DNA of 64,000 bases from Agelas oroides (lineage: Eukaryota > Porifera > Demospongiae > Agelasida > Agelasidae). Numbering within the stretch: the stretch's first letter is position 1; every line of letters begins with the position of its first letter. The DNA lies in the NCBI GenBank assembly GCA_949130485.1, contig OX422189.1:6029920-6093919 (forward strand), given 5' to 3'. Positions 1 to 64,000 of this stretch are shown here, piece after piece. Under the pieces are notes generated by a model. The model did not search any database. It was not told the DNA's origin and was given only the letters and a program-made list of their open reading frames with translations. The translations under genes and the position numbers were made by a program.

Positions 1-1
1 C

Positions 2-1669
2 CGAAAAATGAACACATGCACCAAACTTAACTATACAGTGTTTTCACTTTCTCGGTTTGTGAACATAGACTTGCATGCAGAATGTGGCCCATGTTCAAAA
101 TTTGGTGATGTACGTAAACTATCCATTAAGGTGACCTTAAATCAAATCTGTCCACCTGGATTTCACATTTCTGAGATCGCAAGATCATGTGTATGTGAAC
201 CAAGACTTGCAAGATATATCGGTACACTTAAATGCAATATAACAAACGGATTAGGTCGAATAACACGTGATTTAGGCGAACAGTTTTGGGTTGGATATGA
301 TGGTCAATCTGGTGGACTGATTCTCCACCCACACTGCCCTTTTGACTACTGTGTCTCTCATACTGTGGAGTTTCCTCTCAACAATACAGACCAGCAATGT
401 GCTTATCACAAGTCAGGCCTCTTGTGTGGAGCTTGTAACCAAGGTTACAGTCTGGTACTGGGTACTCATCACTGTGAGCAGTGCACGAACAGACATGTTG
501 CCTTGCTCATCCTTTTTGTAGTGATGGGAGTAGCACTGGTCTTCTTGCTCCTTGTCTGCAAACTGACAGTAGCAACAGGAACACTTAGTGGCTTAGTGTT
601 CTATGCTAATATTGTTGGAGCCAACCGCACCATCTTCTTACCAGTTAAATCAACTAATGCTTTATCAGTCTTCATTGCGTGGTTAAACCTTGACTTTGGT
701 ATTGAAACATGTTTTTACAATGGAATGGATGTCTATAGTAAAACATGGCTGCAGTTTGTGTTCCCAGCATATATCTGGGTGATAGTAGGTGTTGTAATTG
801 CCATTAGCCATTTCTCGCACAGATTTTCAAACCTGCTTGGCAACAATCCAGTTTCTGTGTTAGCAACACTTATCCTTCTTTCGTATACAAAGATCCTTCG
901 CGCATTGATTACTGTTATGTATGTCAGCTATCTTGAATATCCAACATATAACAGAAGAGTGTGGCTGTATGATGCTAACGTTAACTACCTCAGTGGAAAG
1001 CACATCCCCCTTTTTCTAGTCGCAGTGCTTGTCTTCATCTTCCTCTTTCTTCCTTACACTCTCTTGCTTCTCATTGGTCAGTGGTTGCAGGCCATATCAC
1101 ACCTGAGGCTCTTCGCATGGGTCAACAGTGCCAGGCTGAAACCATTTATGGATTCATACCATGCTCCTTACAAAGCAAAACATCGCTACTGGCCTGGATT
1201 ACTGCTTGTGTTTCGCTGTGTTCTTCTTCTAGTGTTTGCTTTGAATCCTCAGCAAGACACCAGTATTAATCTGCTAGTGATTCAACTGGGAACTGCAGTT
1301 CTTCAACTTTGGGCCTGGGTCAGTGGTGGGGTCTACAGGAACTGGTGTCTAGATGCCATTGAGGGTTCATTTGCTCTAAACTTGATTATCTTAGCAGCTG
1401 CTACCTACCATGTCCAACTCTCCGGAGGAGATCAGCTTGCAGTTGGGTATACTTCTGTCTCCATAGCACTTGTGACATTCATCGGTATCCTTGTCTACCA
1501 CATCTTCCAGCAAGTGAGGCACACCAAACTGTGGAAGAAGGTGCCTAAACTGAACTTGAAGTGCAACAACTTGAAAGTGACATTCAATCAAGTTGTGAAT
1601 AAACCTATGGACAATCCTACAATGAAGTTTGATCAACTTCGTGAATCTCTGCTCGAAGATCAGTCATAA
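2..1669 (+). CDS. Beta-helix/multi-pass membrane protein, copy A, 3' part
   Basis: The 553 residues from the first in-window ATG match residues 760-1312 of the complete paralogue at 21414-25352, with no indel. The reading frame is already open at base 2, so the true start lies left of the window and the ATG at 8 is internal. It holds a Cys-rich extracellular stretch (CPPGF, LLCGACNQGYSLVLG and CEQC motifs) followed by about eight or nine hydrophobic segments and a basic tail ending at TAA 1667-1669. I infer a plasma-membrane surface protein; the ligand and mechanism are unknown. It differs from copy B by scattered substitutions plus one dense patch at 1277-1311. High confidence that it is coding, low on function. 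Confidence 0.9.
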   Translation, partial: RKMNTCTKLNYTVFSLSRFVNIDLHAECGPCSKFGDVRKLSIKVTLNQICPPGFHISEIARSCVCEPRLARYIGTLKCNITNGLGRITRDLGEQFWVGYDGQSGGLILHPHCPFDYCVSHTVEFPLNNTDQQCAYHKSGLLCGACNQGYSLVLGTHHCEQCTNRHVALLILFVVMGVALVFLLLVCKLTVATGTLSGLVFYANIVGANRTIFLPVKSTNALSVFIAWLNLDFGIETCFYNGMDVYSKTWLQFVFPAYIWVIVGVVIAISHFSHRFSNLLGNNPVSVLATLILLSYTKILRALITVMYVSYLEYPTYNRRVWLYDANVNYLSGKHIPLFLVAVLVFIFLFLPYTLLLLIGQWLQAISHLRLFAWVNSARLKPFMDSYHAPYKAKHRYWPGLLLVFRCVLLLVFALNPQQDTSINLLVIQLGTAVLQLWAWVSGGVYRNWCLDAIEGSFALNLIILAAATYHVQLSGGDQLAVGYTSVSIALVTFIGILVYHIFQQVRHTKLWKKVPKLNLKCNNLKVTFNQVVNKPMDNPTMKFDQLRESLLEDQS

Positions 1670-2938
1670 TGAAGTTAATAAGAAATCTTTGTGTATCCTG
1701 CGTTTCTACAAGTGCACTATAAACTAAAAGTTTCACATTTGGCCTTGCACCTAAGAGAATGTAGGTAGTTGTGCATGCAAGAGTGTGAATAGTTGCTTTA
1801 ATTAGTGACTTTTAAATCTGTTCATTTTTTGTTGGGTAGCTACTCCTTGTATCCATTTTGTTATGTATATCTGCATGTGGTATCTGCTGCGACTGAAAAT
1901 TTAAATTACGTAGCTTGTTTTGCATTCTCTCCAGCTCTGTAGCTATATTTTAACCTTGTAAACCATACCGGTATTATTGATCAGTTGATGTTGAATGGAA
2001 CCCACATTTTTTGTGCCAAGAACTGCTAGTACATCCTCCCACACATGTCCAGCACTGTCACAGCTTGTACTAAGTTAACTCATTTAATCCATATGTAAAA
2101 GACTGTCACCATTCTGGGATGTCCTGAACACAGGGAGAGCACAGGGATCCCGGAATACTAAGCCAGGATACTTAATACTCCAGGATCCATGTTTTTCTCT
2201 GTGTGAGACTACCTATCAGACATCCCAAGTACGTATCCTGAGATATTTAGTGTTTCTGGATTCATGGCCTCTCCCTGTGTGGGACATCTTGGGTAGTCTC
2301 AAGTGTCCAGGGAATATCTGTGCAAGACATCCTGGGATGTCCTGCATGGCCCTGGATACACAGCACATTGAAGTGTTTCCCGCTGTGTGATAGTACTTGA
2401 CATCCCTCTTCTTCACTATGGTGAGGAGGTACATCAACCAGAAATTGATTGAACCCATGCACTAAAAAGGGAACTAGCCACTCATGCAGTAAAGTGACAG
2501 AAGCTACTACAATAGCATAGGTTTTACGGAAGTTACCAAGTTCCCCGAAATCCTAGCCTCGTTCCCAGACCCGTTCGAATGTTTTTGAACGGGCTCCGAT
2601 ATTTCAAACAGGCCTGAACTGGGCCTGGGAATGAGGCTACCAGAAATCCTTGTCCTTTTTGGTTAATGTTATTAAAGGACCATGCAGCAATTGATTGTTC
2701 TTCACAAAAGGAATGTCAGGGCAAAAGGTTAGTAAGCAAGTGGTAAATGTGGACAACCATGCAGTGAAGCATTGGCATAACCACAGAGTCAATGACAGAG
2801 ATGGATATGTTTTTATAATGCACTCTAATAATAATATTGCTGATCCACTTTTCCTTTAACTGCAAATCATAGCATCAGTAATCTAAGGTGATTAATCACT
2901 GTAGCTGTTATAATAAGTGTTTGCTGTTCAACATTTAG
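1670..2938. other. 3' flank of copy A membrane gene
   Basis: No gene is visible. It probably holds the 3' UTR of the preceding gene. Bases 2100-2460 contain diverged internal repeats of words such as GGGATGTCCTG and CCAGGATCC, possibly an old repeat. A foldback element lies at 2554-2639. The whole stretch is repeated at 25353-26621. Confidence 0.6.
2554..2639. mobile_element. Foldback MITE, TAGCCTCG family, copy 1
   Basis: An 86-bp element beginning TAGCCTCGTTCCCAGACC and ending with the near reverse complement GGCCTGGGAATGAGGCTA. Flanks CCGAAATCC and CCAGAAATCC resemble a decayed 9-bp target duplication. The same insertion is present in copy B, so it predates the duplication. Confidence 0.8.
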
Positions 2939-3073
2939 GAGCTGGGAGACTTCCATTTTGGAGACATTCCTCTGGAGACTGTACACCTATCTAAGCGGAA
3001 AGAGTATGGACCTGATGGTTATTATAAGTGTATTGCTGATTACCCTATTGCCAGTGTTTCCTTTGCATCATGA
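2939..3073 (+). CDS. Orphan terminal exon, 44 residues, copy A
   Basis: An open stretch directly after an acceptor-like ACATTTAG reads ELGDFHFGDIPLETVHLSKR and 24 more residues (with an EYGPDGYYKC run), then stops at TGA 3071-3073. ATTAAA at 3085-3090 could be its poly(A) signal. Its composition is protein-like, unlike the flanks, and the copy at 26622-26756 is identical while surrounding sequence has drifted. No ATG or upstream exon is visible, so it may be the last exon of an unseen gene, an alternative 3' exon, or a stranded gene fragment. I do not recognise the family. Confidence 0.45.
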   Translation, partial: ELGDFHFGDIPLETVHLSKRKEYGPDGYYKCIADYPIASVSFAS

Positions 3074-3134
3074 TCTGAAAGTTTATTAAACTGACTGTTT
3101 TTGTAAGATTACTGTGACACAAAATATATATGCT

Positions 3135-3167
3135 TAGCCTTGTTCCCAGACCATGTGGATGAGGCTA
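3135..3167. mobile_element. Truncated TAGCCTCG-family element
   Basis: A 33-bp remnant with both ends (TAGCCTTGTTCCCAGACC and GATGAGGCTA) but almost no interior. Present also at 26818-26850. Confidence 0.5.
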
Positions 3168-3174
3168 GTACATG

Positions 3175-3250
3175 GTGTGCGGTGGGTGACTTTGCATAAC
3201 ATCTAGGCCTGCCCTTTTCAGGGAGATGTAGTTCATTGATTGTTCATGGA
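3175..3250 (+). mobile_element. Fragment of the hammerhead-bearing retroelement
   Basis: The sequence from GTGCGGTGGGTGACTTTGCA through CATCTAGGCCTG, GGGAGATGTAGTTCATTGAT and GTTCATGG matches 7636-7710, the stretch immediately downstream of the hammerhead cleavage site. It begins close to that site and lacks the ribozyme core. Repeated in copy B near 26860-26935. Confidence 0.6.
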
Positions 3251-3447
3251 CAGTAAAAGCTAGCCTTTTAGCTACCCAGAGAGTTGCCTGGAGAGGGTTG
3301 TATCATGCAATCCTGTGCCCTACACTGAGCTCCAGATGTACATAAACGTAAAATATATTTCTGCACCATGCAGCCAGATGTGTGTTGTAAGCACAAATAG
3401 AAGGTACCCAAATAATGTGCATGTAAGTTATTATACATATAGTTAAT

Positions 3448-3566
3448 GACAGTGTTGAGAGTGACAATGTGACAGTGTGACAGTATGACAGTGTGACAGT
3501 AGGACAGTGTGACAGTGTGACAGTAGGACAGTGTGATGGTGTGACAGTAGGACAGTGTGACAGCTG
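3448..3566 (+). repeat. Short GACAGTGT minisatellite
   Basis: About ten degenerate units of GACAGTGT/GACAGTAG, the reverse complement of the large array at 10231-11571. Copy B has a shorter version at 27171-27255, so the tract changed length after duplication. Confidence 0.85.
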
Positions 3567-3702
3567 TTCTTCAGAAATATATACATATTGCTGGCTGGCC
3601 TTTGATATGGCTCAAATTCTTTTCATCAACTGCTTCTTGTAGACTTCTTACAACTGAACACAAAGCATTGGACACAACTTCACTATCAGGCAGCAAATTT
3701 TC

Positions 3703-3778
3703 TAGTCTCGTGCCCAGACCCCTTTCGGAAAAATCGATTCTTCTCGATTTTTCCGAAAGGGATCTGGGCACGAGACTA
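3703..3778. mobile_element. Foldback MITE, TAGTCTCG variant
   Basis: A 76-bp near-perfect hairpin: TAGTCTCGTGCCCAGACCCC, an inner arm built on TTTCGGAAAAATCGA, then the reverse complement ending GGGCACGAGACTA. The copy B version at 27394-27469 has lost some arm complementarity. Confidence 0.8.
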
Positions 3779-4284
3779 CTCCACAATCAATGTATCTCTC
3801 AGTACCAAGCTAGCTTGTAGAATGGTTCAAGGAGTTCCTCATCAGCTCCCTCTGCAACTGTGTCTATCTCTCTTACAACACGATCAATTTCGACCAACAC
3901 CAGAAATCTGTTTCAAGATATAGTATAACCAGAAAAAAGGATGTAAAATACAGAATATCATTTGAAAAATGTGTGCAATTTTTTAAAAAAATGCATTTAA
4001 AAACATCGATTTTTGTCCACAATTAGACACCATAGCTATTCAGTATACCATTGTCACATTTCTACTGTATATTCAACTTGACTGCTTAGCTGCAATTAAG
4101 TTTGTGAGTACAACCACCCACGCCTTAATCTCAAGAATTGACACAATTACTCAAGGTACATATACCTTGTTTGCTAAACAAATAATATGGTGTACAAATG
4201 CCTTATAGGTTCCATTATGTGCATTGTTTAAGATTCAACACTGACACAGAACTGTTTTTGTCTTCAGTCACAAGATCTAGAGGC
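3779..4284. other. Intergenic region upstream of small membrane gene
   Basis: AT-rich; no gene recognised. A TTTGTCTTCAG tract ending at about 4266 could be a splice acceptor for the exon that carries the following start codon. Confidence 0.4.
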
Positions 4285-4677
4285 ATGCATGGCAAGCTCG
4301 TCACAGATGCAATCGTAGTGATATTGCTCCTGCTCATGAGAACCCACACTGTGAGGTGCAAAGAGACCAGTGGGAATGGCATTCATATGGGTAGTGGCAG
4401 TGGTAGTAGCAGTGGAGGCAGTGGTGATGTTGATAGCAGCTCAACGACTTGGAATTTAACGTCCATAATGCCATCAGTTTCACTCAAGGGACCAACTTCA
4501 ACAAATAAGTCACCACCGAATTCACCTACGTATACTGGCCACACAACCTCTACATCCCCTCCCATTGGGTCAAAGTTTCAACTAGTGCTGATAGTGGCAG
4601 GTGGGGTAGCAGGTGTCCTCCTGCTCCCGATACTGTTGCTCTGCTGTTGCTGGTGCTGGTACTACTGTAAGAAGTGA
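4285..4677 (+). CDS. Small single-pass membrane protein, copy A
   Basis: A 130-residue protein. Residues 1-25 form a signal peptide (MHGKLVTDAIVVILLLLMR, ending near a Cys). A low-complexity Gly/Ser stretch and a Ser/Thr/Pro-rich, probably O-glycosylated ectodomain follow. A hydrophobic segment at about 103-122 leads into a Cys/Trp-rich end, CCCWCWYYCKK. I chose the ATG at 4285 because it begins the signal peptide; the open frame upstream lacks one. Likely a type I membrane or mucin-like surface protein. The copy B paralogue differs by in-frame indels and several replacements, suggesting constraint on frame but loose constraint on sequence. No family recognised. Confidence 0.65.
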   Translation: MHGKLVTDAIVVILLLLMRTHTVRCKETSGNGIHMGSGSGSSSGGSGDVDSSSTTWNLTSIMPSVSLKGPTSTNKSPPNSPTYTGHTTSTSPPIGSKFQLVLIVAGGVAGVLLLPILLLCCCWCWYYCKK

Positions 4678-5128
4678 GAGTTTGCGAAAGAATCCTGTGT
4701 TACTGAGCTGCATGCCAACAAATCAGACTATGTACGTATACCTTCTTGTTTTGTTGTAATCTGAAGTAGTTTCTATACCAGCTTTTGTGGACATATCTCT
4801 CACTTCTATACCCATGGTATTTTATTCTAAGTTCAAATTTTCTTGTTGCATGTTGTATTTACCCAACAGCCAACTGCCTGATTGTGGTATGAAATACCGT
4901 ACTGTAATGCTGCCCAGTATCACTGTATAGCTGGAAGCAGTACTCATTGAGGTAGAACTATAAATCACAATATTAACTACTATACATATAGTAAAACAAA
5001 TGTCTTTGTATAGTCACATTAGGGTAAGTAGTATAGTACTGCCTACTATCACTGAAAGGCTGGCAGCAGCACTGACCGCAGTAGAAGTGGGACTGGGTTC
5101 GGGGCCACCCACAATCTCTGCAACAGTC
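4678..5128. other. Intergenic region between convergent genes
   Basis: Separates the 3' ends of the small membrane gene (plus) and the lipase remnant (minus). No other gene seen. Confidence 0.5.
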
Positions 5129-6250
5129 TCAAGCACATGCAGTTGTGCTGGTTACCATTTGTCCGTGATTGATTCCAGGGCAAGTTAAGCTAGAGAATGG
5201 TTCGCTTTGTTCATTTTGCCATTTCAGACACACTTGTGAGCTTAGGAGGTTGACAGTTCCATCTCCATCACCATAGTTGATATTGGTTGGATTCACATCA
5301 AATCCATATGGTTCCATATGTATAGCTTTCTGGGGTGGGGACATTTACTCCATACAAGCAGTGAATCGGGACACAGGGGGCAGGATAGTCAGTCTCGTTT
5401 AGTGGAACAATTCCCAGATACATCTGGTACCCCTGGGGATAACCAATGTCTGCAAAAAAAAAATCTTCGTAGTCATTGGTTGTGTAGTTTCGAGTGGTTG
5501 ATGTCACAAATAGCTACTGTGTTATTCCAAACAGAGGGTTTGGGAAACAGCCATACCGAGCTCTGAAATGTGCGGTAAGCCAGATGAAGTGGGCCAGTGA
5601 TCACTCCACTTAATCCTGAGTTCCCTCCAGACCAGCCCCCCAAGAGAGTGACCCAGGCATTGATGTACTGGTCCTTCCATTCCTGAGTGACCACTTCATT
5701 GAGAAAGTACAGGGACACAATGCCACCCATGCTATGGGCCACAATTGTCACCTTTTCTCCCCCACTACTATTATGCATAGTCTCTATCAGGTTTCTCACA
5801 TGAGAGTAGTATCCAATATTATACACTTCATCTGAAGGACAAATAAAAGAAAATTTAAGCAACCACTATATCTATATGTATATTTTGTCACGTATTTTAT
5901 AGCAATTTCATAAAATGAAAACAAACAAGCAAACATCAACAAGCAGTTGAGATGGTATTTCAGTGCAGAAAAGAAACCTGTCAGCTTCTTCACCTAATGT
6001 TGACTTACCTCCAGCTATCCCAGGCATAATATTATGGAGCTGCTCGAATGGTATTTCCTCTCTCATAACCCCTGGCAACAAAATAGTCGACAAATGTGCT
6101 GAAATATGGAGAGGATTGTCCAAGAACTCCACTGTACTGGGTCTCCAAATCCTGGCACCCGGACTTCCACTCCTGTATATTGTTGCTGTAGGTATCATCA
6201 GTGCTGTTGTAGAGGAGCCTGCAGTGGGTTATATGATGGTTACAGTGAGT
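5129..6250 (-). pseudogene. LCAT/PLA2G15-like phospholipase, copy A, decayed
   Basis: Reading from 6250 down, the translation follows lysosomal phospholipase A2/LCAT: an ARGYERGNTIRAAPY block, intron 6008-5832 (GTAAGT...TTCAG, phase 1), the nucleophile elbow AHSMGG, WKDQYINAWVTL, FFADIGYPQGYQMY, HCLYGVNVPTPESY, GDGDGTVN (catalytic Asp) and PGINHGQ (catalytic His). These enzymes deacylate or transacylate phospholipids in lysosomes or outside the cell. All three triad positions survive, but the frame is broken: about 4 extra bases near 5509-5515, another shift near 5316-5325, and three slips near 6110-6170. The usual PYDW after RAA is PYNI. The N-terminal exons are not found and a MITE lies just upstream at 6271. 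It could be a gene with sequencing errors, but several breaks argue for a pseudogene. Confidence 0.8.
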
Positions 6251-6981
6251 CTGTACAAAGCTCTCATGAAGATGTAGGGATGGGCTTTGCCAATATGTTG
6301 ACCATTGCTTTCATGCATTATCTCTACCTTGTTTGCATACTTTTTAGCATGCCATCCCTACATCTTTTTACATTTTTAATGTGTTTTTTAAGTCTTGTTT
6401 GTGTGGGTTTTTTTAAGGTGGTATGAGGGCTTTAACCTAAACACCCTGTGAAAACATCTGAGCTTGCACCTCACATTACATGCCATACTTATGAGCAGAA
6501 CAAGTTTGTTTGTGTATCTTAATCTGATTGCAGCATGATAAACACTTTTGTAACAACAAGCAGCATAAATGTTCACAAGCCTGTATATATAAATAATGCA
6601 AGATAAAAGTCGTATATAGTTATAATATGCATGTAAAGGTCCTTGTCCTTTGTTCTAATAATTTTTAAAGTTAATTATCACTTTGCTGTTGGTGATCTGC
6701 ATAAAAAAGGCATTTTATGGTGACTTAGTTGTTACAGTGTTTGTCAAACAAAAACTTATTAAACTTACAGTAGTTCCATATCCTCGGGGCTCCCCTCTCC
6801 TCCCCCTGTACCGCCCCCTTCTCCCATTGTAACGAGTGGGCGGTGGAGTGGGGGGTGGGGGTGGGGGGAGGGGCACCAGTACCCCCCACATGGCTAGTCT
6901 GCAGGACAAGGAGGAAAATCTTGAAGCCTCAATAATACGTACTTGTACACAGGCGGTATAGGAATGTAATTCAGTGTATAC
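6251..6981. other. Upstream flank of lipase remnant
   Basis: Contains the GATGTAGGGATGG hairpin element and a G-rich strand run at 6835-6880 (several GGGG blocks, possible quadruplex). No lipase N-terminal exon with a signal peptide or VLVPG-type block was found. Confidence 0.45.
6271..6364. mobile_element. GATGTAGGGATGG hairpin MITE, copy 1
   Basis: A 94-bp element bounded by GATGTAGGGATGG and CCATCCCTACATC, with an inner inverted pair (AGGTAGAGAT-like words). Other copies are at 8816-8910, 30629-30722, 46398-46492 (opposite orientation) and 46831-46912 (right end lost). A shared tail TTTTACATTTTTAATG follows most copies. Confidence 0.8.
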
Positions 6982-7245
6982 ATGGATAGCAACATACCCT
7001 CAAAACCTGCATACGGAGTAGTAATTTCACAGTTAGTTCGATATTTGAGGATATGTTGCAATTACCAAGATTTTGCTTACAGATCTAAACTACTCACAAC
7101 CAGATTATTTAGACAGGGATATGTATACCAAAAACTCTGTAGCACCTACAAGACCTTTGTGCATCGCTACCCCAGGACTTTACAGAAGTACGGGAGGTGC
7201 CTGAAAAACATTATTACTGAATGCATTGCCTTACCTACTGTTTAA
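6982..7245 (+). mobile_element. Reverse-transcriptase C-terminal fragment, copy A
   Basis: An 87-codon frame with SNIPSKPAYGVVISQLVRY and a spaced LLTTRLFRQGY segment, ending at TAA 7243-7245. I recognise this as the conserved end of a widespread animal retroelement reverse transcriptase ('NIPS.PAYGV.ISQL.RY'). The catalytic core is absent, so this is a 5'-truncated tail. The hammerhead ribozyme 340 bp downstream fits one element, possibly Penelope-like, but I cannot assign the class. Copy B at 31327-31590 has the same translation. Confidence 0.65.
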
Positions 7246-7588
7246 CACAGCCTGAACATGCAGTTAGCACATTTATACACACACAGCCTTTAAACACGCA
7301 CTGTTTGCCTCACAGTTTGCATTGTGCCTTACTAGCCATTAATACTTCCGGTACCTCCAGCGCCTCTGTATGCGCGCGCGCGCACGCACGCATTTACGCA
7401 CCGATAACACGTGACGATCAATGATTACGATCGCTACGCAAGAAGATCTTCGAACGAAAGACATCTGCACGAAGAACAGCTGCACGAAGAGACGGTGCTT
7501 TCGAAGATCGGAGTCTCTACCGACTTTTGAATAAGGCCAGCCACCTGACTGCATTCTGTGCATGATATGGCAGTCCCCATCTCCCGGT
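7246..7588. other. Retroelement 3' region before ribozyme
   Basis: No gene. Holds a purine-pyrimidine run GCGCGCGCGCACGCACGCA near 7372-7391 and AAGA/TTCGAA-rich sequence. Probably the 3' untranslated part of the retroelement. Confidence 0.4.
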
Positions 7589-7647
7589 CACCCCAGCGCA
7601 GCTGATGAGGCCTGGTATTGGCCGAAACGCGTCCTGCGCAGTGGGTG
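7589..7647 (+). ncRNA. Hammerhead ribozyme, minimal type I
   Basis: Every core element is present in order. CTGATGA is at 7602-7608. Stem II is GGCC/GGCC with loop TGGTATT (7609-7623). GAAA is at 7624-7627. A very short stem III pairs A7627-U7632 and C7628-G7631 around a two-base loop. GUC places the cleavage site after C7633. Stem I pairs GCGCAG (7596-7601) with CTGCGC (7634-7639), then CACCC (7589-7593) with GGGTG (7643-7647) across an internal loop. Such minimal helix III hammerheads are known from Penelope-like and related retroelements, where they process element RNA. The copy B version has lost the core. Confidence 0.82.
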
Positions 7648-8152
7648 ACTTTGCACTGTAACATCTAGGCCTGTTTTATAAGGGAGATGTGGTTCGTTGA
7701 TTGTTCATGCATGCCTACCAGTGGCAGCAGCATGGTAGAGATTGACAAATTATTATGCTTTTGTTTTTACCCATTATTCTATTCTATTATTCCACCAAAT
7801 TTTTACCTATTATTCTCACTAACCTTACCCATTATTCTCAATAAAAATCCACAATTTTTAGATAATCTTTACAAAACTTAACTGCAACATTACTGACAAA
7901 GAAACATACTCTTCAAGACAATGCCTTTGTTGGTGTGTAAATGAATTTTCTAACACAGAAAAAACCCTCTCCACTGATGCAGAGGACAGCTGAACCAATA
8001 AAACAATGAATACTATTACATGCAGGAAGTATTATACCATTTCAAGGAAGTGTTTAGCTCATAATTACATATTTCCCAAATTCCTACCTATTATTCTATA
8101 ACAGAATCTACACTCCTATTATTCTAAAAATTATGCTAGCATATTTTGTCAA
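7648..8152. other. Flank with TATTATTCT-rich repeat ends
   Basis: No gene. After the retroelement tail (to ~7715), 7755-7840 and 8090-8135 each carry several copies of CCTATTATTCTA/CCCATTATTCT, as subterminal repeats of a degraded transposon might. Repeated in copy B. Confidence 0.4.
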
Positions 8153-8347
8153 TGCCTGGAGTGGAGGGGTGGGAGGACCGGCTGGAGGGGCAGGAGGACT
8201 GGCTGGGGGGGCGGGAGGACCGGCTGGAGGGGCGGGAGGACCGGCTGGAGGGGCCTGAGGTGCCGGAGGACCGGCGGGAGGACTGGGTGGAGGGGCGGGC
8301 AGACCTTCAGGAGGAGGGGCACTGGGAGAAGAGAAGGAGCTGTGGCA
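8153..8347. repeat. 21-bp GC-rich minisatellite, copy A
   Basis: Units of GGCTGGAGGGGCGGGAGGACC keep one frame open on the minus strand, reading PAPPAGP repeats. The minus-strand side has an acceptor-like TTCTGCCACAG at its upstream edge but no matching GT donor. It may be a proline-rich exon, but a frame-keeping 21-bp period explains the open frame without coding. Copy B at 32461-32655 appears unchanged. Confidence 0.7.
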
Positions 8348-8644
8348 GAAAAGATAAAGGATAGTCTGAAAAGATATAGTCAAATTACTGGATGTGAGCG
8401 GTGCTCGTGACTACCGGTAAAGTTTGCAGTCTGAGAGTAACCTTTTGTGATATAAATACAAGTAGGGAACAGTCATTTTCTGTCACACATGAAGCGAAAT
8501 ATGAGATGCGTACCAGTAGACGCCACTAGGAACTCCTCATTCACATCCATGTTGACAAAGAAGTCTATATGGCAAGAATCAAGGGTAATAAGTGTACGCG
8601 TACGTAGAAGTTACGCAGCAATGTATAAATACTTTGAAACATAC

Positions 8645-8687
8645 CGCTCTCGAATGAATCGTCGGGCCGGCGCCCTTCTTCAGCCAT
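8645..8687 (-). CDS. Candidate first coding exon, minus strand, copy A
   Basis: A strong-context start (GCCATGGCT) opens 14 codons, MAEEGRRPDDSFES, followed directly by a consensus donor GTATGT. Copy B at 32953-32995 keeps the structure with one R-to-W change. Nothing downstream could be joined in phase, so it is only a candidate. Confidence 0.25.
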
Positions 8688-10230
8688 GGCAAGTGATAGA
8701 TTGTGAAGAAAAATGAAGTGTTGCAGCAGCGCCTGCAAGATAAACCCCGACAGGTAGACGCGCATACGTGTCGGCATTGACATTCCCACACACAAAAGTC
8801 GGTGGTTGTGAAAAAGATGTAGGGATGGGACTTTGGCAATATGTTGACCTTTGCTTTCATCCATTATCCCTACCTTGTTTGCATACTTTTTGGCATGCCA
8901 TCCCTACATCTTTTTACGTTTTTTAAGTCTTTGTTATAAATTATACAGTTTTTGCTTAAGTATTGCATATATTGCGCGTCCGCGCCATCCCTACATAGAG
9001 AGTCTACCGACTATCTGATATCAGGGTGCCTTACATTAAGTCATTCAAAAGGCACTGTGGTGCAAGTTGTTGATTCACCCAAACTCTTTCCCACATTCCA
9101 TTTGTACAACATGAGCAGTTGAAGGGATCAGAGGTCACACCTGGGAGCCAATAAAACCAAGGACTGTATGAGTAAAAAAAAAAGATTTACATTGATAACC
9201 AGACCAGAAGCTCTCTTTTAAAGGCATGAACATCTCTGTTGTTCAACTGAATACTCTGCATGTAATTGGCAACAGAAAGTACAGAATAAAGGACTCAATT
9301 TGCAGTTGGGTTGCGTCACTTCCAGTGTATGCACAAGTTGCTCCCTTGTGCAGCTCTTGACTGTTGCAGCACATGAAACTCCTCAGGCTGAAGCATGCAT
9401 ACCAGACTGGCAATGTCTGGCATTCATTATTTATTACATGTTTGTTTAGCCCTTTAAGATGCTGCACATAATTGAACCTATGAATATTCCACGTTACAAG
9501 TCAACCCAAGCCATTGCTACCACAGAACAAACATGACACCACTAATCATATTCTTCAGGACCAATGAACGGAATGTTGCCTAGGGGTGCCAACAGAGCTA
9601 GCTAAATTCAACCTATTAATATGCATGAGGGGAGAGATTGCCTGACTTCCAGCCTTGCATTACATGCCTTTAATGAGATTCATTGATCTCAATTCGGACA
9701 TTAACAACATTCACGAGTATCCAGTGAGGGATAATGAAATTCATAGCCCTGTTCTGTTTGGGTTTGAGTCCATGAAAGGCTTAGGGCACACTCATAATTT
9801 ACCATTCCTTTCACCCAAAGTCAAGCTGCCAATGTTTTAACAGAAGGTCAATAATGAGGCTCATGAGAGTCAACATACTCTAACCCTCCCATTGGACAGC
9901 TGACTGAACCCAGGGTTGTTCATGGGTAATGCTGAGGTCTAGTTAAAGCCAACTCATTAATATTCATGCGATGGACAGAAACACTTTAGAGCTCTGTCCG
10001 GCTTTAATTAGATTCATAGGCTCAATTAGGGTAGGGAGATTCGGGTTAATGAGGGTTAAGGCAAACCAGGGTTAGGGCTAGGGCTAGACTTAGGGTCTTA
10101 AACCCTGAATTTTTTTTCACTTGAGACTAGTTTAGCCTATACATGCCTTTAACGCAACCGTATCTCCATTTCTGTCCAAGCTCTGACTCCAAACTGAACC
10201 CAGCTCCACTTCCAACCATACTCGTGACCT
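8688..10230. other. Intergenic region unique to copy A side
   Basis: No gene recognised. It contains the hairpin MITE at 8816-8910, an 85-bp segment at 8938-9022 found inverted at 44966-45051, and degenerate TTAGGG-like words at 10070-10100 (GGGTTAGGGCTAGGGCTAG). The equivalent of copy B would lie in the N gap. Confidence 0.5.
8816..8910. mobile_element. GATGTAGGGATGG hairpin MITE, copy 2
   Basis: A 95-bp copy with both ends intact (GATGTAGGGATGG and CCATCCCTACATC). Confidence 0.8.
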
Positions 10231-11571
10231 GCCATACTGTCATACTGTCACACTGTCATACTGTCATACTGTCACACTGTCAAACTGTCAGGACAGTGTG
10301 ATGGTGTGACGGTAGGACAGTGTGATGGTGTGACAGTAGGACAGTATCTACTGTCACACCATCACACTGTCCTACTTTCACACTGTCATACTGTCACACT
10401 GTCAAACTGTGACACTGTTACACTGTCCTACTGTCACACTGTCCTACTGTCACACTGTCATACTGTCACACTGTCAAACTGTGACACTGTCACACCATCA
10501 CACTGTCTTACTGTCACACCATCACACTGTCCTACTGTCACACCATCACCCTGTCTACTGTCACACCATCACACTGTTCCACTGTCACACCATCACACTG
10601 TCCTACTGTCACACTGTCCTACTGTCACACCATCACACTGTCCTACTGTTACACTGTCATACTATCACACTGTCAAACTGTGACACTGTCACACCATCAC
10701 ACTGTCCTACTATCACACCATCACACTGCCTACTGTCACACCATCACACTGTCCTACTGTCACACTGTCATACTGTCACACTGTCAAACTGTGACACTGT
10801 CACACCATCACACTGTCCTACTGTCACACTGTCATACTCTTCTACTGTCACACTGTCCTACTGTCACACCATCACACTGTCCTACTGTCAACCATCACAC
10901 TGTCCTACTGTCACACTGTCAAACTGTGACACTGTCACACCATCATACTGTCTACTGTCACACTCATGACTTTCATACTCTCCTACCGTCACACTGTCCT
11001 ACTGTCACACCATCACACTGTCCTACTGTTACACTGTCACACTGTCCTACTGTCACACTGTCACACTGTCCATCACACTAGCTGTCCTACTGTCAACCAT
11101 CACACTGTCCTACTGTCACACCATCACACTGTCCTACTGTCAACCATCACACTGTCCTACTGTCACACTGTCAAACTGTGACACTGTCACACCATCACAC
11201 TGTCCTACTGTCACACTCATGACTTTCATACTCTCCTACTGTCACACTGTCCTACTGTCACACCATCACACTGTCCTACTGTCAACCATCACACTGTCCT
11301 ACTGTCACACCATCACATAGCCTCGTACCCAGGCCGTTTTTTTTTATTTTTCGAGCGGCCTGGGTACGAGGCTAACCATCACACTGTCCATCACACTAGC
11401 TGTCCTACTGTCAACCATCACACTGTCCTACTGTCAAACTGTCATACTGTCAAACTGTCACACTGTCACACCATCACACTGTCCTACTGTCACACTGTCA
11501 TACTGTCACACTGTCACACCATCACACTGTCCTACTGTCACACTGTCATACTGTCACACTGTCATATGTGC
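10231..11571 (+). repeat. CACTGTCCTACTGTCACAC minisatellite array
   Basis: About 1.3 kb of ACTGTC-based units 8-25 bp long (CACTGTCCTACTGTCACAC, CCATCACACTGTC). The stretch 10288-10345 is in the opposite orientation, so the array has a head-to-head junction near 10346. A 57-bp foldback element is inserted at 11318-11374. Long His/Thr/Ser-rich frames here are a by-product of the repeat. Confidence 0.95.
11318..11374. mobile_element. Foldback MITE with exact 9-bp target duplication
   Basis: TAGCCTCGTACCCAGGCC and its reverse complement flank a short T-rich loop. ACCATCACA is present at both 11309-11317 and 11375-11383. Because it sits inside the minisatellite, the pre-insertion sequence is obvious and confirms a 9-bp duplication. 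Confidence 0.9.
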
Positions 11572-11577
11572 ACAAAT

Positions 11578-11738
11578 TATTTCCTATGCTTCATGCTGAT
11601 ATGCTACTTGCATTAGTGCAACCTTTGTTCCTTGTTAGGGTTAGCCGTCAATTTGCGTGAATTTGATATATCTGCGCTAATTCGGCAATGCAAGGCCTCG
11701 TGAGAATTGGATGGTGCGTTCATTGCACAGACTAACGG
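11578..11738 (+). repeat. Single unit of ~200-bp satellite 2
   Basis: TTGCATTAGTGCAACC, GTTAGGGTTAGCCGTCAA, CTGCGCTAATTCGGCA and GTGCGTTCATTGCAC follow the consensus of the 39167-42146 array. The unit is cut at 11738 by the LTR fragment. Confidence 0.85.
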
Positions 11739-12175
11739 TGTAACAAGAACTCGTATGTCATAGTTATGTCATCATTTATGTTATGTAACAGTTGATGGGT
11801 GTCATGTGATCAGATCTGCTTGTGGAATTAAAATGAGCAGTCTGTGAGCATAAAGCTTCTCTCGTTACATGGTTGGCAGCGGTGGGATCAGTCCCAATGC
11901 CGACACTACTATACGATAAAAGAAGACGCTGAAAACAAAAGAGGTGGCAAAATAGACTTACCGGGACGCCTAGTGTTGGAGATCAGCACGGATACAATCC
12001 ACGTGCCCAGAGTAAAATGGCGACGGGTAACTACACGTTACCGCAACCACAAGAATTGGAGATACACGATCTACAAGCCGCCAAGAAATGGAAAAAATTC
12101 ATACGAGCTTGGGAGCTATTCACTAGCGACGGAGCTAAACGAGAAGTCGGAAACAATCCAGGTGGCGACATTACG
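11739..12175 (+). mobile_element. LTR retrotransposon 5' fragment
   Basis: A 131-bp LTR runs from TGTAAC at 11739 to GTTACA at 11869. Directly after it, TGGTTGGCAGCGGTGGGAT is a typical primer-binding and leader start. An ATG at 12017 opens a Gag-like N-terminus (MATGNYTLPQPQELEIHDLQ) of about 53 codons before 192-bp satellite sequence replaces it near 12176. No protease, polymerase or 3' LTR is seen. Probably Ty3/gypsy-type, truncated by satellite growth or a deletion. Confidence 0.7.
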
Positions 12176-15100
12176 GCGATGGTGCAGGAGGAACAATTTG
12201 CAAACTCGTACCGCTTTGTGCGTTGATTGCACAAACGGAGGGTTTGCGTTTTTGGCCTCCTCATTCCCACAGCTTCTTGTTCATATGTAGTTTGCACTAT
12301 TGTTCCGTGATAGGGTTTGCAGGGAATTTACGCGAATTTCCATTGCCGATACTATGCGGCGGTGGTGCAGGAGGAACGATTTTTAAGCTCGTACCACTTT
12401 GTGCGTTGATTGCAAAAACGGAGGGTTTGCGTTTTTGGCCTCCCCATTCCCACAGCTTCTTGCTCATATGTAGTTTGCATTAGTGCAACTATTGTTCCGG
12501 GATAGGGTTTGCCGAGAATTTGCGCGAATTTCCATTGCCTATTCTATGCGGCGATGGTGCAGGAGGAACAATTTGTAAGCTCGTACCGCTATGTGCGTTG
12601 ATTGCACAAACGGAGGGTTTGCGTTTTTGAGCTCCCCATTCCCACAGCTTCTTGCTCATATGTAGTTTGCATTAGTGCAACTATTGTTCCGTGGTAGGGT
12701 TTGAAGGGAATTTACGCGAATTTCCATTGCCGATACTATGCGGCGATGGTGCAGGAGGAACAATTTGCAAGCTCGTACCACTTTGTACGTTGATTGTACA
12801 AACGGAGGGTTTGCGTTTTTGGCATTCCCACTCCCACAGCATCTTGCTCATATGTAGTTTGCATTAGTGCAACTATTGTTCCGTGGTAGAGTTTGCAGGG
12901 AACGGACGCGAATTTCCATTGCCTATTCTATGCGGCGATGGTGCAGGAGGAACAATTTGCAAGCTGTTTCCGCTTTGTGTATTGATTGCACAAACGGAGG
13001 GTTTTAGTTTTTGGCCTCCCCATTCCCACAGCTTCATGGTCATATGCAGTTTGCATTAGTGCAACTATTGTTCCGTGGTAGGGTTTGCAGTGAATTTACG
13101 CGAATTTCCATTGCCGATACTTTGCGGCGATGGAGCATGAGGAACAATTTGCAAGCTCGTACCACTTTGTACGTTGGTTGCACAAACGGAGGGTTTGCGT
13201 TTTTGGCCTCCCCATTCCCACAGCTTCTTGCTCATATGCAGTTTACATTAGTGCAACTATTGTTCCGTGGTAGGGTTTGCATGGAATTTACGCGAATTTC
13301 CATTGCCTATTCTATGCGGCGATGGTGCAGGATGAACAATTTGCAAGCGCGTACCGCTTTGTGCGTTGATTGCACAAACGGAGGGTTTGCGTTTTTAGCC
13401 TCCCCATTCCCACAGCTTGTTGCTCATATGTAGTTTGCAGTAGTGCAACTATTGTTCCGTGGTAGGATTTGCAGGGAATTTACGCGAATTTCCATTGCCG
13501 ATACTATGCGGCGATGGTGCAGGATGAACAATTTGCAAGCTCGTACCGCTTTGTGCGTTGATTGCACAAACGGAGGGTTTGCGTTTTTGGCCTCACCATT
13601 CCCACAGCTTCTTGCTCATATGTAGTTTGCATTAGTGCAGCTATTGTTACGTGGTAGGATTTGCAGGGAATTTACGCGAATTTCCATTGCCTTTTCTATG
13701 CGGCGGTGGTGCAGGAGGAACAATTTGCAAGCTCGTACCGCTTTGTGCGTTGATTGCACAAACGGAGGTTTTTTTTTTCGTTTTTGGCCTCCCCATTCCC
13801 ACAGCTTGTTGCTCATATGTAGTTTGCAGTAGTGCAACTATTGTTCCGAGGTAGGATTTGCAGAGAATTTACGCGAATTTCCAATGCCGATACTATGCAG
13901 CGATGGTGCAGGATGAACAATTTGCAAGCTCGTACCGCTTTGTGCGTTGATTGCACAAACGGAGGGTTTGCGTTTTTGGCCTCCCCATTCCCACAGCTTG
14001 TTGCTCATATGTAGTTTGCAGTAGTGCAGCTATTGTTCCGGGGTCGGATTTGCGGGGAATTTACGCGAATTTCCATTGCCGATACTATGCGGCGATGGTG
14101 CAGGATGAACAATTTGCAAGCTCGTACCGCTTTGTGCGTTGATTGCACAAACGGAGGGTTTTCGTTTTTGGCCTCCCCATTCCCACAGCTTCTTGCTCAT
14201 ATGTAGTTTGCGTTAGAGGAACTATTGTTCAGGGGTAGGATTTGCAGGGAATTTACGCGAATTTCCATTGCCGATACTATGCGCGATGGTGCAAGATGAA
14301 CAATTTGCAAGCTCGTACCGCTTTGTGCGTTGATTCCACAAACGGAGGGTTTTTTCGTTTTTGGCCTCCCCATTCCCACAGCTTCTTGCTCATATGTAGT
14401 TTGCATTAGTGCAACTATTGTTACGGTGTAGGATTTGCAGGGAATTTACGCGAATTTCCATTGCCTTTTCTATGCGGCGATGGTGCAGGAGGAACAATTT
14501 GCAAGCTCGTACCGCTTTGTGCGTTGATTGCACAAACGGAGGGTTTGCGTTTTTGGCGTACCCATTCCATCAGCTTCTTGCTCATATGTAGTTTGCATTA
14601 GTGCAACTATTGATCCGGGGTAGGATTTGCAGGGAATTTACGCGAATTTCCATTGCCTTTCCTATGCGGCGATGGTGCAGGAGGAACAATTTGCAAGCTC
14701 GTACCGCTTTGTGCGTTGATTGCACAAACGGAGAGTTTGCGTTTTTGGCCTCCCCATTCCCACAGTTTCTTGCTCATATGTAGTTTGCATTAGTGGAACT
14801 GTTGTTCCGTGGTAGGATTTGCAGGGAATTTACGCGAATTTCCATTGCCTTTTCTATGCGGCGATGGTGCAGGAGAAACAATTTGCAAGCTCGTACCGCT
14901 TTGTGCGTTGATTTCACAAACGGAGGGTTTTAGTTCTTGGCCTCCTCATTCCCACAGCTTCATGGTCATATGCAGTTTGCATTAGTGGAACTATTGTTCC
15001 GTGGTAGTGTTTGCTGTAAATTTACGCGAATTTCCATTGCCGATACTTTGCAGCGATGGAGAATGAGGAACAATTTGCAAGCTCGTACCACTTTGTGCGT

Positions 15101-16446
15101 TGATTGCACAAACGGAGGGTTTGCGTTTTTGGCCTCCCCATTCCCACAGCTTCTTGCTCATATGTAGTTTGCATTAGTGCAACTATTGTTCCGTGGTAGG
15201 ATTTGCAGGGAATTTACGCGAATTTCCATTGCCTTTTCTATGCGGCGATGGTGCAGGATGAACAATTTGCAAGCTCGTACCGCTTTGTGGGTTGATTGCA
15301 CAAACGGAGGGTTTCGTTTTTGGCCTCCCCATTCCCACAGCTTCTTGCTCATATGTAGTTTGCATTAGTGCAACTATTGTTCCGTGGGAGGATTTGCAGG
15401 GAATTTACGCGAATTTCCATTGCCTTTTCTATGCGGCGATGGTGCAGGATGAACAATTTGCAAGCTCGTACCGCTTTGTGGGTTGATTGCACAAACGGAG
15501 GGTTTCGTTTTTGGCCTCCCCATTCCCACAGCTTCTTGCTCATTTGTAGTTTGCATTAGTGCAACTGTTGTTCCGTGGTAGGATTTGCAGGGAATTTACG
15601 CGAATTTCCATTGCCTTTTCTATGCGGCGATGGTGCAGGAGGAACAATTTGCAAGCTCGTACCGCTTTGTGCGTTGATTGCACAAACGGAGGGTTTGCGT
15701 TTATGGCTTCCCCATTCCCACAGCTTCTTGCTCATATGTAGTTTGCATTAGTGGAACTATTAATCCGTGGTAGGATTTGTAGGGAATTTACGCGAATTTC
15801 CATTGCCTTTTCAATGAGGCGATGATGCAGGAGGATCAATTTGCAAGCTCGTACCGCTTTGTGCGTTGATTGCACAAACGGAGGGTTTCCGTTTTTGGCC
15901 TCCCCATTCCCACAGCTTCTTGCTCATATGTAGTTTGCATTAGTGCAACTATTGTTCCGTGGTAGGATTTGCAGGGAATTTACGCGAATTTCCATTGCCT
16001 TTTCAATGAGGCGATGGTGCAGGAGGAACAATTTGCAAGCTCGTACCGCTTTGTGCGTTGATTGCACAAACGGAGGGTTTTCGTTTTTGGCCTCCCCATT
16101 CCCACAGCTTCTTGCTCATATGTAGTTTGCATTAGTGCAACTCTTGTTCCGTGGTAGGATTTGCAGGGAATTTACGAGTATTTCCATTGCCTTTTCTATG
16201 CGGCGATGGTGCAGGAGGAACAATTTGCAAGCTCGTACCGCTTTGTGCGTTGATTGCACAAACGGAGGGTTTGTGTTTATGGCTTCCCCATTCCCACAGC
16301 TTCTTGCTCATATGTAGTTTGCATTAGTGCAACTATTGTTCCGTGGGAGGATTTGCAGGGAATTTACGCGAATTTCCATTGCCTTTTCTATGCGGCGATG
16401 GTGCAGGAGGATCAATTTGCAAGCTCGTACTGCTTTGTGCGTTGAT

Positions 16447-16599
16447 TGCACTAATGCAAACTACATATGATCAAGAAGCTGTGGGAATGGGGAGTCCAAA
16501 AACGCAAACCCTCCGGTTGTGCAATCAAACGGAGGGTTTGCGGTTTTGGACTCCCAAATCCCACAGCTTCTTGCTCATATGTAGTTTTCGTTAGTGCAA
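16447..16599. repeat. Inverted satellite segment (hairpin)
   Basis: A reversed piece of the monomer (16447-16515) faces a forward piece (16530-16599), giving arms of about 70 bp. The same structure recurs at 17672-17824. Confidence 0.85.
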
Positions 16600-17671
16600 C
16601 TATTGTTCCGTGGTAGGAATTGCAGGGAATTTACGCGAATTTCCATTGCCTTTTCTATGCTGCGATGGTGCAGGAGAAACAATTTGCAAGCTCGTACCGC
16701 TTTGTGCGTTGATTGCACAAACGGAGGGTTTTAGTTCTTGGCCTCCTCATTCCCACAGCTTCATGGTCATATGCAGTTTGCATTAGTGGAACTATTGTTC
16801 CGTGGTAGTGTTTGCTGTGAATTTACGCGAATTTCCATTGCCGATACTTTGCAGCGATGGAGAATGAGGAACAATTTGCAAGCTCGTACCACTTTGTGCG
16901 TTGATTGCACAAACGGAGGGTTTGCGTTTTTGGCCTCCCCATTTCCACAGCTTCTTGCTCATATGTAGTTTGCATTAGTGCAACTAATGTTCCGTGGTAG
17001 GATTTGCAGGGAATTTACGCGAATTTCCATTGCGATAATATGCCGCGATGGTGCAGGATGAACAATTTGCAAGTTCGTACTGCTTTGTGCGTTGATTGCA
17101 CAAACGGAGAGTTTTCGTTTTTGGCCTCCCCATTCCCACAGCTTCTTTCCGAAATGTAGTTTGCATTAGTGCAACAATTGTTCCGTGGGAGGATTTGCAG
17201 GGAATTTACGCGAATTTCCATTGCTTTTTCTATGCGGCGATGGTGAAGGAGGAACAATTTGTCATCTCGTACCGCTATGTGCGTTGATTGCACAAACGGA
17301 GGTTTTGCGTTTTTGGCCTCCCCATTCACACAGCTTCTTGCTCATATGTAGTTTGCATTAGTGCAACTATTGTTCCGTGGTAGGATTTGCAGGGAATTTA
17401 CGCGAATTTCCATTGCCGATTCTATGCGGCGATGGTGCAGGATGAACAATTTGCAAGCTCGTACCGCTTTGTGCGTTGATTGCACAAACTGAGGGTTTTC
17501 GTTTTTGGCCTCCCCATTCCCACAGCTTCTTGCTCATATGTAGTTTGCATTAGTGCAACTCTTGTTCCGTGGTAGGATTTGCAGGGAATTTACAAGTATT
17601 TCCATTGCCTTTTCTATGCGGCGATGGTGCAGGAGGATCAATTTGCAAGCTCGTACCGCTTTGTGCGTTGA

Positions 17672-17824
17672 TTGCACTAATGCAAACTTCATATGAGCAA
17701 GAAGCTGTGGGAATGGGGAGTCCAAAAACGCAAACCCTCCGTTTGTGCAATCAAACGGAGGGTTTGCGGTTTTGGACTCCCAAATCCCACAGCTTCTTGC
17801 TCATATGTAGTTTTCGTTAGTGCA
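17672..17824. repeat. Second copy of inverted satellite segment
   Basis: Matches 16447-16599 with few changes, 1225 bp downstream, marking the higher-order repeat period. Confidence 0.85.
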
Positions 17825-20800
17825 ACTATTGTTCCGTGGTAGGAATTGCAGGGAATTTACGCGAATTTCCATTGCCTTTTCTATGCTGCGATGGTGCAGG
17901 AGAAACAATTTGCAAGCTCGTACCGCTTTGTGCGTTGATTGCACAAACGGAGGGTTTTAGTTCTTGGCCTCCTCATTCCCACAGCTTCATGGTCATATGC
18001 AGTTTGCATTAGTGGAACTATTGTTCCGTGGTAGTGTTTGCTGTGAATTTACGCGAATTTCCATTGCCGATACTTTGCAGCGATGGAGAATGAGGAACAA
18101 TTTGCAAGCTCGTACCACTTTGTGCGTTGATTGCACAAACGGAGGGTTTGCGTTTTTGGCCTCCCCATTCCCACAGCTTCTTGCTCATATGTAGTTTGCA
18201 TTAGTGCAATTATTGTTCCGTGGTAGGATTTGCAGGGAATTTACGCGAATTTCCATTGCCGATAATATGCGGCGATGGTGCAGGATGAACAATTTGCAAG
18301 TTCGTACCGCTTTGTGCGTTGATTGCACAAACGGAGAGTTTTCGTTTTTGGCCTCCCCATTCCCACAGCTTCTTTCCGAAATGCAGTTTGCATTAGTGCA
18401 ACAATTGTTCCGTGTGAGGATTTGCAGGGAATTTACGCGAATTTCCATTGCCTTTTCTATGCGGCGATGGTGAAGGAGGAACAATTTGTCATCTCGTACC
18501 GCTATGTGCGTTGATTGCACAAACGGAGGTTTTGCGTTTTTGGCCTCCCAAATCCCACAGCTTCTTGCTCATATGTAATTTTCGTTAGTGCAACTATTGT
18601 TTCGCGGTAGGAATTGCAGGGAATTTACGCGAATTTCCATTGCCTTTTCTATGCGGCGATGGTGAAGGAGGAACAATTTGTCATCTCGTACCGCTATGTG
18701 CGTTGATTGCACAAACGGAGGTTTTGCGTTTTTGGCCTCCCAAATCCCACAGCTTCTTGCTCATATGTAGTTTTCGTTAGTGCAACTATTGTTCCGTGGT
18801 AGGAATTGCAGGGAATTTACGCGAATTTCCATTGCCTTTTCTATGCGGCGATGGTGCAGGAGAAACAATTTGCAAGCTCGTACCGCTTTGTGCGTTGATT
18901 GCACAAACGGAGGGTTTTAGTTCTTGGCCTCCTCATTCCCACAGCTTCATGGTCATATGCAGTTTGCATTAGTGGAACTTTTGTTCCGTGGTAGTGTTTG
19001 CTGTGAATTTACGCGAATTTCCATTGCCGATACTTTGCAGTGATGGAGAGTGAGGAACAATTTGCAAGCTCGTACCACTTTGTGCGTTGATTGCACAAAC
19101 GGAGGGTTTGCGTTTTTGGCCTCCCCATTCCCACAGCTTCTTGCTCATATGTAGTTTGCATTAGTGCAACTATTGTTCCGTGGTAGGATTTGCAGGGAAT
19201 TTACGCGAATTTCCATTGCCGATAATATGCGGCGATGGTGCAGGATGAACAATTTGCAAGTTCGTACCGCTTTGTGCGTTGATTGCACAAACGGAGAGTT
19301 TTCGTTTTTGGCCTCCCCATTCCCACAGCTTCTTTCCGAAATGTAGTTTGCATTAGTGCAACAATTGTTCCGTGGGAGGATTTGCAGGGAATTTACGCGA
19401 ATTTCCATTGCCTTTTCTATGCGGCGATGGTGAAGGAGGAACAATTTGTCATCTGGTACCGCTATGTGCGTTGATTGCACAAACGGAGGTTTTGCGTTTT
19501 TGGCCTCCCCATTCACACAGCTTCTTGCTCATATGTAGTTTGCATTAGTGCAACTATTGTTCCGGGGTAGGATTTGCAGGGAATTTACGCGAATTTCCAT
19601 TGCCGATAATATGCGGCGATGGTGCAGGATGAACAATTTGCAAGCTCGTACCGCTTTGTGCGTTGATTGCACAAACGCAGGGTTTGCGTTTTTGGACTCC
19701 CCATTCCCCCAGCTTCTTGCTCATATGTAGTTTCCATTAGTGCAACTCTTGTTCCGTGGTAGGATTTGCAGGGAATTTACGCGAATTTCCTTTGCCTTTT
19801 CTATGCGGCGATGTTGCAGGAGGAACAATTTGGAAGCTCGTACCGCTTTGTGCGTTGATTGCACAAACGGAGGATTTGCGTTTTTGGCCTCCCTATTCCC
19901 ACAGCTTCTTGCTCATATGTAGTTTGCATTACTGAAACTGTTGTTCCGTGGTAGGATTTGCAGGGAATTTACGCGAATTTCCATTGCCTTTTCTATGCTG
20001 CGATGGTGCAGGAGGAACAATTTGCAAGCTCGTACCGCTTTGTGCGTGGATTGCACAAACGGAGGGTTTGCGTTTTTGGCCTCCCCATTCCCACAGCTTC
20101 TTGCTCATATGTAGTTTGCATTAGTGCAACTCTTGTTCCGTGGTAGGATTTGCAGGGAATTTACGCGAATTTCCATTGCCTTTTCTATGCTGCGATGGTT
20201 CAGGAGGAACAATTTGCAAGCTCGTACCGCTTTGTACGTGCATTGCACAAACGCAGGGTTTGCGTTTTTGGACTCCCCATTCCCACAGTTTCTTGCTCAT
20301 ATGTAGTTTGCATTAGTGCAACTCTTGTTCCGTGGTAGGATTTGCAGGGAATTTACGCGAATTTCCTTTGCCTTTTCTATGCGCGATGGTGCAGGAGGAA
20401 CAATTTGCAAGCTCGTACCGCTTTGTGCGTTGATTGCACACACGGAGGGTTTGCGTTTTTGGACTCCCCATTCCCACAGCTTCTTGCTCATATGTAGTTT
20501 GCATTAGTGCAACCATTGTTCCGGGGTAGGATTTGCAGGGAATTTACGCGAATTTCCATTGCCTTTTCAATGAGGCGATGGTGCAGGAGGAACAATTTGC
20601 AAGCTCGTACCGCTTTGTGCGTTGATTGCACAAACGGATGGTTTGCGTTTTTGGCCTCCGCATTCCCACAGCTTCTTGCTCATATGTAGTTTGCATTAGT
20701 GCAACTGTTGTTCCGTGTTAGGATTTGCAGGGAATTTACGAGAATTTCCATTGCCTTTTCTATGCGGCGATTGTGCAGGAGGAACAATTTGCAAGCTCGT

Positions 20801-21315
20801 ACCGCTTTGTGCGTTGATTGAACAAACGGAGGGTTTGCTTTTTTGGACACCCCATTCCCACAGCTTCTTGCTCATATGTAGTTTGCATTAGTGCAACTGT
20901 TGTTCCGTGTTAGGATTTGCAGGGAATTTACGAGAATTTCCATTGCCTTTTCTATGCGGCGATTGTGCAGGAGGAACAATTTGCAAGCTCGTACCGCTTT
21001 GTGCGTTGATTGAACAAACGGAGGGTTTGCTTTTTTGGACACCCCATTCCCACAGCTTCTTGCTCATATGTAGTTTGCATTAGTGCAACCATTGTTCCGT
21101 GGTAGGATTTGCAGGGAATTTACGCGAATTTCCATTGCGTTTTCTATGCGGCGATGGTTCAGGAGGAACAATTTGCAAGCTCGTACCGCTTTGTGCGTTG
21201 ATTGCACAAACGGAGGGTTTGCTTTTTTGGACTCTCCATTCCCACAGCTTCTTGCTCATATGTAGTTTGCATTAGTGCAACTATTGGTCCGTGGTAGGAT
21301 TTGCAGGGAATTTAC

Positions 21316-21413
21316 AATTTCCTCTAGGAATTAACTGCATGAGACCAGAAAATATTTATGACTGTTGATTATTCAGTGTAGGTGGAATACAATCCTCTGC
21401 TGTTTTGCAAATC
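21316..21413 (+). promoter_or_regulatory. Short 5' flank of the beta-helix gene
   Basis: Only 98 bp lie between the last satellite base and the start codon. AATATTTATGA near 21350 is a weak TATA-like word. Whether transcription starts here or in the satellite, or a 5' UTR exon is spliced to TTCAGTGTAG (21373-21382), cannot be decided. Confidence 0.3.
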
Positions 21414-24400
21414 ATGATCACCGAGTCCACACTGTCCATTGTTCTTGTGGCAGCACTGCTCATTAATATCCCTTTCTACTGCTCTGCTGAGATTGTGTAC
21501 TGTGTCACACCCACTGCCGCCTCATGCTCATCATGCCCTCCCAATTCAACCCACTGTGCCACTCTCTCTGAGTACGCACAAGATGCTGAATTGTTTTTTA
21601 CTTCTAACGCCACCATAGTGTTCTTACCAGGTGATCATGCTCTTGATACAAATGTCACAGTTGCCAACATAGGCAGGCTAACCATGTATGGAGAGTCTTC
21701 CTCAGGTAACATAGCAAACATTGTATGCAATGGATCAGTTGGCTTCAGCTTTACAAGTATGAAGGTGGACTTCAGAATATGTTCTTTAACGTTTACTTCT
21801 TGCAGCAGAGAGTATGGAACTCCTCCAGTTAGTAACTATGCCCTGCTTTTGCAATCTGCACAATATGTTGAATTGGTTAACTGTTCTTTTCATGACAATC
21901 TTGGCACTGCACTTGTGGTAAATAACACCAACATCACTCTGGCAGGAAGCAGTGTGTTCACACATAACCACTGTGGATCTACCTCATGTGTAGGAGGTGG
22001 TATTGTGGCTCTAAATAGCAACATAACATTCACTGGCAATACAACCTTCCTTGAAAATATTGCAACATCTTCAGAGCTTTATGGTGGTGGTGCAATCTAT
22101 GCATTAGACAATACTGTGCTTAGCTTCAATGGAACTAGCAACTTCATTAGCAACTTTGCAGACCGTGGTAGTGGTGCAATCTGCACATTCAATACTGTAC
22201 TCAGCTTCAATGGAACCAGCAACTTCATTAGCAACTTTGCAGACCGTGGTAGTGGTGCAATCTGCACATTCAATACTGTACTCAGCTTCAATGGAACCAG
22301 CAACTTCATTAACAACTCAGCACTATTTGGTGGTGGTGCAATCACATCATACGATACTGTAGTTAGCTTCAATGGAAACAACGACTTCATCAACAACTCT
22401 GCAGTGTTTGGTGTTGGTGGTGCTATCACCATATCAGACAATACTGTACTTAGCTTCAATGGAACTAACAACCTCATCAACAACTCAGCAGGCTATGTTG
22501 GTAATGGTGGTGCAATATACACATCAGGAAATACTGTACTTAGCTTCATTGGAACCAGTGACTTCATCAGCAACTCAGCAACTGGTAATGGTGGTGCAAT
22601 ATACACATCAGGAAATAATGCATTTACCTTCAACGGAACCAGTGACTTCATTAACAACTCCGCAGAATATGGTGGTGCAATATACACATCAGACAATACT
22701 GTACTTAGCTTCAGTGGAACTAGCAGCTTCACTAATAACTGGGCACATATAGATGGAGGTGCAATCTACACATCTCACCACAATACTCTTAGCTTCAATG
22801 GAACCAGCAACTTCATCAGTAACTCGGCATCTGATAATGGTGGTGCAGTGTACACATTTAAAAATGTTACAATTAGCTTCAATGGAACCAGCAACTTCAT
22901 CAGCAACTCAGCAGGCTATTTTGGTGGTGGTGCATGCTATGCAGCAATCAATGCTGTGCTCAGTTTCAATGGAGGCAGTACCTTCAGCAATAACTCAGCA
23001 ACAGTTGGTGGAGCTATCTTTGTGAATGCTACAACTACACTGGTGTTCAGTGGAAGCATTAAGTTCACTAACAATGGTAAAGTGGATAATGCATATAGAG
23101 GTACTGTCTACGGAGGTGGAGTGTGTATGTGGTTCAAATGTACTTTCTCCATTTTGCCTAATACAGCTATCTATTGGGAGAACAATCAAGCAATTGCTGG
23201 GGGAGCCATCTATGTTTTTGATGCTAACCCTTTAATTTACTGTACTTCAGCTGCTATATATACACCCAAAGAACAATGCTTCTTTCAACTGCCTGGCCAG
23301 AATATGTCCAACATTGATGTCCAGCTTATTTTCAAAAACAACTCTGCTGTTGTTGCAGGAAGTGTGTTATTTGGCGGTGCAATAGACAACTGCAAACTTA
23401 CTGGCCTGGAGTCATATAGCTCAGGTGAAGTGTTCAACATGGTAGTCCACATTGATGGAACTGATTACACCACAACTTCAAACATTTCCTCTGACCCACT
23501 ATACATACGTCCATGTGAATATAACCATTCAATCCTCAGTAGGTTCATTAAACATACTGCGTATCCTGGTGAAACATTTCAAGTTTCTGTGGTTGCAGTA
23601 GGACAAAGAGATGGAGCAGTTCCTAGCACAGTGAGGAGTACTACCATGTATGACTCAGATGACCTTCAAGATTATCAATACCTCCGAAAAATGAACACAT
23701 GCACCAAACTTAACTATACAGTGTTTTCACTTTCTCGGTTTGTGAACATAGACTTGCATGCAGAATGCGGCCCATGTTCAAAATTTGGTGATGTACGTAA
23801 ACTATCCATTAAGGTGACCTTAAATCAAACCTGTCCACCTGGATTTCACATTTCTGAGATCGCAAGATCATGTGTATGTGAACCAAGACTTGCAAGATAT
23901 ATCGGTACACTTAAATGCAATATAACAAACGGATTAGGTCGAATAACACGTGATTTAGGCCAACAGTTTTGGGTTGGATATGATGGTCAATCTGGTGGAC
24001 TGATTCTCCACCCACACTGCCCTTTTGACTACTGTGTCTCTCATACTGTGGAGTTTCCTCTCAACAATACAGACCAGCAATGTGCTTATCACAAGTCAGG
24101 CCTCTTGTGTGGAGCTTGTAACCAAGGTTACAGTCTGGTACTGGGTACTCATCACTGTGAGCAGTGCACGAACAGACATGTTGCCTTGCTCATCCTTTTT
24201 GTAGTGATGGGAGTAGCACTGGTCTTCTTGCTCCTTGTCTGCAAACTGACAGTAGCAACAGGAACACTTAGTGGCTTAGTGTTCTATGCTAATATTGTTG
24301 GAGCCAACCGCACCATCTTCTTACCAGTTAAATCAACTAATGCTTTATCAGTCTTCATTGCGTGGTTAAACCTTGACTTTGGTATTGAAATATGTTTTTA

Positions 24401-25352
24401 CAATGGAATGGATGTCTATAGTAAAACATGGCTGCAGTTTGTGTTCCCAGCATATATCTGGGTGATAGTAGGTCTTGTAATTGCCATTAGCCATTTCTCG
24501 CGCACATTTTCAAACCTGCTTGGCAACAATCCAGTTTCTGTGTTAGCAACACTTATCCTTCTTTCGTATACAAAGATCCTTCGCACATTGATTACTGTTA
24601 TGTATGTCAGCTATCTTGAATATCCAAAATATAACAGAAGAGTGTGGCTGTATGATGCTAACATTGACTATCTCAGTGGAAAGCACATCCCCCTTTTTCT
24701 AGTCGCAGTGCTTGTCTTCATCTTCCTCTTTCTTCCTTACACTCTCTTGCTTCTCTTTGGTCAGTGGTTGCAGGCCATATCACACCTGAGGCTCTTCTCA
24801 TGGGTTAACAGTGCCAGGCTCAAACCTTTCATGGACTCATACCATGCTCCTTACAAAGCAAAACATCGCTACTGGCCTGGATTACTGCTTGTGCTTCGCT
24901 TTGTTCTTCTTATAGTGTTTGCTTTGAATCCTCAGCAAGACACCAGTATTAACCTGCTAGCAATTCTAGCGGGAATTGGGATGCTTATAAAATGGGCCTG
25001 GGTCAGTGGTGGGGTCTACAGGAACTGGTGTCTAGATGCCATTGAGGGTTCATTTGCTCTAAACTTGATTATCTTAGCAGCTGCTACCTACCATGTCCAA
25101 CTCTCCGGAGGAGATCAGCTTGCAGTTGGGTATACTTCTGTCTCCATAGCACTTGTGACATTCATTGGCATCCTTGCCTACCACATCTTCCAGCAAGTGA
25201 GGCACACCAAACTGTGGAAGAAGGTGCCTAAACTGAACTTGAAGTGCAACAACTTGAAAGTGACATTCAATCAAGTTGTGAATAAACCTATGGACAATCC
25301 TACAATGAAGTTTGATCAACTTCGTGAATCTCTGCTCGAAGATCAGTCATAA
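21414..25352 (+). CDS. Beta-helix/multi-pass membrane surface protein, copy B, complete
   Basis: A 1312-residue single-exon frame. I take the ATG at 21414; the frame is open a little further, but only from TTG. Residues 1-25 are a signal peptide (IVLVAALLINIPFYCSA). Residues ~60-660 carry about fifteen GGAI...FNGT..F..N repeats of the kind seen in chlamydial polymorphic outer membrane proteins, predicted to fold as a right-handed beta-helix; Asn-glycosylation sequons are abundant. A Cys-rich module follows (~760-920), then eight or nine hydrophobic segments from ~924 with the motif PFMDSYHAPYKAKHRYWPG in a loop, and a basic tail. Three near-identical 27-residue units start at 22113, 22194 and 22275. 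Likely a receptor or adhesion protein; function unknown. Confidence 0.93.
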   Translation: MITESTLSIVLVAALLINIPFYCSAEIVYCVTPTAASCSSCPPNSTHCATLSEYAQDAELFFTSNATIVFLPGDHALDTNVTVANIGRLTMYGESSSGNIANIVCNGSVGFSFTSMKVDFRICSLTFTSCSREYGTPPVSNYALLLQSAQYVELVNCSFHDNLGTALVVNNTNITLAGSSVFTHNHCGSTSCVGGGIVALNSNITFTGNTTFLENIATSSELYGGGAIYALDNTVLSFNGTSNFISNFADRGSGAICTFNTVLSFNGTSNFISNFADRGSGAICTFNTVLSFNGTSNFINNSALFGGGAITSYDTVVSFNGNNDFINNSAVFGVGGAITISDNTVLSFNGTNNLINNSAGYVGNGGAIYTSGNTVLSFIGTSDFISNSATGNGGAIYTSGNNAFTFNGTSDFINNSAEYGGAIYTSDNTVLSFSGTSSFTNNWAHIDGGAIYTSHHNTLSFNGTSNFISNSASDNGGAVYTFKNVTISFNGTSNFISNSAGYFGGGACYAAINAVLSFNGGSTFSNNSATVGGAIFVNATTTLVFSGSIKFTNNGKVDNAYRGTVYGGGVCMWFKCTFSILPNTAIYWENNQAIAGGAIYVFDANPLIYCTSAAIYTPKEQCFFQLPGQNMSNIDVQLIFKNNSAVVAGSVLFGGAIDNCKLTGLESYSSGEVFNMVVHIDGTDYTTTSNISSDPLYIRPCEYNHSILSRFIKHTAYPGETFQVSVVAVGQRDGAVPSTVRSTTMYDSDDLQDYQYLRKMNTCTKLNYTVFSLSRFVNIDLHAECGPCSKFGDVRKLSIKVTLNQTCPPGFHISEIARSCVCEPRLARYIGTLKCNITNGLGRITRDLGQQFWVGYDGQSGGLILHPHCPFDYCVSHTVEFPLNNTDQQCAYHKSGLLCGACNQGYSLVLGTHHCEQCTNRHVALLILFVVMGVALVFLLLVCKLTVATGTLSGLVFYANIVGANRTIFLPVKSTNALSVFIAWLNLDFGIEICFYNGMDVYSKTWLQFVFPAYIWVIVGLVIAISHFSRTFSNLLGNNPVSVLATLILLSYTKILRTLITVMYVSYLEYPKYNRRVWLYDANIDYLSGKHIPLFLVAVLVFIFLFLPYTLLLLFGQWLQAISHLRLFSWVNSARLKPFMDSYHAPYKAKHRYWPGLLLVLRFVLLIVFALNPQQDTSINLLAILAGIGMLIKWAWVSGGVYRNWCLDAIEGSFALNLIILAAATYHVQLSGGDQLAVGYTSVSIALVTFIGILAYHIFQQVRHTKLWKKVPKLNLKCNNLKVTFNQVVNKPMDNPTMKFDQLRESLLEDQS

Positions 25353-26621
25353 TGAAGTTAATAAGAAATCTTTGTGTATCCTGCGTTTCTACAAGTGCAC
25401 TATAAACTAAAAGTTTCACATTTGGCCTTGCACCTAAGAGAATGTAGGTAGTTGTGCATGCAAGAGTGTGAATAGTTGCTTTAATTAGTGACTTTTAAAT
25501 CTGTTCATTTTTTGTTGGGTAGCTACTCCTTGTATCCATTTTGTTATGTATATCTGCATGTGGTATCTGCTGCGACTGAAAATTTAAATTACGTAGCTTG
25601 TTTTGCATTCTCTCCAGCTCTGTAGCTATATTTTAACCTTGTAAACCATACCGGTATTATTGATCAGTTGATGTTGAATGGAACCCACATTTTTTGTGCC
25701 AAGAACTGCTAGTACCTCCTCCCACACATGTCCAGCACTGTCACAGCTTGTACTAAGTTAACTCATTTAATCCATATGTAAAAGACTGTCACCATTCTGG
25801 GATGTCCTGAACACAGGGAGAGCACAGGGATCCCGGAATACTAAGCCAGGATACTTAATACTCCAGGATCCATGTTTTTCTCTGTGTGAGACTACCTATC
25901 AGACATCCCAAGTACGTATCCTGAGATATTTAGTGTTTCTGGATTCATGGCCTCTCTCTGTGTGGGACATCTTGGGTAGTCTCAAGTGTCCAGGGAATAT
26001 CTGTGCAAGACATCCTGGGATGTCCTGCATGGCCCTGGATACACAGCACATTGAAGTGTTTCCCGCTGTGTGATAGTACTTGACATCCCTCTTCTTCACT
26101 ATGGTGAGGAGGTACATCAACCAGAAATTGATTGAACCCATGCACTAAAAAGGGAACTAGCCACTCATGCAGTAAAGTGACAGAAGCTACTACAATAGCA
26201 TAGGTTTTACGGAAGTTACCAAGTTCCCCGAAATCCTAGCCTCGTTCCCAGACCCGTTCGAATGTTTTTGAACGGGCTCCGATATTTCAAACAGGCCTGA
26301 ACTGGGCCTGGGAATGAGGCTACCAGAAATCCTTGTCCTTTTTGGTTAATGTTATTAAAGGACCATGCAGCAATTGATTGTTCTTCACAAAAGGAATGTC
26401 AGGGCAAAAGGTTAGTAAGCAAGTGGTAAATGTGGACAACCATGCAGTGAAGCATTGGCATAACCACAGAGTCAATGACAGAGATGGATATGTTTTTATA
26501 ATGCACTCTAATAATAATATTGCTGATCCACTTTTCCTTTAACTGCAAATCATAGCATCAGTAATCTAAGGTGATTAATCACTGTAGCTGTTATAATAAG
26601 TGTTTGCTGTTCAACATTTAG
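25353..26621. other. 3' flank of copy B membrane gene
   Basis: Colinear with 1670-2938; no gene. Includes the shared foldback element at 26237-26322. Confidence 0.6.
26237..26322. mobile_element. Foldback MITE, copy B equivalent of 2554-2639
   Basis: Same element, same flanks; inherited through the segmental duplication. Confidence 0.8.
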
Positions 26622-26756
26622 GAGCTGGGAGACTTCCATTTTGGAGACATTCCTCTGGAGACTGTACACCTATCTAAGCGGAAAGAGTATGGACCTGATG
26701 GTTATTATAAGTGTATTGCTGATTACCCTATTGCCAGTGTTTCCTTTGCATCATGA
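26622..26756 (+). CDS. Orphan terminal exon, copy B
   Basis: Identical to 2939-3073 through its stop codon, including the preceding ACATTTAG. Same uncertainties apply: coding-like, no identified start or parent gene. Confidence 0.45.
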   Translation, partial: ELGDFHFGDIPLETVHLSKRKEYGPDGYYKCIADYPIASVSFAS

Positions 26757-27170
26757 TCTGAAAGTTTATTAAACTGACTGTTTTTGTAAGATTACTGTGA
26801 CACAAAATATACATGCTTAGCCTTGTTCCCAGACCATGTGGATGAGGCTAGTACATGGTGTGTGGTGGGTGACTTTCCATAACATCTAGGCCTGCCTTTT
26901 TCAGGGAGATGTATAGTTCATTGATTGTTCATGGACAGTAAAAGCTAGCCTTTTAGCTACCCAGAGAGCTGCCTGGAGAGGGTTGTATCATGCAGTCCTG
27001 TGCCCTACACTGAGCTCCAGATGTACATAAACGTTAAATATATTTCTGCACCATGCAGCCAGATGTGTTGTAAGCACAAGTAGAAGGTACCCAAATGATG
27101 TAATGGTGATGTAATATAATGTGCATGTAAGTTATTATACATAATATTATAGTGTATATACATGATGTAA

Positions 27171-27255
27171 TGACAGTGTTGAGAGTGCGACAGTGTGACA
27201 GTATGACAGTGTGACTGTGATGGTGTGATGGTGTGACAGTAGGACAGTGTGACAG
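27171..27255 (+). repeat. Short GACAGTGT minisatellite, copy B
   Basis: A contracted version of 3448-3566. Confidence 0.8.
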
Positions 27256-27393
27256 CTGTTCTTCAGAAATATATACATATTGCTGGCTGGCCTTTCATAT
27301 GGCTCAAATTCTTTTCATCAACTGCTTCTTGTAGACTTGTTACAACTGAACACAAAGCATTGGACACAACTTCCCCATCATGCAGCAATTTTC

Positions 27394-27469
27394 TAGTCTC
27401 ATGCCCAGATCCCTTTTGGAAAAATCGATTCTTCTTGATGTTTCCGAAAGGGGTCTGGGCATGAGACTA
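27394..27469. mobile_element. Foldback MITE, copy B equivalent of 3703-3778
   Basis: TAGTCTCATGCCCAGATCCC to GGTCTGGGCATGAGACTA; the arms have mismatches that copy A lacks. Confidence 0.75.
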
Positions 27470-27950
27470 CTCCACAATCAATGTATCTCTCAGTACCAAG
27501 CTAGCCTGTAGAATGGTTCACGGAGTTCCTCATCAGCTCCCTCTGCGACAGTGTCTATCTCTCTTACAACGCGATCAATTTCGACCAACACCAGAAATCT
27601 GTCTCTAGATATAGTATAACCAGTAAAAAGGATGTAAAATACAGAATATCGATTGAAAAATGTGTGTGCAATTTTTTAAAAATGCCACAATTAAAATCCA
27701 TGGCTATTCAGTATACCATTGTCACATTTCCATTATATTCAACTTGACTACTTAGCTGCAATTAAGTTCGTGAGTATAACCACCCACGCCTTAATCTCAA
27801 GAATTGACACAGTTACTCAAGGTACATATACCTTGTTTGCTAAACAAATAATATGGTGTACAAATGCCTTACAGGTTCCATTATGTGCATTGTTTAAGAT
27901 TCAGCACTGACACAGAACTGTTTTTGTCTTCAGTCACAAGATCTAGAGGC

Positions 27951-28334
27951 ATGCATGGCAAGCTCGTCACAGATGCAATCGTAGTGATATTGCTCCTGCT
28001 CATGAGAACCCACACTGTGAGGTGCAAAGAGACCAGTGGGAATGGCATTCATATGGGTAGTGGCAGTGGTAGTAGCAGTGGAGGCAGTGGTGATGTTGAT
28101 AGCAGCTCAACAACAACATCCATAATGCCTTCAGTTTCACCCATGGGACCAACTTCAACAAATAAGTCACCACCGAATTCACCTACGTATACTGGCCACA
28201 CAACCTCTACACCCCCTCCCATTGGGTCAAAGTTTAAACTAGTGCTGATAGTAGCAGGTGTGGTAGCAGGTGCCCTCCTGCTCCCGATACTATTGCTCTG
28301 CTGTTGCTGCTGCTGGTACTACTGTAAGAAGTGA
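27951..28334 (+). CDS. Small single-pass membrane protein, copy B
   Basis: A 127-residue paralogue of 4285-4677: same signal peptide, Gly/Ser run, Ser/Thr/Pro stalk and C-terminal membrane segment ending CCCCCWYYCKK. It lacks a three-residue WNL insertion, and has replacements in the stalk and the membrane segment. All indels keep the frame, which favours a functional protein. Confidence 0.65.
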   Translation: MHGKLVTDAIVVILLLLMRTHTVRCKETSGNGIHMGSGSGSSSGGSGDVDSSSTTTSIMPSVSPMGPTSTNKSPPNSPTYTGHTTSTPPPIGSKFKLVLIVAGVVAGALLLPILLLCCCCCWYYCKK

Positions 28335-28775
28335 GAGTTTGCGAAAGAATCCTGTGTTACTGAGCTGCATGCCAACAAATCAGACTATGTACGTATTGTT
28401 TTGTTGTAATCTGAAGTAGTTTCTATACCAGCTTTTGTGGACATATCTCTCACTTCTATACCCATGGTATATATTTTATTCTAAGTTCAAAATTTTCTTG
28501 TTGCATATAGTATTTACCCAACAGCAAACTGCCTGATTGTGGTATGAAATACCGTACTGTAATGCTGCCCAGTATCACTGTATAGCTGGAAGCAGTACTC
28601 ATTGAGGTAGAACTATAAATCACAATATTGACTACTATACATAAACCAAATGTCTTTGTATAGTCACATTAGGGTAAGTAGTATAGTACATTGTATCACT
28701 GAAAGGCTGGCAGCAGCACTGACCACAGTAGAAGTGGGACTGGGTTTGGGGCCACCCACAATCTCTGCAACAGTC

Positions 28776-30608
28776 TCAAGCACATGCAGTTGTGCTGGTT
28801 ACCATTTGTCCGTGATTGATTCCAGGGCAAGAGAATGGTTCGCTTTGTTCATTTTGCCATTTCAGACACACTTGTGAGCTTAGGAGGTTGACAGTTCTAT
28901 CTCCATCACCATAGTTAATATTGGTTGGATTTACATCAAATCCATTCCATATGTACAGTAAAACCTCTAATAACGGACCCTCCGAAAAGCGGACAACCTC
29001 TGTACAGCGGACGGCTCACTTGCCCCCGATTGATTTTACCATAGAACTAATCCATTTCGAACCTCCGAGAAGCGGACACCTCTCAACTCCGAACAACGGA
29101 CACTGATCAGCCCCCCTGACTGTACCTTAGCCAATACAAAATTACCTCCGAAAGCGGACAGTGAAGCTACAACCACATAATGCGGACGCTTGTTGACCGC
29201 TTTCGTAACCGACCACCGTCGCTGGATTCAAAGACGGAGAACTATATTAGCACTGTTGCTCATCGTGCTAGCCTTTCTCATCAGCGTAAAGCAACGGAGA
29301 GGTCCGAAAATGCGACCTCATCGCGCGTTCAACAGCATTACCACGCCTACCGGAAGTATTACCTAATGCCTACTGTTCTTGCAAATGAAAAATTTCTGTT
29401 ACAAGCGGCAATAAAGTGTTTATTTAGTTACTATATTATATATGTAACAATTGCATCATTCTACATATTTTATGCTATATAGTATAGTGTTGTTTTTGCC
29501 ATCTTGCTGTTGAACAAACCATCAAAAATTTAAAGCAGAATATATTATAATACATTTAAACAGACTTTGTGTTATTTTTTGTCTTTAAGAAATTTCCAAT
29601 AGGTTTAAAACAAAACCTCCGAGAAGAGGACAACCTCTCTACAAGGGACATAGGGCCTGTCCCCAATGTGTCCTTTGTTCGGAGGTTTTACTGTATAGCT
29701 TTCTGGGGTGGGGACATTTACTCCATACAAGCAGTGAATCGGGACACAGGGGGCAGGATAGTTCTCGTTTAGTGGAACAATTCCCAGATACATCTGGTAC
29801 CCCTGGGGATAACCAATGTCTGCAAAAAAAAAAATCTTCGTAGTCATTGTTTCGAGTGGTTGATGTCACAAGTACTGTGTTATTCCAAACAGAGGGTTTG
29901 GGAAACAGCCATACCGAGCTCTGAAATGTGCGGTAAGCCAGATGAAGTGGGCCAGTGATCACTCCACTTAATCCTGAGTTCCCTCCAGACCAGGCCCCCG
30001 AGAGAGTGACCCAGGCATTGATGTACTGGTCCTTCCATTCCTGAGTGACCGCTTCATTGAGAAAGTACAGGGACACAATGCCACCCATGCTATGGGCCAC
30101 AATTGTCACCTTTTCTCCCCCACTACTATTATGCATAGTCTCTATCAGGTTTCTCACATGAGAGTAGTATCCAATATTATACACTTCATCTGAAGGACAA
30201 ATAAAAGAAAATTTAAGCAACCACTATATCTATATGTATATTTTGTCACGTATTTTATAGCAATTTCATAAAATGAAAACAAACAAGCAAACATCAACAA
30301 GCAGTTGAGATGGTATTTCAGTGCAGAAAAGAAACCTGTCAGCTTCTTCACCTAATGTTGACTTACCTCCAGCTATCCCAGGCATAATATTATGGAGCTG
30401 CTCGAATGGTATTTCCTCTCTCATAACCCCTGGCAACAAAATAGTCGACAAATGTGCTGAAATATGGAGAGGATTGTCCAAGAACTCCACTGTACTGGGT
30501 CTCCAAATCCTGGCACCCGGACTTCCACTCCTGTATATTGTTGCTGTAGGTATCATCAGTGCTGTTGTAGAGGAGCCTGCAGTGGGTTATATGATGGTTA
30601 CAGTGAGT
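28776..30608 (-). pseudogene. LCAT/PLA2G15-like phospholipase, copy B, decayed and interrupted
   Basis: Same exon pattern as copy A (intron 30366-30190) with AHSMGG, WKDQYINAWVTL, HCLYGVNVPTPESY and PGINHG. It lacks copy A's 4-base insertion, so TSTTR reads in frame, but its T tract in the FFF codons has 11 rather than 10 bases and shifts the frame (forward 29824-29834). GDGDGTVN has become GDGDRTVN. A 738-bp transposon (28956-29693) splits the region between PTPESY and the catalytic Asp block. The shared three-slip segment and PYNI are also present. With the insertion it cannot encode a normal enzyme. Confidence 0.82.
28956..29693. mobile_element. 738-bp pogo/Tigger-like non-autonomous transposon
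   Basis: Ends CAGTAAAACCTC and GAGGTTTTACTG are inverted repeats, flanked by TA at 28954-28955 and 29694-29695. Copy A keeps the empty site with a single TA at 5321-5322. Near both ends are reiterated CTCCGAAAAGCGGACA-type words. No recognisable transposase frame. TIR and TA target suggest the pogo/Tigger branch of Tc1/mariner. Confidence 0.88.
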
Positions 30609-30628
30609 CTGTACAAAGCTCTCATGAA

Positions 30629-30722
30629 GATGTAGGGATGGGCTTTGCCAATATGTTGACCATTGCTTTCATGCATTATCTCTACCTTGTTTGCATACTT
30701 TTTAGCATGCCATCCCTACATC
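30629..30722. mobile_element. GATGTAGGGATGG hairpin MITE, copy B of 6271-6364
   Basis: Inherited through the segmental duplication. Confidence 0.8.
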
Positions 30723-31326
30723 TTTTTACATTTTTAATGTGTTTTTTAAGTCTTGTTTGTGTGTTTTTTTGTAAGGTGGTATGAGGGCTTTAACCTAAAC
30801 ACCCTGTGAAAACATCTGAGCTTGCACCTCACATTACATGCCATACTTATGAGCAGAACAAGTTTGTTTGTGTATCTTAATCTGATTGCAGCATGATAAA
30901 CACTTTTGTAACAACAAGCAGCATAAATGTTCACAAGCCTGTATATATAAATAATGCAAGATAAAAGTCGTATATAGTTATAATATGCATGTAAAGGTCC
31001 TTGTCCTTTGTTCTAATAATTTTTAAAGTTAATTATCACTTTGCTGTTGGTGATCTGCATAAAAAAGGCATTTTATGGTGACTTAGTTGTTACAGTGTTT
31101 GTCAAACAAAAACTTATTAAACTTACAGTAGTTCCATATCCTCGGGGGCCCCCTCTCCTCCCCCTGTACCGCCCCCTTCTCCCATTGTAACGAGTGGGCG
31201 GTGGAGTGGGGGGAGGGGCACCAGTACCCCCCACATGGCTAGTCTGCAGGACAAGGAGGAAAATCTTGAAGCCTCAATAATACGTACTTGTACACAGGCG
31301 GTATAGGAATGTAATTCAGTGTATAC

Positions 31327-31590
31327 ATGGATAGCAACATACCCTCAAAACCTGCATACGGAGTAGTAATTTCACAGTTAGTTCGATATTTGAGGATATG
31401 TTGCAATTACCAAGATTTTGCTTACAGATCTAAACTACTCACAACCAGATTATTTAGACAGGGATATGTATACCAAAAACTCTGTAGCACCTACAAGACC
31501 TTTGTGCATCGCTACCCCAGGACTTTACAGAAGTACGGGAGGTGCCTGAAAAACATTATTACTGAATGCATTGCCTTACCTACTGTTTAA
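31327..31590 (+). mobile_element. Reverse-transcriptase C-terminal fragment, copy B
   Basis: Same translation as 6982-7245 (SNIPSKPAYGVVISQLVRY), same stop. Catalytic domain absent. Confidence 0.65.
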
Positions 31591-31933
31591 CACAGCCTGA
31601 ACATGCAGTTAGCACATTTATACACACACAGCCTTTAAACACGCACTGTTTGCCTCACAGTTTGCATTGTGCCTTACTAGCCATTAATACTTCCGGTACC
31701 TCCAGCGCCTCTGTATGCGCGCGCGCGCACGCACGCATTTACGCACCGATAACACGTGACGATCAATGATTACGATCGCTACGCAAGAAGATCTTCGAAC
31801 GAAAGACATCTGCACGAAGAACAGCTGCACGAAGAGACGGTGCTTTCGAAGATCGGAGTCTCTACCGACTTTTGAATAAGGCCAGCCATCTGACTGCATT
31901 CTGTGCATGATATGGCAGTCCCCATCTCCCGGT

Positions 31934-31973
31934 CACCCCAGCGCAGCTGATGAGGCCTCCTGCGCATTGGGTG
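31934..31973 (+). pseudogene. Hammerhead ribozyme with deleted core
   Basis: Stem I arms and CTGATGA remain, but 19 bases are missing relative to 7589-7647: the stem II loop and 3' strand, the GAAA box and most of stem III. The cleavage-site context GUC is also lost, so it cannot self-cleave. Confidence 0.8.
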
Positions 31974-32460
31974 ACTTTGCACTGTAACATCTAGGCCTGT
32001 TTTATAAGGGAGATGTGGTTCGTTGATTGTTCATGCATGCCTACCAGTGGCAGCAGCATGGTAGAGATTGACAAATTATTATGCTTTTGTTTTTACCCAT
32101 TATTCTATTCTATTATTCCACCAAATTTTTACCTACCCATTATTCTCAATAAAAATCCACAATTTTTAGATAATCTTTACAAAACTTAACTGCAACATTA
32201 CTGACAAAGAAACATACTCTTCAAGACAATGCCTTTGTTGGTGTGTAAATGAATTTTCTAACAAAGAAAAAACCCTCTCCACTGATGCAGAGGACAGCTG
32301 AACCAATAAAACAATGAATACTATTACATGCAGGAAGTATTATACCATTTCAAGGAAGTGTTTAGCTCATAATTACATATTTCCCAAATTCCTACCTATT
32401 ATTCTATAACAGAATCTACACTCCTATTATTCTAAAAATTATGCTAGCATATTTTGTCAA

Positions 32461-32655
32461 TGCCTGGAGTGGAGGGGTGGGAGGACCGGCTGGAGGGGCA
32501 GGAGGACTGGCTGGGGGGGCGGGAGGACCGGCTGGAGGGGCGGGAGGACCGGCTGGAGGGGCCTGAGGTGCCGGAGGACCGGCGGGAGGACTGGGTGGAG
32601 GGGCGGGCAGACCTTCAGGAGGAGGGGCACTGGGAGAAGAGAAGGAGCTGTGGCA
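32461..32655. repeat. 21-bp GC-rich minisatellite, copy B
   Basis: Same sequence and frame behaviour as 8153-8347. Confidence 0.7.
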
Positions 32656-32952
32656 GAAAAGATAAAGGATAGTCTGAAAAGATATAGTCAAATTACTGGA
32701 TGTGAGCGGTGCTCGTGACTACCGGTAAAGTTTGCAGTCTGAGAGTAACCTTTTGTGATATAAATACAAGTAGGGAACAGTCATTTTCTGTCACACATGA
32801 AGCGAAATATGAGATGCGTACCAGTAGACGCCACTAGGAACTCCTCATTCACATCCATGTTGACAAAGAAGTCTATATGGCAAGAATCAAGGGTATTAAG
32901 TGTACGCGTACGTAGAAGTTACGCAGCAATGTATAAATACTTTGAAACATAC

Positions 32953-32995
32953 CGCTCTCGAATGAATCGTCGGGCCAGCGCCCTTCTTCAGCCAT
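32953..32995 (-). CDS. Candidate first coding exon, minus strand, copy B
   Basis: Counterpart of 8645-8687, MAEEGRWPDDSFES then donor GTATGT; ends six bases before the N gap. Confidence 0.22.
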
Positions 32996-33000
32996 GGCAA

Positions 33001-33200
33001 NNNNNNNNNNNNNNNNNNNNNNNNNNNNNNNNNNNNNNNNNNNNNNNNNNNNNNNNNNNNNNNNNNNNNNNNNNNNNNNNNNNNNNNNNNNNNNNNNNNN
33101 NNNNNNNNNNNNNNNNNNNNNNNNNNNNNNNNNNNNNNNNNNNNNNNNNNNNNNNNNNNNNNNNNNNNNNNNNNNNNNNNNNNNNNNNNNNNNNNNNNNN
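33001..33200. other. Assembly gap (200 N)
   Basis: Exactly 200 undetermined bases join copy B to the middle of a satellite monomer. The round size suggests a placeholder; copy A has about 3.5 kb between the same point and its satellite. Confidence 0.95.
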
Positions 33201-36200
33201 TCCGTGGTAGGGTTTGCAGGGAATTTACTCGAATTTCCATTGCCGACACTATGCGGCGATGGTGCATAGGAACAATTTGCAAGCTTGTACCGCTTTGTGA
33301 GTTGATTGCACAAACGGAGGGTTTGCGTTTTTGGCCTCCCCAATCCCACAGCTTCTTGCCGATATGTAGTTTGCATTAGTGCAACAATTGCTCCGTGGTA
33401 GGATTTGCAGGGAATTTACGATAATTTCCATTGCCTTTTCTATGCGGCAATGGTGCAGGAGGAACAATTTGCAAGCTCGTACCGCTTTGTGCGTTGATTG
33501 CACAAACGGAGGGTTTGCGTTTTTGGCCTCCCCATTCCCACAGTTTCTTGCTTATATGTAGTTTGCATTAGTGCAACTATTGTTCCGGGGTAGGATTTGC
33601 AGGGAATTTACGCGAATTTCCATTGCTGATATTATGCGGCGATGGTGCAGGAGGAACAATTTGCAAGCTCGTACCGCTTTGTGCGTTGATTGCACAAACG
33701 GAGGGTTTGCGTTTTTGGCCTCCCCATTCCCACAGCTTCTTGCTCATATGTAGTTTGCATTAGTGCAACTATTGTTCCGTGGTAGGGTTTGCAGGGAGTT
33801 TACTCGAATTTCCATTGCCGATACTATGCGGCGATGGTGCAGGAGGAACAATTTGCAAGCTTGTACCGCTTTGTGAGTTGATTGCACAAACGGAGTGTTT
33901 GCGTTTTTGGCCTCCCCATTCCCACAGCTTCTTGCTCGTATGTAGTTTGCATTAGTGCAACTATTGTTCCGTGGTAGGATTTGCAAGGAATTTACGCGAA
34001 TTTCAATTGCCTTTTCTATCCGGCAATGGTGCAGGAGGAACAATTTGCAAGCTCGAACCGCTTTGTGAGTTGATTGCACAAACGGAGTGTTTGCGTTTTT
34101 GGCCTCCCCATTCCCACAGCTTCTTGCTCGTATGTAGTTTGCATTAGTGCAACTATTGTTCCGTGGTAGGGTTTGCAGGGAATTTACGCGAATTTCCATT
34201 GACTTTTCTATGCGGCGATGGTGCAGGATGAACAATTTGCAAGCTCGTACCGCTTTGTGCGTTGATTGCACTAACGGAGGGTTTGCGTTTTTGGCCTCCC
34301 CATTCCCACAGCTTCTTGCTCATATCTAGTTTTCCATTAGTGCAACTATTGTTCCGTGGGAGGATTTGCAGGGAATTTACGCGAATTTCCATTGTTGATA
34401 TTATGCGGCGATGGTCCAGGAGGAACAATTTGCAAAACTCGTACCCGCTTTGTGCGTTGGTTGCACAAACGGAGGGTTTGCGTTTTTGGCCTCCCCATTC
34501 CCACAGCTTCTTGCTCATATGTAGTTTGCATTAGTGCAACTATTGTTCCGTGGTAGGGTTTGCAGGGAATTTACTCGAATTTCCATTGCCGATACTATGC
34601 GGCGATGGTGCAGTAGGAACAATTTGCAAGCTTGTACCGCTTCGTGAGTTGATTGCACAAACGGAGGGTTTGCGTTTTTGGCCTCCCCAATCCCACAGCT
34701 TCTTGCTCGTATGTAGTTTGCATTAGTGCAACAATTGTTCCGTGGTAGGATTTGCAGGGAATTTACGATAATTTCCATTGCCTTTTCTATGCGGCAATGG
34801 TGCAGGAGGAACAATTTGCAAGCTCGTACCGCTTTGTGCGTTGATTGCACAAACGGAGGGTTTGCGTTTTTGGCCTCCCCATTCCCACAGTTTCTTGCTC
34901 ATATGTAGTTTGCATTAGTGCAACTATTGTTCCGGGGTAGGATTTGCAGGGAATTTACGCGAATTTCCATTGCTGATATTATGCGGCGATGGTGCAGGAG
35001 GAACAATTTGCAAGCTCGTACCGCTTTGTGCGTTGATTGCACAAACGGAGGGTTTGCGTTTTTGGCCTCCCCATTCCCACAGCTTCTTGCTCATATGTAG
35101 TTTGCATTAGTGCAACTATTGTTCCGGGGTAGGATTTGCAGGGAATTTACGCGAATTTCCATTGCTGATATTATGCGGCGATGGTGCAGGAGGAACAATT
35201 TGCAAGCTCGTACCGCTTTGTGCGTTGATTGCACAAACTGAGGGTTTGCGTTTTTGGCCTACCCATTCTCATAGCTTCTTGCACATATGTAGTTTGCATT
35301 ATTGCAACTATTGTTCCGTGGTAGGATTTGCAGGGAATTTACGTGAATTTCCATTGCCTATTCTATGCGGCGATGGTGCAGGAGGAACAATTTGCAAGCT
35401 CGTACCGCTTTGTGCGTTGATTGCACAAACGGAGTGTTTGTGTTTTTGGCCTCCCCTTTCCCACAGTTTCTTGCTCATATGTAGTTTGCATTAGTGCAAC
35501 TATTGTTCCGTGGGAGGATTTGCAGGGAATTTACGCGAATTTCCATTGCCTTTTCTATGCGGCGATGGTGCAGGAGGAACAATTTGCAAGCTCGTTCCAC
35601 TTTGTGCGTTGATTGCACAAACGGAGGGTTTGCGTTTTTGGCCTCCCCATTCCCACAGCTTCTTGCTCATATGTAGTTTGCATTAGTGTTCCGGGGTAGG
35701 ATTTGCAGGGAATTTACGCGAATTTCCATTGCCGACACTATGCGGCGATGGTGCATAGGAACAATTTGCAAGCTTGTACCGCTTTGTGAGTTGATTGCAC
35801 AAACGGAGGGTTTGCGTTTTTGGCCTCCCCAATCCCACAGCTTCTTGCCGATATGTAGTTTGCATTAGTGCAACAATTGCTCCGTGGTAGGATTTGCAGG
35901 GAATTTACGATAATTTCCATTGCCTTTTCTATGCGGCAATGGTGCAGGAGGAACAATTTGCAAGCTCGTACCGCTTTGTGCGTTGATTGCACAAACGGAG
36001 GGTTTGCGTTTTTGGCCTCCCCATTCCCACAGTTTCTTGCTCATATGTAGTTTGCATTAGTGCAACTATTGTTCCGGGGTAGGATTTGCAGGGAATTTAC
36101 GCGAATTTCCATTGCTGATATTATGCGGCGATGGTGCAGGAGGAACAATTTGCAAGCTTGTACCGCTTTGTGAGTTGATTGCACAAACGGAGTGTTTGCG

Positions 36201-39166
36201 TTTTTGGCCTCCCCATTCCCACAGCTTCTTGCTCGTATGTAGTTTGCATTAGTGCAACTATTGTTCCGTGGTAGGATTTGCAAGGAATTTACGCGAATTT
36301 CAATTGCCTTTTCTATCCGGCAATGGTGCAGGAGGAACAATTTGCAAGCTCGAACCGCTTTGTGCGTTGATTGCACAAACGGAGTGTTTGCGTTTTTGGC
36401 CTCCCCAATCCCACAGCTTCTTGCTCATATGTAGTTTGCATTAGTGCAACTATTGTTCCGTGGTAGGGTTTGCAGGGAATTTACGCGAATTTCCATTGAC
36501 TTTTCTATGCGGCGATGGTGCAGGATGAACAATTTGCAAGCTCGTACCGCTTTGTGCGTTGATTGCACTAACGGAGGGTTTGCGTTTTTGGCCTCCCCAT
36601 TCCCACAGCTTCTTGCTCATATCTAGTTTCCATTAGTGCAACTATTGTTCCGTGGGAGGATTTGCAGGGAATTTACGCGAATTTCCATTGTTGATATTAT
36701 GCGGCGATGGTCCAGGAGGAACAATTTGCAAACTCGTACCGCTTTGTGCGTTGGTTGCACAAACGGAGGGTTTGCGTTTTTGGCCTCCCCATTCCCACAG
36801 CTTCTTGCTCATATGTAGTTTGCATTAGTGCAACTATTGTTCCGTGGTAGGGTTTGCAGGGAATTTACTCGAATTTCCATTGCCGATACTATGCGGCGAT
36901 GGTGCAGTAGGAACAATTTGCAAGCTTGTACCGCTTCGTGAGTTGATTGCACAAACGGAGGGTTTGCGTTTTTGGCCTCCCCAATCCCACAGCTTCTTGC
37001 TCGTATGTAGTTTGCATTAGTGCAACAATTGTTCCGTGGTAGGATTTGCAGGGAATTTACGATAATTTCCATTGCCTTTTCTATGCGGCAATGGTGCAGG
37101 AGGAACAATTTGCAAGCTCGTACCGCTTTGTGCGTTGATTGCACAAACGGAGGGTTTGCGTTTTTGGCCTCCCCATTCCCACAGTTTCTTGCTCATATGT
37201 AGTTTGCATTAGTGCAACTATTGTTCCGGGGTAGGATTTGCAGGGAATTTACGCGAATTTCCATTGCTGATATTATGCGGCGATGGTGCAGGAGGAACAA
37301 TTTGCAAGCTCGTACCGCTTTGTGCGTTGATTGCACAAACGGAGGGTTTGCGTTTTTGGCCTCCCCATTCCCACAGCTTCTTGCTCATATGTAGTTTGCA
37401 TTAGTGCAACTATTGTTCCGGGGTAGGATTTGCAGGGAATTTACGCGAATTTCCATTGCTGATATTATGCGGCGATGGTGCAGGAGGAACAATTTGCAAG
37501 CTCGTACCGCTTTGTGCGTTGATTGCACAAACTGAGGGTTTGCGTTTTTGGCCTACCCATTCTCATAGCTTCTTGCACATATGTAGTTTGCATTATTGCA
37601 ACTATTGTTCCGTGGTAGGATTTGCAGGGAATTTACGTGAATTTCCATTGCCTATTCTATGCGGCGATGGTGCAGGAGGAACAATTTGCAAGCTCGTACC
37701 GCTTTGTGCGTTGATTGCACAAACGGAGTGTTTGTGTTTTTGGCCTCCCCTTTCCCACAGTTTCTTGCTCATATGTAGTTTGCATTAGTGCAACTATTGT
37801 TCCGTGGGAGGATTTGCAGGGAATTTACGCGAATTTCCATTGCCTTTTCTATGCGGCGATGGTGCAGGAGGAACAATTTGCAAGCTCGTTCCACTTTGTG
37901 CGTTGATTGCACAAACGGAGGGTTTGCGTTTTTGGCCTCCCCATTCCCACAGCTTCTTGCTCATATGTAGTTTGCATTAGTGTTCCGGGGTAGGATTTGC
38001 AGGGAATTTACGCGAATTTCCATTGACGGCATTATACGGCGATGGTGCAGGAGGAACAATTTGTAAACTCGTACCACTTTGTGTCTTGATTACACAAACG
38101 GAGGGTTTGCGTTTTTGGCCTCCCCATTCCCACAGCTTCATGCTAATATGTAGTTTGCATTAGTGCAACTATTGTTCCGTGGTTTGCCGGGAATTTTCCA
38201 TTGCCGGTATTACACCGCGATGGTGCAGGAGGAACAATTTGCAAGCACGTACCGCTTTGTGCGCTGATTGCACAAACGGAGGGTTTTCGTTTTTGTCCTC
38301 CCCATTCCCACAGCTTCTTTCTCATATGTAATTCGCATTAGTGCAACTATTGTGCCGTGGTAGGGTTTATCGGGAATTTGCTCGAATTTCCATTGCCGGC
38401 ATTATACGGCGATGGTGCACGAGGAACAATTTGCAAGCACGTGCCGCTTTGAGCGCTGATTGCACAAACGCAGGGTTTGCGTTTTTGGTCTCCACATTCC
38501 CACAGCTTCTTTCTCATATGTAGTTTGCATTAGTCCAACTATTGTTCCGTTGTAGGGTTTGCCGGGAATTTGCGCGAATTGCCATTGCCGGCAATATACG
38601 GCGATGGTGCAGGAGGAACAATTTGCAAACTCGTACCGCTTTGTGCGCTGAGCACAAACGGAGGGTTTGCGTTTTTGGCCTCCCCATTCCCACAGCTTCT
38701 TTCTCGTATGTAATTTGCAATTGTGCAACTATTGTTCCGTGGTAGGGTTTGCCGGGAATTTGCGCGAATTTCTATTGCCGGCATTACACGCTGATGGTGC
38801 AGGAGGAACAATTTGCAAGCACGTACCGCTTTGTGCGCTGATTGCGCAAGTGAAATTTTTGTGTTTTTTTTTGGCCTCCCCATTCCCACAGCTTCTTTCT
38901 CATATGTAGTTTGCACTATTGTTCCGTGGAAGGGTTTGCCGGGAATTTGCGCGAATTTCCATTGCCGGCATTATACGGCGATGCAGGAGACGGAACCATT
39001 AGCAAGTTCGTACCGCTTTGTGCGTTGATTGCACAAGCGGAGTGTTTGCGTTTTTAGCCTCCCCATTCCCCCTCCTTCTTGCTCATATGTAGTTTGCATT
39101 AGTGCAACTATTGTTTCGTGGTAGGGTTTGCCGGGAATTTGCGCGAATTTCCATTGCTGGCATTAA
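33201..39166 (+). repeat. 192-bp satellite array 2 (~31 units)
   Basis: Same monomer as 12174-21315. A 2294-bp block at about 34.15-35.69 kb is repeated nearly identically at 36.44-37.98 kb, including a shared 9-base loss (ATTAGTGTTCCGGGG) at ~35687 and ~37981. From ~38000 on, monomers become divergent (GCCGGGAATTTGCGCG, GCCGGCATTATACGGC), approaching satellite 2. Confidence 0.97.
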
Positions 39167-42146
39167 CAGCTTACATTTTTGAACTCTCTATTCCCTACGC
39201 TTCATGCTCATACTCTACTTGCATCAGTGCAACCTTTGTTCTGTGTTAGGGTTATCCGTCAAGTTGCGTGAATATCATGTATCTACGCTAATTCGACATT
39301 GTATACAGCCTCGTGTGAAATGGATTTGCTTGCAGTCTTGTGTAGGTTGGTGCGTTCATTGCACACACTAACTGCTTAAATTTTTGAATTCTCTCTTCCA
39401 TACTCTTCACGCTGACATGCTACTTGCATTAGTGCAACCTTTGTTCCGGGTTAGGGTTAGCCGTCAAATAGCGTGAATTTCGTATATCTGCGCTAAATCG
39501 GAATTACACGACCTGGATTTGCTTGCAGGCTTGTGGAGGTTGGTGCGTTCATTGCACAGACAAACAGATTATATGTTTGAACTCTCTATTCCCTACGCTT
39601 CATGCTCATACTCTACTTGCAATAGTGCAACCTTTGTTGCCAGTTAGGGTTAGCCGTCAATTGGCGTGAATTTCATATATCTGCGCTAATTGGGCATTCC
39701 ACGTCCTCGTGTGAAAAGGATTTCCTTGCATGCTTGTGGAGGTTGGTGCGTCCATTGCACAGACTAACGCCTTACATTTTTGAACTCTCTATTCCCTACT
39801 CTTCACGCTGACATGCTATTTGCAATAATGCAACCTTTGTTCCGGGTTATGGTTCGCCGTCAAGTTGCGTAAATTGCATATATCTCCGCTAATTTCGGCA
39901 TTGCACGGCCTCGTATGAAATATTCCAGGCTTGTGAAGGTTGGTGCGTTCATTGCACAGACTATCGGCCTACATTTTTGAACTCTCTATTCCCTATATAC
40001 TTCAGGCTTATATGCTATTTGCATTAGTGCAACATTTGGTCCGGGTTAGGGTTAGCCGTCAAGTTGCGTGAATTTGATATATCTACGCTAATTCGGCATT
40101 GCACAGCCTCGTGTGAAATGGATTTTCTTGCAGGCTTGTGGAGGTTGGTTCGTTCATTGCACAGATTAACGTCTTACATTTTTGAATCTCTAATCCCTAC
40201 GCTTCATGCCAATACGCTATTTGTATTAATGCAACCTTTGTTCCGGGTTAGGGTTAGCCGTCAAGTTGCGTGAATTTCATATAATTCGTCATTGACCAGC
40301 CTCGTGTGAACTGGATTTGCTTGCAGGCTTGTGGAGGTTGATGCATTCATTGCACAGACAAACGGCTTACATTTTTGAACTCTTTATTCCCTACGCTTCA
40401 TGCTCATATGTCAGTTATATTAGTGCAGCATTTGTTCCGGGTTAGGGTTAGCCGTAAAATTGCACGAATTGCATATATCTACGCTAATTCGGCATTGTAC
40501 GGCCTCGGGTGAAATGGATTTGCTTCCAGGCTTGTTGAGGTTGGTGCGTTCATTGCACAGACTAACAGCTTATATTTTTGGACTCTCTATTCCCTGCGCT
40601 TCATGCTGATATGCTACCTACAATAGTGCAACCTTTGTTCCGGGTTAGGTTTAGCCGTCACTTTAACTAAATTTCATATCTCTGCGCTAATTCGGCATTC
40701 CACGGCGTCGGGCGAAATGGATTTGCTTGCAGGCTTGTGGTGGGTGGTGCGTTCATTGCACAGACTATCGGCTTACATTTTTGAACTCTGTATTCCCTAC
40801 GCTTCATGTTCATACTCTACTTGCAATAGCGCAACCTTTGTTCCGGGTTAGGGTTAGCCGTCAATTTGCGTAAAGCATATCTGCGCTAATTCGGCATTGT
40901 ACAGCCTCTTGTGAAATGGATTTTATCTTGCAGGCTTGTGGAGGTTGGTGCTTTCATTGCACAGACTAACGTCTTATATTTTTGAACTCTCTATTCCCTA
41001 TGCTTCATGCTGATTAGTGCAACCTTTGTTCCGGGTGAGGTTTCTTCGTCAATTGGCGTGATTTTCATATGTCTGCGCTAATTCGGCATTGAACGGCCTC
41101 GTGTGAAATGGATTTCCTTGCAGGCTTGTGGAGGTTGGTGCGTTCATTGCACAGACTATCGGCTTACATTTTTGAACTCTCTTTTCCCTATATGCTTCAT
41201 GCTCATACTCTACTTGCATTACTGCAACCTTTGTTCTGGGTTAGGGTTAGCCGTCAAGTTGCGTGAATTTGATATATCTACGCTAATTCGGCATTCCACG
41301 CCCAGGGGTGAAATGGATTTCCTTGCAGGCTTGTGGAGGTTGGTGCGTTCATTGCACAGACTAACGGCTTACATTTTTGAACTCTCTATTCCCTACGGTT
41401 CATGCTTATATGCTACTTGCATAAGTGCAACCTTTGTTCCGGGTTAGGTTTAGCCGCCAATTGGCGTGAATTTGATATATCTGCGCTAATTCGGCATTCC
41501 ACGGCGTCGGGTGATATGGATTTGCTTACAGGCTTGTGGAGGTTGGTGCGTTCATTACACAGACTAATGGCTTACATTTTCGAACTCTCTATTCCCTACG
41601 CTTCATGCTCAGACGCTACTTGCATTAGTGCAACCTTTGTTCCGGGATAGATTTAGCCATCAATTTGCGTGAATTTGATATATCTGCGCTAATTCAGCAT
41701 TTAATACACAGCCTCGTTTGAAATGGATTTGCTTGCAGGCTTGTGGAGGGTGGTGCGTTCATTGCACAGACTATCGGCTTACATTTATGAACTCTCATTT
41801 CCCTACGCTTCATGTTACTGCAACCTTTGTTCCGGGTTAGGGTTAGCCGCGTGAATTTCTTATATCTACGCTAATTCAGCATTCTACAGCCTCGTGTGAA
41901 ATGGATTTGCTTGCAGGCTTGTGGAGGTTGGTGTGTTCATTGCACATACTAAAGGCTTACATTTTTGAACTCTCTATCCCCTGCGCTTCATGCTCATATG
42001 CTACTTGCATTAGTGCAGCATTTGTTCCGGGTTAGGGGTAGCCGTCATGTTGCGTGAATTGCATATATCTGCGTTAATTCGGCATTGAACGGCCTCGTGT
42101 GAAATGGATTTGTTTGCAGGCTTGTGGAAGTTGGTGCGTTCGAGTT
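39167..42146 (+). repeat. ~200-bp satellite 2 array (~15 units)
   Basis: Monomers with TTTTTGAACTCTCTATTCCC, TTGCATTAGTGCAACC, CCGGGTTAGGGTTAGCCGTC, CTGCGCTAATTCGGCATT and GTGCGTTCATTGCACAGAC. More divergent from one another than satellite 1 units. Alignable with satellite 1 along its whole length, so both derive from one ancestor. Ends within GGTTGGTGCGTTC at ~42139. Confidence 0.93.
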
Positions 42147-43069
42147 AACCTGTTAACCTAGGCTAGGATATTGCCGCATGGAACTAGCTAGACGACTTCT
42201 TTCAACGTTAGTACTTGACGTTGTATATACTTTACTAAAGTAGCCTGCATAAAGAATAAGACTGACATTAGTTCTTTTACTGGTTGAAGTTGTTCAGCTA
42301 AATTTCAACCATGCAAGTCAATGCAAATCGTAAAATCTGACCATCAATACTTACAACAAAATAACATCGTCATACCCAGGCCTTCTCATCATGCACTAGT
42401 TTCTTGCAGTATGCCTGACAAGCACTGGAGTAAGAAGGACTGAGGCTAACAAAATTACAAAAATGACTACATACAACACAACAGCATAGAGTTCTTGCAT
42501 GTAAGCATCACATAATAATTATTATGTCTTCAGGCAGATCTTGAATGAAGCTTCTGCACTTCTGCAAAGAGATAGAAACGGTTCCTTATCAACTCCTGGA
42601 CATTTGTGATAACATACATAAACTAAAAGTTATGTGCATGAGATTAAGCTATTCCAACTGGGCGAATAAATAATTAGCAACCAAGTATGCTTGACATTAT
42701 TTACTATATAACAGTAGCCTCATTCCCAGGCCCCGCCCAGCTTTCTGTCGCTTATTAGTACGGTAAAGCGGGAGATGTATCTTTTCTCACGTGAGTGACG
42801 TCAGGATAGAAAGGATGGTAGAAAGGGTTTAATTGTGCGTGGGCGCACCAGGCCCAGAACAGCGAAAAGAGCCAAGGTACCAGGTAACTTACCACACGTA
42901 TCTAGCTAGCGGGAGGTGACTGTCTTACACACCAAGCGTTGAGCGTGTAGTTGGTTTAAAATACGCGAAACGCAGCCTGTCAGTTCTGCAAAATTTCGCC
43001 ATTTTCCAATTACGTCATGCTCACGTGAGAAAAGATACCAGGCTCTCCACGGCTTTTCTGCACTGCAAG
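42147..43069. other. Gene-poor flank with inverted-repeat pieces
   Basis: No gene seen. TAGCCTCATTCCCAGGCC at 42715 is an isolated left end of the foldback family. GTATCTTTTCTCACGTGAG (42776) is inverted at ~43019-43039, bounding a ~260-bp degraded element. Confidence 0.5.
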
Positions 43070-43437
43070 TAGTCTCGTCCACAGACACCAAATTTTTCGT
43101 GCGCGCCCTGCGGCCTTGTCGAAAAATAGGGTCTGGACACGTTCACTGGTAAAACTGGGACGTAATCATAGGAGCGTATCGGCTTGTTGTCGCACCAATC
43201 AGATTGCTCAGGTCAAGTAAATTGCGTTATGCGTCATCACAAATAGCCAGCTTGCAAATTTTTGGGCGCCAAAGCAAACGCTGCTGGTAGCTGATAATGT
43301 AATTAACACCTACAATTACCCAATTTACTGACTGCCGTATGTAAACATGCCCAGTTTTTGGAGTGAAAGTGTCCAGACCCTATTTTTCGACAAGTCTGCA
43401 GGGCGCGCGTGAAAAATTTGGTCTGGGAAAGAGACTA
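43070..43437. mobile_element. Long foldback element, TAGTCTCG family
   Basis: A 368-bp element. The first ~65 bp (TAGTCTCGTCCACAGAC, CGTGCGCGCCCTGC, GAAAAATAGGGTCTGGACAC) are the near reverse complement of the last ~65 bp. The interior is unique sequence. Confidence 0.8.
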
Positions 43438-43479
43438 CAGGCACTCATGAATACTTATTTTTTTGCTGAGAGAGCAAGA

Positions 43480-43550
43480 GCTTGGGATTCAGCTGGGATT
43501 TAAACTCTGAAGACGCTCTTACCACTAAGCCACTTGGACTCCTGGCAGAG
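43480..43550 (-). repeat. tRNA-derived SINE-like fragment
   Basis: Minus strand carries an A-box-like TGGCTTAGTGG (43532-43522) and B-box-like AGTTTAAATCCC (43506-43495). The spacing is shorter than in a tRNA, as if the anticodon arm were deleted, so this is a promoter-bearing relic and not a tRNA gene. Confidence 0.35.
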
Positions 43551-44160
43551 CAGAAGCAAAGCTACGTACAATACAAGGTACGTATGAGTGGCACAGCTAC
43601 AGAGTCATTTACACCACTGGGCATACACTCCACTTCTCTGCAGCTAACCATAATGCAACCACAATGGACGCTGGCACTGCCTGGCAGTAGTAAGTTGTGG
43701 AATGCAAAAAGCCTTAGCACTATAGCTAGATGACTGTTGTCTGCTTCCTATATACTAGCCATAGCTACTATTTGATGAGGTTTCACTCAGAGCTTCACAT
43801 TGTGCGGCTGATATTTGAGGGCGGTGTCTGATCAACCATCAACAGTATGTATGACATTATGAGGAGGGAAGGGGGGTCACAACTTACCATCACATTAGTT
43901 TGTAGATGCTCCCTTAGACGGGCCTTACATTTTAAGTTCATGCTTCTGTCTGCATTTTACTTTCACTACTTTCAAAATCACTTATGAGATTGATGAGGAC
44001 ACACTTGAGCACAAAAGGTGTACCCAGTCACCCTCTATTTCGGCTATACGAAATGCTCCCGTTCTTTCTTGACACGCTCACAATCTACCACAAGGATTGG
44101 AGAGTAGACAAAGGTGACCAGATATGGCAAGAAGTGCATGAAGTGTAAATCCTTGCATTT

Positions 44161-44913
44161 CAGTGCCGTACCTAGCATAGGGGCAGGGAGGCAACTGCCT
44201 CCCCAGAGAACTTGATAATTCCGTACTTATATACTGACCGTGCATACCGATGGCTGTGTTACTGTTCGCTAGTCTCGCAAGCCAGACCCACCAACCCCAG
44301 CGCGGATCGCTTCGAGTATACGTGCTCCATGCGCTATAATACTGAAAGTGATCCGCACTGTACTATCACACGACCAGTCAGCTATGCGTGCATGCGTTGT
44401 GCATGCATGTGTTGACTTGTGCATGCATACCAGTACTATGGCTCAGTATGGTATAGGCATAGATAATAGACCTATAGTATAGGCCCTAGCCAATGGAGAT
44501 GGTTTCCAGTGTTCTAGTAGCTCAGCAAGCAATGATGCAGAGGAGGTTGGACATGGTTGAACTTTACTAATTAAAATGGCTGAGGTTACACTAATTGATT
44601 TTTCGTATCTCAACAGTCTTTTACTAAGGGGGGCCCCAGTTTTCAAATCAAGATTCAAGGATGGATCCAGTACCTTGCAATAATGCCAATATCCAAGATC
44701 AATAGTAGTGATGACCTCAGTTGTTTTAATCAACAAAGGTCAACCATGTCCAACCTCCTCTATAGAAATGATAATTATGATGATGAGTCTCTTCTCATGA
44801 AGCTCTGTGTGCTTCTCTGTATGCCTCAGAATGCGCCTCAGAACACCTAAAATTTCTTGGGGGAGCATGCCCCCAGACCCCCGAGATGGAAAAAGTTACG
44901 TACGGCCCTGCAT
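44161..44913. mobile_element. hAT-like non-autonomous element (degraded)
   Basis: Left end CAGTGCCGTACCTAG and right end reading inward CAGGGCCGTACGTAAC are related inverted repeats. GGGGGAGCATGCCCCCAGAC near the right end resembles the fragment at 62410-62450. No clear 8-bp duplication. Confidence 0.45.
44540..44760. mobile_element. 221-bp element with 21-bp inverted ends
   Basis: GAGGAGGTTGGACATGGTTG at 44540 is exactly inverted at 44741-44760 (one more matching base on the inner side). It is nested in the hAT-like element and has no coding capacity. Confidence 0.75.
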
Positions 44914-44965
44914 GTCCCCGTCCCAGTACATAAGCTACCCTCTCTTATTTATACGTAAAGTAAAT

Positions 44966-45051
44966 ATCAGAGAGTCGGTAGACTCTCTATGTAGGGATGG
45001 CGCCAACACTCAATATATGCAATACTTAAGCAAAAGCCGTATAACTTCACC
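44966..45051 (-). repeat. Inverted copy of 8938-9022
   Basis: GAGAGTCGGTAGACTCTCTA, TGTAGGGATGGCGCC and AATACTTAAGCAAAAGC are the reverse complement of words at 8938-9022. A dispersed repeat of unknown class. Confidence 0.7.
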
Positions 45052-45436
45052 ACAAACACGTTAAAAGCTTATTTAAGCGCCCAGACTTCCTCTTTGAGTG
45101 CCTTTGTGATCAGCAAGACTCGTATAAGTGGCCAAAAGCCACGCTGACGACAGCTAAACGCAAAAGTGTGCGGTAGCAAAAGTGCCATTTTTCTTATTCT
45201 TTCTTTCTTTCTTGTTACGACCACTATGTTCAACAACAATATCTCGCAAACGGTTTAAGTACTCACCGTCATTTTAGCACAAAACTGATGCTTATCACAG
45301 TGTGCAGCTTCCCAGCCACTCAGCATCTTCATAGCTTCAAATTCACCCTGGTCAACAAAAGCCATTCACAACACTCTGAGGCTGCTGTCCGTTGCTTAGG
45401 ACGCCATTTTCTAATTTTGTATGCATGCGCACACAA

Positions 45437-45485
45437 AGTCTCGTTCCCAGACCAAAGACCACGGTCATTGGTCTGGAAGCGAGAG
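45437..45485. mobile_element. Short TAGTCTCG-family remnant
   Basis: GTCTCGTTCCCAGACC faces GGTCTGGAAGCGAGAG; the terminal TA is lost or mutated. Confidence 0.6.
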
Positions 45486-45747
45486 TACACAAGCGAGCGG
45501 GCATGGCTAGCACGGTCTTTTCCCCCCACGGCATTGGGCAAGGCTTATGAACACCAGCACTGCATTTAGCTGCCTACTTGTAGCTACACTAAAAATAGCC
45601 TACTCACAGCTTTAGTGAACTGAAAAGCTAGGATGGTCAGTTGTCAGTATGATAGTTTTCTGTGCTGCAGCTGGTCAGTCGTCATGTGATTGACAACTGA
45701 ATCATTAAATTGGTTTCACAAAGTTTGGTACGGAGAGTGGTTGGCCC

Positions 45748-46209
45748 TAGCCTCGTTCCCAGGCCTACCCCGTTTTTTGTTCTTCGGTTTGCGTTCAGTA
45801 TAATACACGGAGGCGGAAGAGCGCGAAAAATGGGGAAGGCCTGGGAACACTTGTCACGTGAATGATGTCTGGTGGACGCGAGGTGGATGTAGGGGGGGCG
45901 GTGCCCAACTACAAATTCGTGTGCAATAAACCATAGACCAAGTTTCTTACCGGTGAAGTCAAGTACTGTCGATCTCGTGAACGTCTGGGGTCCGGGCTAT
46001 CGTTGGAGCGCTCGATGATGAAATCTAGTACGTTATTTGTAGTTGGGCACCACCCCCCCCCCCCCTACGTCCACCTCATGTCCACCAGACGTCATTCACG
46101 TGACAAGTGTTCCCAGGCCTTCCCCGTTTTTCGCGCTCTTCCGCCTCCGTGTATTATACTGAACGCAAACCGAAGAACAAAAAACGGGGCAGGCCTGGGA
46201 ACGAGGCTA
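45748..46209. mobile_element. 462-bp foldback element with exact 9-bp duplication
   Basis: TAGCCTCGTTCCCAGGCC begins a left arm of about 165 bp that is almost perfectly inverted at the right, ending GGCCTGGGAACGAGGCTA. GGTTGGCCC flanks it at 45739-45747 and 46210-46218. No transposase frame; open frames across the arms are incidental. Confidence 0.92.
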
Positions 46210-46397
46210 GGTTGGCCCTTCATCAGGTTCTAGCTGGCTATATTACACATAATTATTACATGCCTGGAATCACTACTAAACTGTCAACACCGTTCCAAGT
46301 TCTGGTGTTGTGGTTACACTTGAAATATTCTTCTTAGGCTTAGGTCTAACTGTAACTGAGATTAACATCAAGAAACAAGACTTAAAAAGCGTAAAAA

Positions 46398-46492
46398 GAT
46401 GTAGGGATGGCATGCCAAAAAGTATGCAAACAAGGTAGGGATGATGCATGAAAGCAAAGGTCTACATATTGGCAAAGCCCCATTCCTACATC
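46398..46492. mobile_element. GATGTAGGGATGG hairpin MITE, opposite orientation
   Basis: Reads GATGTAGGGATGGCATGCC to GGGCTTTGCC-type end inverted relative to the other copies. Confidence 0.8.
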
Positions 46493-46713
46493 TTTTTCAC
46501 CTGCAGTTAGACAGCGTGCTTGAGAGCTGAATCTGCACCCATCCATGCAGTTATTAACGCTGTGCATGAGTGCTTGAGTTTTACACACTGATTACTATGA
46601 CCAGTCTGCAGCCCACTCGAGCTCACTGTCTAGGTTATACCAGAGGCATATAACAAGAGTACCACTGTCACTACAAGTAGTATTTGGCAATAAAACTACT
46701 AACCTTGGTAGCC

Positions 46714-46773
46714 TAGTCTCGTTCCCAGGCCATATGGGAGGAGCTAGGAGTGCATGGCCTGAGAACGAGGCTA
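46714..46773. mobile_element. 60-bp TAGTCTCG-family element
   Basis: TAGTCTCGTTCCCAGGCC to GGCCTGAGAACGAGGCTA; no clear target duplication. Confidence 0.75.
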
Positions 46774-46830
46774 CAGCCATGAACTGCCAGTAAAGACTAC
46801 CCATGCACTGTCTAACTGCAGTGTGAAAAA

Positions 46831-46912
46831 GATGTAGGGATGGGCTTTACCAATATGTAGACCTTTGCTTTCATGCATCATCCCTACTTTGTTTGCATCC
46901 TTTTTTTTTTAC
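46831..46912. mobile_element. GATGTAGGGATGG hairpin MITE, right end lost
   Basis: Left end and middle match the family; the right inverted end is replaced by a T run. Confidence 0.7.
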
Positions 46913-46958
46913 ATTTTTAATGTTTTTTAAGTCTTGTCACTATATCTTAGTATCTTAC

Positions 46959-47049
46959 CTGTCGAGGAGAACACGCAGCTCCAGCCGGCTTTTACAAGCT
47001 CTGTGTCAACAAATTCGCCTTCATCAATGACCTTTCGTCCTGCAGCCAT
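46959..47049 (-). CDS. Candidate first coding exon, minus strand
   Basis: ATG at 47049 opens 30 codons, MAAGRKVIDEGEFVDTELVK and ten more (AGWSCVFSST), ending in a perfect donor GTAAGAT. Composition is protein-like and the upstream side is GC-rich (CACGTG, GAGCTCGCGAG), like a promoter. On the plus strand a donor-like TTCGTAG/GTAAGT at ~47174 suggests a divergent transcript. I found no in-phase second exon downstream; that side is filled with transposons. Family unknown. Confidence 0.4.
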
Positions 47050-47583
47050 ACCACGTGCCGGACTGCGAGCTCGCGAGACGTGGGCGTGTCTCAACAGCTG
47101 GAGTGCGTTAAATAGAGTAGGAATTGGCCTGTGACTCGTCTGTGACCACCCCTTGTGTGTGAACTTCGACTTCGTAGGTAAGTTTAACTTTACTGGGATT
47201 GAGCACTGTTGAGTATAGTCTGTTTGTAGCTCAGTTATTCATAACAGTGCTCTATTAATTGGGCGGGGTAATTCGGAACGTGGGGTAAATCGGAACGATT
47301 TTCTTCCGGTTGCTCGAGCTGTGAGGTTGAAGCTTTATCCATGCCCCACCAATATGGCAGGTTATAGGTTTTTACCTTGTTTCCCGGCTGAACCGCCCCT
47401 GCGACTACACAATCAACCGTCGCCAACCAACTGCTTCATAGGTCAGCAAATTGTCGAATATCTAGCGGAAGAGGTAAAGGAAGGAATTACACAACAATTG
47501 ATAGACTTCACCAACATCTACCTATGCATTACAGCATAGATAGTATAGCCCCATACTATCTATGATTACAGTAGCGGAGTATG

Positions 47584-48105
47584 CCCACAAGGTCTAATCC
47601 CATAATGTCTAATGGTCATTTGTACCCGAATGTCTAAACTATTGAGCAATTAACACCCTGTACCAGGAGGGTGACCTAGCTATGTGAGGTTCACAGTTTG
47701 ACAGGTTTTGATGACTGCGGGATATAAAATGGCCTTGTAGACCATGCAATCATGGAGTTCATTACCACTCAAAAAGGGAAACCAGCTTTGATCTTCAATG
47801 GAAGCCGCTTCACCCTCAACAGAAAAATAGACACTGGAGTCATATACTGGAGATGTGCGAAGAGAACCTGTCTCGCTAGGATCACAACTCAACCCAGCCA
47901 TATACAATGAGCAGCTCATCAGCCTAAATACCCAGATTGACTTTGTTGCCGAGTTTAGCAATGGACAAAGAACACTGGATTCATTTCTTCCAGCACTAAC
48001 TAATATGGTTGCAGGATAATTATACTGTCATTAGACATTCCAGTACAAATCCAAAAAGTATTAGACATTATGACCATTAGACATTATGGGATTAGACCTT
48101 GTGGG
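47584..48105. mobile_element. 522-bp inverted-repeat element carrying FLYWCH
   Basis: A 35-bp end containing CCCACAAGGTCTAATCCCAT at 47584-47618 is perfectly inverted at 48071-48105. Further TCTAATG/TTAGACAT words lie just inside both ends. It encloses the FLYWCH frame. FLYWCH domains often accompany Mutator-like transposases, so I infer a non-autonomous Mutator-like element. Confidence 0.75.
47752..47910 (+). pseudogene. FLYWCH zinc-finger fragment
   Basis: Fifty-two codons from ATG 47752. GKPALIFNGSRFTLNRK, VIYWRC and CLARITTQ match the FLYWCH pattern (F, YW.C, C.AR). The closing His region is only weakly present (PSHIQ) before TGA. The short length and position inside a transposon indicate a captured or residual transposase DNA-binding domain, not a host gene. 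Confidence 0.6.
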
Positions 48106-49063
48106 AAGATCCCACAGTAGCATCCTTCCATTTTGTCAACTTTACTGTGAACCTACAGTACGATTATACACTGGGGTCTAAGGTTAAATTATCTGTATGC
48201 GCATAATGCATATGCCTGAAGATGAGGTGGTTTTTTGATGCATGCTGCTAGTTAACCCATCATTTTTGCTTTCTACTTCAGTACAAGCTTCATATTTAAT
48301 CATGCTGACTGAGTTTATTGATTTCACATCTCTGTGATCCCACTCTATAGACCGTGTGCCTGCACGGACATGGTCCATATATTATACTCGAAAGTATACG
48401 ATTTTCCGCATACTCACTGCCATTTTGTAGGGCAGTAGAATAGCAGTAATGTACACGTGGACCCCTTGTTGGCTCCCAAACAGCAATACTGACCGCTGGA
48501 TCGCTTAGTGGCTCACACGTATGTTATAACGCTAATAGTGATGTATATCATACTGCAGCAATTTTAGATGCGGCTCATGGTAATGTTCAGCAGCTAGCTC
48601 AAAACCTTGTCGCTGATGCTGTATAAACTTGCCGTTCACAGAGCCATTTTTGCCCTACGTTACGTCATCAGAATATGACGCCATAGTCCGTGACATCACT
48701 GCCACTTGTAACCACGCCCATTTAGGCACACAGTCTATACCGTCTATACATCATTTGAGACTCTGTCTGTTAACTGTGAAAGGATCAAAGTATCTGGTAC
48801 TAACCTTTAGTCAATAGCAGAACTTCATGCACTTCACAAAACAGTGAAAGTTAGCATAGTTCCGAATTACCCCACGCGGTCAGAAAATTGGTGGTTCAGA
48901 ATCCATACCTTGTTTCCAAAATATTTTGAAACATTTGTAACCATCTTTGGTATGCAGAATTGCAAGTTGCCACTGAAGTTTTGAACCTGCACGGCTTATA
49001 GCGTTTGAGATAGAGCTCTGTGAACTTTGATTAACGGAAGTGCTTTTCGAATTACCCCACCCT

Positions 49064-49651
49064 ACCTTACATATTTATGGCTCACTGTATCATGCATATG
49101 GAGTGTTGTCTGCTAAATAAAAAATTGTATGCATTTACTATGGTGAATGACACACTGACAAGTGGCCAAGTCTGTATGCTGTGTGTTGATGGATGAGATG
49201 CCACTGAATGGGAATAGGAACTGTACACATTATGTAGGGCTCCTGACGGAAAAATTGAAGGTGCTCCGATTTCAAATCTGTTGTGCTAGAACTATCTGAG
49301 ATATACAAAAACCGGACTATAATAGTTAGTGCCGCAAAGCTATTTTCAGTCAATTTGTCTTGGACTTGAAAAGGTCAAGTGCCAAAAATTGGGCGAAATT
49401 CGGTTCAAGTGACTTTTGAAGCTTCGCTATGAAACTAGTGGTACTGATGGATTTCACTTGATGTATCTTGTGCAAAAATGCCTGGACCACTCAAGTTTAT
49501 AGCTGTCAACAGACTATATTAGCTGTTTGGAGCGAGCCTGACACTAGCGGGATTGCATAGCGGAAGTGTGTTTGTAACATACGTGCTTGCTTGTGGCCAT
49601 ATACCATAAATTTTAAATATTTCCTGAAAATTGAATGTCCTTGTGCAATAG
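49064..49651. other. Intergenic region
   Basis: No gene or clear repeat recognised. Confidence 0.4.
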
Positions 49652-49823
49652 GTGAAGGGGCTACTGCCAGAGTGCAGCGTTAGCAACCGTAGCGGAGACG
49701 GCTCAAGTTTAAGCACACACGGCACTTTACTTCTTGTTTGTCACAGCAGCTACAGAGTGACCATCAACGGCAGGCTGCTCGCAGACCGTACAAATTATAC
49801 ATGCTGGGTTGAGATCACTTCAG
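49652..49823 (+). CDS. Candidate internal exon
   Basis: A 172-bp open stretch between GTGCAATAG and CTTCAG/GTAAGGG. The translation has Cys residues spaced like a loose sushi module (CSVSNRS, LLLVCHSSYRVTINGR, NYTCW). No ATG, and no neighbouring exon was identified. Possible extracellular-domain exon. Confidence 0.3.
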
Positions 49824-50472
49824 GTAAGGGTCGCACATAAACGGCACTCATAAATGCTAGCAATTCAGCTCATCATTTCAGCGTGAAGCTCAGTCTATTC
49901 ATGTACATGTAGCCATAGTAGCTGCTTGCTCAGGCTCTCTCCCACAATGTTTTACATTTTTAGTATTTTACGTTGCAATACCTTCTTCCCATAGAAGAAT
50001 AGTTTGAAGTAACTTTTGACAAGTAAATTTAGCAAGCACCAGTGCAATTGATCATTTACCATTGGTCGAGTATTAAAATAGCTGGACCACTTGCATGGAT
50101 ATCTGTTAAAGGTATGTTCATATATAACCCCCATCTAAAATCCCATATTTTGGCACATAACCTTCGGTTGACTATATGTATTTTCAGAAGAACGAAGGTC
50201 TTAGAAACTATTTAACTGTAGTTTACAAACAAGGTCACTTGGTTCTTGGATTTCAGCATACTTGAGTCAAGTTTATTCGATCTTTGTTTTTACCTCGGGT
50301 TCCCTACATTATGTGTACAGTTGTATATAATCATTTCATTAATTTGGGAGCTTCAGGCATTCATTAAGTGTATGCATGACCACTTCCACTGTCATATATT
50401 TGAAAACGTGGACACTTAGCTGCCAAGACTTGTAATTGTGAAATACTTCTTTTTCTATTCCAAGCTCGTAAG
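49824..50472. other. Upstream region of the archaemetzincin gene
   Basis: AT-rich, no gene. Probably contains promoter or a 5' UTR intron. Confidence 0.4.
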
Positions 50473-51522
50473 ATGGTCTATCGTTTCCAGCCTCCAACTC
50501 AAGCCCAGATATCAAGAGCTCTTGGGAGCACCACAAACCCCAAGGAAGAACCTCAGCTAAGGAAATTTCTGGAGTTGGGCATAAAAAAGGAGGACCTTTT
50601 TCCACCTATACCAACCCCAGGTGTGAATGACTGGCTGGCGAACCATACAGAGGATGGGCAGACATTTAATGAGTGGAACAGTCTGTCCAGTAGAAATGTC
50701 GTTGACCGTAGTCACAAAGTCATCTACCTCTTGCCAATCTTGAAGCACACTAGTACAGGTGGTGGCACCAGTGAGGGTCCTTACCAATTCTTGCAGCTAC
50801 TAAAGGACTATGCTGAGGTGTTCTATCTGGGCATGGAGGTAAAGCTGCTTCCAGGCGTATCCTCTCAAGACATGGGATGCAAAACCAGAATTCACATAGT
50901 TACCTATGGGGTTAAAAGGGAACAGCTCTTGGCTTCTGACGTGATGGCATACATTCAAAAGAACATGCCCCGTGATGCGTATTGTGTGGTTGGAGTGACC
51001 ATGTGCGATCTCTATCCGAGAGAGAGCTGGAACTTTGTGTTTGGAATGGCTTCACTTGTGAACCGTAGTGGTGTCTTTAGTTTTGCAAGGTACCACCCCA
51101 AGTTTTTTGACACAAGCGAGGACATTACAATGCAGTCCATCTTGGCATTGCCACCAAATCTCCTAAGGTTAGCGCTCAGACGAAGTTTTGAGGTTCTCTC
51201 ACATGAGATTGGTCACATGTTTGGGATGCACCACTGCATCTACTTTTCGTGCCTTATGAATGGGAGCAACCACCAGGAGGAGTCTGACTCGAGAATCATG
51301 TTCCTCTGTCCTGTATGCCTGAGAAAACTAAAGCATGTCGTTAAGTTTGACGTACTGGAATGCTACAAGGAAATGCTTCGTATTTTTCATTCTGTTGACG
51401 AACGATTTCCCCTTTCCAAACAAAGAGAGGCTTCCACCCTACAAGATGATGACAAGATAACAGAGGCCATTGCTTGGCTAAATAAAACAATTGCCTTCTT
51501 CACTGTTGATTGTAAAGTTTAG
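50473..51522 (+). CDS. AMZ: Archaemetzincin (AMZ family) metalloprotease
   Basis: A 349-residue intronless frame, close to the usual length of animal archaemetzincins. The zinc site HEIGHMFGMHH spans residues 244-254 (His244, His248, His254; catalytic Glu245) and is followed by Cys255, Cys260 and CPVC at 279-282, the family's diagnostic four-Cys structural zinc site. DAYCVVGVTMCDLYPRESWN and FVFGMASL upstream match the conserved core of AMZ1/AMZ2. These are cytosolic zinc aminopeptidase-like enzymes of uncertain physiological substrate. No signal peptide or membrane segment. Start at the first in-frame ATG, which gives the expected N-terminal extension. All catalytic residues are intact, so it is probably functional. 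Confidence 0.95.
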   Translation: MVYRFQPPTQAQISRALGSTTNPKEEPQLRKFLELGIKKEDLFPPIPTPGVNDWLANHTEDGQTFNEWNSLSSRNVVDRSHKVIYLLPILKHTSTGGGTSEGPYQFLQLLKDYAEVFYLGMEVKLLPGVSSQDMGCKTRIHIVTYGVKREQLLASDVMAYIQKNMPRDAYCVVGVTMCDLYPRESWNFVFGMASLVNRSGVFSFARYHPKFFDTSEDITMQSILALPPNLLRLALRRSFEVLSHEIGHMFGMHHCIYFSCLMNGSNHQEESDSRIMFLCPVCLRKLKHVVKFDVLECYKEMLRIFHSVDERFPLSKQREASTLQDDDKITEAIAWLNKTIAFFTVDCKV

Positions 51523-52663
51523 ACCTTAAAGTATTTTAGTTGGCGCATGCTTGTTGTACCTTATATTTTGTATTATTAGCCCAGCAGTCCAGTAGTAATA
51601 TTAATGGAACGCGTATACAGTCAACTGATCATTAGGTGCAAGGCTGTGACACGCTTTTCTTCTCACTTCCGTACTTCTGTTTCTGAACTTCGGTTTCCGT
51701 ACTTCGGTTTCCGCACTTCAGCATTTTCCACTTCCCCGTATATTACTGTGACAATGAAACCTGGCATTTTTTTGCTCTGCATGTATGTTTTTCTCCTGAG
51801 CAAGCTAGAATTAAAGTAATTTTCACTTTTATGGTATAGATAAGTACACTGGCACTCTGGTGTCTATCTCAAGAACTACCCCTCTGATTTGCTGGTATAT
51901 TTGTGTAGCTACCATGCAGTTCATGTCAACTTACTGAAGTATTGTTATGGAAATTGTATGGGTAGATGTTACTCTAGCTTGGCACTTGGAATTTTACAAA
52001 AGCTGTCGTTGAAAGTCTGCAAGAAGAATTACATTTGTTCCAGGCTTCCAGCTTATATAGGCCAATTAGCTACATGCATATATACCCATAAGCTAGTAAT
52101 TACTTGAGGTATATAATTATCTGGAAACCAATCCTGTTAGAGAAAAGGTGACTACATGCATCATGAACTGGCAACAGGTAAATATGCACTGAACTATTTT
52201 CTGAATATGCATGATGGCTGACTTCCATATCACTGTAAAACCACTACAATACTAAAATGGATATCTGTATATGTAGTACAATATTAGCCTCATTCCCAGG
52301 CTCTCTCTGCGCATGAACAGAGGCCTGGAAACAAGGCTAGCACTCTGTGGCATTGCACAAGTCACTGGATTCCATGCAAATCCAGGTACTCATTCCAAAT
52401 ATGGACATCACCTAATTCTTGATCAGGAGATAGTTTGAAGGATGGTACACCAGTTTGAACAGTGTTTGAAAAATGAAGCAGCTGAATGAATTTGAATTTA
52501 CATTTAGGACTCTAAAACTTACCCACTATAATAAGAAGTTAAAATTTTAGTACAGCTAAATTTATATATACAGCTTGGGTAGGCTACTTTGTGCATGACT
52601 AACTTTATCAAACCAACAGTCATAGCTGTAACTAGATTCACACACACAAAAACAAGCTGAGTC
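51523..52663. other. Intergenic region
   Basis: Contains a short CTTCGGTTTCCG-type repeat (51660-51720) and a foldback element at 52285-52339. No gene recognised. Confidence 0.5.
52285..52339. mobile_element. 55-bp TAGCCTCA-family element
   Basis: TAGCCTCATTCCCAGGCT to AGGCCTGGAAACAAGGCTA. Confidence 0.7.
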
Positions 52664-53220
52664 TTATTTACTATACGTCTCACTCAGCACTTGGAGTTTG
52701 CTGACCCAATCCTCCTTGTTGATATAGCAACCACACATCTGTCTCAGGTGTTAGCATGCATCACCCTGTGGTTGTCAAATGTCAAGTTGCCTGGCTCCAG
52801 CTGAAACTTGTAGCTACTCCAGAGATTCGATCACTTCTTGTGGTGGCCATGAAAGTCTTTAACGCGAACTTTTGTATTGGAGAAGCGTCTCCAAGTGGTT
52901 GCTGCAACAGTGACTTGACGTCGGATGATGACAGTGACAATCTACGAGAGTTGTTGAAATGGACTGTAGTCACTTGACCAGTTTCAGGATCAAGGACAAT
53001 TGACAGAGTGGTACTTTGACCACTACCAGTAAGGTGATACGACAAAGGAATGGGAGAGTGTGGAAGTGCTCCAGGTTGCTCCTATGGATTTCCTCTGCTA
53101 GTTTGAATCCATCCACCAGTATGGTCAGGCCTCTGGTACCACTTCGATACAAACAATGGAGAGCTTGGAGCCCTGTTGGAATGGCAGTTGTGAAAGGCTT
53201 AACAACTTTCACCACACAAA
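52664..53220 (-). pseudogene. Gamma-butyrobetaine/trimethyllysine dioxygenase-like remnant
   Basis: Read from 53220 down, blocks in the correct order match the BBOX1/TMLHE family of 2-oxoglutarate Fe(II) dioxygenases of carnitine biosynthesis: TAIPTGLQALHCLY, TILVDGFKLAEE, LDPETGQVTTVHFNNS, FQLEPGNLTFDNHRVMHA and CGCYINKEDW. They lie in different frames: one break near 53050, one before FQLEPG near 52820, one between the MHA block and CGCY near 52735. The metal-binding His after RVM is kept, but the usual HGR/HAR Arg is Asn. At least three shifts within 550 bp make this a pseudogene. The N-terminal half is not seen; a processed or truncated copy is possible. Confidence 0.8.
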
Positions 53221-54681
53221 CTTTCTTGAAATTGTTTTAGTTCATGGCAGTCAGGCAGGTTAGGTTTTGGCCTGACCACTTTTTGGCAAACCAAACTTCC
53301 ACATGCATGTATTATAAATACGTAGACCAAATAACTTAGGTAAGCCCGGGGCCACCCACACAAAGCTACCCATCAATCTTTGTACAAACATCATTTAGCT
53401 TTCCAGAAATTTCGGTTCACTCATGATCAGTGACCAATCCTTCCCTGCCAGAGACATGACAAGTTTGACCAACACATTTTGGTCTGACTGAGACACGTAC
53501 ATGCAGCTAAGTGATGGTGCAAAGAATCTGCAGTCTTTACATCTATCTCGTTGTTGCCAAGAGCAAGATGTATGAACCTATCCCCAAGCCTCTAATTTTA
53601 ACATTCCTGCAGGGTCATGCCCTCAGATCTCTCATGTATACAGCTGCTGTGTGCACTAGGTTACGTGGAATCTGCCATCCCGGCCTATCTCACAGTATGG
53701 ACATGCAGCTAGTATGTATATACGCAACCAAAGCAGTAAAACTGTCACTTTTGTGGGTGTGTCTGTATATAAACATGATGATCACGGTTATCCAAGCACT
53801 GTTTGTACAACTATGATTGGCAGAATGCTACATACATTTTTGGTGTCTATTATATACAAGCCGACTATGTACGTTTAGCTTCTTCCGGCCATGCAGATGA
53901 CAAGAGCAAGAGCAATCACGCAGAGATACGCCTGAACAATACCACCAAAACATACTTTTATACAGCTATCAATTCACGAAAAGTGTGGAAACCAGGTTTT
54001 TATAGCTACTAAGCAAGAGAGTAATCACTTGATCTCGTGTGAAGTAAAAGTAGCTACCCCCCCCTACCTCCAGCCGAGTTACTGTACATACATGCTCATG
54101 CTTCCTGGCTCACTCTCAAATCAACTGCATAGACGTGTCTTCTAAGTATTATCCAACCTGCACCCCAAGATGCTCACATGCATTACTGAGCATACAGTTT
54201 AGTGCTGCCTTGGCTTTACATCTATTACGGTAAAAATGTTATCATAACAATACCAGGACTGAGCTCTTCTCTGTTCTCACTGCCAGTTCATGTTCATTTT
54301 GTGTGACAATGCATGGCCAGGACAATTTCCTGGCGAAAAAACTATAGCCCAAATGTCCTACATACTTCAGCTTAAGTTGTTGTGCTGCAACTCTGTATCA
54401 AGAATTTCACTGCTTGACTACAAGCAGTCAGAGACTGGAAGTCAAAGAATAGTAACTTGCTTTGCATTTGTGTTTTTAAAAAGAACTGATTTGCAACACA
54501 TGATGTAACGTAATGCATGCCCCAAACTATTTAATTTTCTATGCCATGACACACTGCACTTATTTTACTGTAAATCCAGCAATAACAGAGTGCATGTGGA
54601 TGTCTATTAAATAGCTATATGTTAGAGAGCAATGTGGTGTGAGTGTGGAAATGGTCAAGCACAGCCTAACATGAAGACTGT
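53221..54681. other. Intergenic region
   Basis: No gene or strong repeat recognised. Confidence 0.4.
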
Positions 54682-54933
54682 CTAGGGGGTTATCAGCTTT
54701 CCAGGACCCATCGGCTGGTTGGTCCAGTTTCTGGGGTCTGTCCTCTGAAAATCCCTCACAGAATCAGCATAACCTATAGCTGGGGGGTTGGAGGATGGAG
54801 GGAGGTGGTTAGTGTCAGTAGGTGGGGCAGGATGGGGAGGAGTGGGCAGTGGGGACCCGGCAGTTCTGAGCTCTGTGTCACACATGGCACAAATCTCCCT
54901 TCCCACACACACCCCAGCTCTTCCCCCATACAC
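54682..54933 (-). CDS. Candidate C-terminal exon, proline-rich
   Basis: An open frame ending in TAG at 54682, with GREICAMCDTELRTAG, a Pro/Thr-rich run and NWTNQPMGPGKLITP at the end. Protein-like composition, but no acceptor can be fixed and no family is recognised. It may be the last exon of a minus-strand gene or chance. Confidence 0.25.
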   Translation of the reverse strand: MYGGRAGVCVGREICAMCDTELRTAGSPLPTPPHPAPPTDTNHLPPSSNPPAIGYADSVRDFQRTDPRNWTNQPMGPGKLITP

Positions 54934-55769
54934 CTTACGCAGTAAGAAATATTCAGAGATGTGTATGCATGTATGTCAGCTGCATAGAGACCATGTAGGT
55001 GGAGATGTGCTCATGCACGTTACACATAATATAATACTACCAAGAGCCACTTATTGTCATTTGAAATCAGTGTGGTAGAAGATTCATCTATGCCTGCATG
55101 GAGTCACAGAAGGAGGTGGGCTTAGCTACAAAATATTATGCGTGCATAGCAAATGGATGGACACCATGCACATTGAAATTACCATGTCAAACATCTCACT
55201 GCTTGAGGATGCAATATTATGTTCACTCTCCATTTTCTCCCTTCCTCCACACTTGTGCACATGTCCCAGCAACATGTGCAGCAGAGCAGGACAAGCAAGT
55301 GGGAAGGGTGAGGGCTAGGACTGTTTTGTGTGTTTTAACCAACTCTCTATTTAATATACTCATTAGCAGTCTGTTGTTATGACACTGGTTCCCAACTAGC
55401 AGTCACTCTCAAATGATTTTTCTCTTCAGGTTTCATAGCATATGTGATGGTGATTTCATGGAGAAGCTCCTGAAAGCCCATTCCAACGGCAGTCCCAATG
55501 TACTATTTTGTAAGAATACGGAAAAGGATTTTGAGTTTTTGATATAATCTACACCTTTTTCAGCCTTAGAGAGAAAAAAAGAACACTCAAACAGGGCATT
55601 AAACTTGAGGGTATAAAGACATTCATCAAGCCTAAACCACACCCCAAGATGCAAACAGAATGTAGAGCTTAGTATATGTATTTAGCTTAATTTGCAAATA
55701 TACATGAGATGTGCAATAGGTTTATGAATGTGATGGGGGTTGTGTGAATGCACTTGTAAACCCAATTTC
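54934..55769. other. Upstream region of Death-domain gene 1
   Basis: No gene recognised. Probably promoter-proximal at its right end. Confidence 0.4.
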
Positions 55770-55883
55770 CATGGAAACACAACTTCCTGTTTCCCACACC
55801 AAAACAACAGGGCTGCAGAGGTTCCTCCCCCATTTCTAAAGTAAATGATTCGAGTGCAGAAAATGGTGAATCAAACTTATAAG
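55770..55883 (+). promoter_or_regulatory. 5' non-coding exon and core promoter, Death-domain gene 1
   Basis: Aligns with 59485-59586: both have CAACTTCCTG, TTCCCACA, CCAAAACA words and end in AAG/GTGAGYACCA donors. The CTTCCTG word is an ETS-type site. The right border is the donor; the left is approximate. An ATG near the 3' end (ATGGTGAATCAA) would be stopped by TGA right after splicing, a short upstream frame. Confidence 0.55.
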
Positions 55884-55976
55884 GTGAGTACCATGGACTT
55901 AAGCCTGTGATAGGTAGGTAGCTATTGCTAATAAAAAACAGTGCAGTTGATTTTTCCCTTTCTTTTCAGTGATAAA

Positions 55977-58045
55977 ATGGATTTGGATTTGAGTACAGTG
56001 CGAAATGAACTCCATGATGTTCGTACAAAGTGGTATGACATTGGAGTTGAGCTGAAACTGAAAATACCCACCCTTAAGTCCATTGAAACAAGATACAATG
56101 ATGATCCTAAGGATTGTCTCCGTGAGGTTATAACTGAGTGGCTGAAGGTAGTTGACCATCAAACATGGAAGCCTCTGGTGGATGCACTGAGAACACGAGT
56201 CATTGATGAGCCAAAGCTGGCAGCAGAGCTTGAGGCGAAGTACTGCTCATGCTCCACAGAAAGTAAGAGACTGGCACAGAGCCAAGTGACTACAACCAAA
56301 TTAATTATTGTCCCACATAAGTTGGTTCTAAAGCTCACCTTTCCTTATCATGTACACTTTCTACAGCAACAGCAAAATGGAAAGGAGGAGCTGCAGAAGG
56401 TAGCCAAGTAAAATATTAGCTATAGCTAACAAGTGAACTGTTCATGTGGTTCACACTGTTCCATCAAAAATAAATCAGAGCCCATGAAACTCTTCAGGTT
56501 ACGATCTCATCTTCATCATGAAGTAGATGAGACCATTATACATTTTAGATAAGGCATGTACAATTAATATTGCAGTGACCACCTTCATCATATATGCATG
56601 ATGTACCTGCCAACATTTTCTTCATAAAATTAAGTGGCATCACAATGATTACAGTTACTATATAACTTTTGCAGTGTGTGGGAGAAGTCCACCTGATTTT
56701 GTGGAGATGAAACCGACTGAAAACAAGGAGGGTAAGTAGGTACACATATAAGATAATTAAACTGCACTTGCACTATAGTGAAAGAAGATAGCAAGGAACA
56801 TTCAATAATTAAAGTACCTAATTGTGCTAGTTGCTTTGAGCTACCATAAATCAACCAAGACTGTGAAGGTTTCTAGCTACAGATACGTACAACTAAATGC
56901 TGACCACATACTTGTGCAAGGATGGATTATTCATGTATTGTTTGCACTTATTGAATAAACTTCCACCTCCCACCATACTATTGTGTTCCTTTATGTAAAG
57001 CAGATGTTGAAAGCCTGAAGCAGGAAATCCAGCAACTAAGGAGGCAACTCAAAGAGAAGGACCAACAACTAAAGGAGAGAGATGAGATAATCCGAGATGT
57101 TGAAAACCTGAAGCAGGAAATCCAGCAACTAAAGGAGCAACTCAAAGAGAAGGATAACATAATCAAAGCCCAGGAACGTCCAGTGACACTCCCTAAAGGC
57201 ATACGAGGATCAGCTGCAGTGGAAGGAAATATAGCCTATTTTAGAATAGGTGCTGATCCATATGTGTATATGCATATGATTCGAGCAATGATAAGTGGTT
57301 GTGTATCTATCCGGAGTGCCCTTCTACCAGATTTGGTATAGCAGTTATCAATGGCCTCCTGACAACTGTAGGAGGGCAACAGGATGGAAAAATCGTTGGC
57401 ACCCTTCTCAGTCTAACAGGAGAAAGCACAAACAAAGAATGGTCAGAAAAGTTCTATGCGATGCCTACAAAGCGGCTCTTTCCGGGTATAGTGCGCCATC
57501 GAACAATGCTCATCGTAGCAGGAGGAACCAGTTCAGGTCTGGACGGAGACAGTCTGACCAATGTGGAGATAATGAATACCGAAACACTCCATTGGACAAC
57601 AGCCAGAAGCCTGCCACACCCATTTATAGACGCATGGCTAACGATATGCGGAAACAATGTGTACATGCTGGGGGGAAACATCCGCAAAACCGCATCAAAG
57701 TTTGTGTTCTTCTGCCCACTCAGTGATCTTGACGACAAGTCTGCAAAATGGCATACACTGCCTAAAGTACCAGTTTACAATGCCACATGTGCATCAGTTC
57801 ATGGGCAACTGCTCGCAGTAGGTGGCAAGCAGTCATTAGAAGAGGGAGAGAAAAATTGCCCTGTCATTTATGCCTACAATCCTACCGAGAAATCTTGGGC
57901 TATTAAATGCAACATGAAAACACCACGTTCTTTCTGTCTGGTAGCAGCCCTCCCTAATGATAGGCTGATGGCTGTTGGAGGATTCGTACAAGGTCCTGAC
58001 ATGCACGATGAGTCAACAAATGATGTTGAGATTATAGATATTTAG
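55977..58045 (+). CDS. Death-domain/coiled-coil/Kelch protein (frame broken once)
   Basis: Exons: 55977-56262, 56367-56399, 56675-56731, 57004-58045, all joined in phase 1. Exon 1 follows TTTTCAG and encodes a Death-fold domain of about 90 residues (WYDIGVELKLK, IETRYNDDPKDCLREVITEW, LVDALRTRV). Exon 4 begins with two near-identical coiled-coil units (VESLKQEIQQL..QLKEKD), then a Kelch propeller with five glycine doublets (LLTTVGG, MLIVAGG, VYMLGG, LLAVGG, LMAVGG) up to TAG 58043-58045; AATAAA at 58182. The coiled coil and Kelch parts are one frame apart: VYM is followed by YDSSNDKW only after a shift near 57264-57278, in a TATGTGTATATGCATATG run. Likely a cytosolic signalling adaptor; partners unknown. 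Confidence 0.8.
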
Positions 58046-59484
58046 TGATCGCCCACATGAAAGAACCAAATGTAAACTATGTGAAGCGTACACAAACATA
58101 CACATAACCAACCCATATACTAATGTGACTTCATTATATTTAATATTTATGTGTAGCTAATTTTGTGCTAACTTGTTGACCAATAAACATCCTACAATTT
58201 ACTATAGCAAGCTATTTCCATGATTATATTGATATACTATGTGTACATAGTTAGCTAGTTATAATTGTGTATGTAAAGCACCTTCATTGACAAAATAAAT
58301 TATTGTCAAAATTACACCCCAAAATGATAAATAGCTAACAATTTACTTGGGTACCTAACCTCACTTATATTGCTTCGTTCAAAGGAGTCTCATTGAACGC
58401 ATGATGTCAGAAGGCTTTCAATCCTAGAGTATAGGTGGGCCCACGCATTTAACAAGACTCACTTACATGCAACTGAATAACAAGCACACAGGTAGTCCCA
58501 GTCATTAAACACAAAATATTTAGTTGTGTGAAATTGGCCATTCAGTATGTCATAGGTATATTGTGACCATCAGCAAGCAAGGTTGTATCTCTTTAATAGC
58601 TAACAAATTCTAGATTTTTATGACTTAGACATAACTGAAATATGTGTCTGTGCATGAGGGTGGACGGGATCTCATCTCTGACAGCTGCATGTCCATTGAC
58701 TATCAAATGACAGAAATGACAGTGCAAAGGCATATACTATAGAAATTAGTGTTTTGGTCAACACCTTATTTGTAGCTTTACCTAGTGAGCAGCAGCCACA
58801 ACTTTCTGTCATTAACTTCACTACTAATAGTCTTATACACAAGATCATGGAACAGACAACCAAACAACATGTTGGTATTGTATGATAAAAAGCAGTATAG
58901 ACCAGTTATTATTTCAGTGGGTGTCACTCCAAGTTTATATGGATTCCATCTATAATCGTACGTGCAATTTACTATTAGGCATTTTGTCCATTATCACTGA
59001 AAAGTCTATCACAGCAATCAACTGCATGCAGATTCTAGCTGCATATAAAGTAAGGTGGGAGCTTTCAAGTTGTTTGTAAAATCTGCCATGTAACCCCAAG
59101 AGCCAAGACCATAATACGAATGCCAGGTGAATGTTCTGTGTCCTTCAAACTATCTAAATGTGTGGCCTGGGAGTCTTCACAGTGCAAATTTCCTGGCTAC
59201 TTTTTAAAAGAGAACTGCGTCCTTGTAGTAACTACTAAACTACAATCATACTTTGAATACTCAATTGCCTTGTATGATATAGCTAAGTCACTGGAAATTT
59301 ACACATCAAGCACTTACAATCTGAAAGCACTGACAATCTGAAAGCACTGACAACGTACATGCTGGTACATGCATGTCTGATTGTGTTAGGATCTTATTGT
59401 GCTCATAGCAACTAAGGTATGCTAGCACATATGCTATAGTGATTAGGGAATTGTAAATATGTACTATTGTATCATACTGAATCA
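58046..59484. other. 3' UTR and intergenic region
   Basis: Begins with the Kelch gene 3' UTR (AATAAA at 58182-58187). No further gene recognised. Confidence 0.5.
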
Positions 59485-59586
59485 ACTTCCTGCTTCCCAC
59501 ATCAAAACACCAGGACTACATATCTGTGGTTTACTCCCACATTTATTTTGAATGAGTGAGTGCAAGAAGTGGCAACCAAGCTTAAG
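59485..59586 (+). promoter_or_regulatory. 5' non-coding exon and core promoter, Death-domain gene 2
   Basis: Paralogous to 55770-55883, with ACTTCCTGCTTCCCACA and the donor CTTAAG/GTGAGC. Indicates that the duplicated unit included the promoter. Confidence 0.55.
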
Positions 59587-59689
59587 GTGAGCACCAGGAG
59601 CTTTAAAAGCATAGTTGGGTAGCCATTAGGTGTTTGATATCTTAAAATATTAAAGTGTGAACAGTGGACAGCCAGTTAGCTACAACACA

Positions 59690-60290
59690 ATACTGCTTAC
59701 AGCTTGTTAGTTAGAACACAATACAGCTTGTTAGTTAGAACATAATACAGCTTGTTAGTTAGAACATAATACAGCTTGTTAGTTAGAACATAATACAGCT
59801 TGTTAGTTAGAACACAATACAGCTTGTTAGTTAGAACAAAATACAGCTAGTTAGCTACACCACAATACAGCTTGTTAGCTACACCACAATACGGCTAGTT
59901 AGCTACACCACAATACAGCTAGTTAGCTACACCACAATACAGCTAATTAGCTACATAGGCGGTTCCAGACCCGGGCAAGCCCGGGCATTGCCCGGGTAAA
60001 ATTCTGGTCACTATATTGCGCGGAAACTCGGCTGTAATATAGCGGTTCCACCGCGTGTGTCGCCTGCCCGGGTAACCTGGCAGCTCTGCAACCGCCACTG
60101 GTTAGCTACACCACAATACAGCTAGTTAGCTACACCACAACACAGCTAGTTAGCTACACCACAATACGGCTAGTTAGCTACACCACAACACAGCTAGTTA
60201 GCTAAACCACAATACAGCTAGTTAGCTACACCACAATACGGCTAGTTAGCTACACCACAATACAGCTAGTTGTTATGTACGTCCCTGCAA
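59690..60290 (+). repeat. 24-bp minisatellite in intron 1
   Basis: Units ACAATACAGCTTGTTAGTTA and variants CACCACAATACAGCTAGTTA (24 bp). The array is split by an insertion at 59958-60096 and ends 90 bp before the Death-domain exon. Confidence 0.92.
59958..60096. mobile_element. 139-bp GC-rich inverted-repeat element
   Basis: GGCGGTTCCAGACCC at the left and CTCTGCAACCGCC at the right are inverted ends; inner GCCCGGGCATTGCCCGGGTA is palindromic. GC content contrasts sharply with the AT-rich host array. Class uncertain. Confidence 0.7.
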
Positions 60291-60386
60291 TTACACAGCT
60301 AGTTAGCAGCTCCTAAATAGGAGACATCTTGAGTAAAGTGAGAAATAGGTGCATGTTCAAATTGTTGCTTTTCTTCCAGTGATAAA

Positions 60387-62575
60387 ATGGAACTGAGTTT
60401 GAATACAGTTCGAAATGAGATCCATGATGCTCGTACAAAGTGGTATGACATTGGACTTGAGCTGAAAGTACCAGAACCCACCCTTAAATCAATTGAATCA
60501 AAGTATGTTGATGATAAGAATTGCCTTCGTGAGGTTATAGCAGTGTGGCTGAAGGCAGGTGACAACGCAACATGGGAGTCTCTGGTAGATGCACTGAAAA
60601 CACGAGTCGTTGATGAGCCAAAGCTGGCAGCAGAGCTTGAGGCCAAATACTGCTCAGAAATTCCAGGTGACTAGGGAACAACTTTAGTCACTGTATATGC
60701 CCCACATACGTTAAACATTAAAGGTTACGATAATGGATTTGCTTGTTGATTTCTACAGCAAGAGCTAAATGGAAGCAAGCAGCTGCACAAGGTAACCAAA
60801 GTGTCTGATTAACTATAGCACACAAGTAAGCAGTTCACAAATATCAGACTGTTTTTACAAGCTAGATTAAGTCACTCTATACAAAACATTTGAAGTTTTG
60901 ACTTAACAGTGGTGGGGGGGGCCAGCACAAATCACATGTTTCTCAAAGCCCTGAAACACAATTTTTGCTACGCAATCAAACCCAGCCTACCATAGTCTAG
61001 TAGTACCCCTTATCTACAGCCCTTTAGCCTAAGCCCACTGTCTTTGATCACAATAACCTCATTTGTATATACAATATCAGTTTGTTGTTCTAATATTGAG
61101 TTAGGAAGTGCAATGTTTACTCATGCTATAACTCCATTTTCAATATCCTTGCTGCTGCTTTCTACTAGGGCTACAGTTGGTTGTACAAACATTCTATTGT
61201 CTTCTTCAACTTACAACTCAATAATTGGTCAGCAGAAACTAACAGGGATTTGGCTAATGCAATTAGAACTTACAATGCTACCACATATGTGAGTGTTCAC
61301 TATGGCATGCAACCCGTCACATTTGTACTTGTGCACCTTTCATGGGTATATATTGTTATAAGGATACTACACTATCATATCCATGCACTTGTACCTCCTG
61401 CTCAAACAGCCAGACTATAGTACACCAAGTAGCTATTCTTTGACAAATTTTTACATACTTAATTTAAGCAATAATAGCTAGACATGCAATAATCTAACTG
61501 AAACCTGTGATTTACATATTTGCTACATGATTCAGTGACCTCTTCACATCAAATACTGGATTTAAAACACAGACTTAAATTCAACGTGATTATTATTATA
61601 TGCTCTAGACACATTACATATTTATTTGTGTGTAGCTTAGATAGCCATCTCCAACTCCATGCTGTGCCATTATCCAAGATTCTGAAGATACACACTAGCA
61701 CAGTATCCATGGACACACTGACTGTGCGAGAGTACCCGCATGAAGCACATAAGTATTTATGGGGGTCTAGTAAATTTTTGCAATTTGAGAGCCTCTCAGG
61801 TCCATTCTGAAGCCATTTTAGGCCATTTCTGTTTGTCAAGAGCACTTCTCACTTTCCTTTTGGTAGTAGTTATGTGTGTTGCAGTATCTCTAGATGACAA
61901 ATGAACAAACAACTGTGTGGTGGGGGCACAAGTGCCTTTGTCCAAGGTTGCAATCTCTGATCGGTCAACCTTACTAGCTTTTACACCAATTAATTTACCC
62001 AACTATTCATCAGTGCCTGGCCCATATGGGCCCAGGTATAGTTACACCACTACCTCTATGATGTGTCAGGTACAGCTATATATATATATATATATATATA
62101 TAGATGTGGAAACAAGGATGGCTAGACAGACAGAAGAAGACTATATGCATGGTACTTCCCTTTCTGATGTAGGGCACTGAAAAACATCACAGGTTTGCTA
62201 ATATGCTGTTTGTGGGGTCCATATAAGTGCAGTGTTACCATCCATTGAGTGATCAGCAGTGCCAATTAAGAGTACAAGGTGGGACAACCTCCCAACATTT
62301 GGAAGGTACTATGTAGTGACAAATGGGAAATGTTTGTTTGTAAGGAGTGCTCTCAACAGATGGCAATGGCCTATGTACGATTCCTTCTGCATGAGCAGAC
62401 CTGAGAAGCTTAAACTTTCTGGGGGAGCATATTCTGACCAGACCCCCTTAGCTAGGTAGTTCAGTGTACAGAGGCTTGTACAAATTGCTGTGCTCAAGTA
62501 CAGAGGAAGACTATGCATCAGTTTGTTTGGAAACAAAATAGTGTAGGTATACCCAGGCCCAATGGCCTGTTGGGT

Positions 62576-62633
<58 letters not shown>

Positions 62634-63103
62634 GCATGCATTAGTCCAATACGTGACTCCTCCAGCTTTTCCACTCATGTGGGGTCTAGTGTAGCTACAC
62701 CACATATGCGAACAGGTTGCATTGGTTAATCATACTCATGATGAAAGCTACTTGACTCCACTAACAGTACTTGCTGCAAGAATAAGCTAAGTGACTTCAA
62801 AAATTGCTGCAAAAATAATGAAGCTTAATGGCTGGAAGAAATGCTGCAAGTTCGAATTGCTGCAAGTTCTGTATGCTAAGAATTGCTGCAAGTTCTGTGG
62901 CTGAGATGAAGATATCTTCGATACTTGGAATCCATAGGATAAGAAATTGTATGTGGAGGGTCATGACTGTGCAAATAAGATCTAGGTTCAAGGGTTGTTT
63001 AGTGATGGCATCATACATACTTATCTACTTTCCGCAGTGCGCGAGAGAAATGAAAGTGATAATAAGGTGGAACCCAAACAGAAAAAGCAGAAGCTTGAAG
63101 ATG
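60387..63103 (+). CDS. Death-domain protein 2, partial
   Basis: Exon 60387-60666 starts after TTCTTCCAG and encodes a Death-fold domain closely similar to gene 1 (WYDIGLELKVPEPTLKSIES, NCLREVIAVWLKAGDNATWE). Exons 60759-60791 (RAKWKQAAAQ) and 63038-63103 (a basic RERNES..KQKKQKLED stretch with a likely nuclear-localisation-type KQKKQK) follow, all phase 1 and matching the gene 1 exon order. The last donor GTGAGT at 63104 shows the gene continues; a possible next acceptor is at ~63714 (T-run then AG) but the frame after it is unconvincing. The C-terminal domain therefore lies beyond or is not recognised. Likely an adaptor like gene 1. Confidence 0.75.
60792..63037 (+). other. Intron of Death-domain gene 2
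   Basis: 2.2 kb with no exon recognised. It contains a (TA)n run at 62075-62101, a GGGGGAGCATATTCTGACCAG hAT-like end near 62418-62450, a (GT)n run at 62578-62632, and three copies of AATTGCTGCAAGTTCTGT-type words at 62850-62900. Confidence 0.6.
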
Positions 63104-63349
63104 GTGAGTAAATGCTATATAGCTCAAGATCATGCATGAGGCTGACACTTAAGCTTGTTTGCTATTGATATCTTAATTGATACCATAATTGATATCTTAA
63201 TTGATACCATAATTTCCAAAATAAACCCACCTGCAAAAGTAAGCCTCCCCCTGCTATTCTGAATGTAAAGGATTTGTTGTTGTTGTTGTCATTTTTGTTT
63301 TGTAAAATCATCCATAAATACATATGCGGCTATGTCAAAACAAAAATGA

Positions 63350-63950
63350 ATTTGAGTTGTGGTAGCTTGTTGCTGCGAAAGGGGTGCAACTACATGCATA
63401 GTTTCAGAAAACTACAACAGTCAGGTATGGCTATACTTTTGGCAGTTCATGTTCCCCTCGCAAACCTCTAAAAGTCTCCTTTTAGTAGCTAGCATTTTGC
63501 AACTTATGGTAAACTGTATGTATGCCTATCATACTGTTGGAAATGCATACAGCTACTTATACGTACTATACGTACAAAAATGAATTGTAGTTGCAGTAGC
63601 TAGTTGCTGTGAAAGGGTTGCGACTGAAGAATAAAGTCCATTGTCCATGGGCGTGCATGCATGTTTCAGAAACCTACAACAGGCTGGGGTAGTAAAACTG
63701 TTTTTTTTTTTAGTTATCCAAGATGCACAAGGAGAATGGCCAGCCTTGTTGGGGCCATACTATATTATTATGGTGTTGTTGAATTTGAATATGCAGTTGC
63801 ATTTTAATGCATTGCTAGGTTTGGCTACTTTTGGTGGTTTGTGTTTTGATTTCCTCCCATCGCAAACCTCCAAAAGCCTCCTTTTCAGTAGCTAGCACTT
63901 TGTAACTTATAGTAAAATGTATGTATTGTATACATACATACCTATCATAC
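63350..63950 (+). repeat. Imperfect tandem duplication
   Basis: 63352-63535 and 63590-63950 share GTTGCTGYGAAAGG, TTTCAGAAA.CTACAACAG, TCGCAAACCTC.AAAAG and TAGTAGCTAGCA-type words in the same order. The second copy holds an extra ~115 bp (63712-63826) and a T run. Small TTGATATCTTAATTGATACC units lie at 63163-63212. Confidence 0.65.
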
Positions 63951-64000
63951 CGGATAGAACAATCGCATGATGTCTCAGCATCTTGTACTAAGGAAAGTAG

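Follow-up and report, generated by a model that had tools for sequence, protein, structure and literature searches.

Minimal type I hammerhead ribozymes have reportedly been described in Penelope-like elements (PLEs) and Terminons by Cervera and de la Pena in 2014, Lunse et al. in 2017 and Arkhipova et al. in 2017, and endonuclease-deficient PLEs are also said to exist. Two reviews describe type I hammerheads that lack helix III, both in PLEs and Terminons and dispersed in animal genomes, where copies with virtually no stem III number in the thousands, and indicate that such minimal hammerheads may cleave as dimers (PMC7761336, PMC6155905). The association with Penelope-like retroelements made in a preliminary description of the present locus agrees with these accounts. 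Minimal hammerheads are common in animal genomes, and their role in retroelements is still termed a mystery in a 2020 review (PMC7761336). In the PAc element, a PLE of the Anolis lizard, the hammerhead cleaves with the help of the element's own protein and gives no RNA cleavage without it; insertion in vitro was unchanged in ribozyme mutants, and RNA reads with an end at the cut site were absent (PMC11167929). These observations make the need for cleavage itself doubtful.

The window, which is the whole 64,000-nt stretch of DNA that was analysed, contains one more motif of this known kind, and a dead twin and a segment past the cut site that is shared with another element type add to its interest. 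The motif consists of the following parts.

7587–7649, + strand: complete motif of a minimal type I hammerhead ribozyme, stem I of 13 pairs (sequence; descriptor scans; HH9 match of 22.5 bits, E 0.0029; fold z −3.36)
7602–7608, + strand: core CUGAUGA (sequence; sole full descriptor match in the window)
7609–7623, + strand: stem II, GGCC 7609–7612 with GGCC 7620–7623, 4 pairs, 7-nt loop UGGUAUU (sequence; fold)
7624–7633, + strand: GAAA 7624–7627, palindromic ACGCGU 7627–7632 in place of stem III, and C7633 as H17 (sequence; fold energies)

The minimal hammerheads of PLEs and Terminons, as the reviews above describe them, share with this motif a core without gaps, both stems I and II, a helix III that is all but absent, letters compatible with dimer formation and a setting of animal-like noncoding DNA. 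In contrast to them, the present motif has a 13-pair stem I with an internal loop and occurs as a single copy, no pseudo-LTR pair was seen, and the adjoining reverse transcriptase (RT) remnant ends without a recognised endonuclease. The metazoan non-LTR retrozymes (PMC7229834) are alike in their type I hammerhead, their weak helix III and an element without an RT of its own, whereas the present ribozyme lies outside any tandem 150–450 bp repeat, and no other complete ribozyme is close by. The PAc ribozyme (PMC11167929) is likewise of the minimal type and is transcribed as part of an element that bears an RT, but it spans the ORF start, while the ribozyme described here lies 340 nt past the RT stop. 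The Rfam family HH9 (RF02275) resembles the motif in its core layout and in a stem I with an internal loop, and it differs in the stem III hairpin, which is missing here. A literature search for hammerhead ribozymes in sponge genomes or retrotransposons gave, among the matches listed, none that by its title concerned a sponge genome.

The hammerhead motif and its missing stem III

The features that define the hammerhead class, which are the core CUGAUGA, the GAAA and the UH at the cut site, were each read in the sequence, and stems I and II enclose this core with the open end at stem I, as in the type I layout. The complete set of invariant core bases and the four-pair stem II had already been reported in the preliminary description, and both were confirmed. 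Stem I is formed by an inner helix of 6 pairs (GCGCAG 7596–7601 with CUGCGC 7634–7639), an internal loop (CA 7594–7595 opposite AGU 7640–7642) and an outer helix of 7 pairs (GUCACCC 7587–7593 with GGGUGAC 7643–7649); the internal loop had been correctly noted before, while the eleven pairs counted then are those inside 7589–7647. The hammerhead at 7587–7649 is real as a sequence motif, and its cleavage would be expected after C7633.

To estimate how often such an arrangement arises by chance, both strands were scanned with a descriptor, which demanded at least 4 pairs in stem I, at least 3 in stem II and, judged by letters, one or more in stem III, whose region could be up to about 40 nt long. 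The sequence CTGATGA alone occurs 14 times in the two strands of the window, while the descriptor matched only the 7587–7649 motif, and this was again the sole match when a relaxed core was included. A control of 625 Mb of single-strand first-order Markov sequence gave 10 matches with at least 5 pairs in stem I and at least 3 in stem II. Four matches were obtained with at least 6 and at least 4 pairs, respectively, which corresponds to about 0.0008 expected in the window's 128 kb, and one of these four also had a stem III region of at most 6 nt, or about 0.0002 expected in 128 kb, with the 7 outer pairs of the motif's stem I left uncounted in this test. A tight text pattern with 3 mismatches allowed was found once against 0.14 expected, and a looser one, found once against 3.14 expected, was not significant.

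The scoring with Rfam, which had been proposed as a check, gave a divided outcome. At the gathering score the window contained no hammerhead match, and hammerhead was absent among the 32 matches listed for the whole window at E ≤ 2. In a 401-nt scan, the best match was HH9 with 22.5 bits against a gathering score of 52, and with an E value of 0.0029. The lack of a covariance-model hit had been named beforehand as evidence against the motif, and it was found at the gathering score; yet, as the alignment showed, a stem III hairpin forms part of the HH9 model, and the low score is probably the price of missing it. The sub-gathering score and the 3.14 expected occurrences of the loose pattern could be taken to mean that the motif is a chance arrangement, but with one comparable arrangement in 625 Mb of random sequence we consider this exceedingly improbable.

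The pair A7627–U7632 can be read at the position of stem III. Because only CGCG intervenes between A7627 and the cut-site U7632, a stem III hairpin in cis is impossible beyond this single A–U pair. The two-pair stem III proposed previously, in which C7628–G7631 would follow the A–U pair and leave a 2-nt loop, had to be abandoned as a hairpin that one RNA cannot close. Two arrangements are physically possible: A7627 and U7632 may pair across CGCG, or two ribozymes may be joined by a 6-bp ACGCGU/ACGCGU helix. Since ACGCGU is its own reverse complement, two such motifs could share stem III. Forcing the lone A–U pair changed the energy of the monomer from −28.5 to −22.6 kcal/mol, a cost of ∼6 kcal/mol. 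The lowest-energy fold of the monomer pairs letters of the core and, at −30.9 kcal/mol, was better by 2.4 kcal/mol than the −28.5 kcal/mol hammerhead fold without stem III, both values describing secondary structure only, without tertiary contacts. The best predicted fold of the dimer also differs from the hammerhead dimer. The fold had a z score of −3.36, and 1 of 200 shuffles was equally good. The descriptor scans and model R1, which was derived from the two ribozyme copies in the window, found no second complete ribozyme in the window that could serve as a dimer partner.

The RT tail and the segment past the expected cut site

The coding remnant upstream of the ribozyme and the segment downstream of the cut site, together with their matches in the window, are listed below.

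6982–7246, + strand: 87-aa remnant assigned by sequence comparison to an RT C-terminus, homology from about 6979, no RT piece upstream (protein and tblastn comparisons)
31327–31591, + strand: the RT tail in its second copy, preceding the dead ribozyme (alignment; tblastn 31333–31575)
7634–7709, + strand: predicted post-cleavage segment, ending TTGATTGTTCATG (blast within the window)
3150–3248, + strand: second element type, with the post-cleavage segment at 3176–3248 and without the RT tail (blast within the window)
26865–26933, + strand: duplicate of the second element type (blast within the window)

The peptide ending in 'NIPS.PAYGV.ISQL' had been taken for an RT-type tail, and its relatives support this assignment. 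The best of them, an ORF on contig L006 of a bacterial bin, is 54% identical over 57 aa and carries FRYIDDVL followed by the same tail, which indicates that the window tail represents an RT C-terminus. A second relative, on the 4.4-kb contig L004 in a Candidatus Thioglobus bin, is 41% identical over 81 aa; the genome scan that yielded it returned 63 stretches fitting the pattern, of which 1 was confirmed. In contig L017, FRYIDDVL lies in a separate ORF. When pieces of the relatives were compared with the window, they matched 6979–7230 and the duplicate at 31324–31575, the next best row being weak (E 0.016). As the homology starts only at 6979, the RT appears to be cut off at about this point, and the ORFs of the relatives continue upstream of it for 124 aa (L004) and 135 aa (L006), which is the pattern of 5′-truncated retrocopies. 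Within the ORF, which ends at 7246, Pfam recognised no GIY-YIG endonuclease, the domain looked for in a PLE, and gave no match of any kind to the peptide (P0001). Pfam, NCBIfam and PDB gave no name to the tail peptide, a literature search for its motif strings found no paper, and a single match at E 2 in a search with profile A3 was taken as chance. By the likeness of its motifs, the tail may be Penelope-like.

Comparison of the L004 ORF with 83 genomes of the Thioglobus family gave 9 matches on 6 contigs from 3 genomes. The window peptide matched five of these six contigs at E ≤ 0.001 and the sixth, L015, over 23 aa only, while a fourth genome gave one weak match (G021, E 9.7e-4, 4 stops). 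Pfam found no RT match in 6 pieces of the relatives, and the L004 ORF gave a structure model of poor quality (mean pLDDT 38.4). The contigs with such RT pieces in Thioglobus-family bins (L004, L006 and L014–L017) look like contamination from an animal host, and we infer this origin for the L004 contig. In viral contigs, four protein scans confirmed no relative of the tail, and a plasmid tblastn match at E 0.3 was taken as chance.

The RT stop at 7246 and the ribozyme start at 7587 are separated by 340 nt on the same strand, as the preliminary description had stated. The connection between the two is one of adjacency only and is plausible. The descriptor detected no hammerhead in the 6 contigs that carry RT relatives (for L016, in 15,000 of 15,460 bases), nor did Rfam (at E ≤ 5 for L004 and E ≤ 1 for the other five), and the hammerhead pattern was found in none of the 3 whole bins that hold RT relatives. 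Rfam is a weak control on these contigs because its whole-window scan at E ≤ 2 also missed the window's own motif; the descriptor and the text pattern, which matches that motif, are better ones. The 6 contigs come from other organisms, and several of their RT copies are broken. Across 117,719 bases, taken from the window and the contigs, model R1 found only the two window copies. The minimal hammerhead pattern, with a slightly shorter gap, was found in 0 of 369 gammaproteobacterial genomes, and two pattern matches of the form CTGATGAG...CGAAACGCGTC in viral contigs (L001, 11666–11707, − strand; L002, 6724–6764, + strand) both failed the stem descriptor.

Past the expected cut site, 7635–7709 matches 3176–3248 (84%, E 4.5e-16), and 7641–7709 matches 26865–26933 (83%, E 8.1e-13). 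This second element type ends on the same letters, TTGATTGTTCATG; comparison within the window showed no RT tail match near it, and neither model R1 nor the descriptor found a ribozyme at 3150–3248. Upstream of 3176–3248 there is a 7-bp hairpin, ACCATGT/ACATGGT, around GATGAGGC, for which our guess is a ribozyme relic; a 7-bp stem was formed in 17 of 1000 shuffles. The sharing of a 3′ end by copies whose 5′ ends differ is consistent with the 5′ truncation of one element and, equally, with a short independent element. No second copy of the 3′ segment, as in a pseudo-LTR or tandem arrangement, was present within 6500–8500, the nearest in the window being 3176–3248, and no tandem 150–450 bp repeat in the window includes the ribozyme. 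For the ribozyme-bearing copy A, no 7-nt target-site repeat was found in the zones searched; the repeat TAGCCTT at 3135 and 3261 of copy B was not counted, as about 0.5 is expected by chance. Both element types carry past the cut site a small hairpin ACATCT/AGATGT with an inner stem (7661–7690 and 3199–3229), and the segment holding it is no more stable than shuffles. A longer 3′-segment pattern gave 0 matches in viral contigs; a 16-mer of the segment occurred in 1 viral contig, which gave no blastn match to the window (E ≤ 0.01).

These data are best explained by a minimal type I hammerhead of the kind known from PLEs and dispersed in animal genomes, lying in a 5′-truncated retroelement copy of which about 75 nt follow the cut site, the adjoining RT possibly being its own; we regard this reading as likely. 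In a live parent, two ribozymes, in tandem in one transcript or on two transcripts, would pair through ACGCGU and form a shared 6-bp stem III. A cut after the C equivalent to C7633 would then give a unit-length RNA with its 5′ end at 7634, and the window locus would be a lone leftover copy beside the terminal 87 codons of an RT, possibly its own. It is also quite possible, although we give it somewhat less than even weight, that the ribozyme and the RT tail come from two insertions, in which a short non-autonomous hammerhead element, retrozyme- or SINE-like, lies near an unrelated RT relic. This alternative disputes the RT link only, and its probability overlaps with that of the reading above. 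The second element type (3176–3248 and 26865–26933), which has only the segment past the cut site in common with the ribozyme locus and lacks the RT tail, points to two insertions, as does the count of 0 of 6 RT-relative contigs with a hammerhead. On the other hand, the tail and the ribozyme are closely spaced on the same strand, a single long element that was truncated would likewise account for 5′ ends that differ and a 3′ end that is shared, the contigs with RT relatives belong to other organisms, and the tandem repeat that marks animal retrozymes does not include this ribozyme. The linking of this RT tail class to a hammerhead, as suggested in the preliminary description, is favored by strand, spacing and 3′ end, and disfavored by the RT contigs and the second element type.

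A further reading is that a minimal hammerhead belongs to the RT group with the terminal motif PAYGVxISQL, that it is cut some 75 nt short of the element's 3′ end, and that the cleaved 3′ RNA piece was itself re-inserted. The homology with the second type (3176–3248) begins at 7635, one base past the first base of the cleaved 3′ piece, while the duplicate at 26865 aligns from 7641 only, and BLAST ends are fuzzy. We think this reading unlikely; if it were true, dispersed minimal hammerheads in this host would have the PAYGVxISQL RT as their source.

The duplicated locus and its dead ribozyme

The ribozyme and the RT tail lie in a part of the window that is present twice, and the second ribozyme copy is damaged.

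31932–31975, + strand: second ribozyme copy, 19 nt missing, core dead, stem I kept (alignment; model R1)

The region 1–5325 aligns with 23684–28958, with 120 of 5225 aligned bases substituted (2.3%), and the region 5319–8692 aligns with 29692–33000, with 14 of 3308 substituted (0.42%). About 730 bases stand between the matching blocks in copy 2 (28959–29691) and none in copy 1. The duplication of 1–8692 as 23684–33000 represents either a tandem duplication or uncollapsed alleles. A 200-N gap is located at 33001–33200.

The loss in the second copy, the placement of which is ambiguous by 1 nt, removes loop II, the 3′ strand of stem II, the GAAA and the letters of stem III up to the base before the cut-site U. 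The ribozyme had been called intact, which holds for the first copy but not for the second. The fact that a near-identical copy lacks 19 nt of the core suggests that the ribozyme is decaying or polymorphic. This observation also bears on whether the host has retained the ribozyme for processing an RNA at this locus. While one copy has a sequence-complete core although the adjoining RT is truncated, the other copy, 0.42% substituted over 3.3 kb, has lost its core, hence selection to keep the ribozyme is not evident and its retention by the host is very unlikely. The locus combines an RT tail and a ribozyme with a second copy that is dead, and a separate element has only the post-cleavage piece in common with it, so that the question of whether new insertions take their ends from cleavage can be put here in concrete terms.

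Satellite arrays with 192-bp units occur once per duplicate (12174–21315 and 33201–39157), and an array with 203-bp units follows the second of them (39164–42141); the descriptor found no hammerhead in the 192- and 203-bp arrays of the window. Arrays with an 8-bp unit (ACTGTCAC or its complement) are located at 10217–11567, 3461–3563 and 27171–27255, and several sub-gathering matches to microRNA families fall at 10222–10370, inside an 8-bp array. A 1327-aa stop-to-stop ORF at 21369–25352 contains Chlam_PMP repeats, which may be reminiscent of sponge proteins, and, as judged by eye, a membrane-like C-terminus, and its duplicate runs off the left end of the window.
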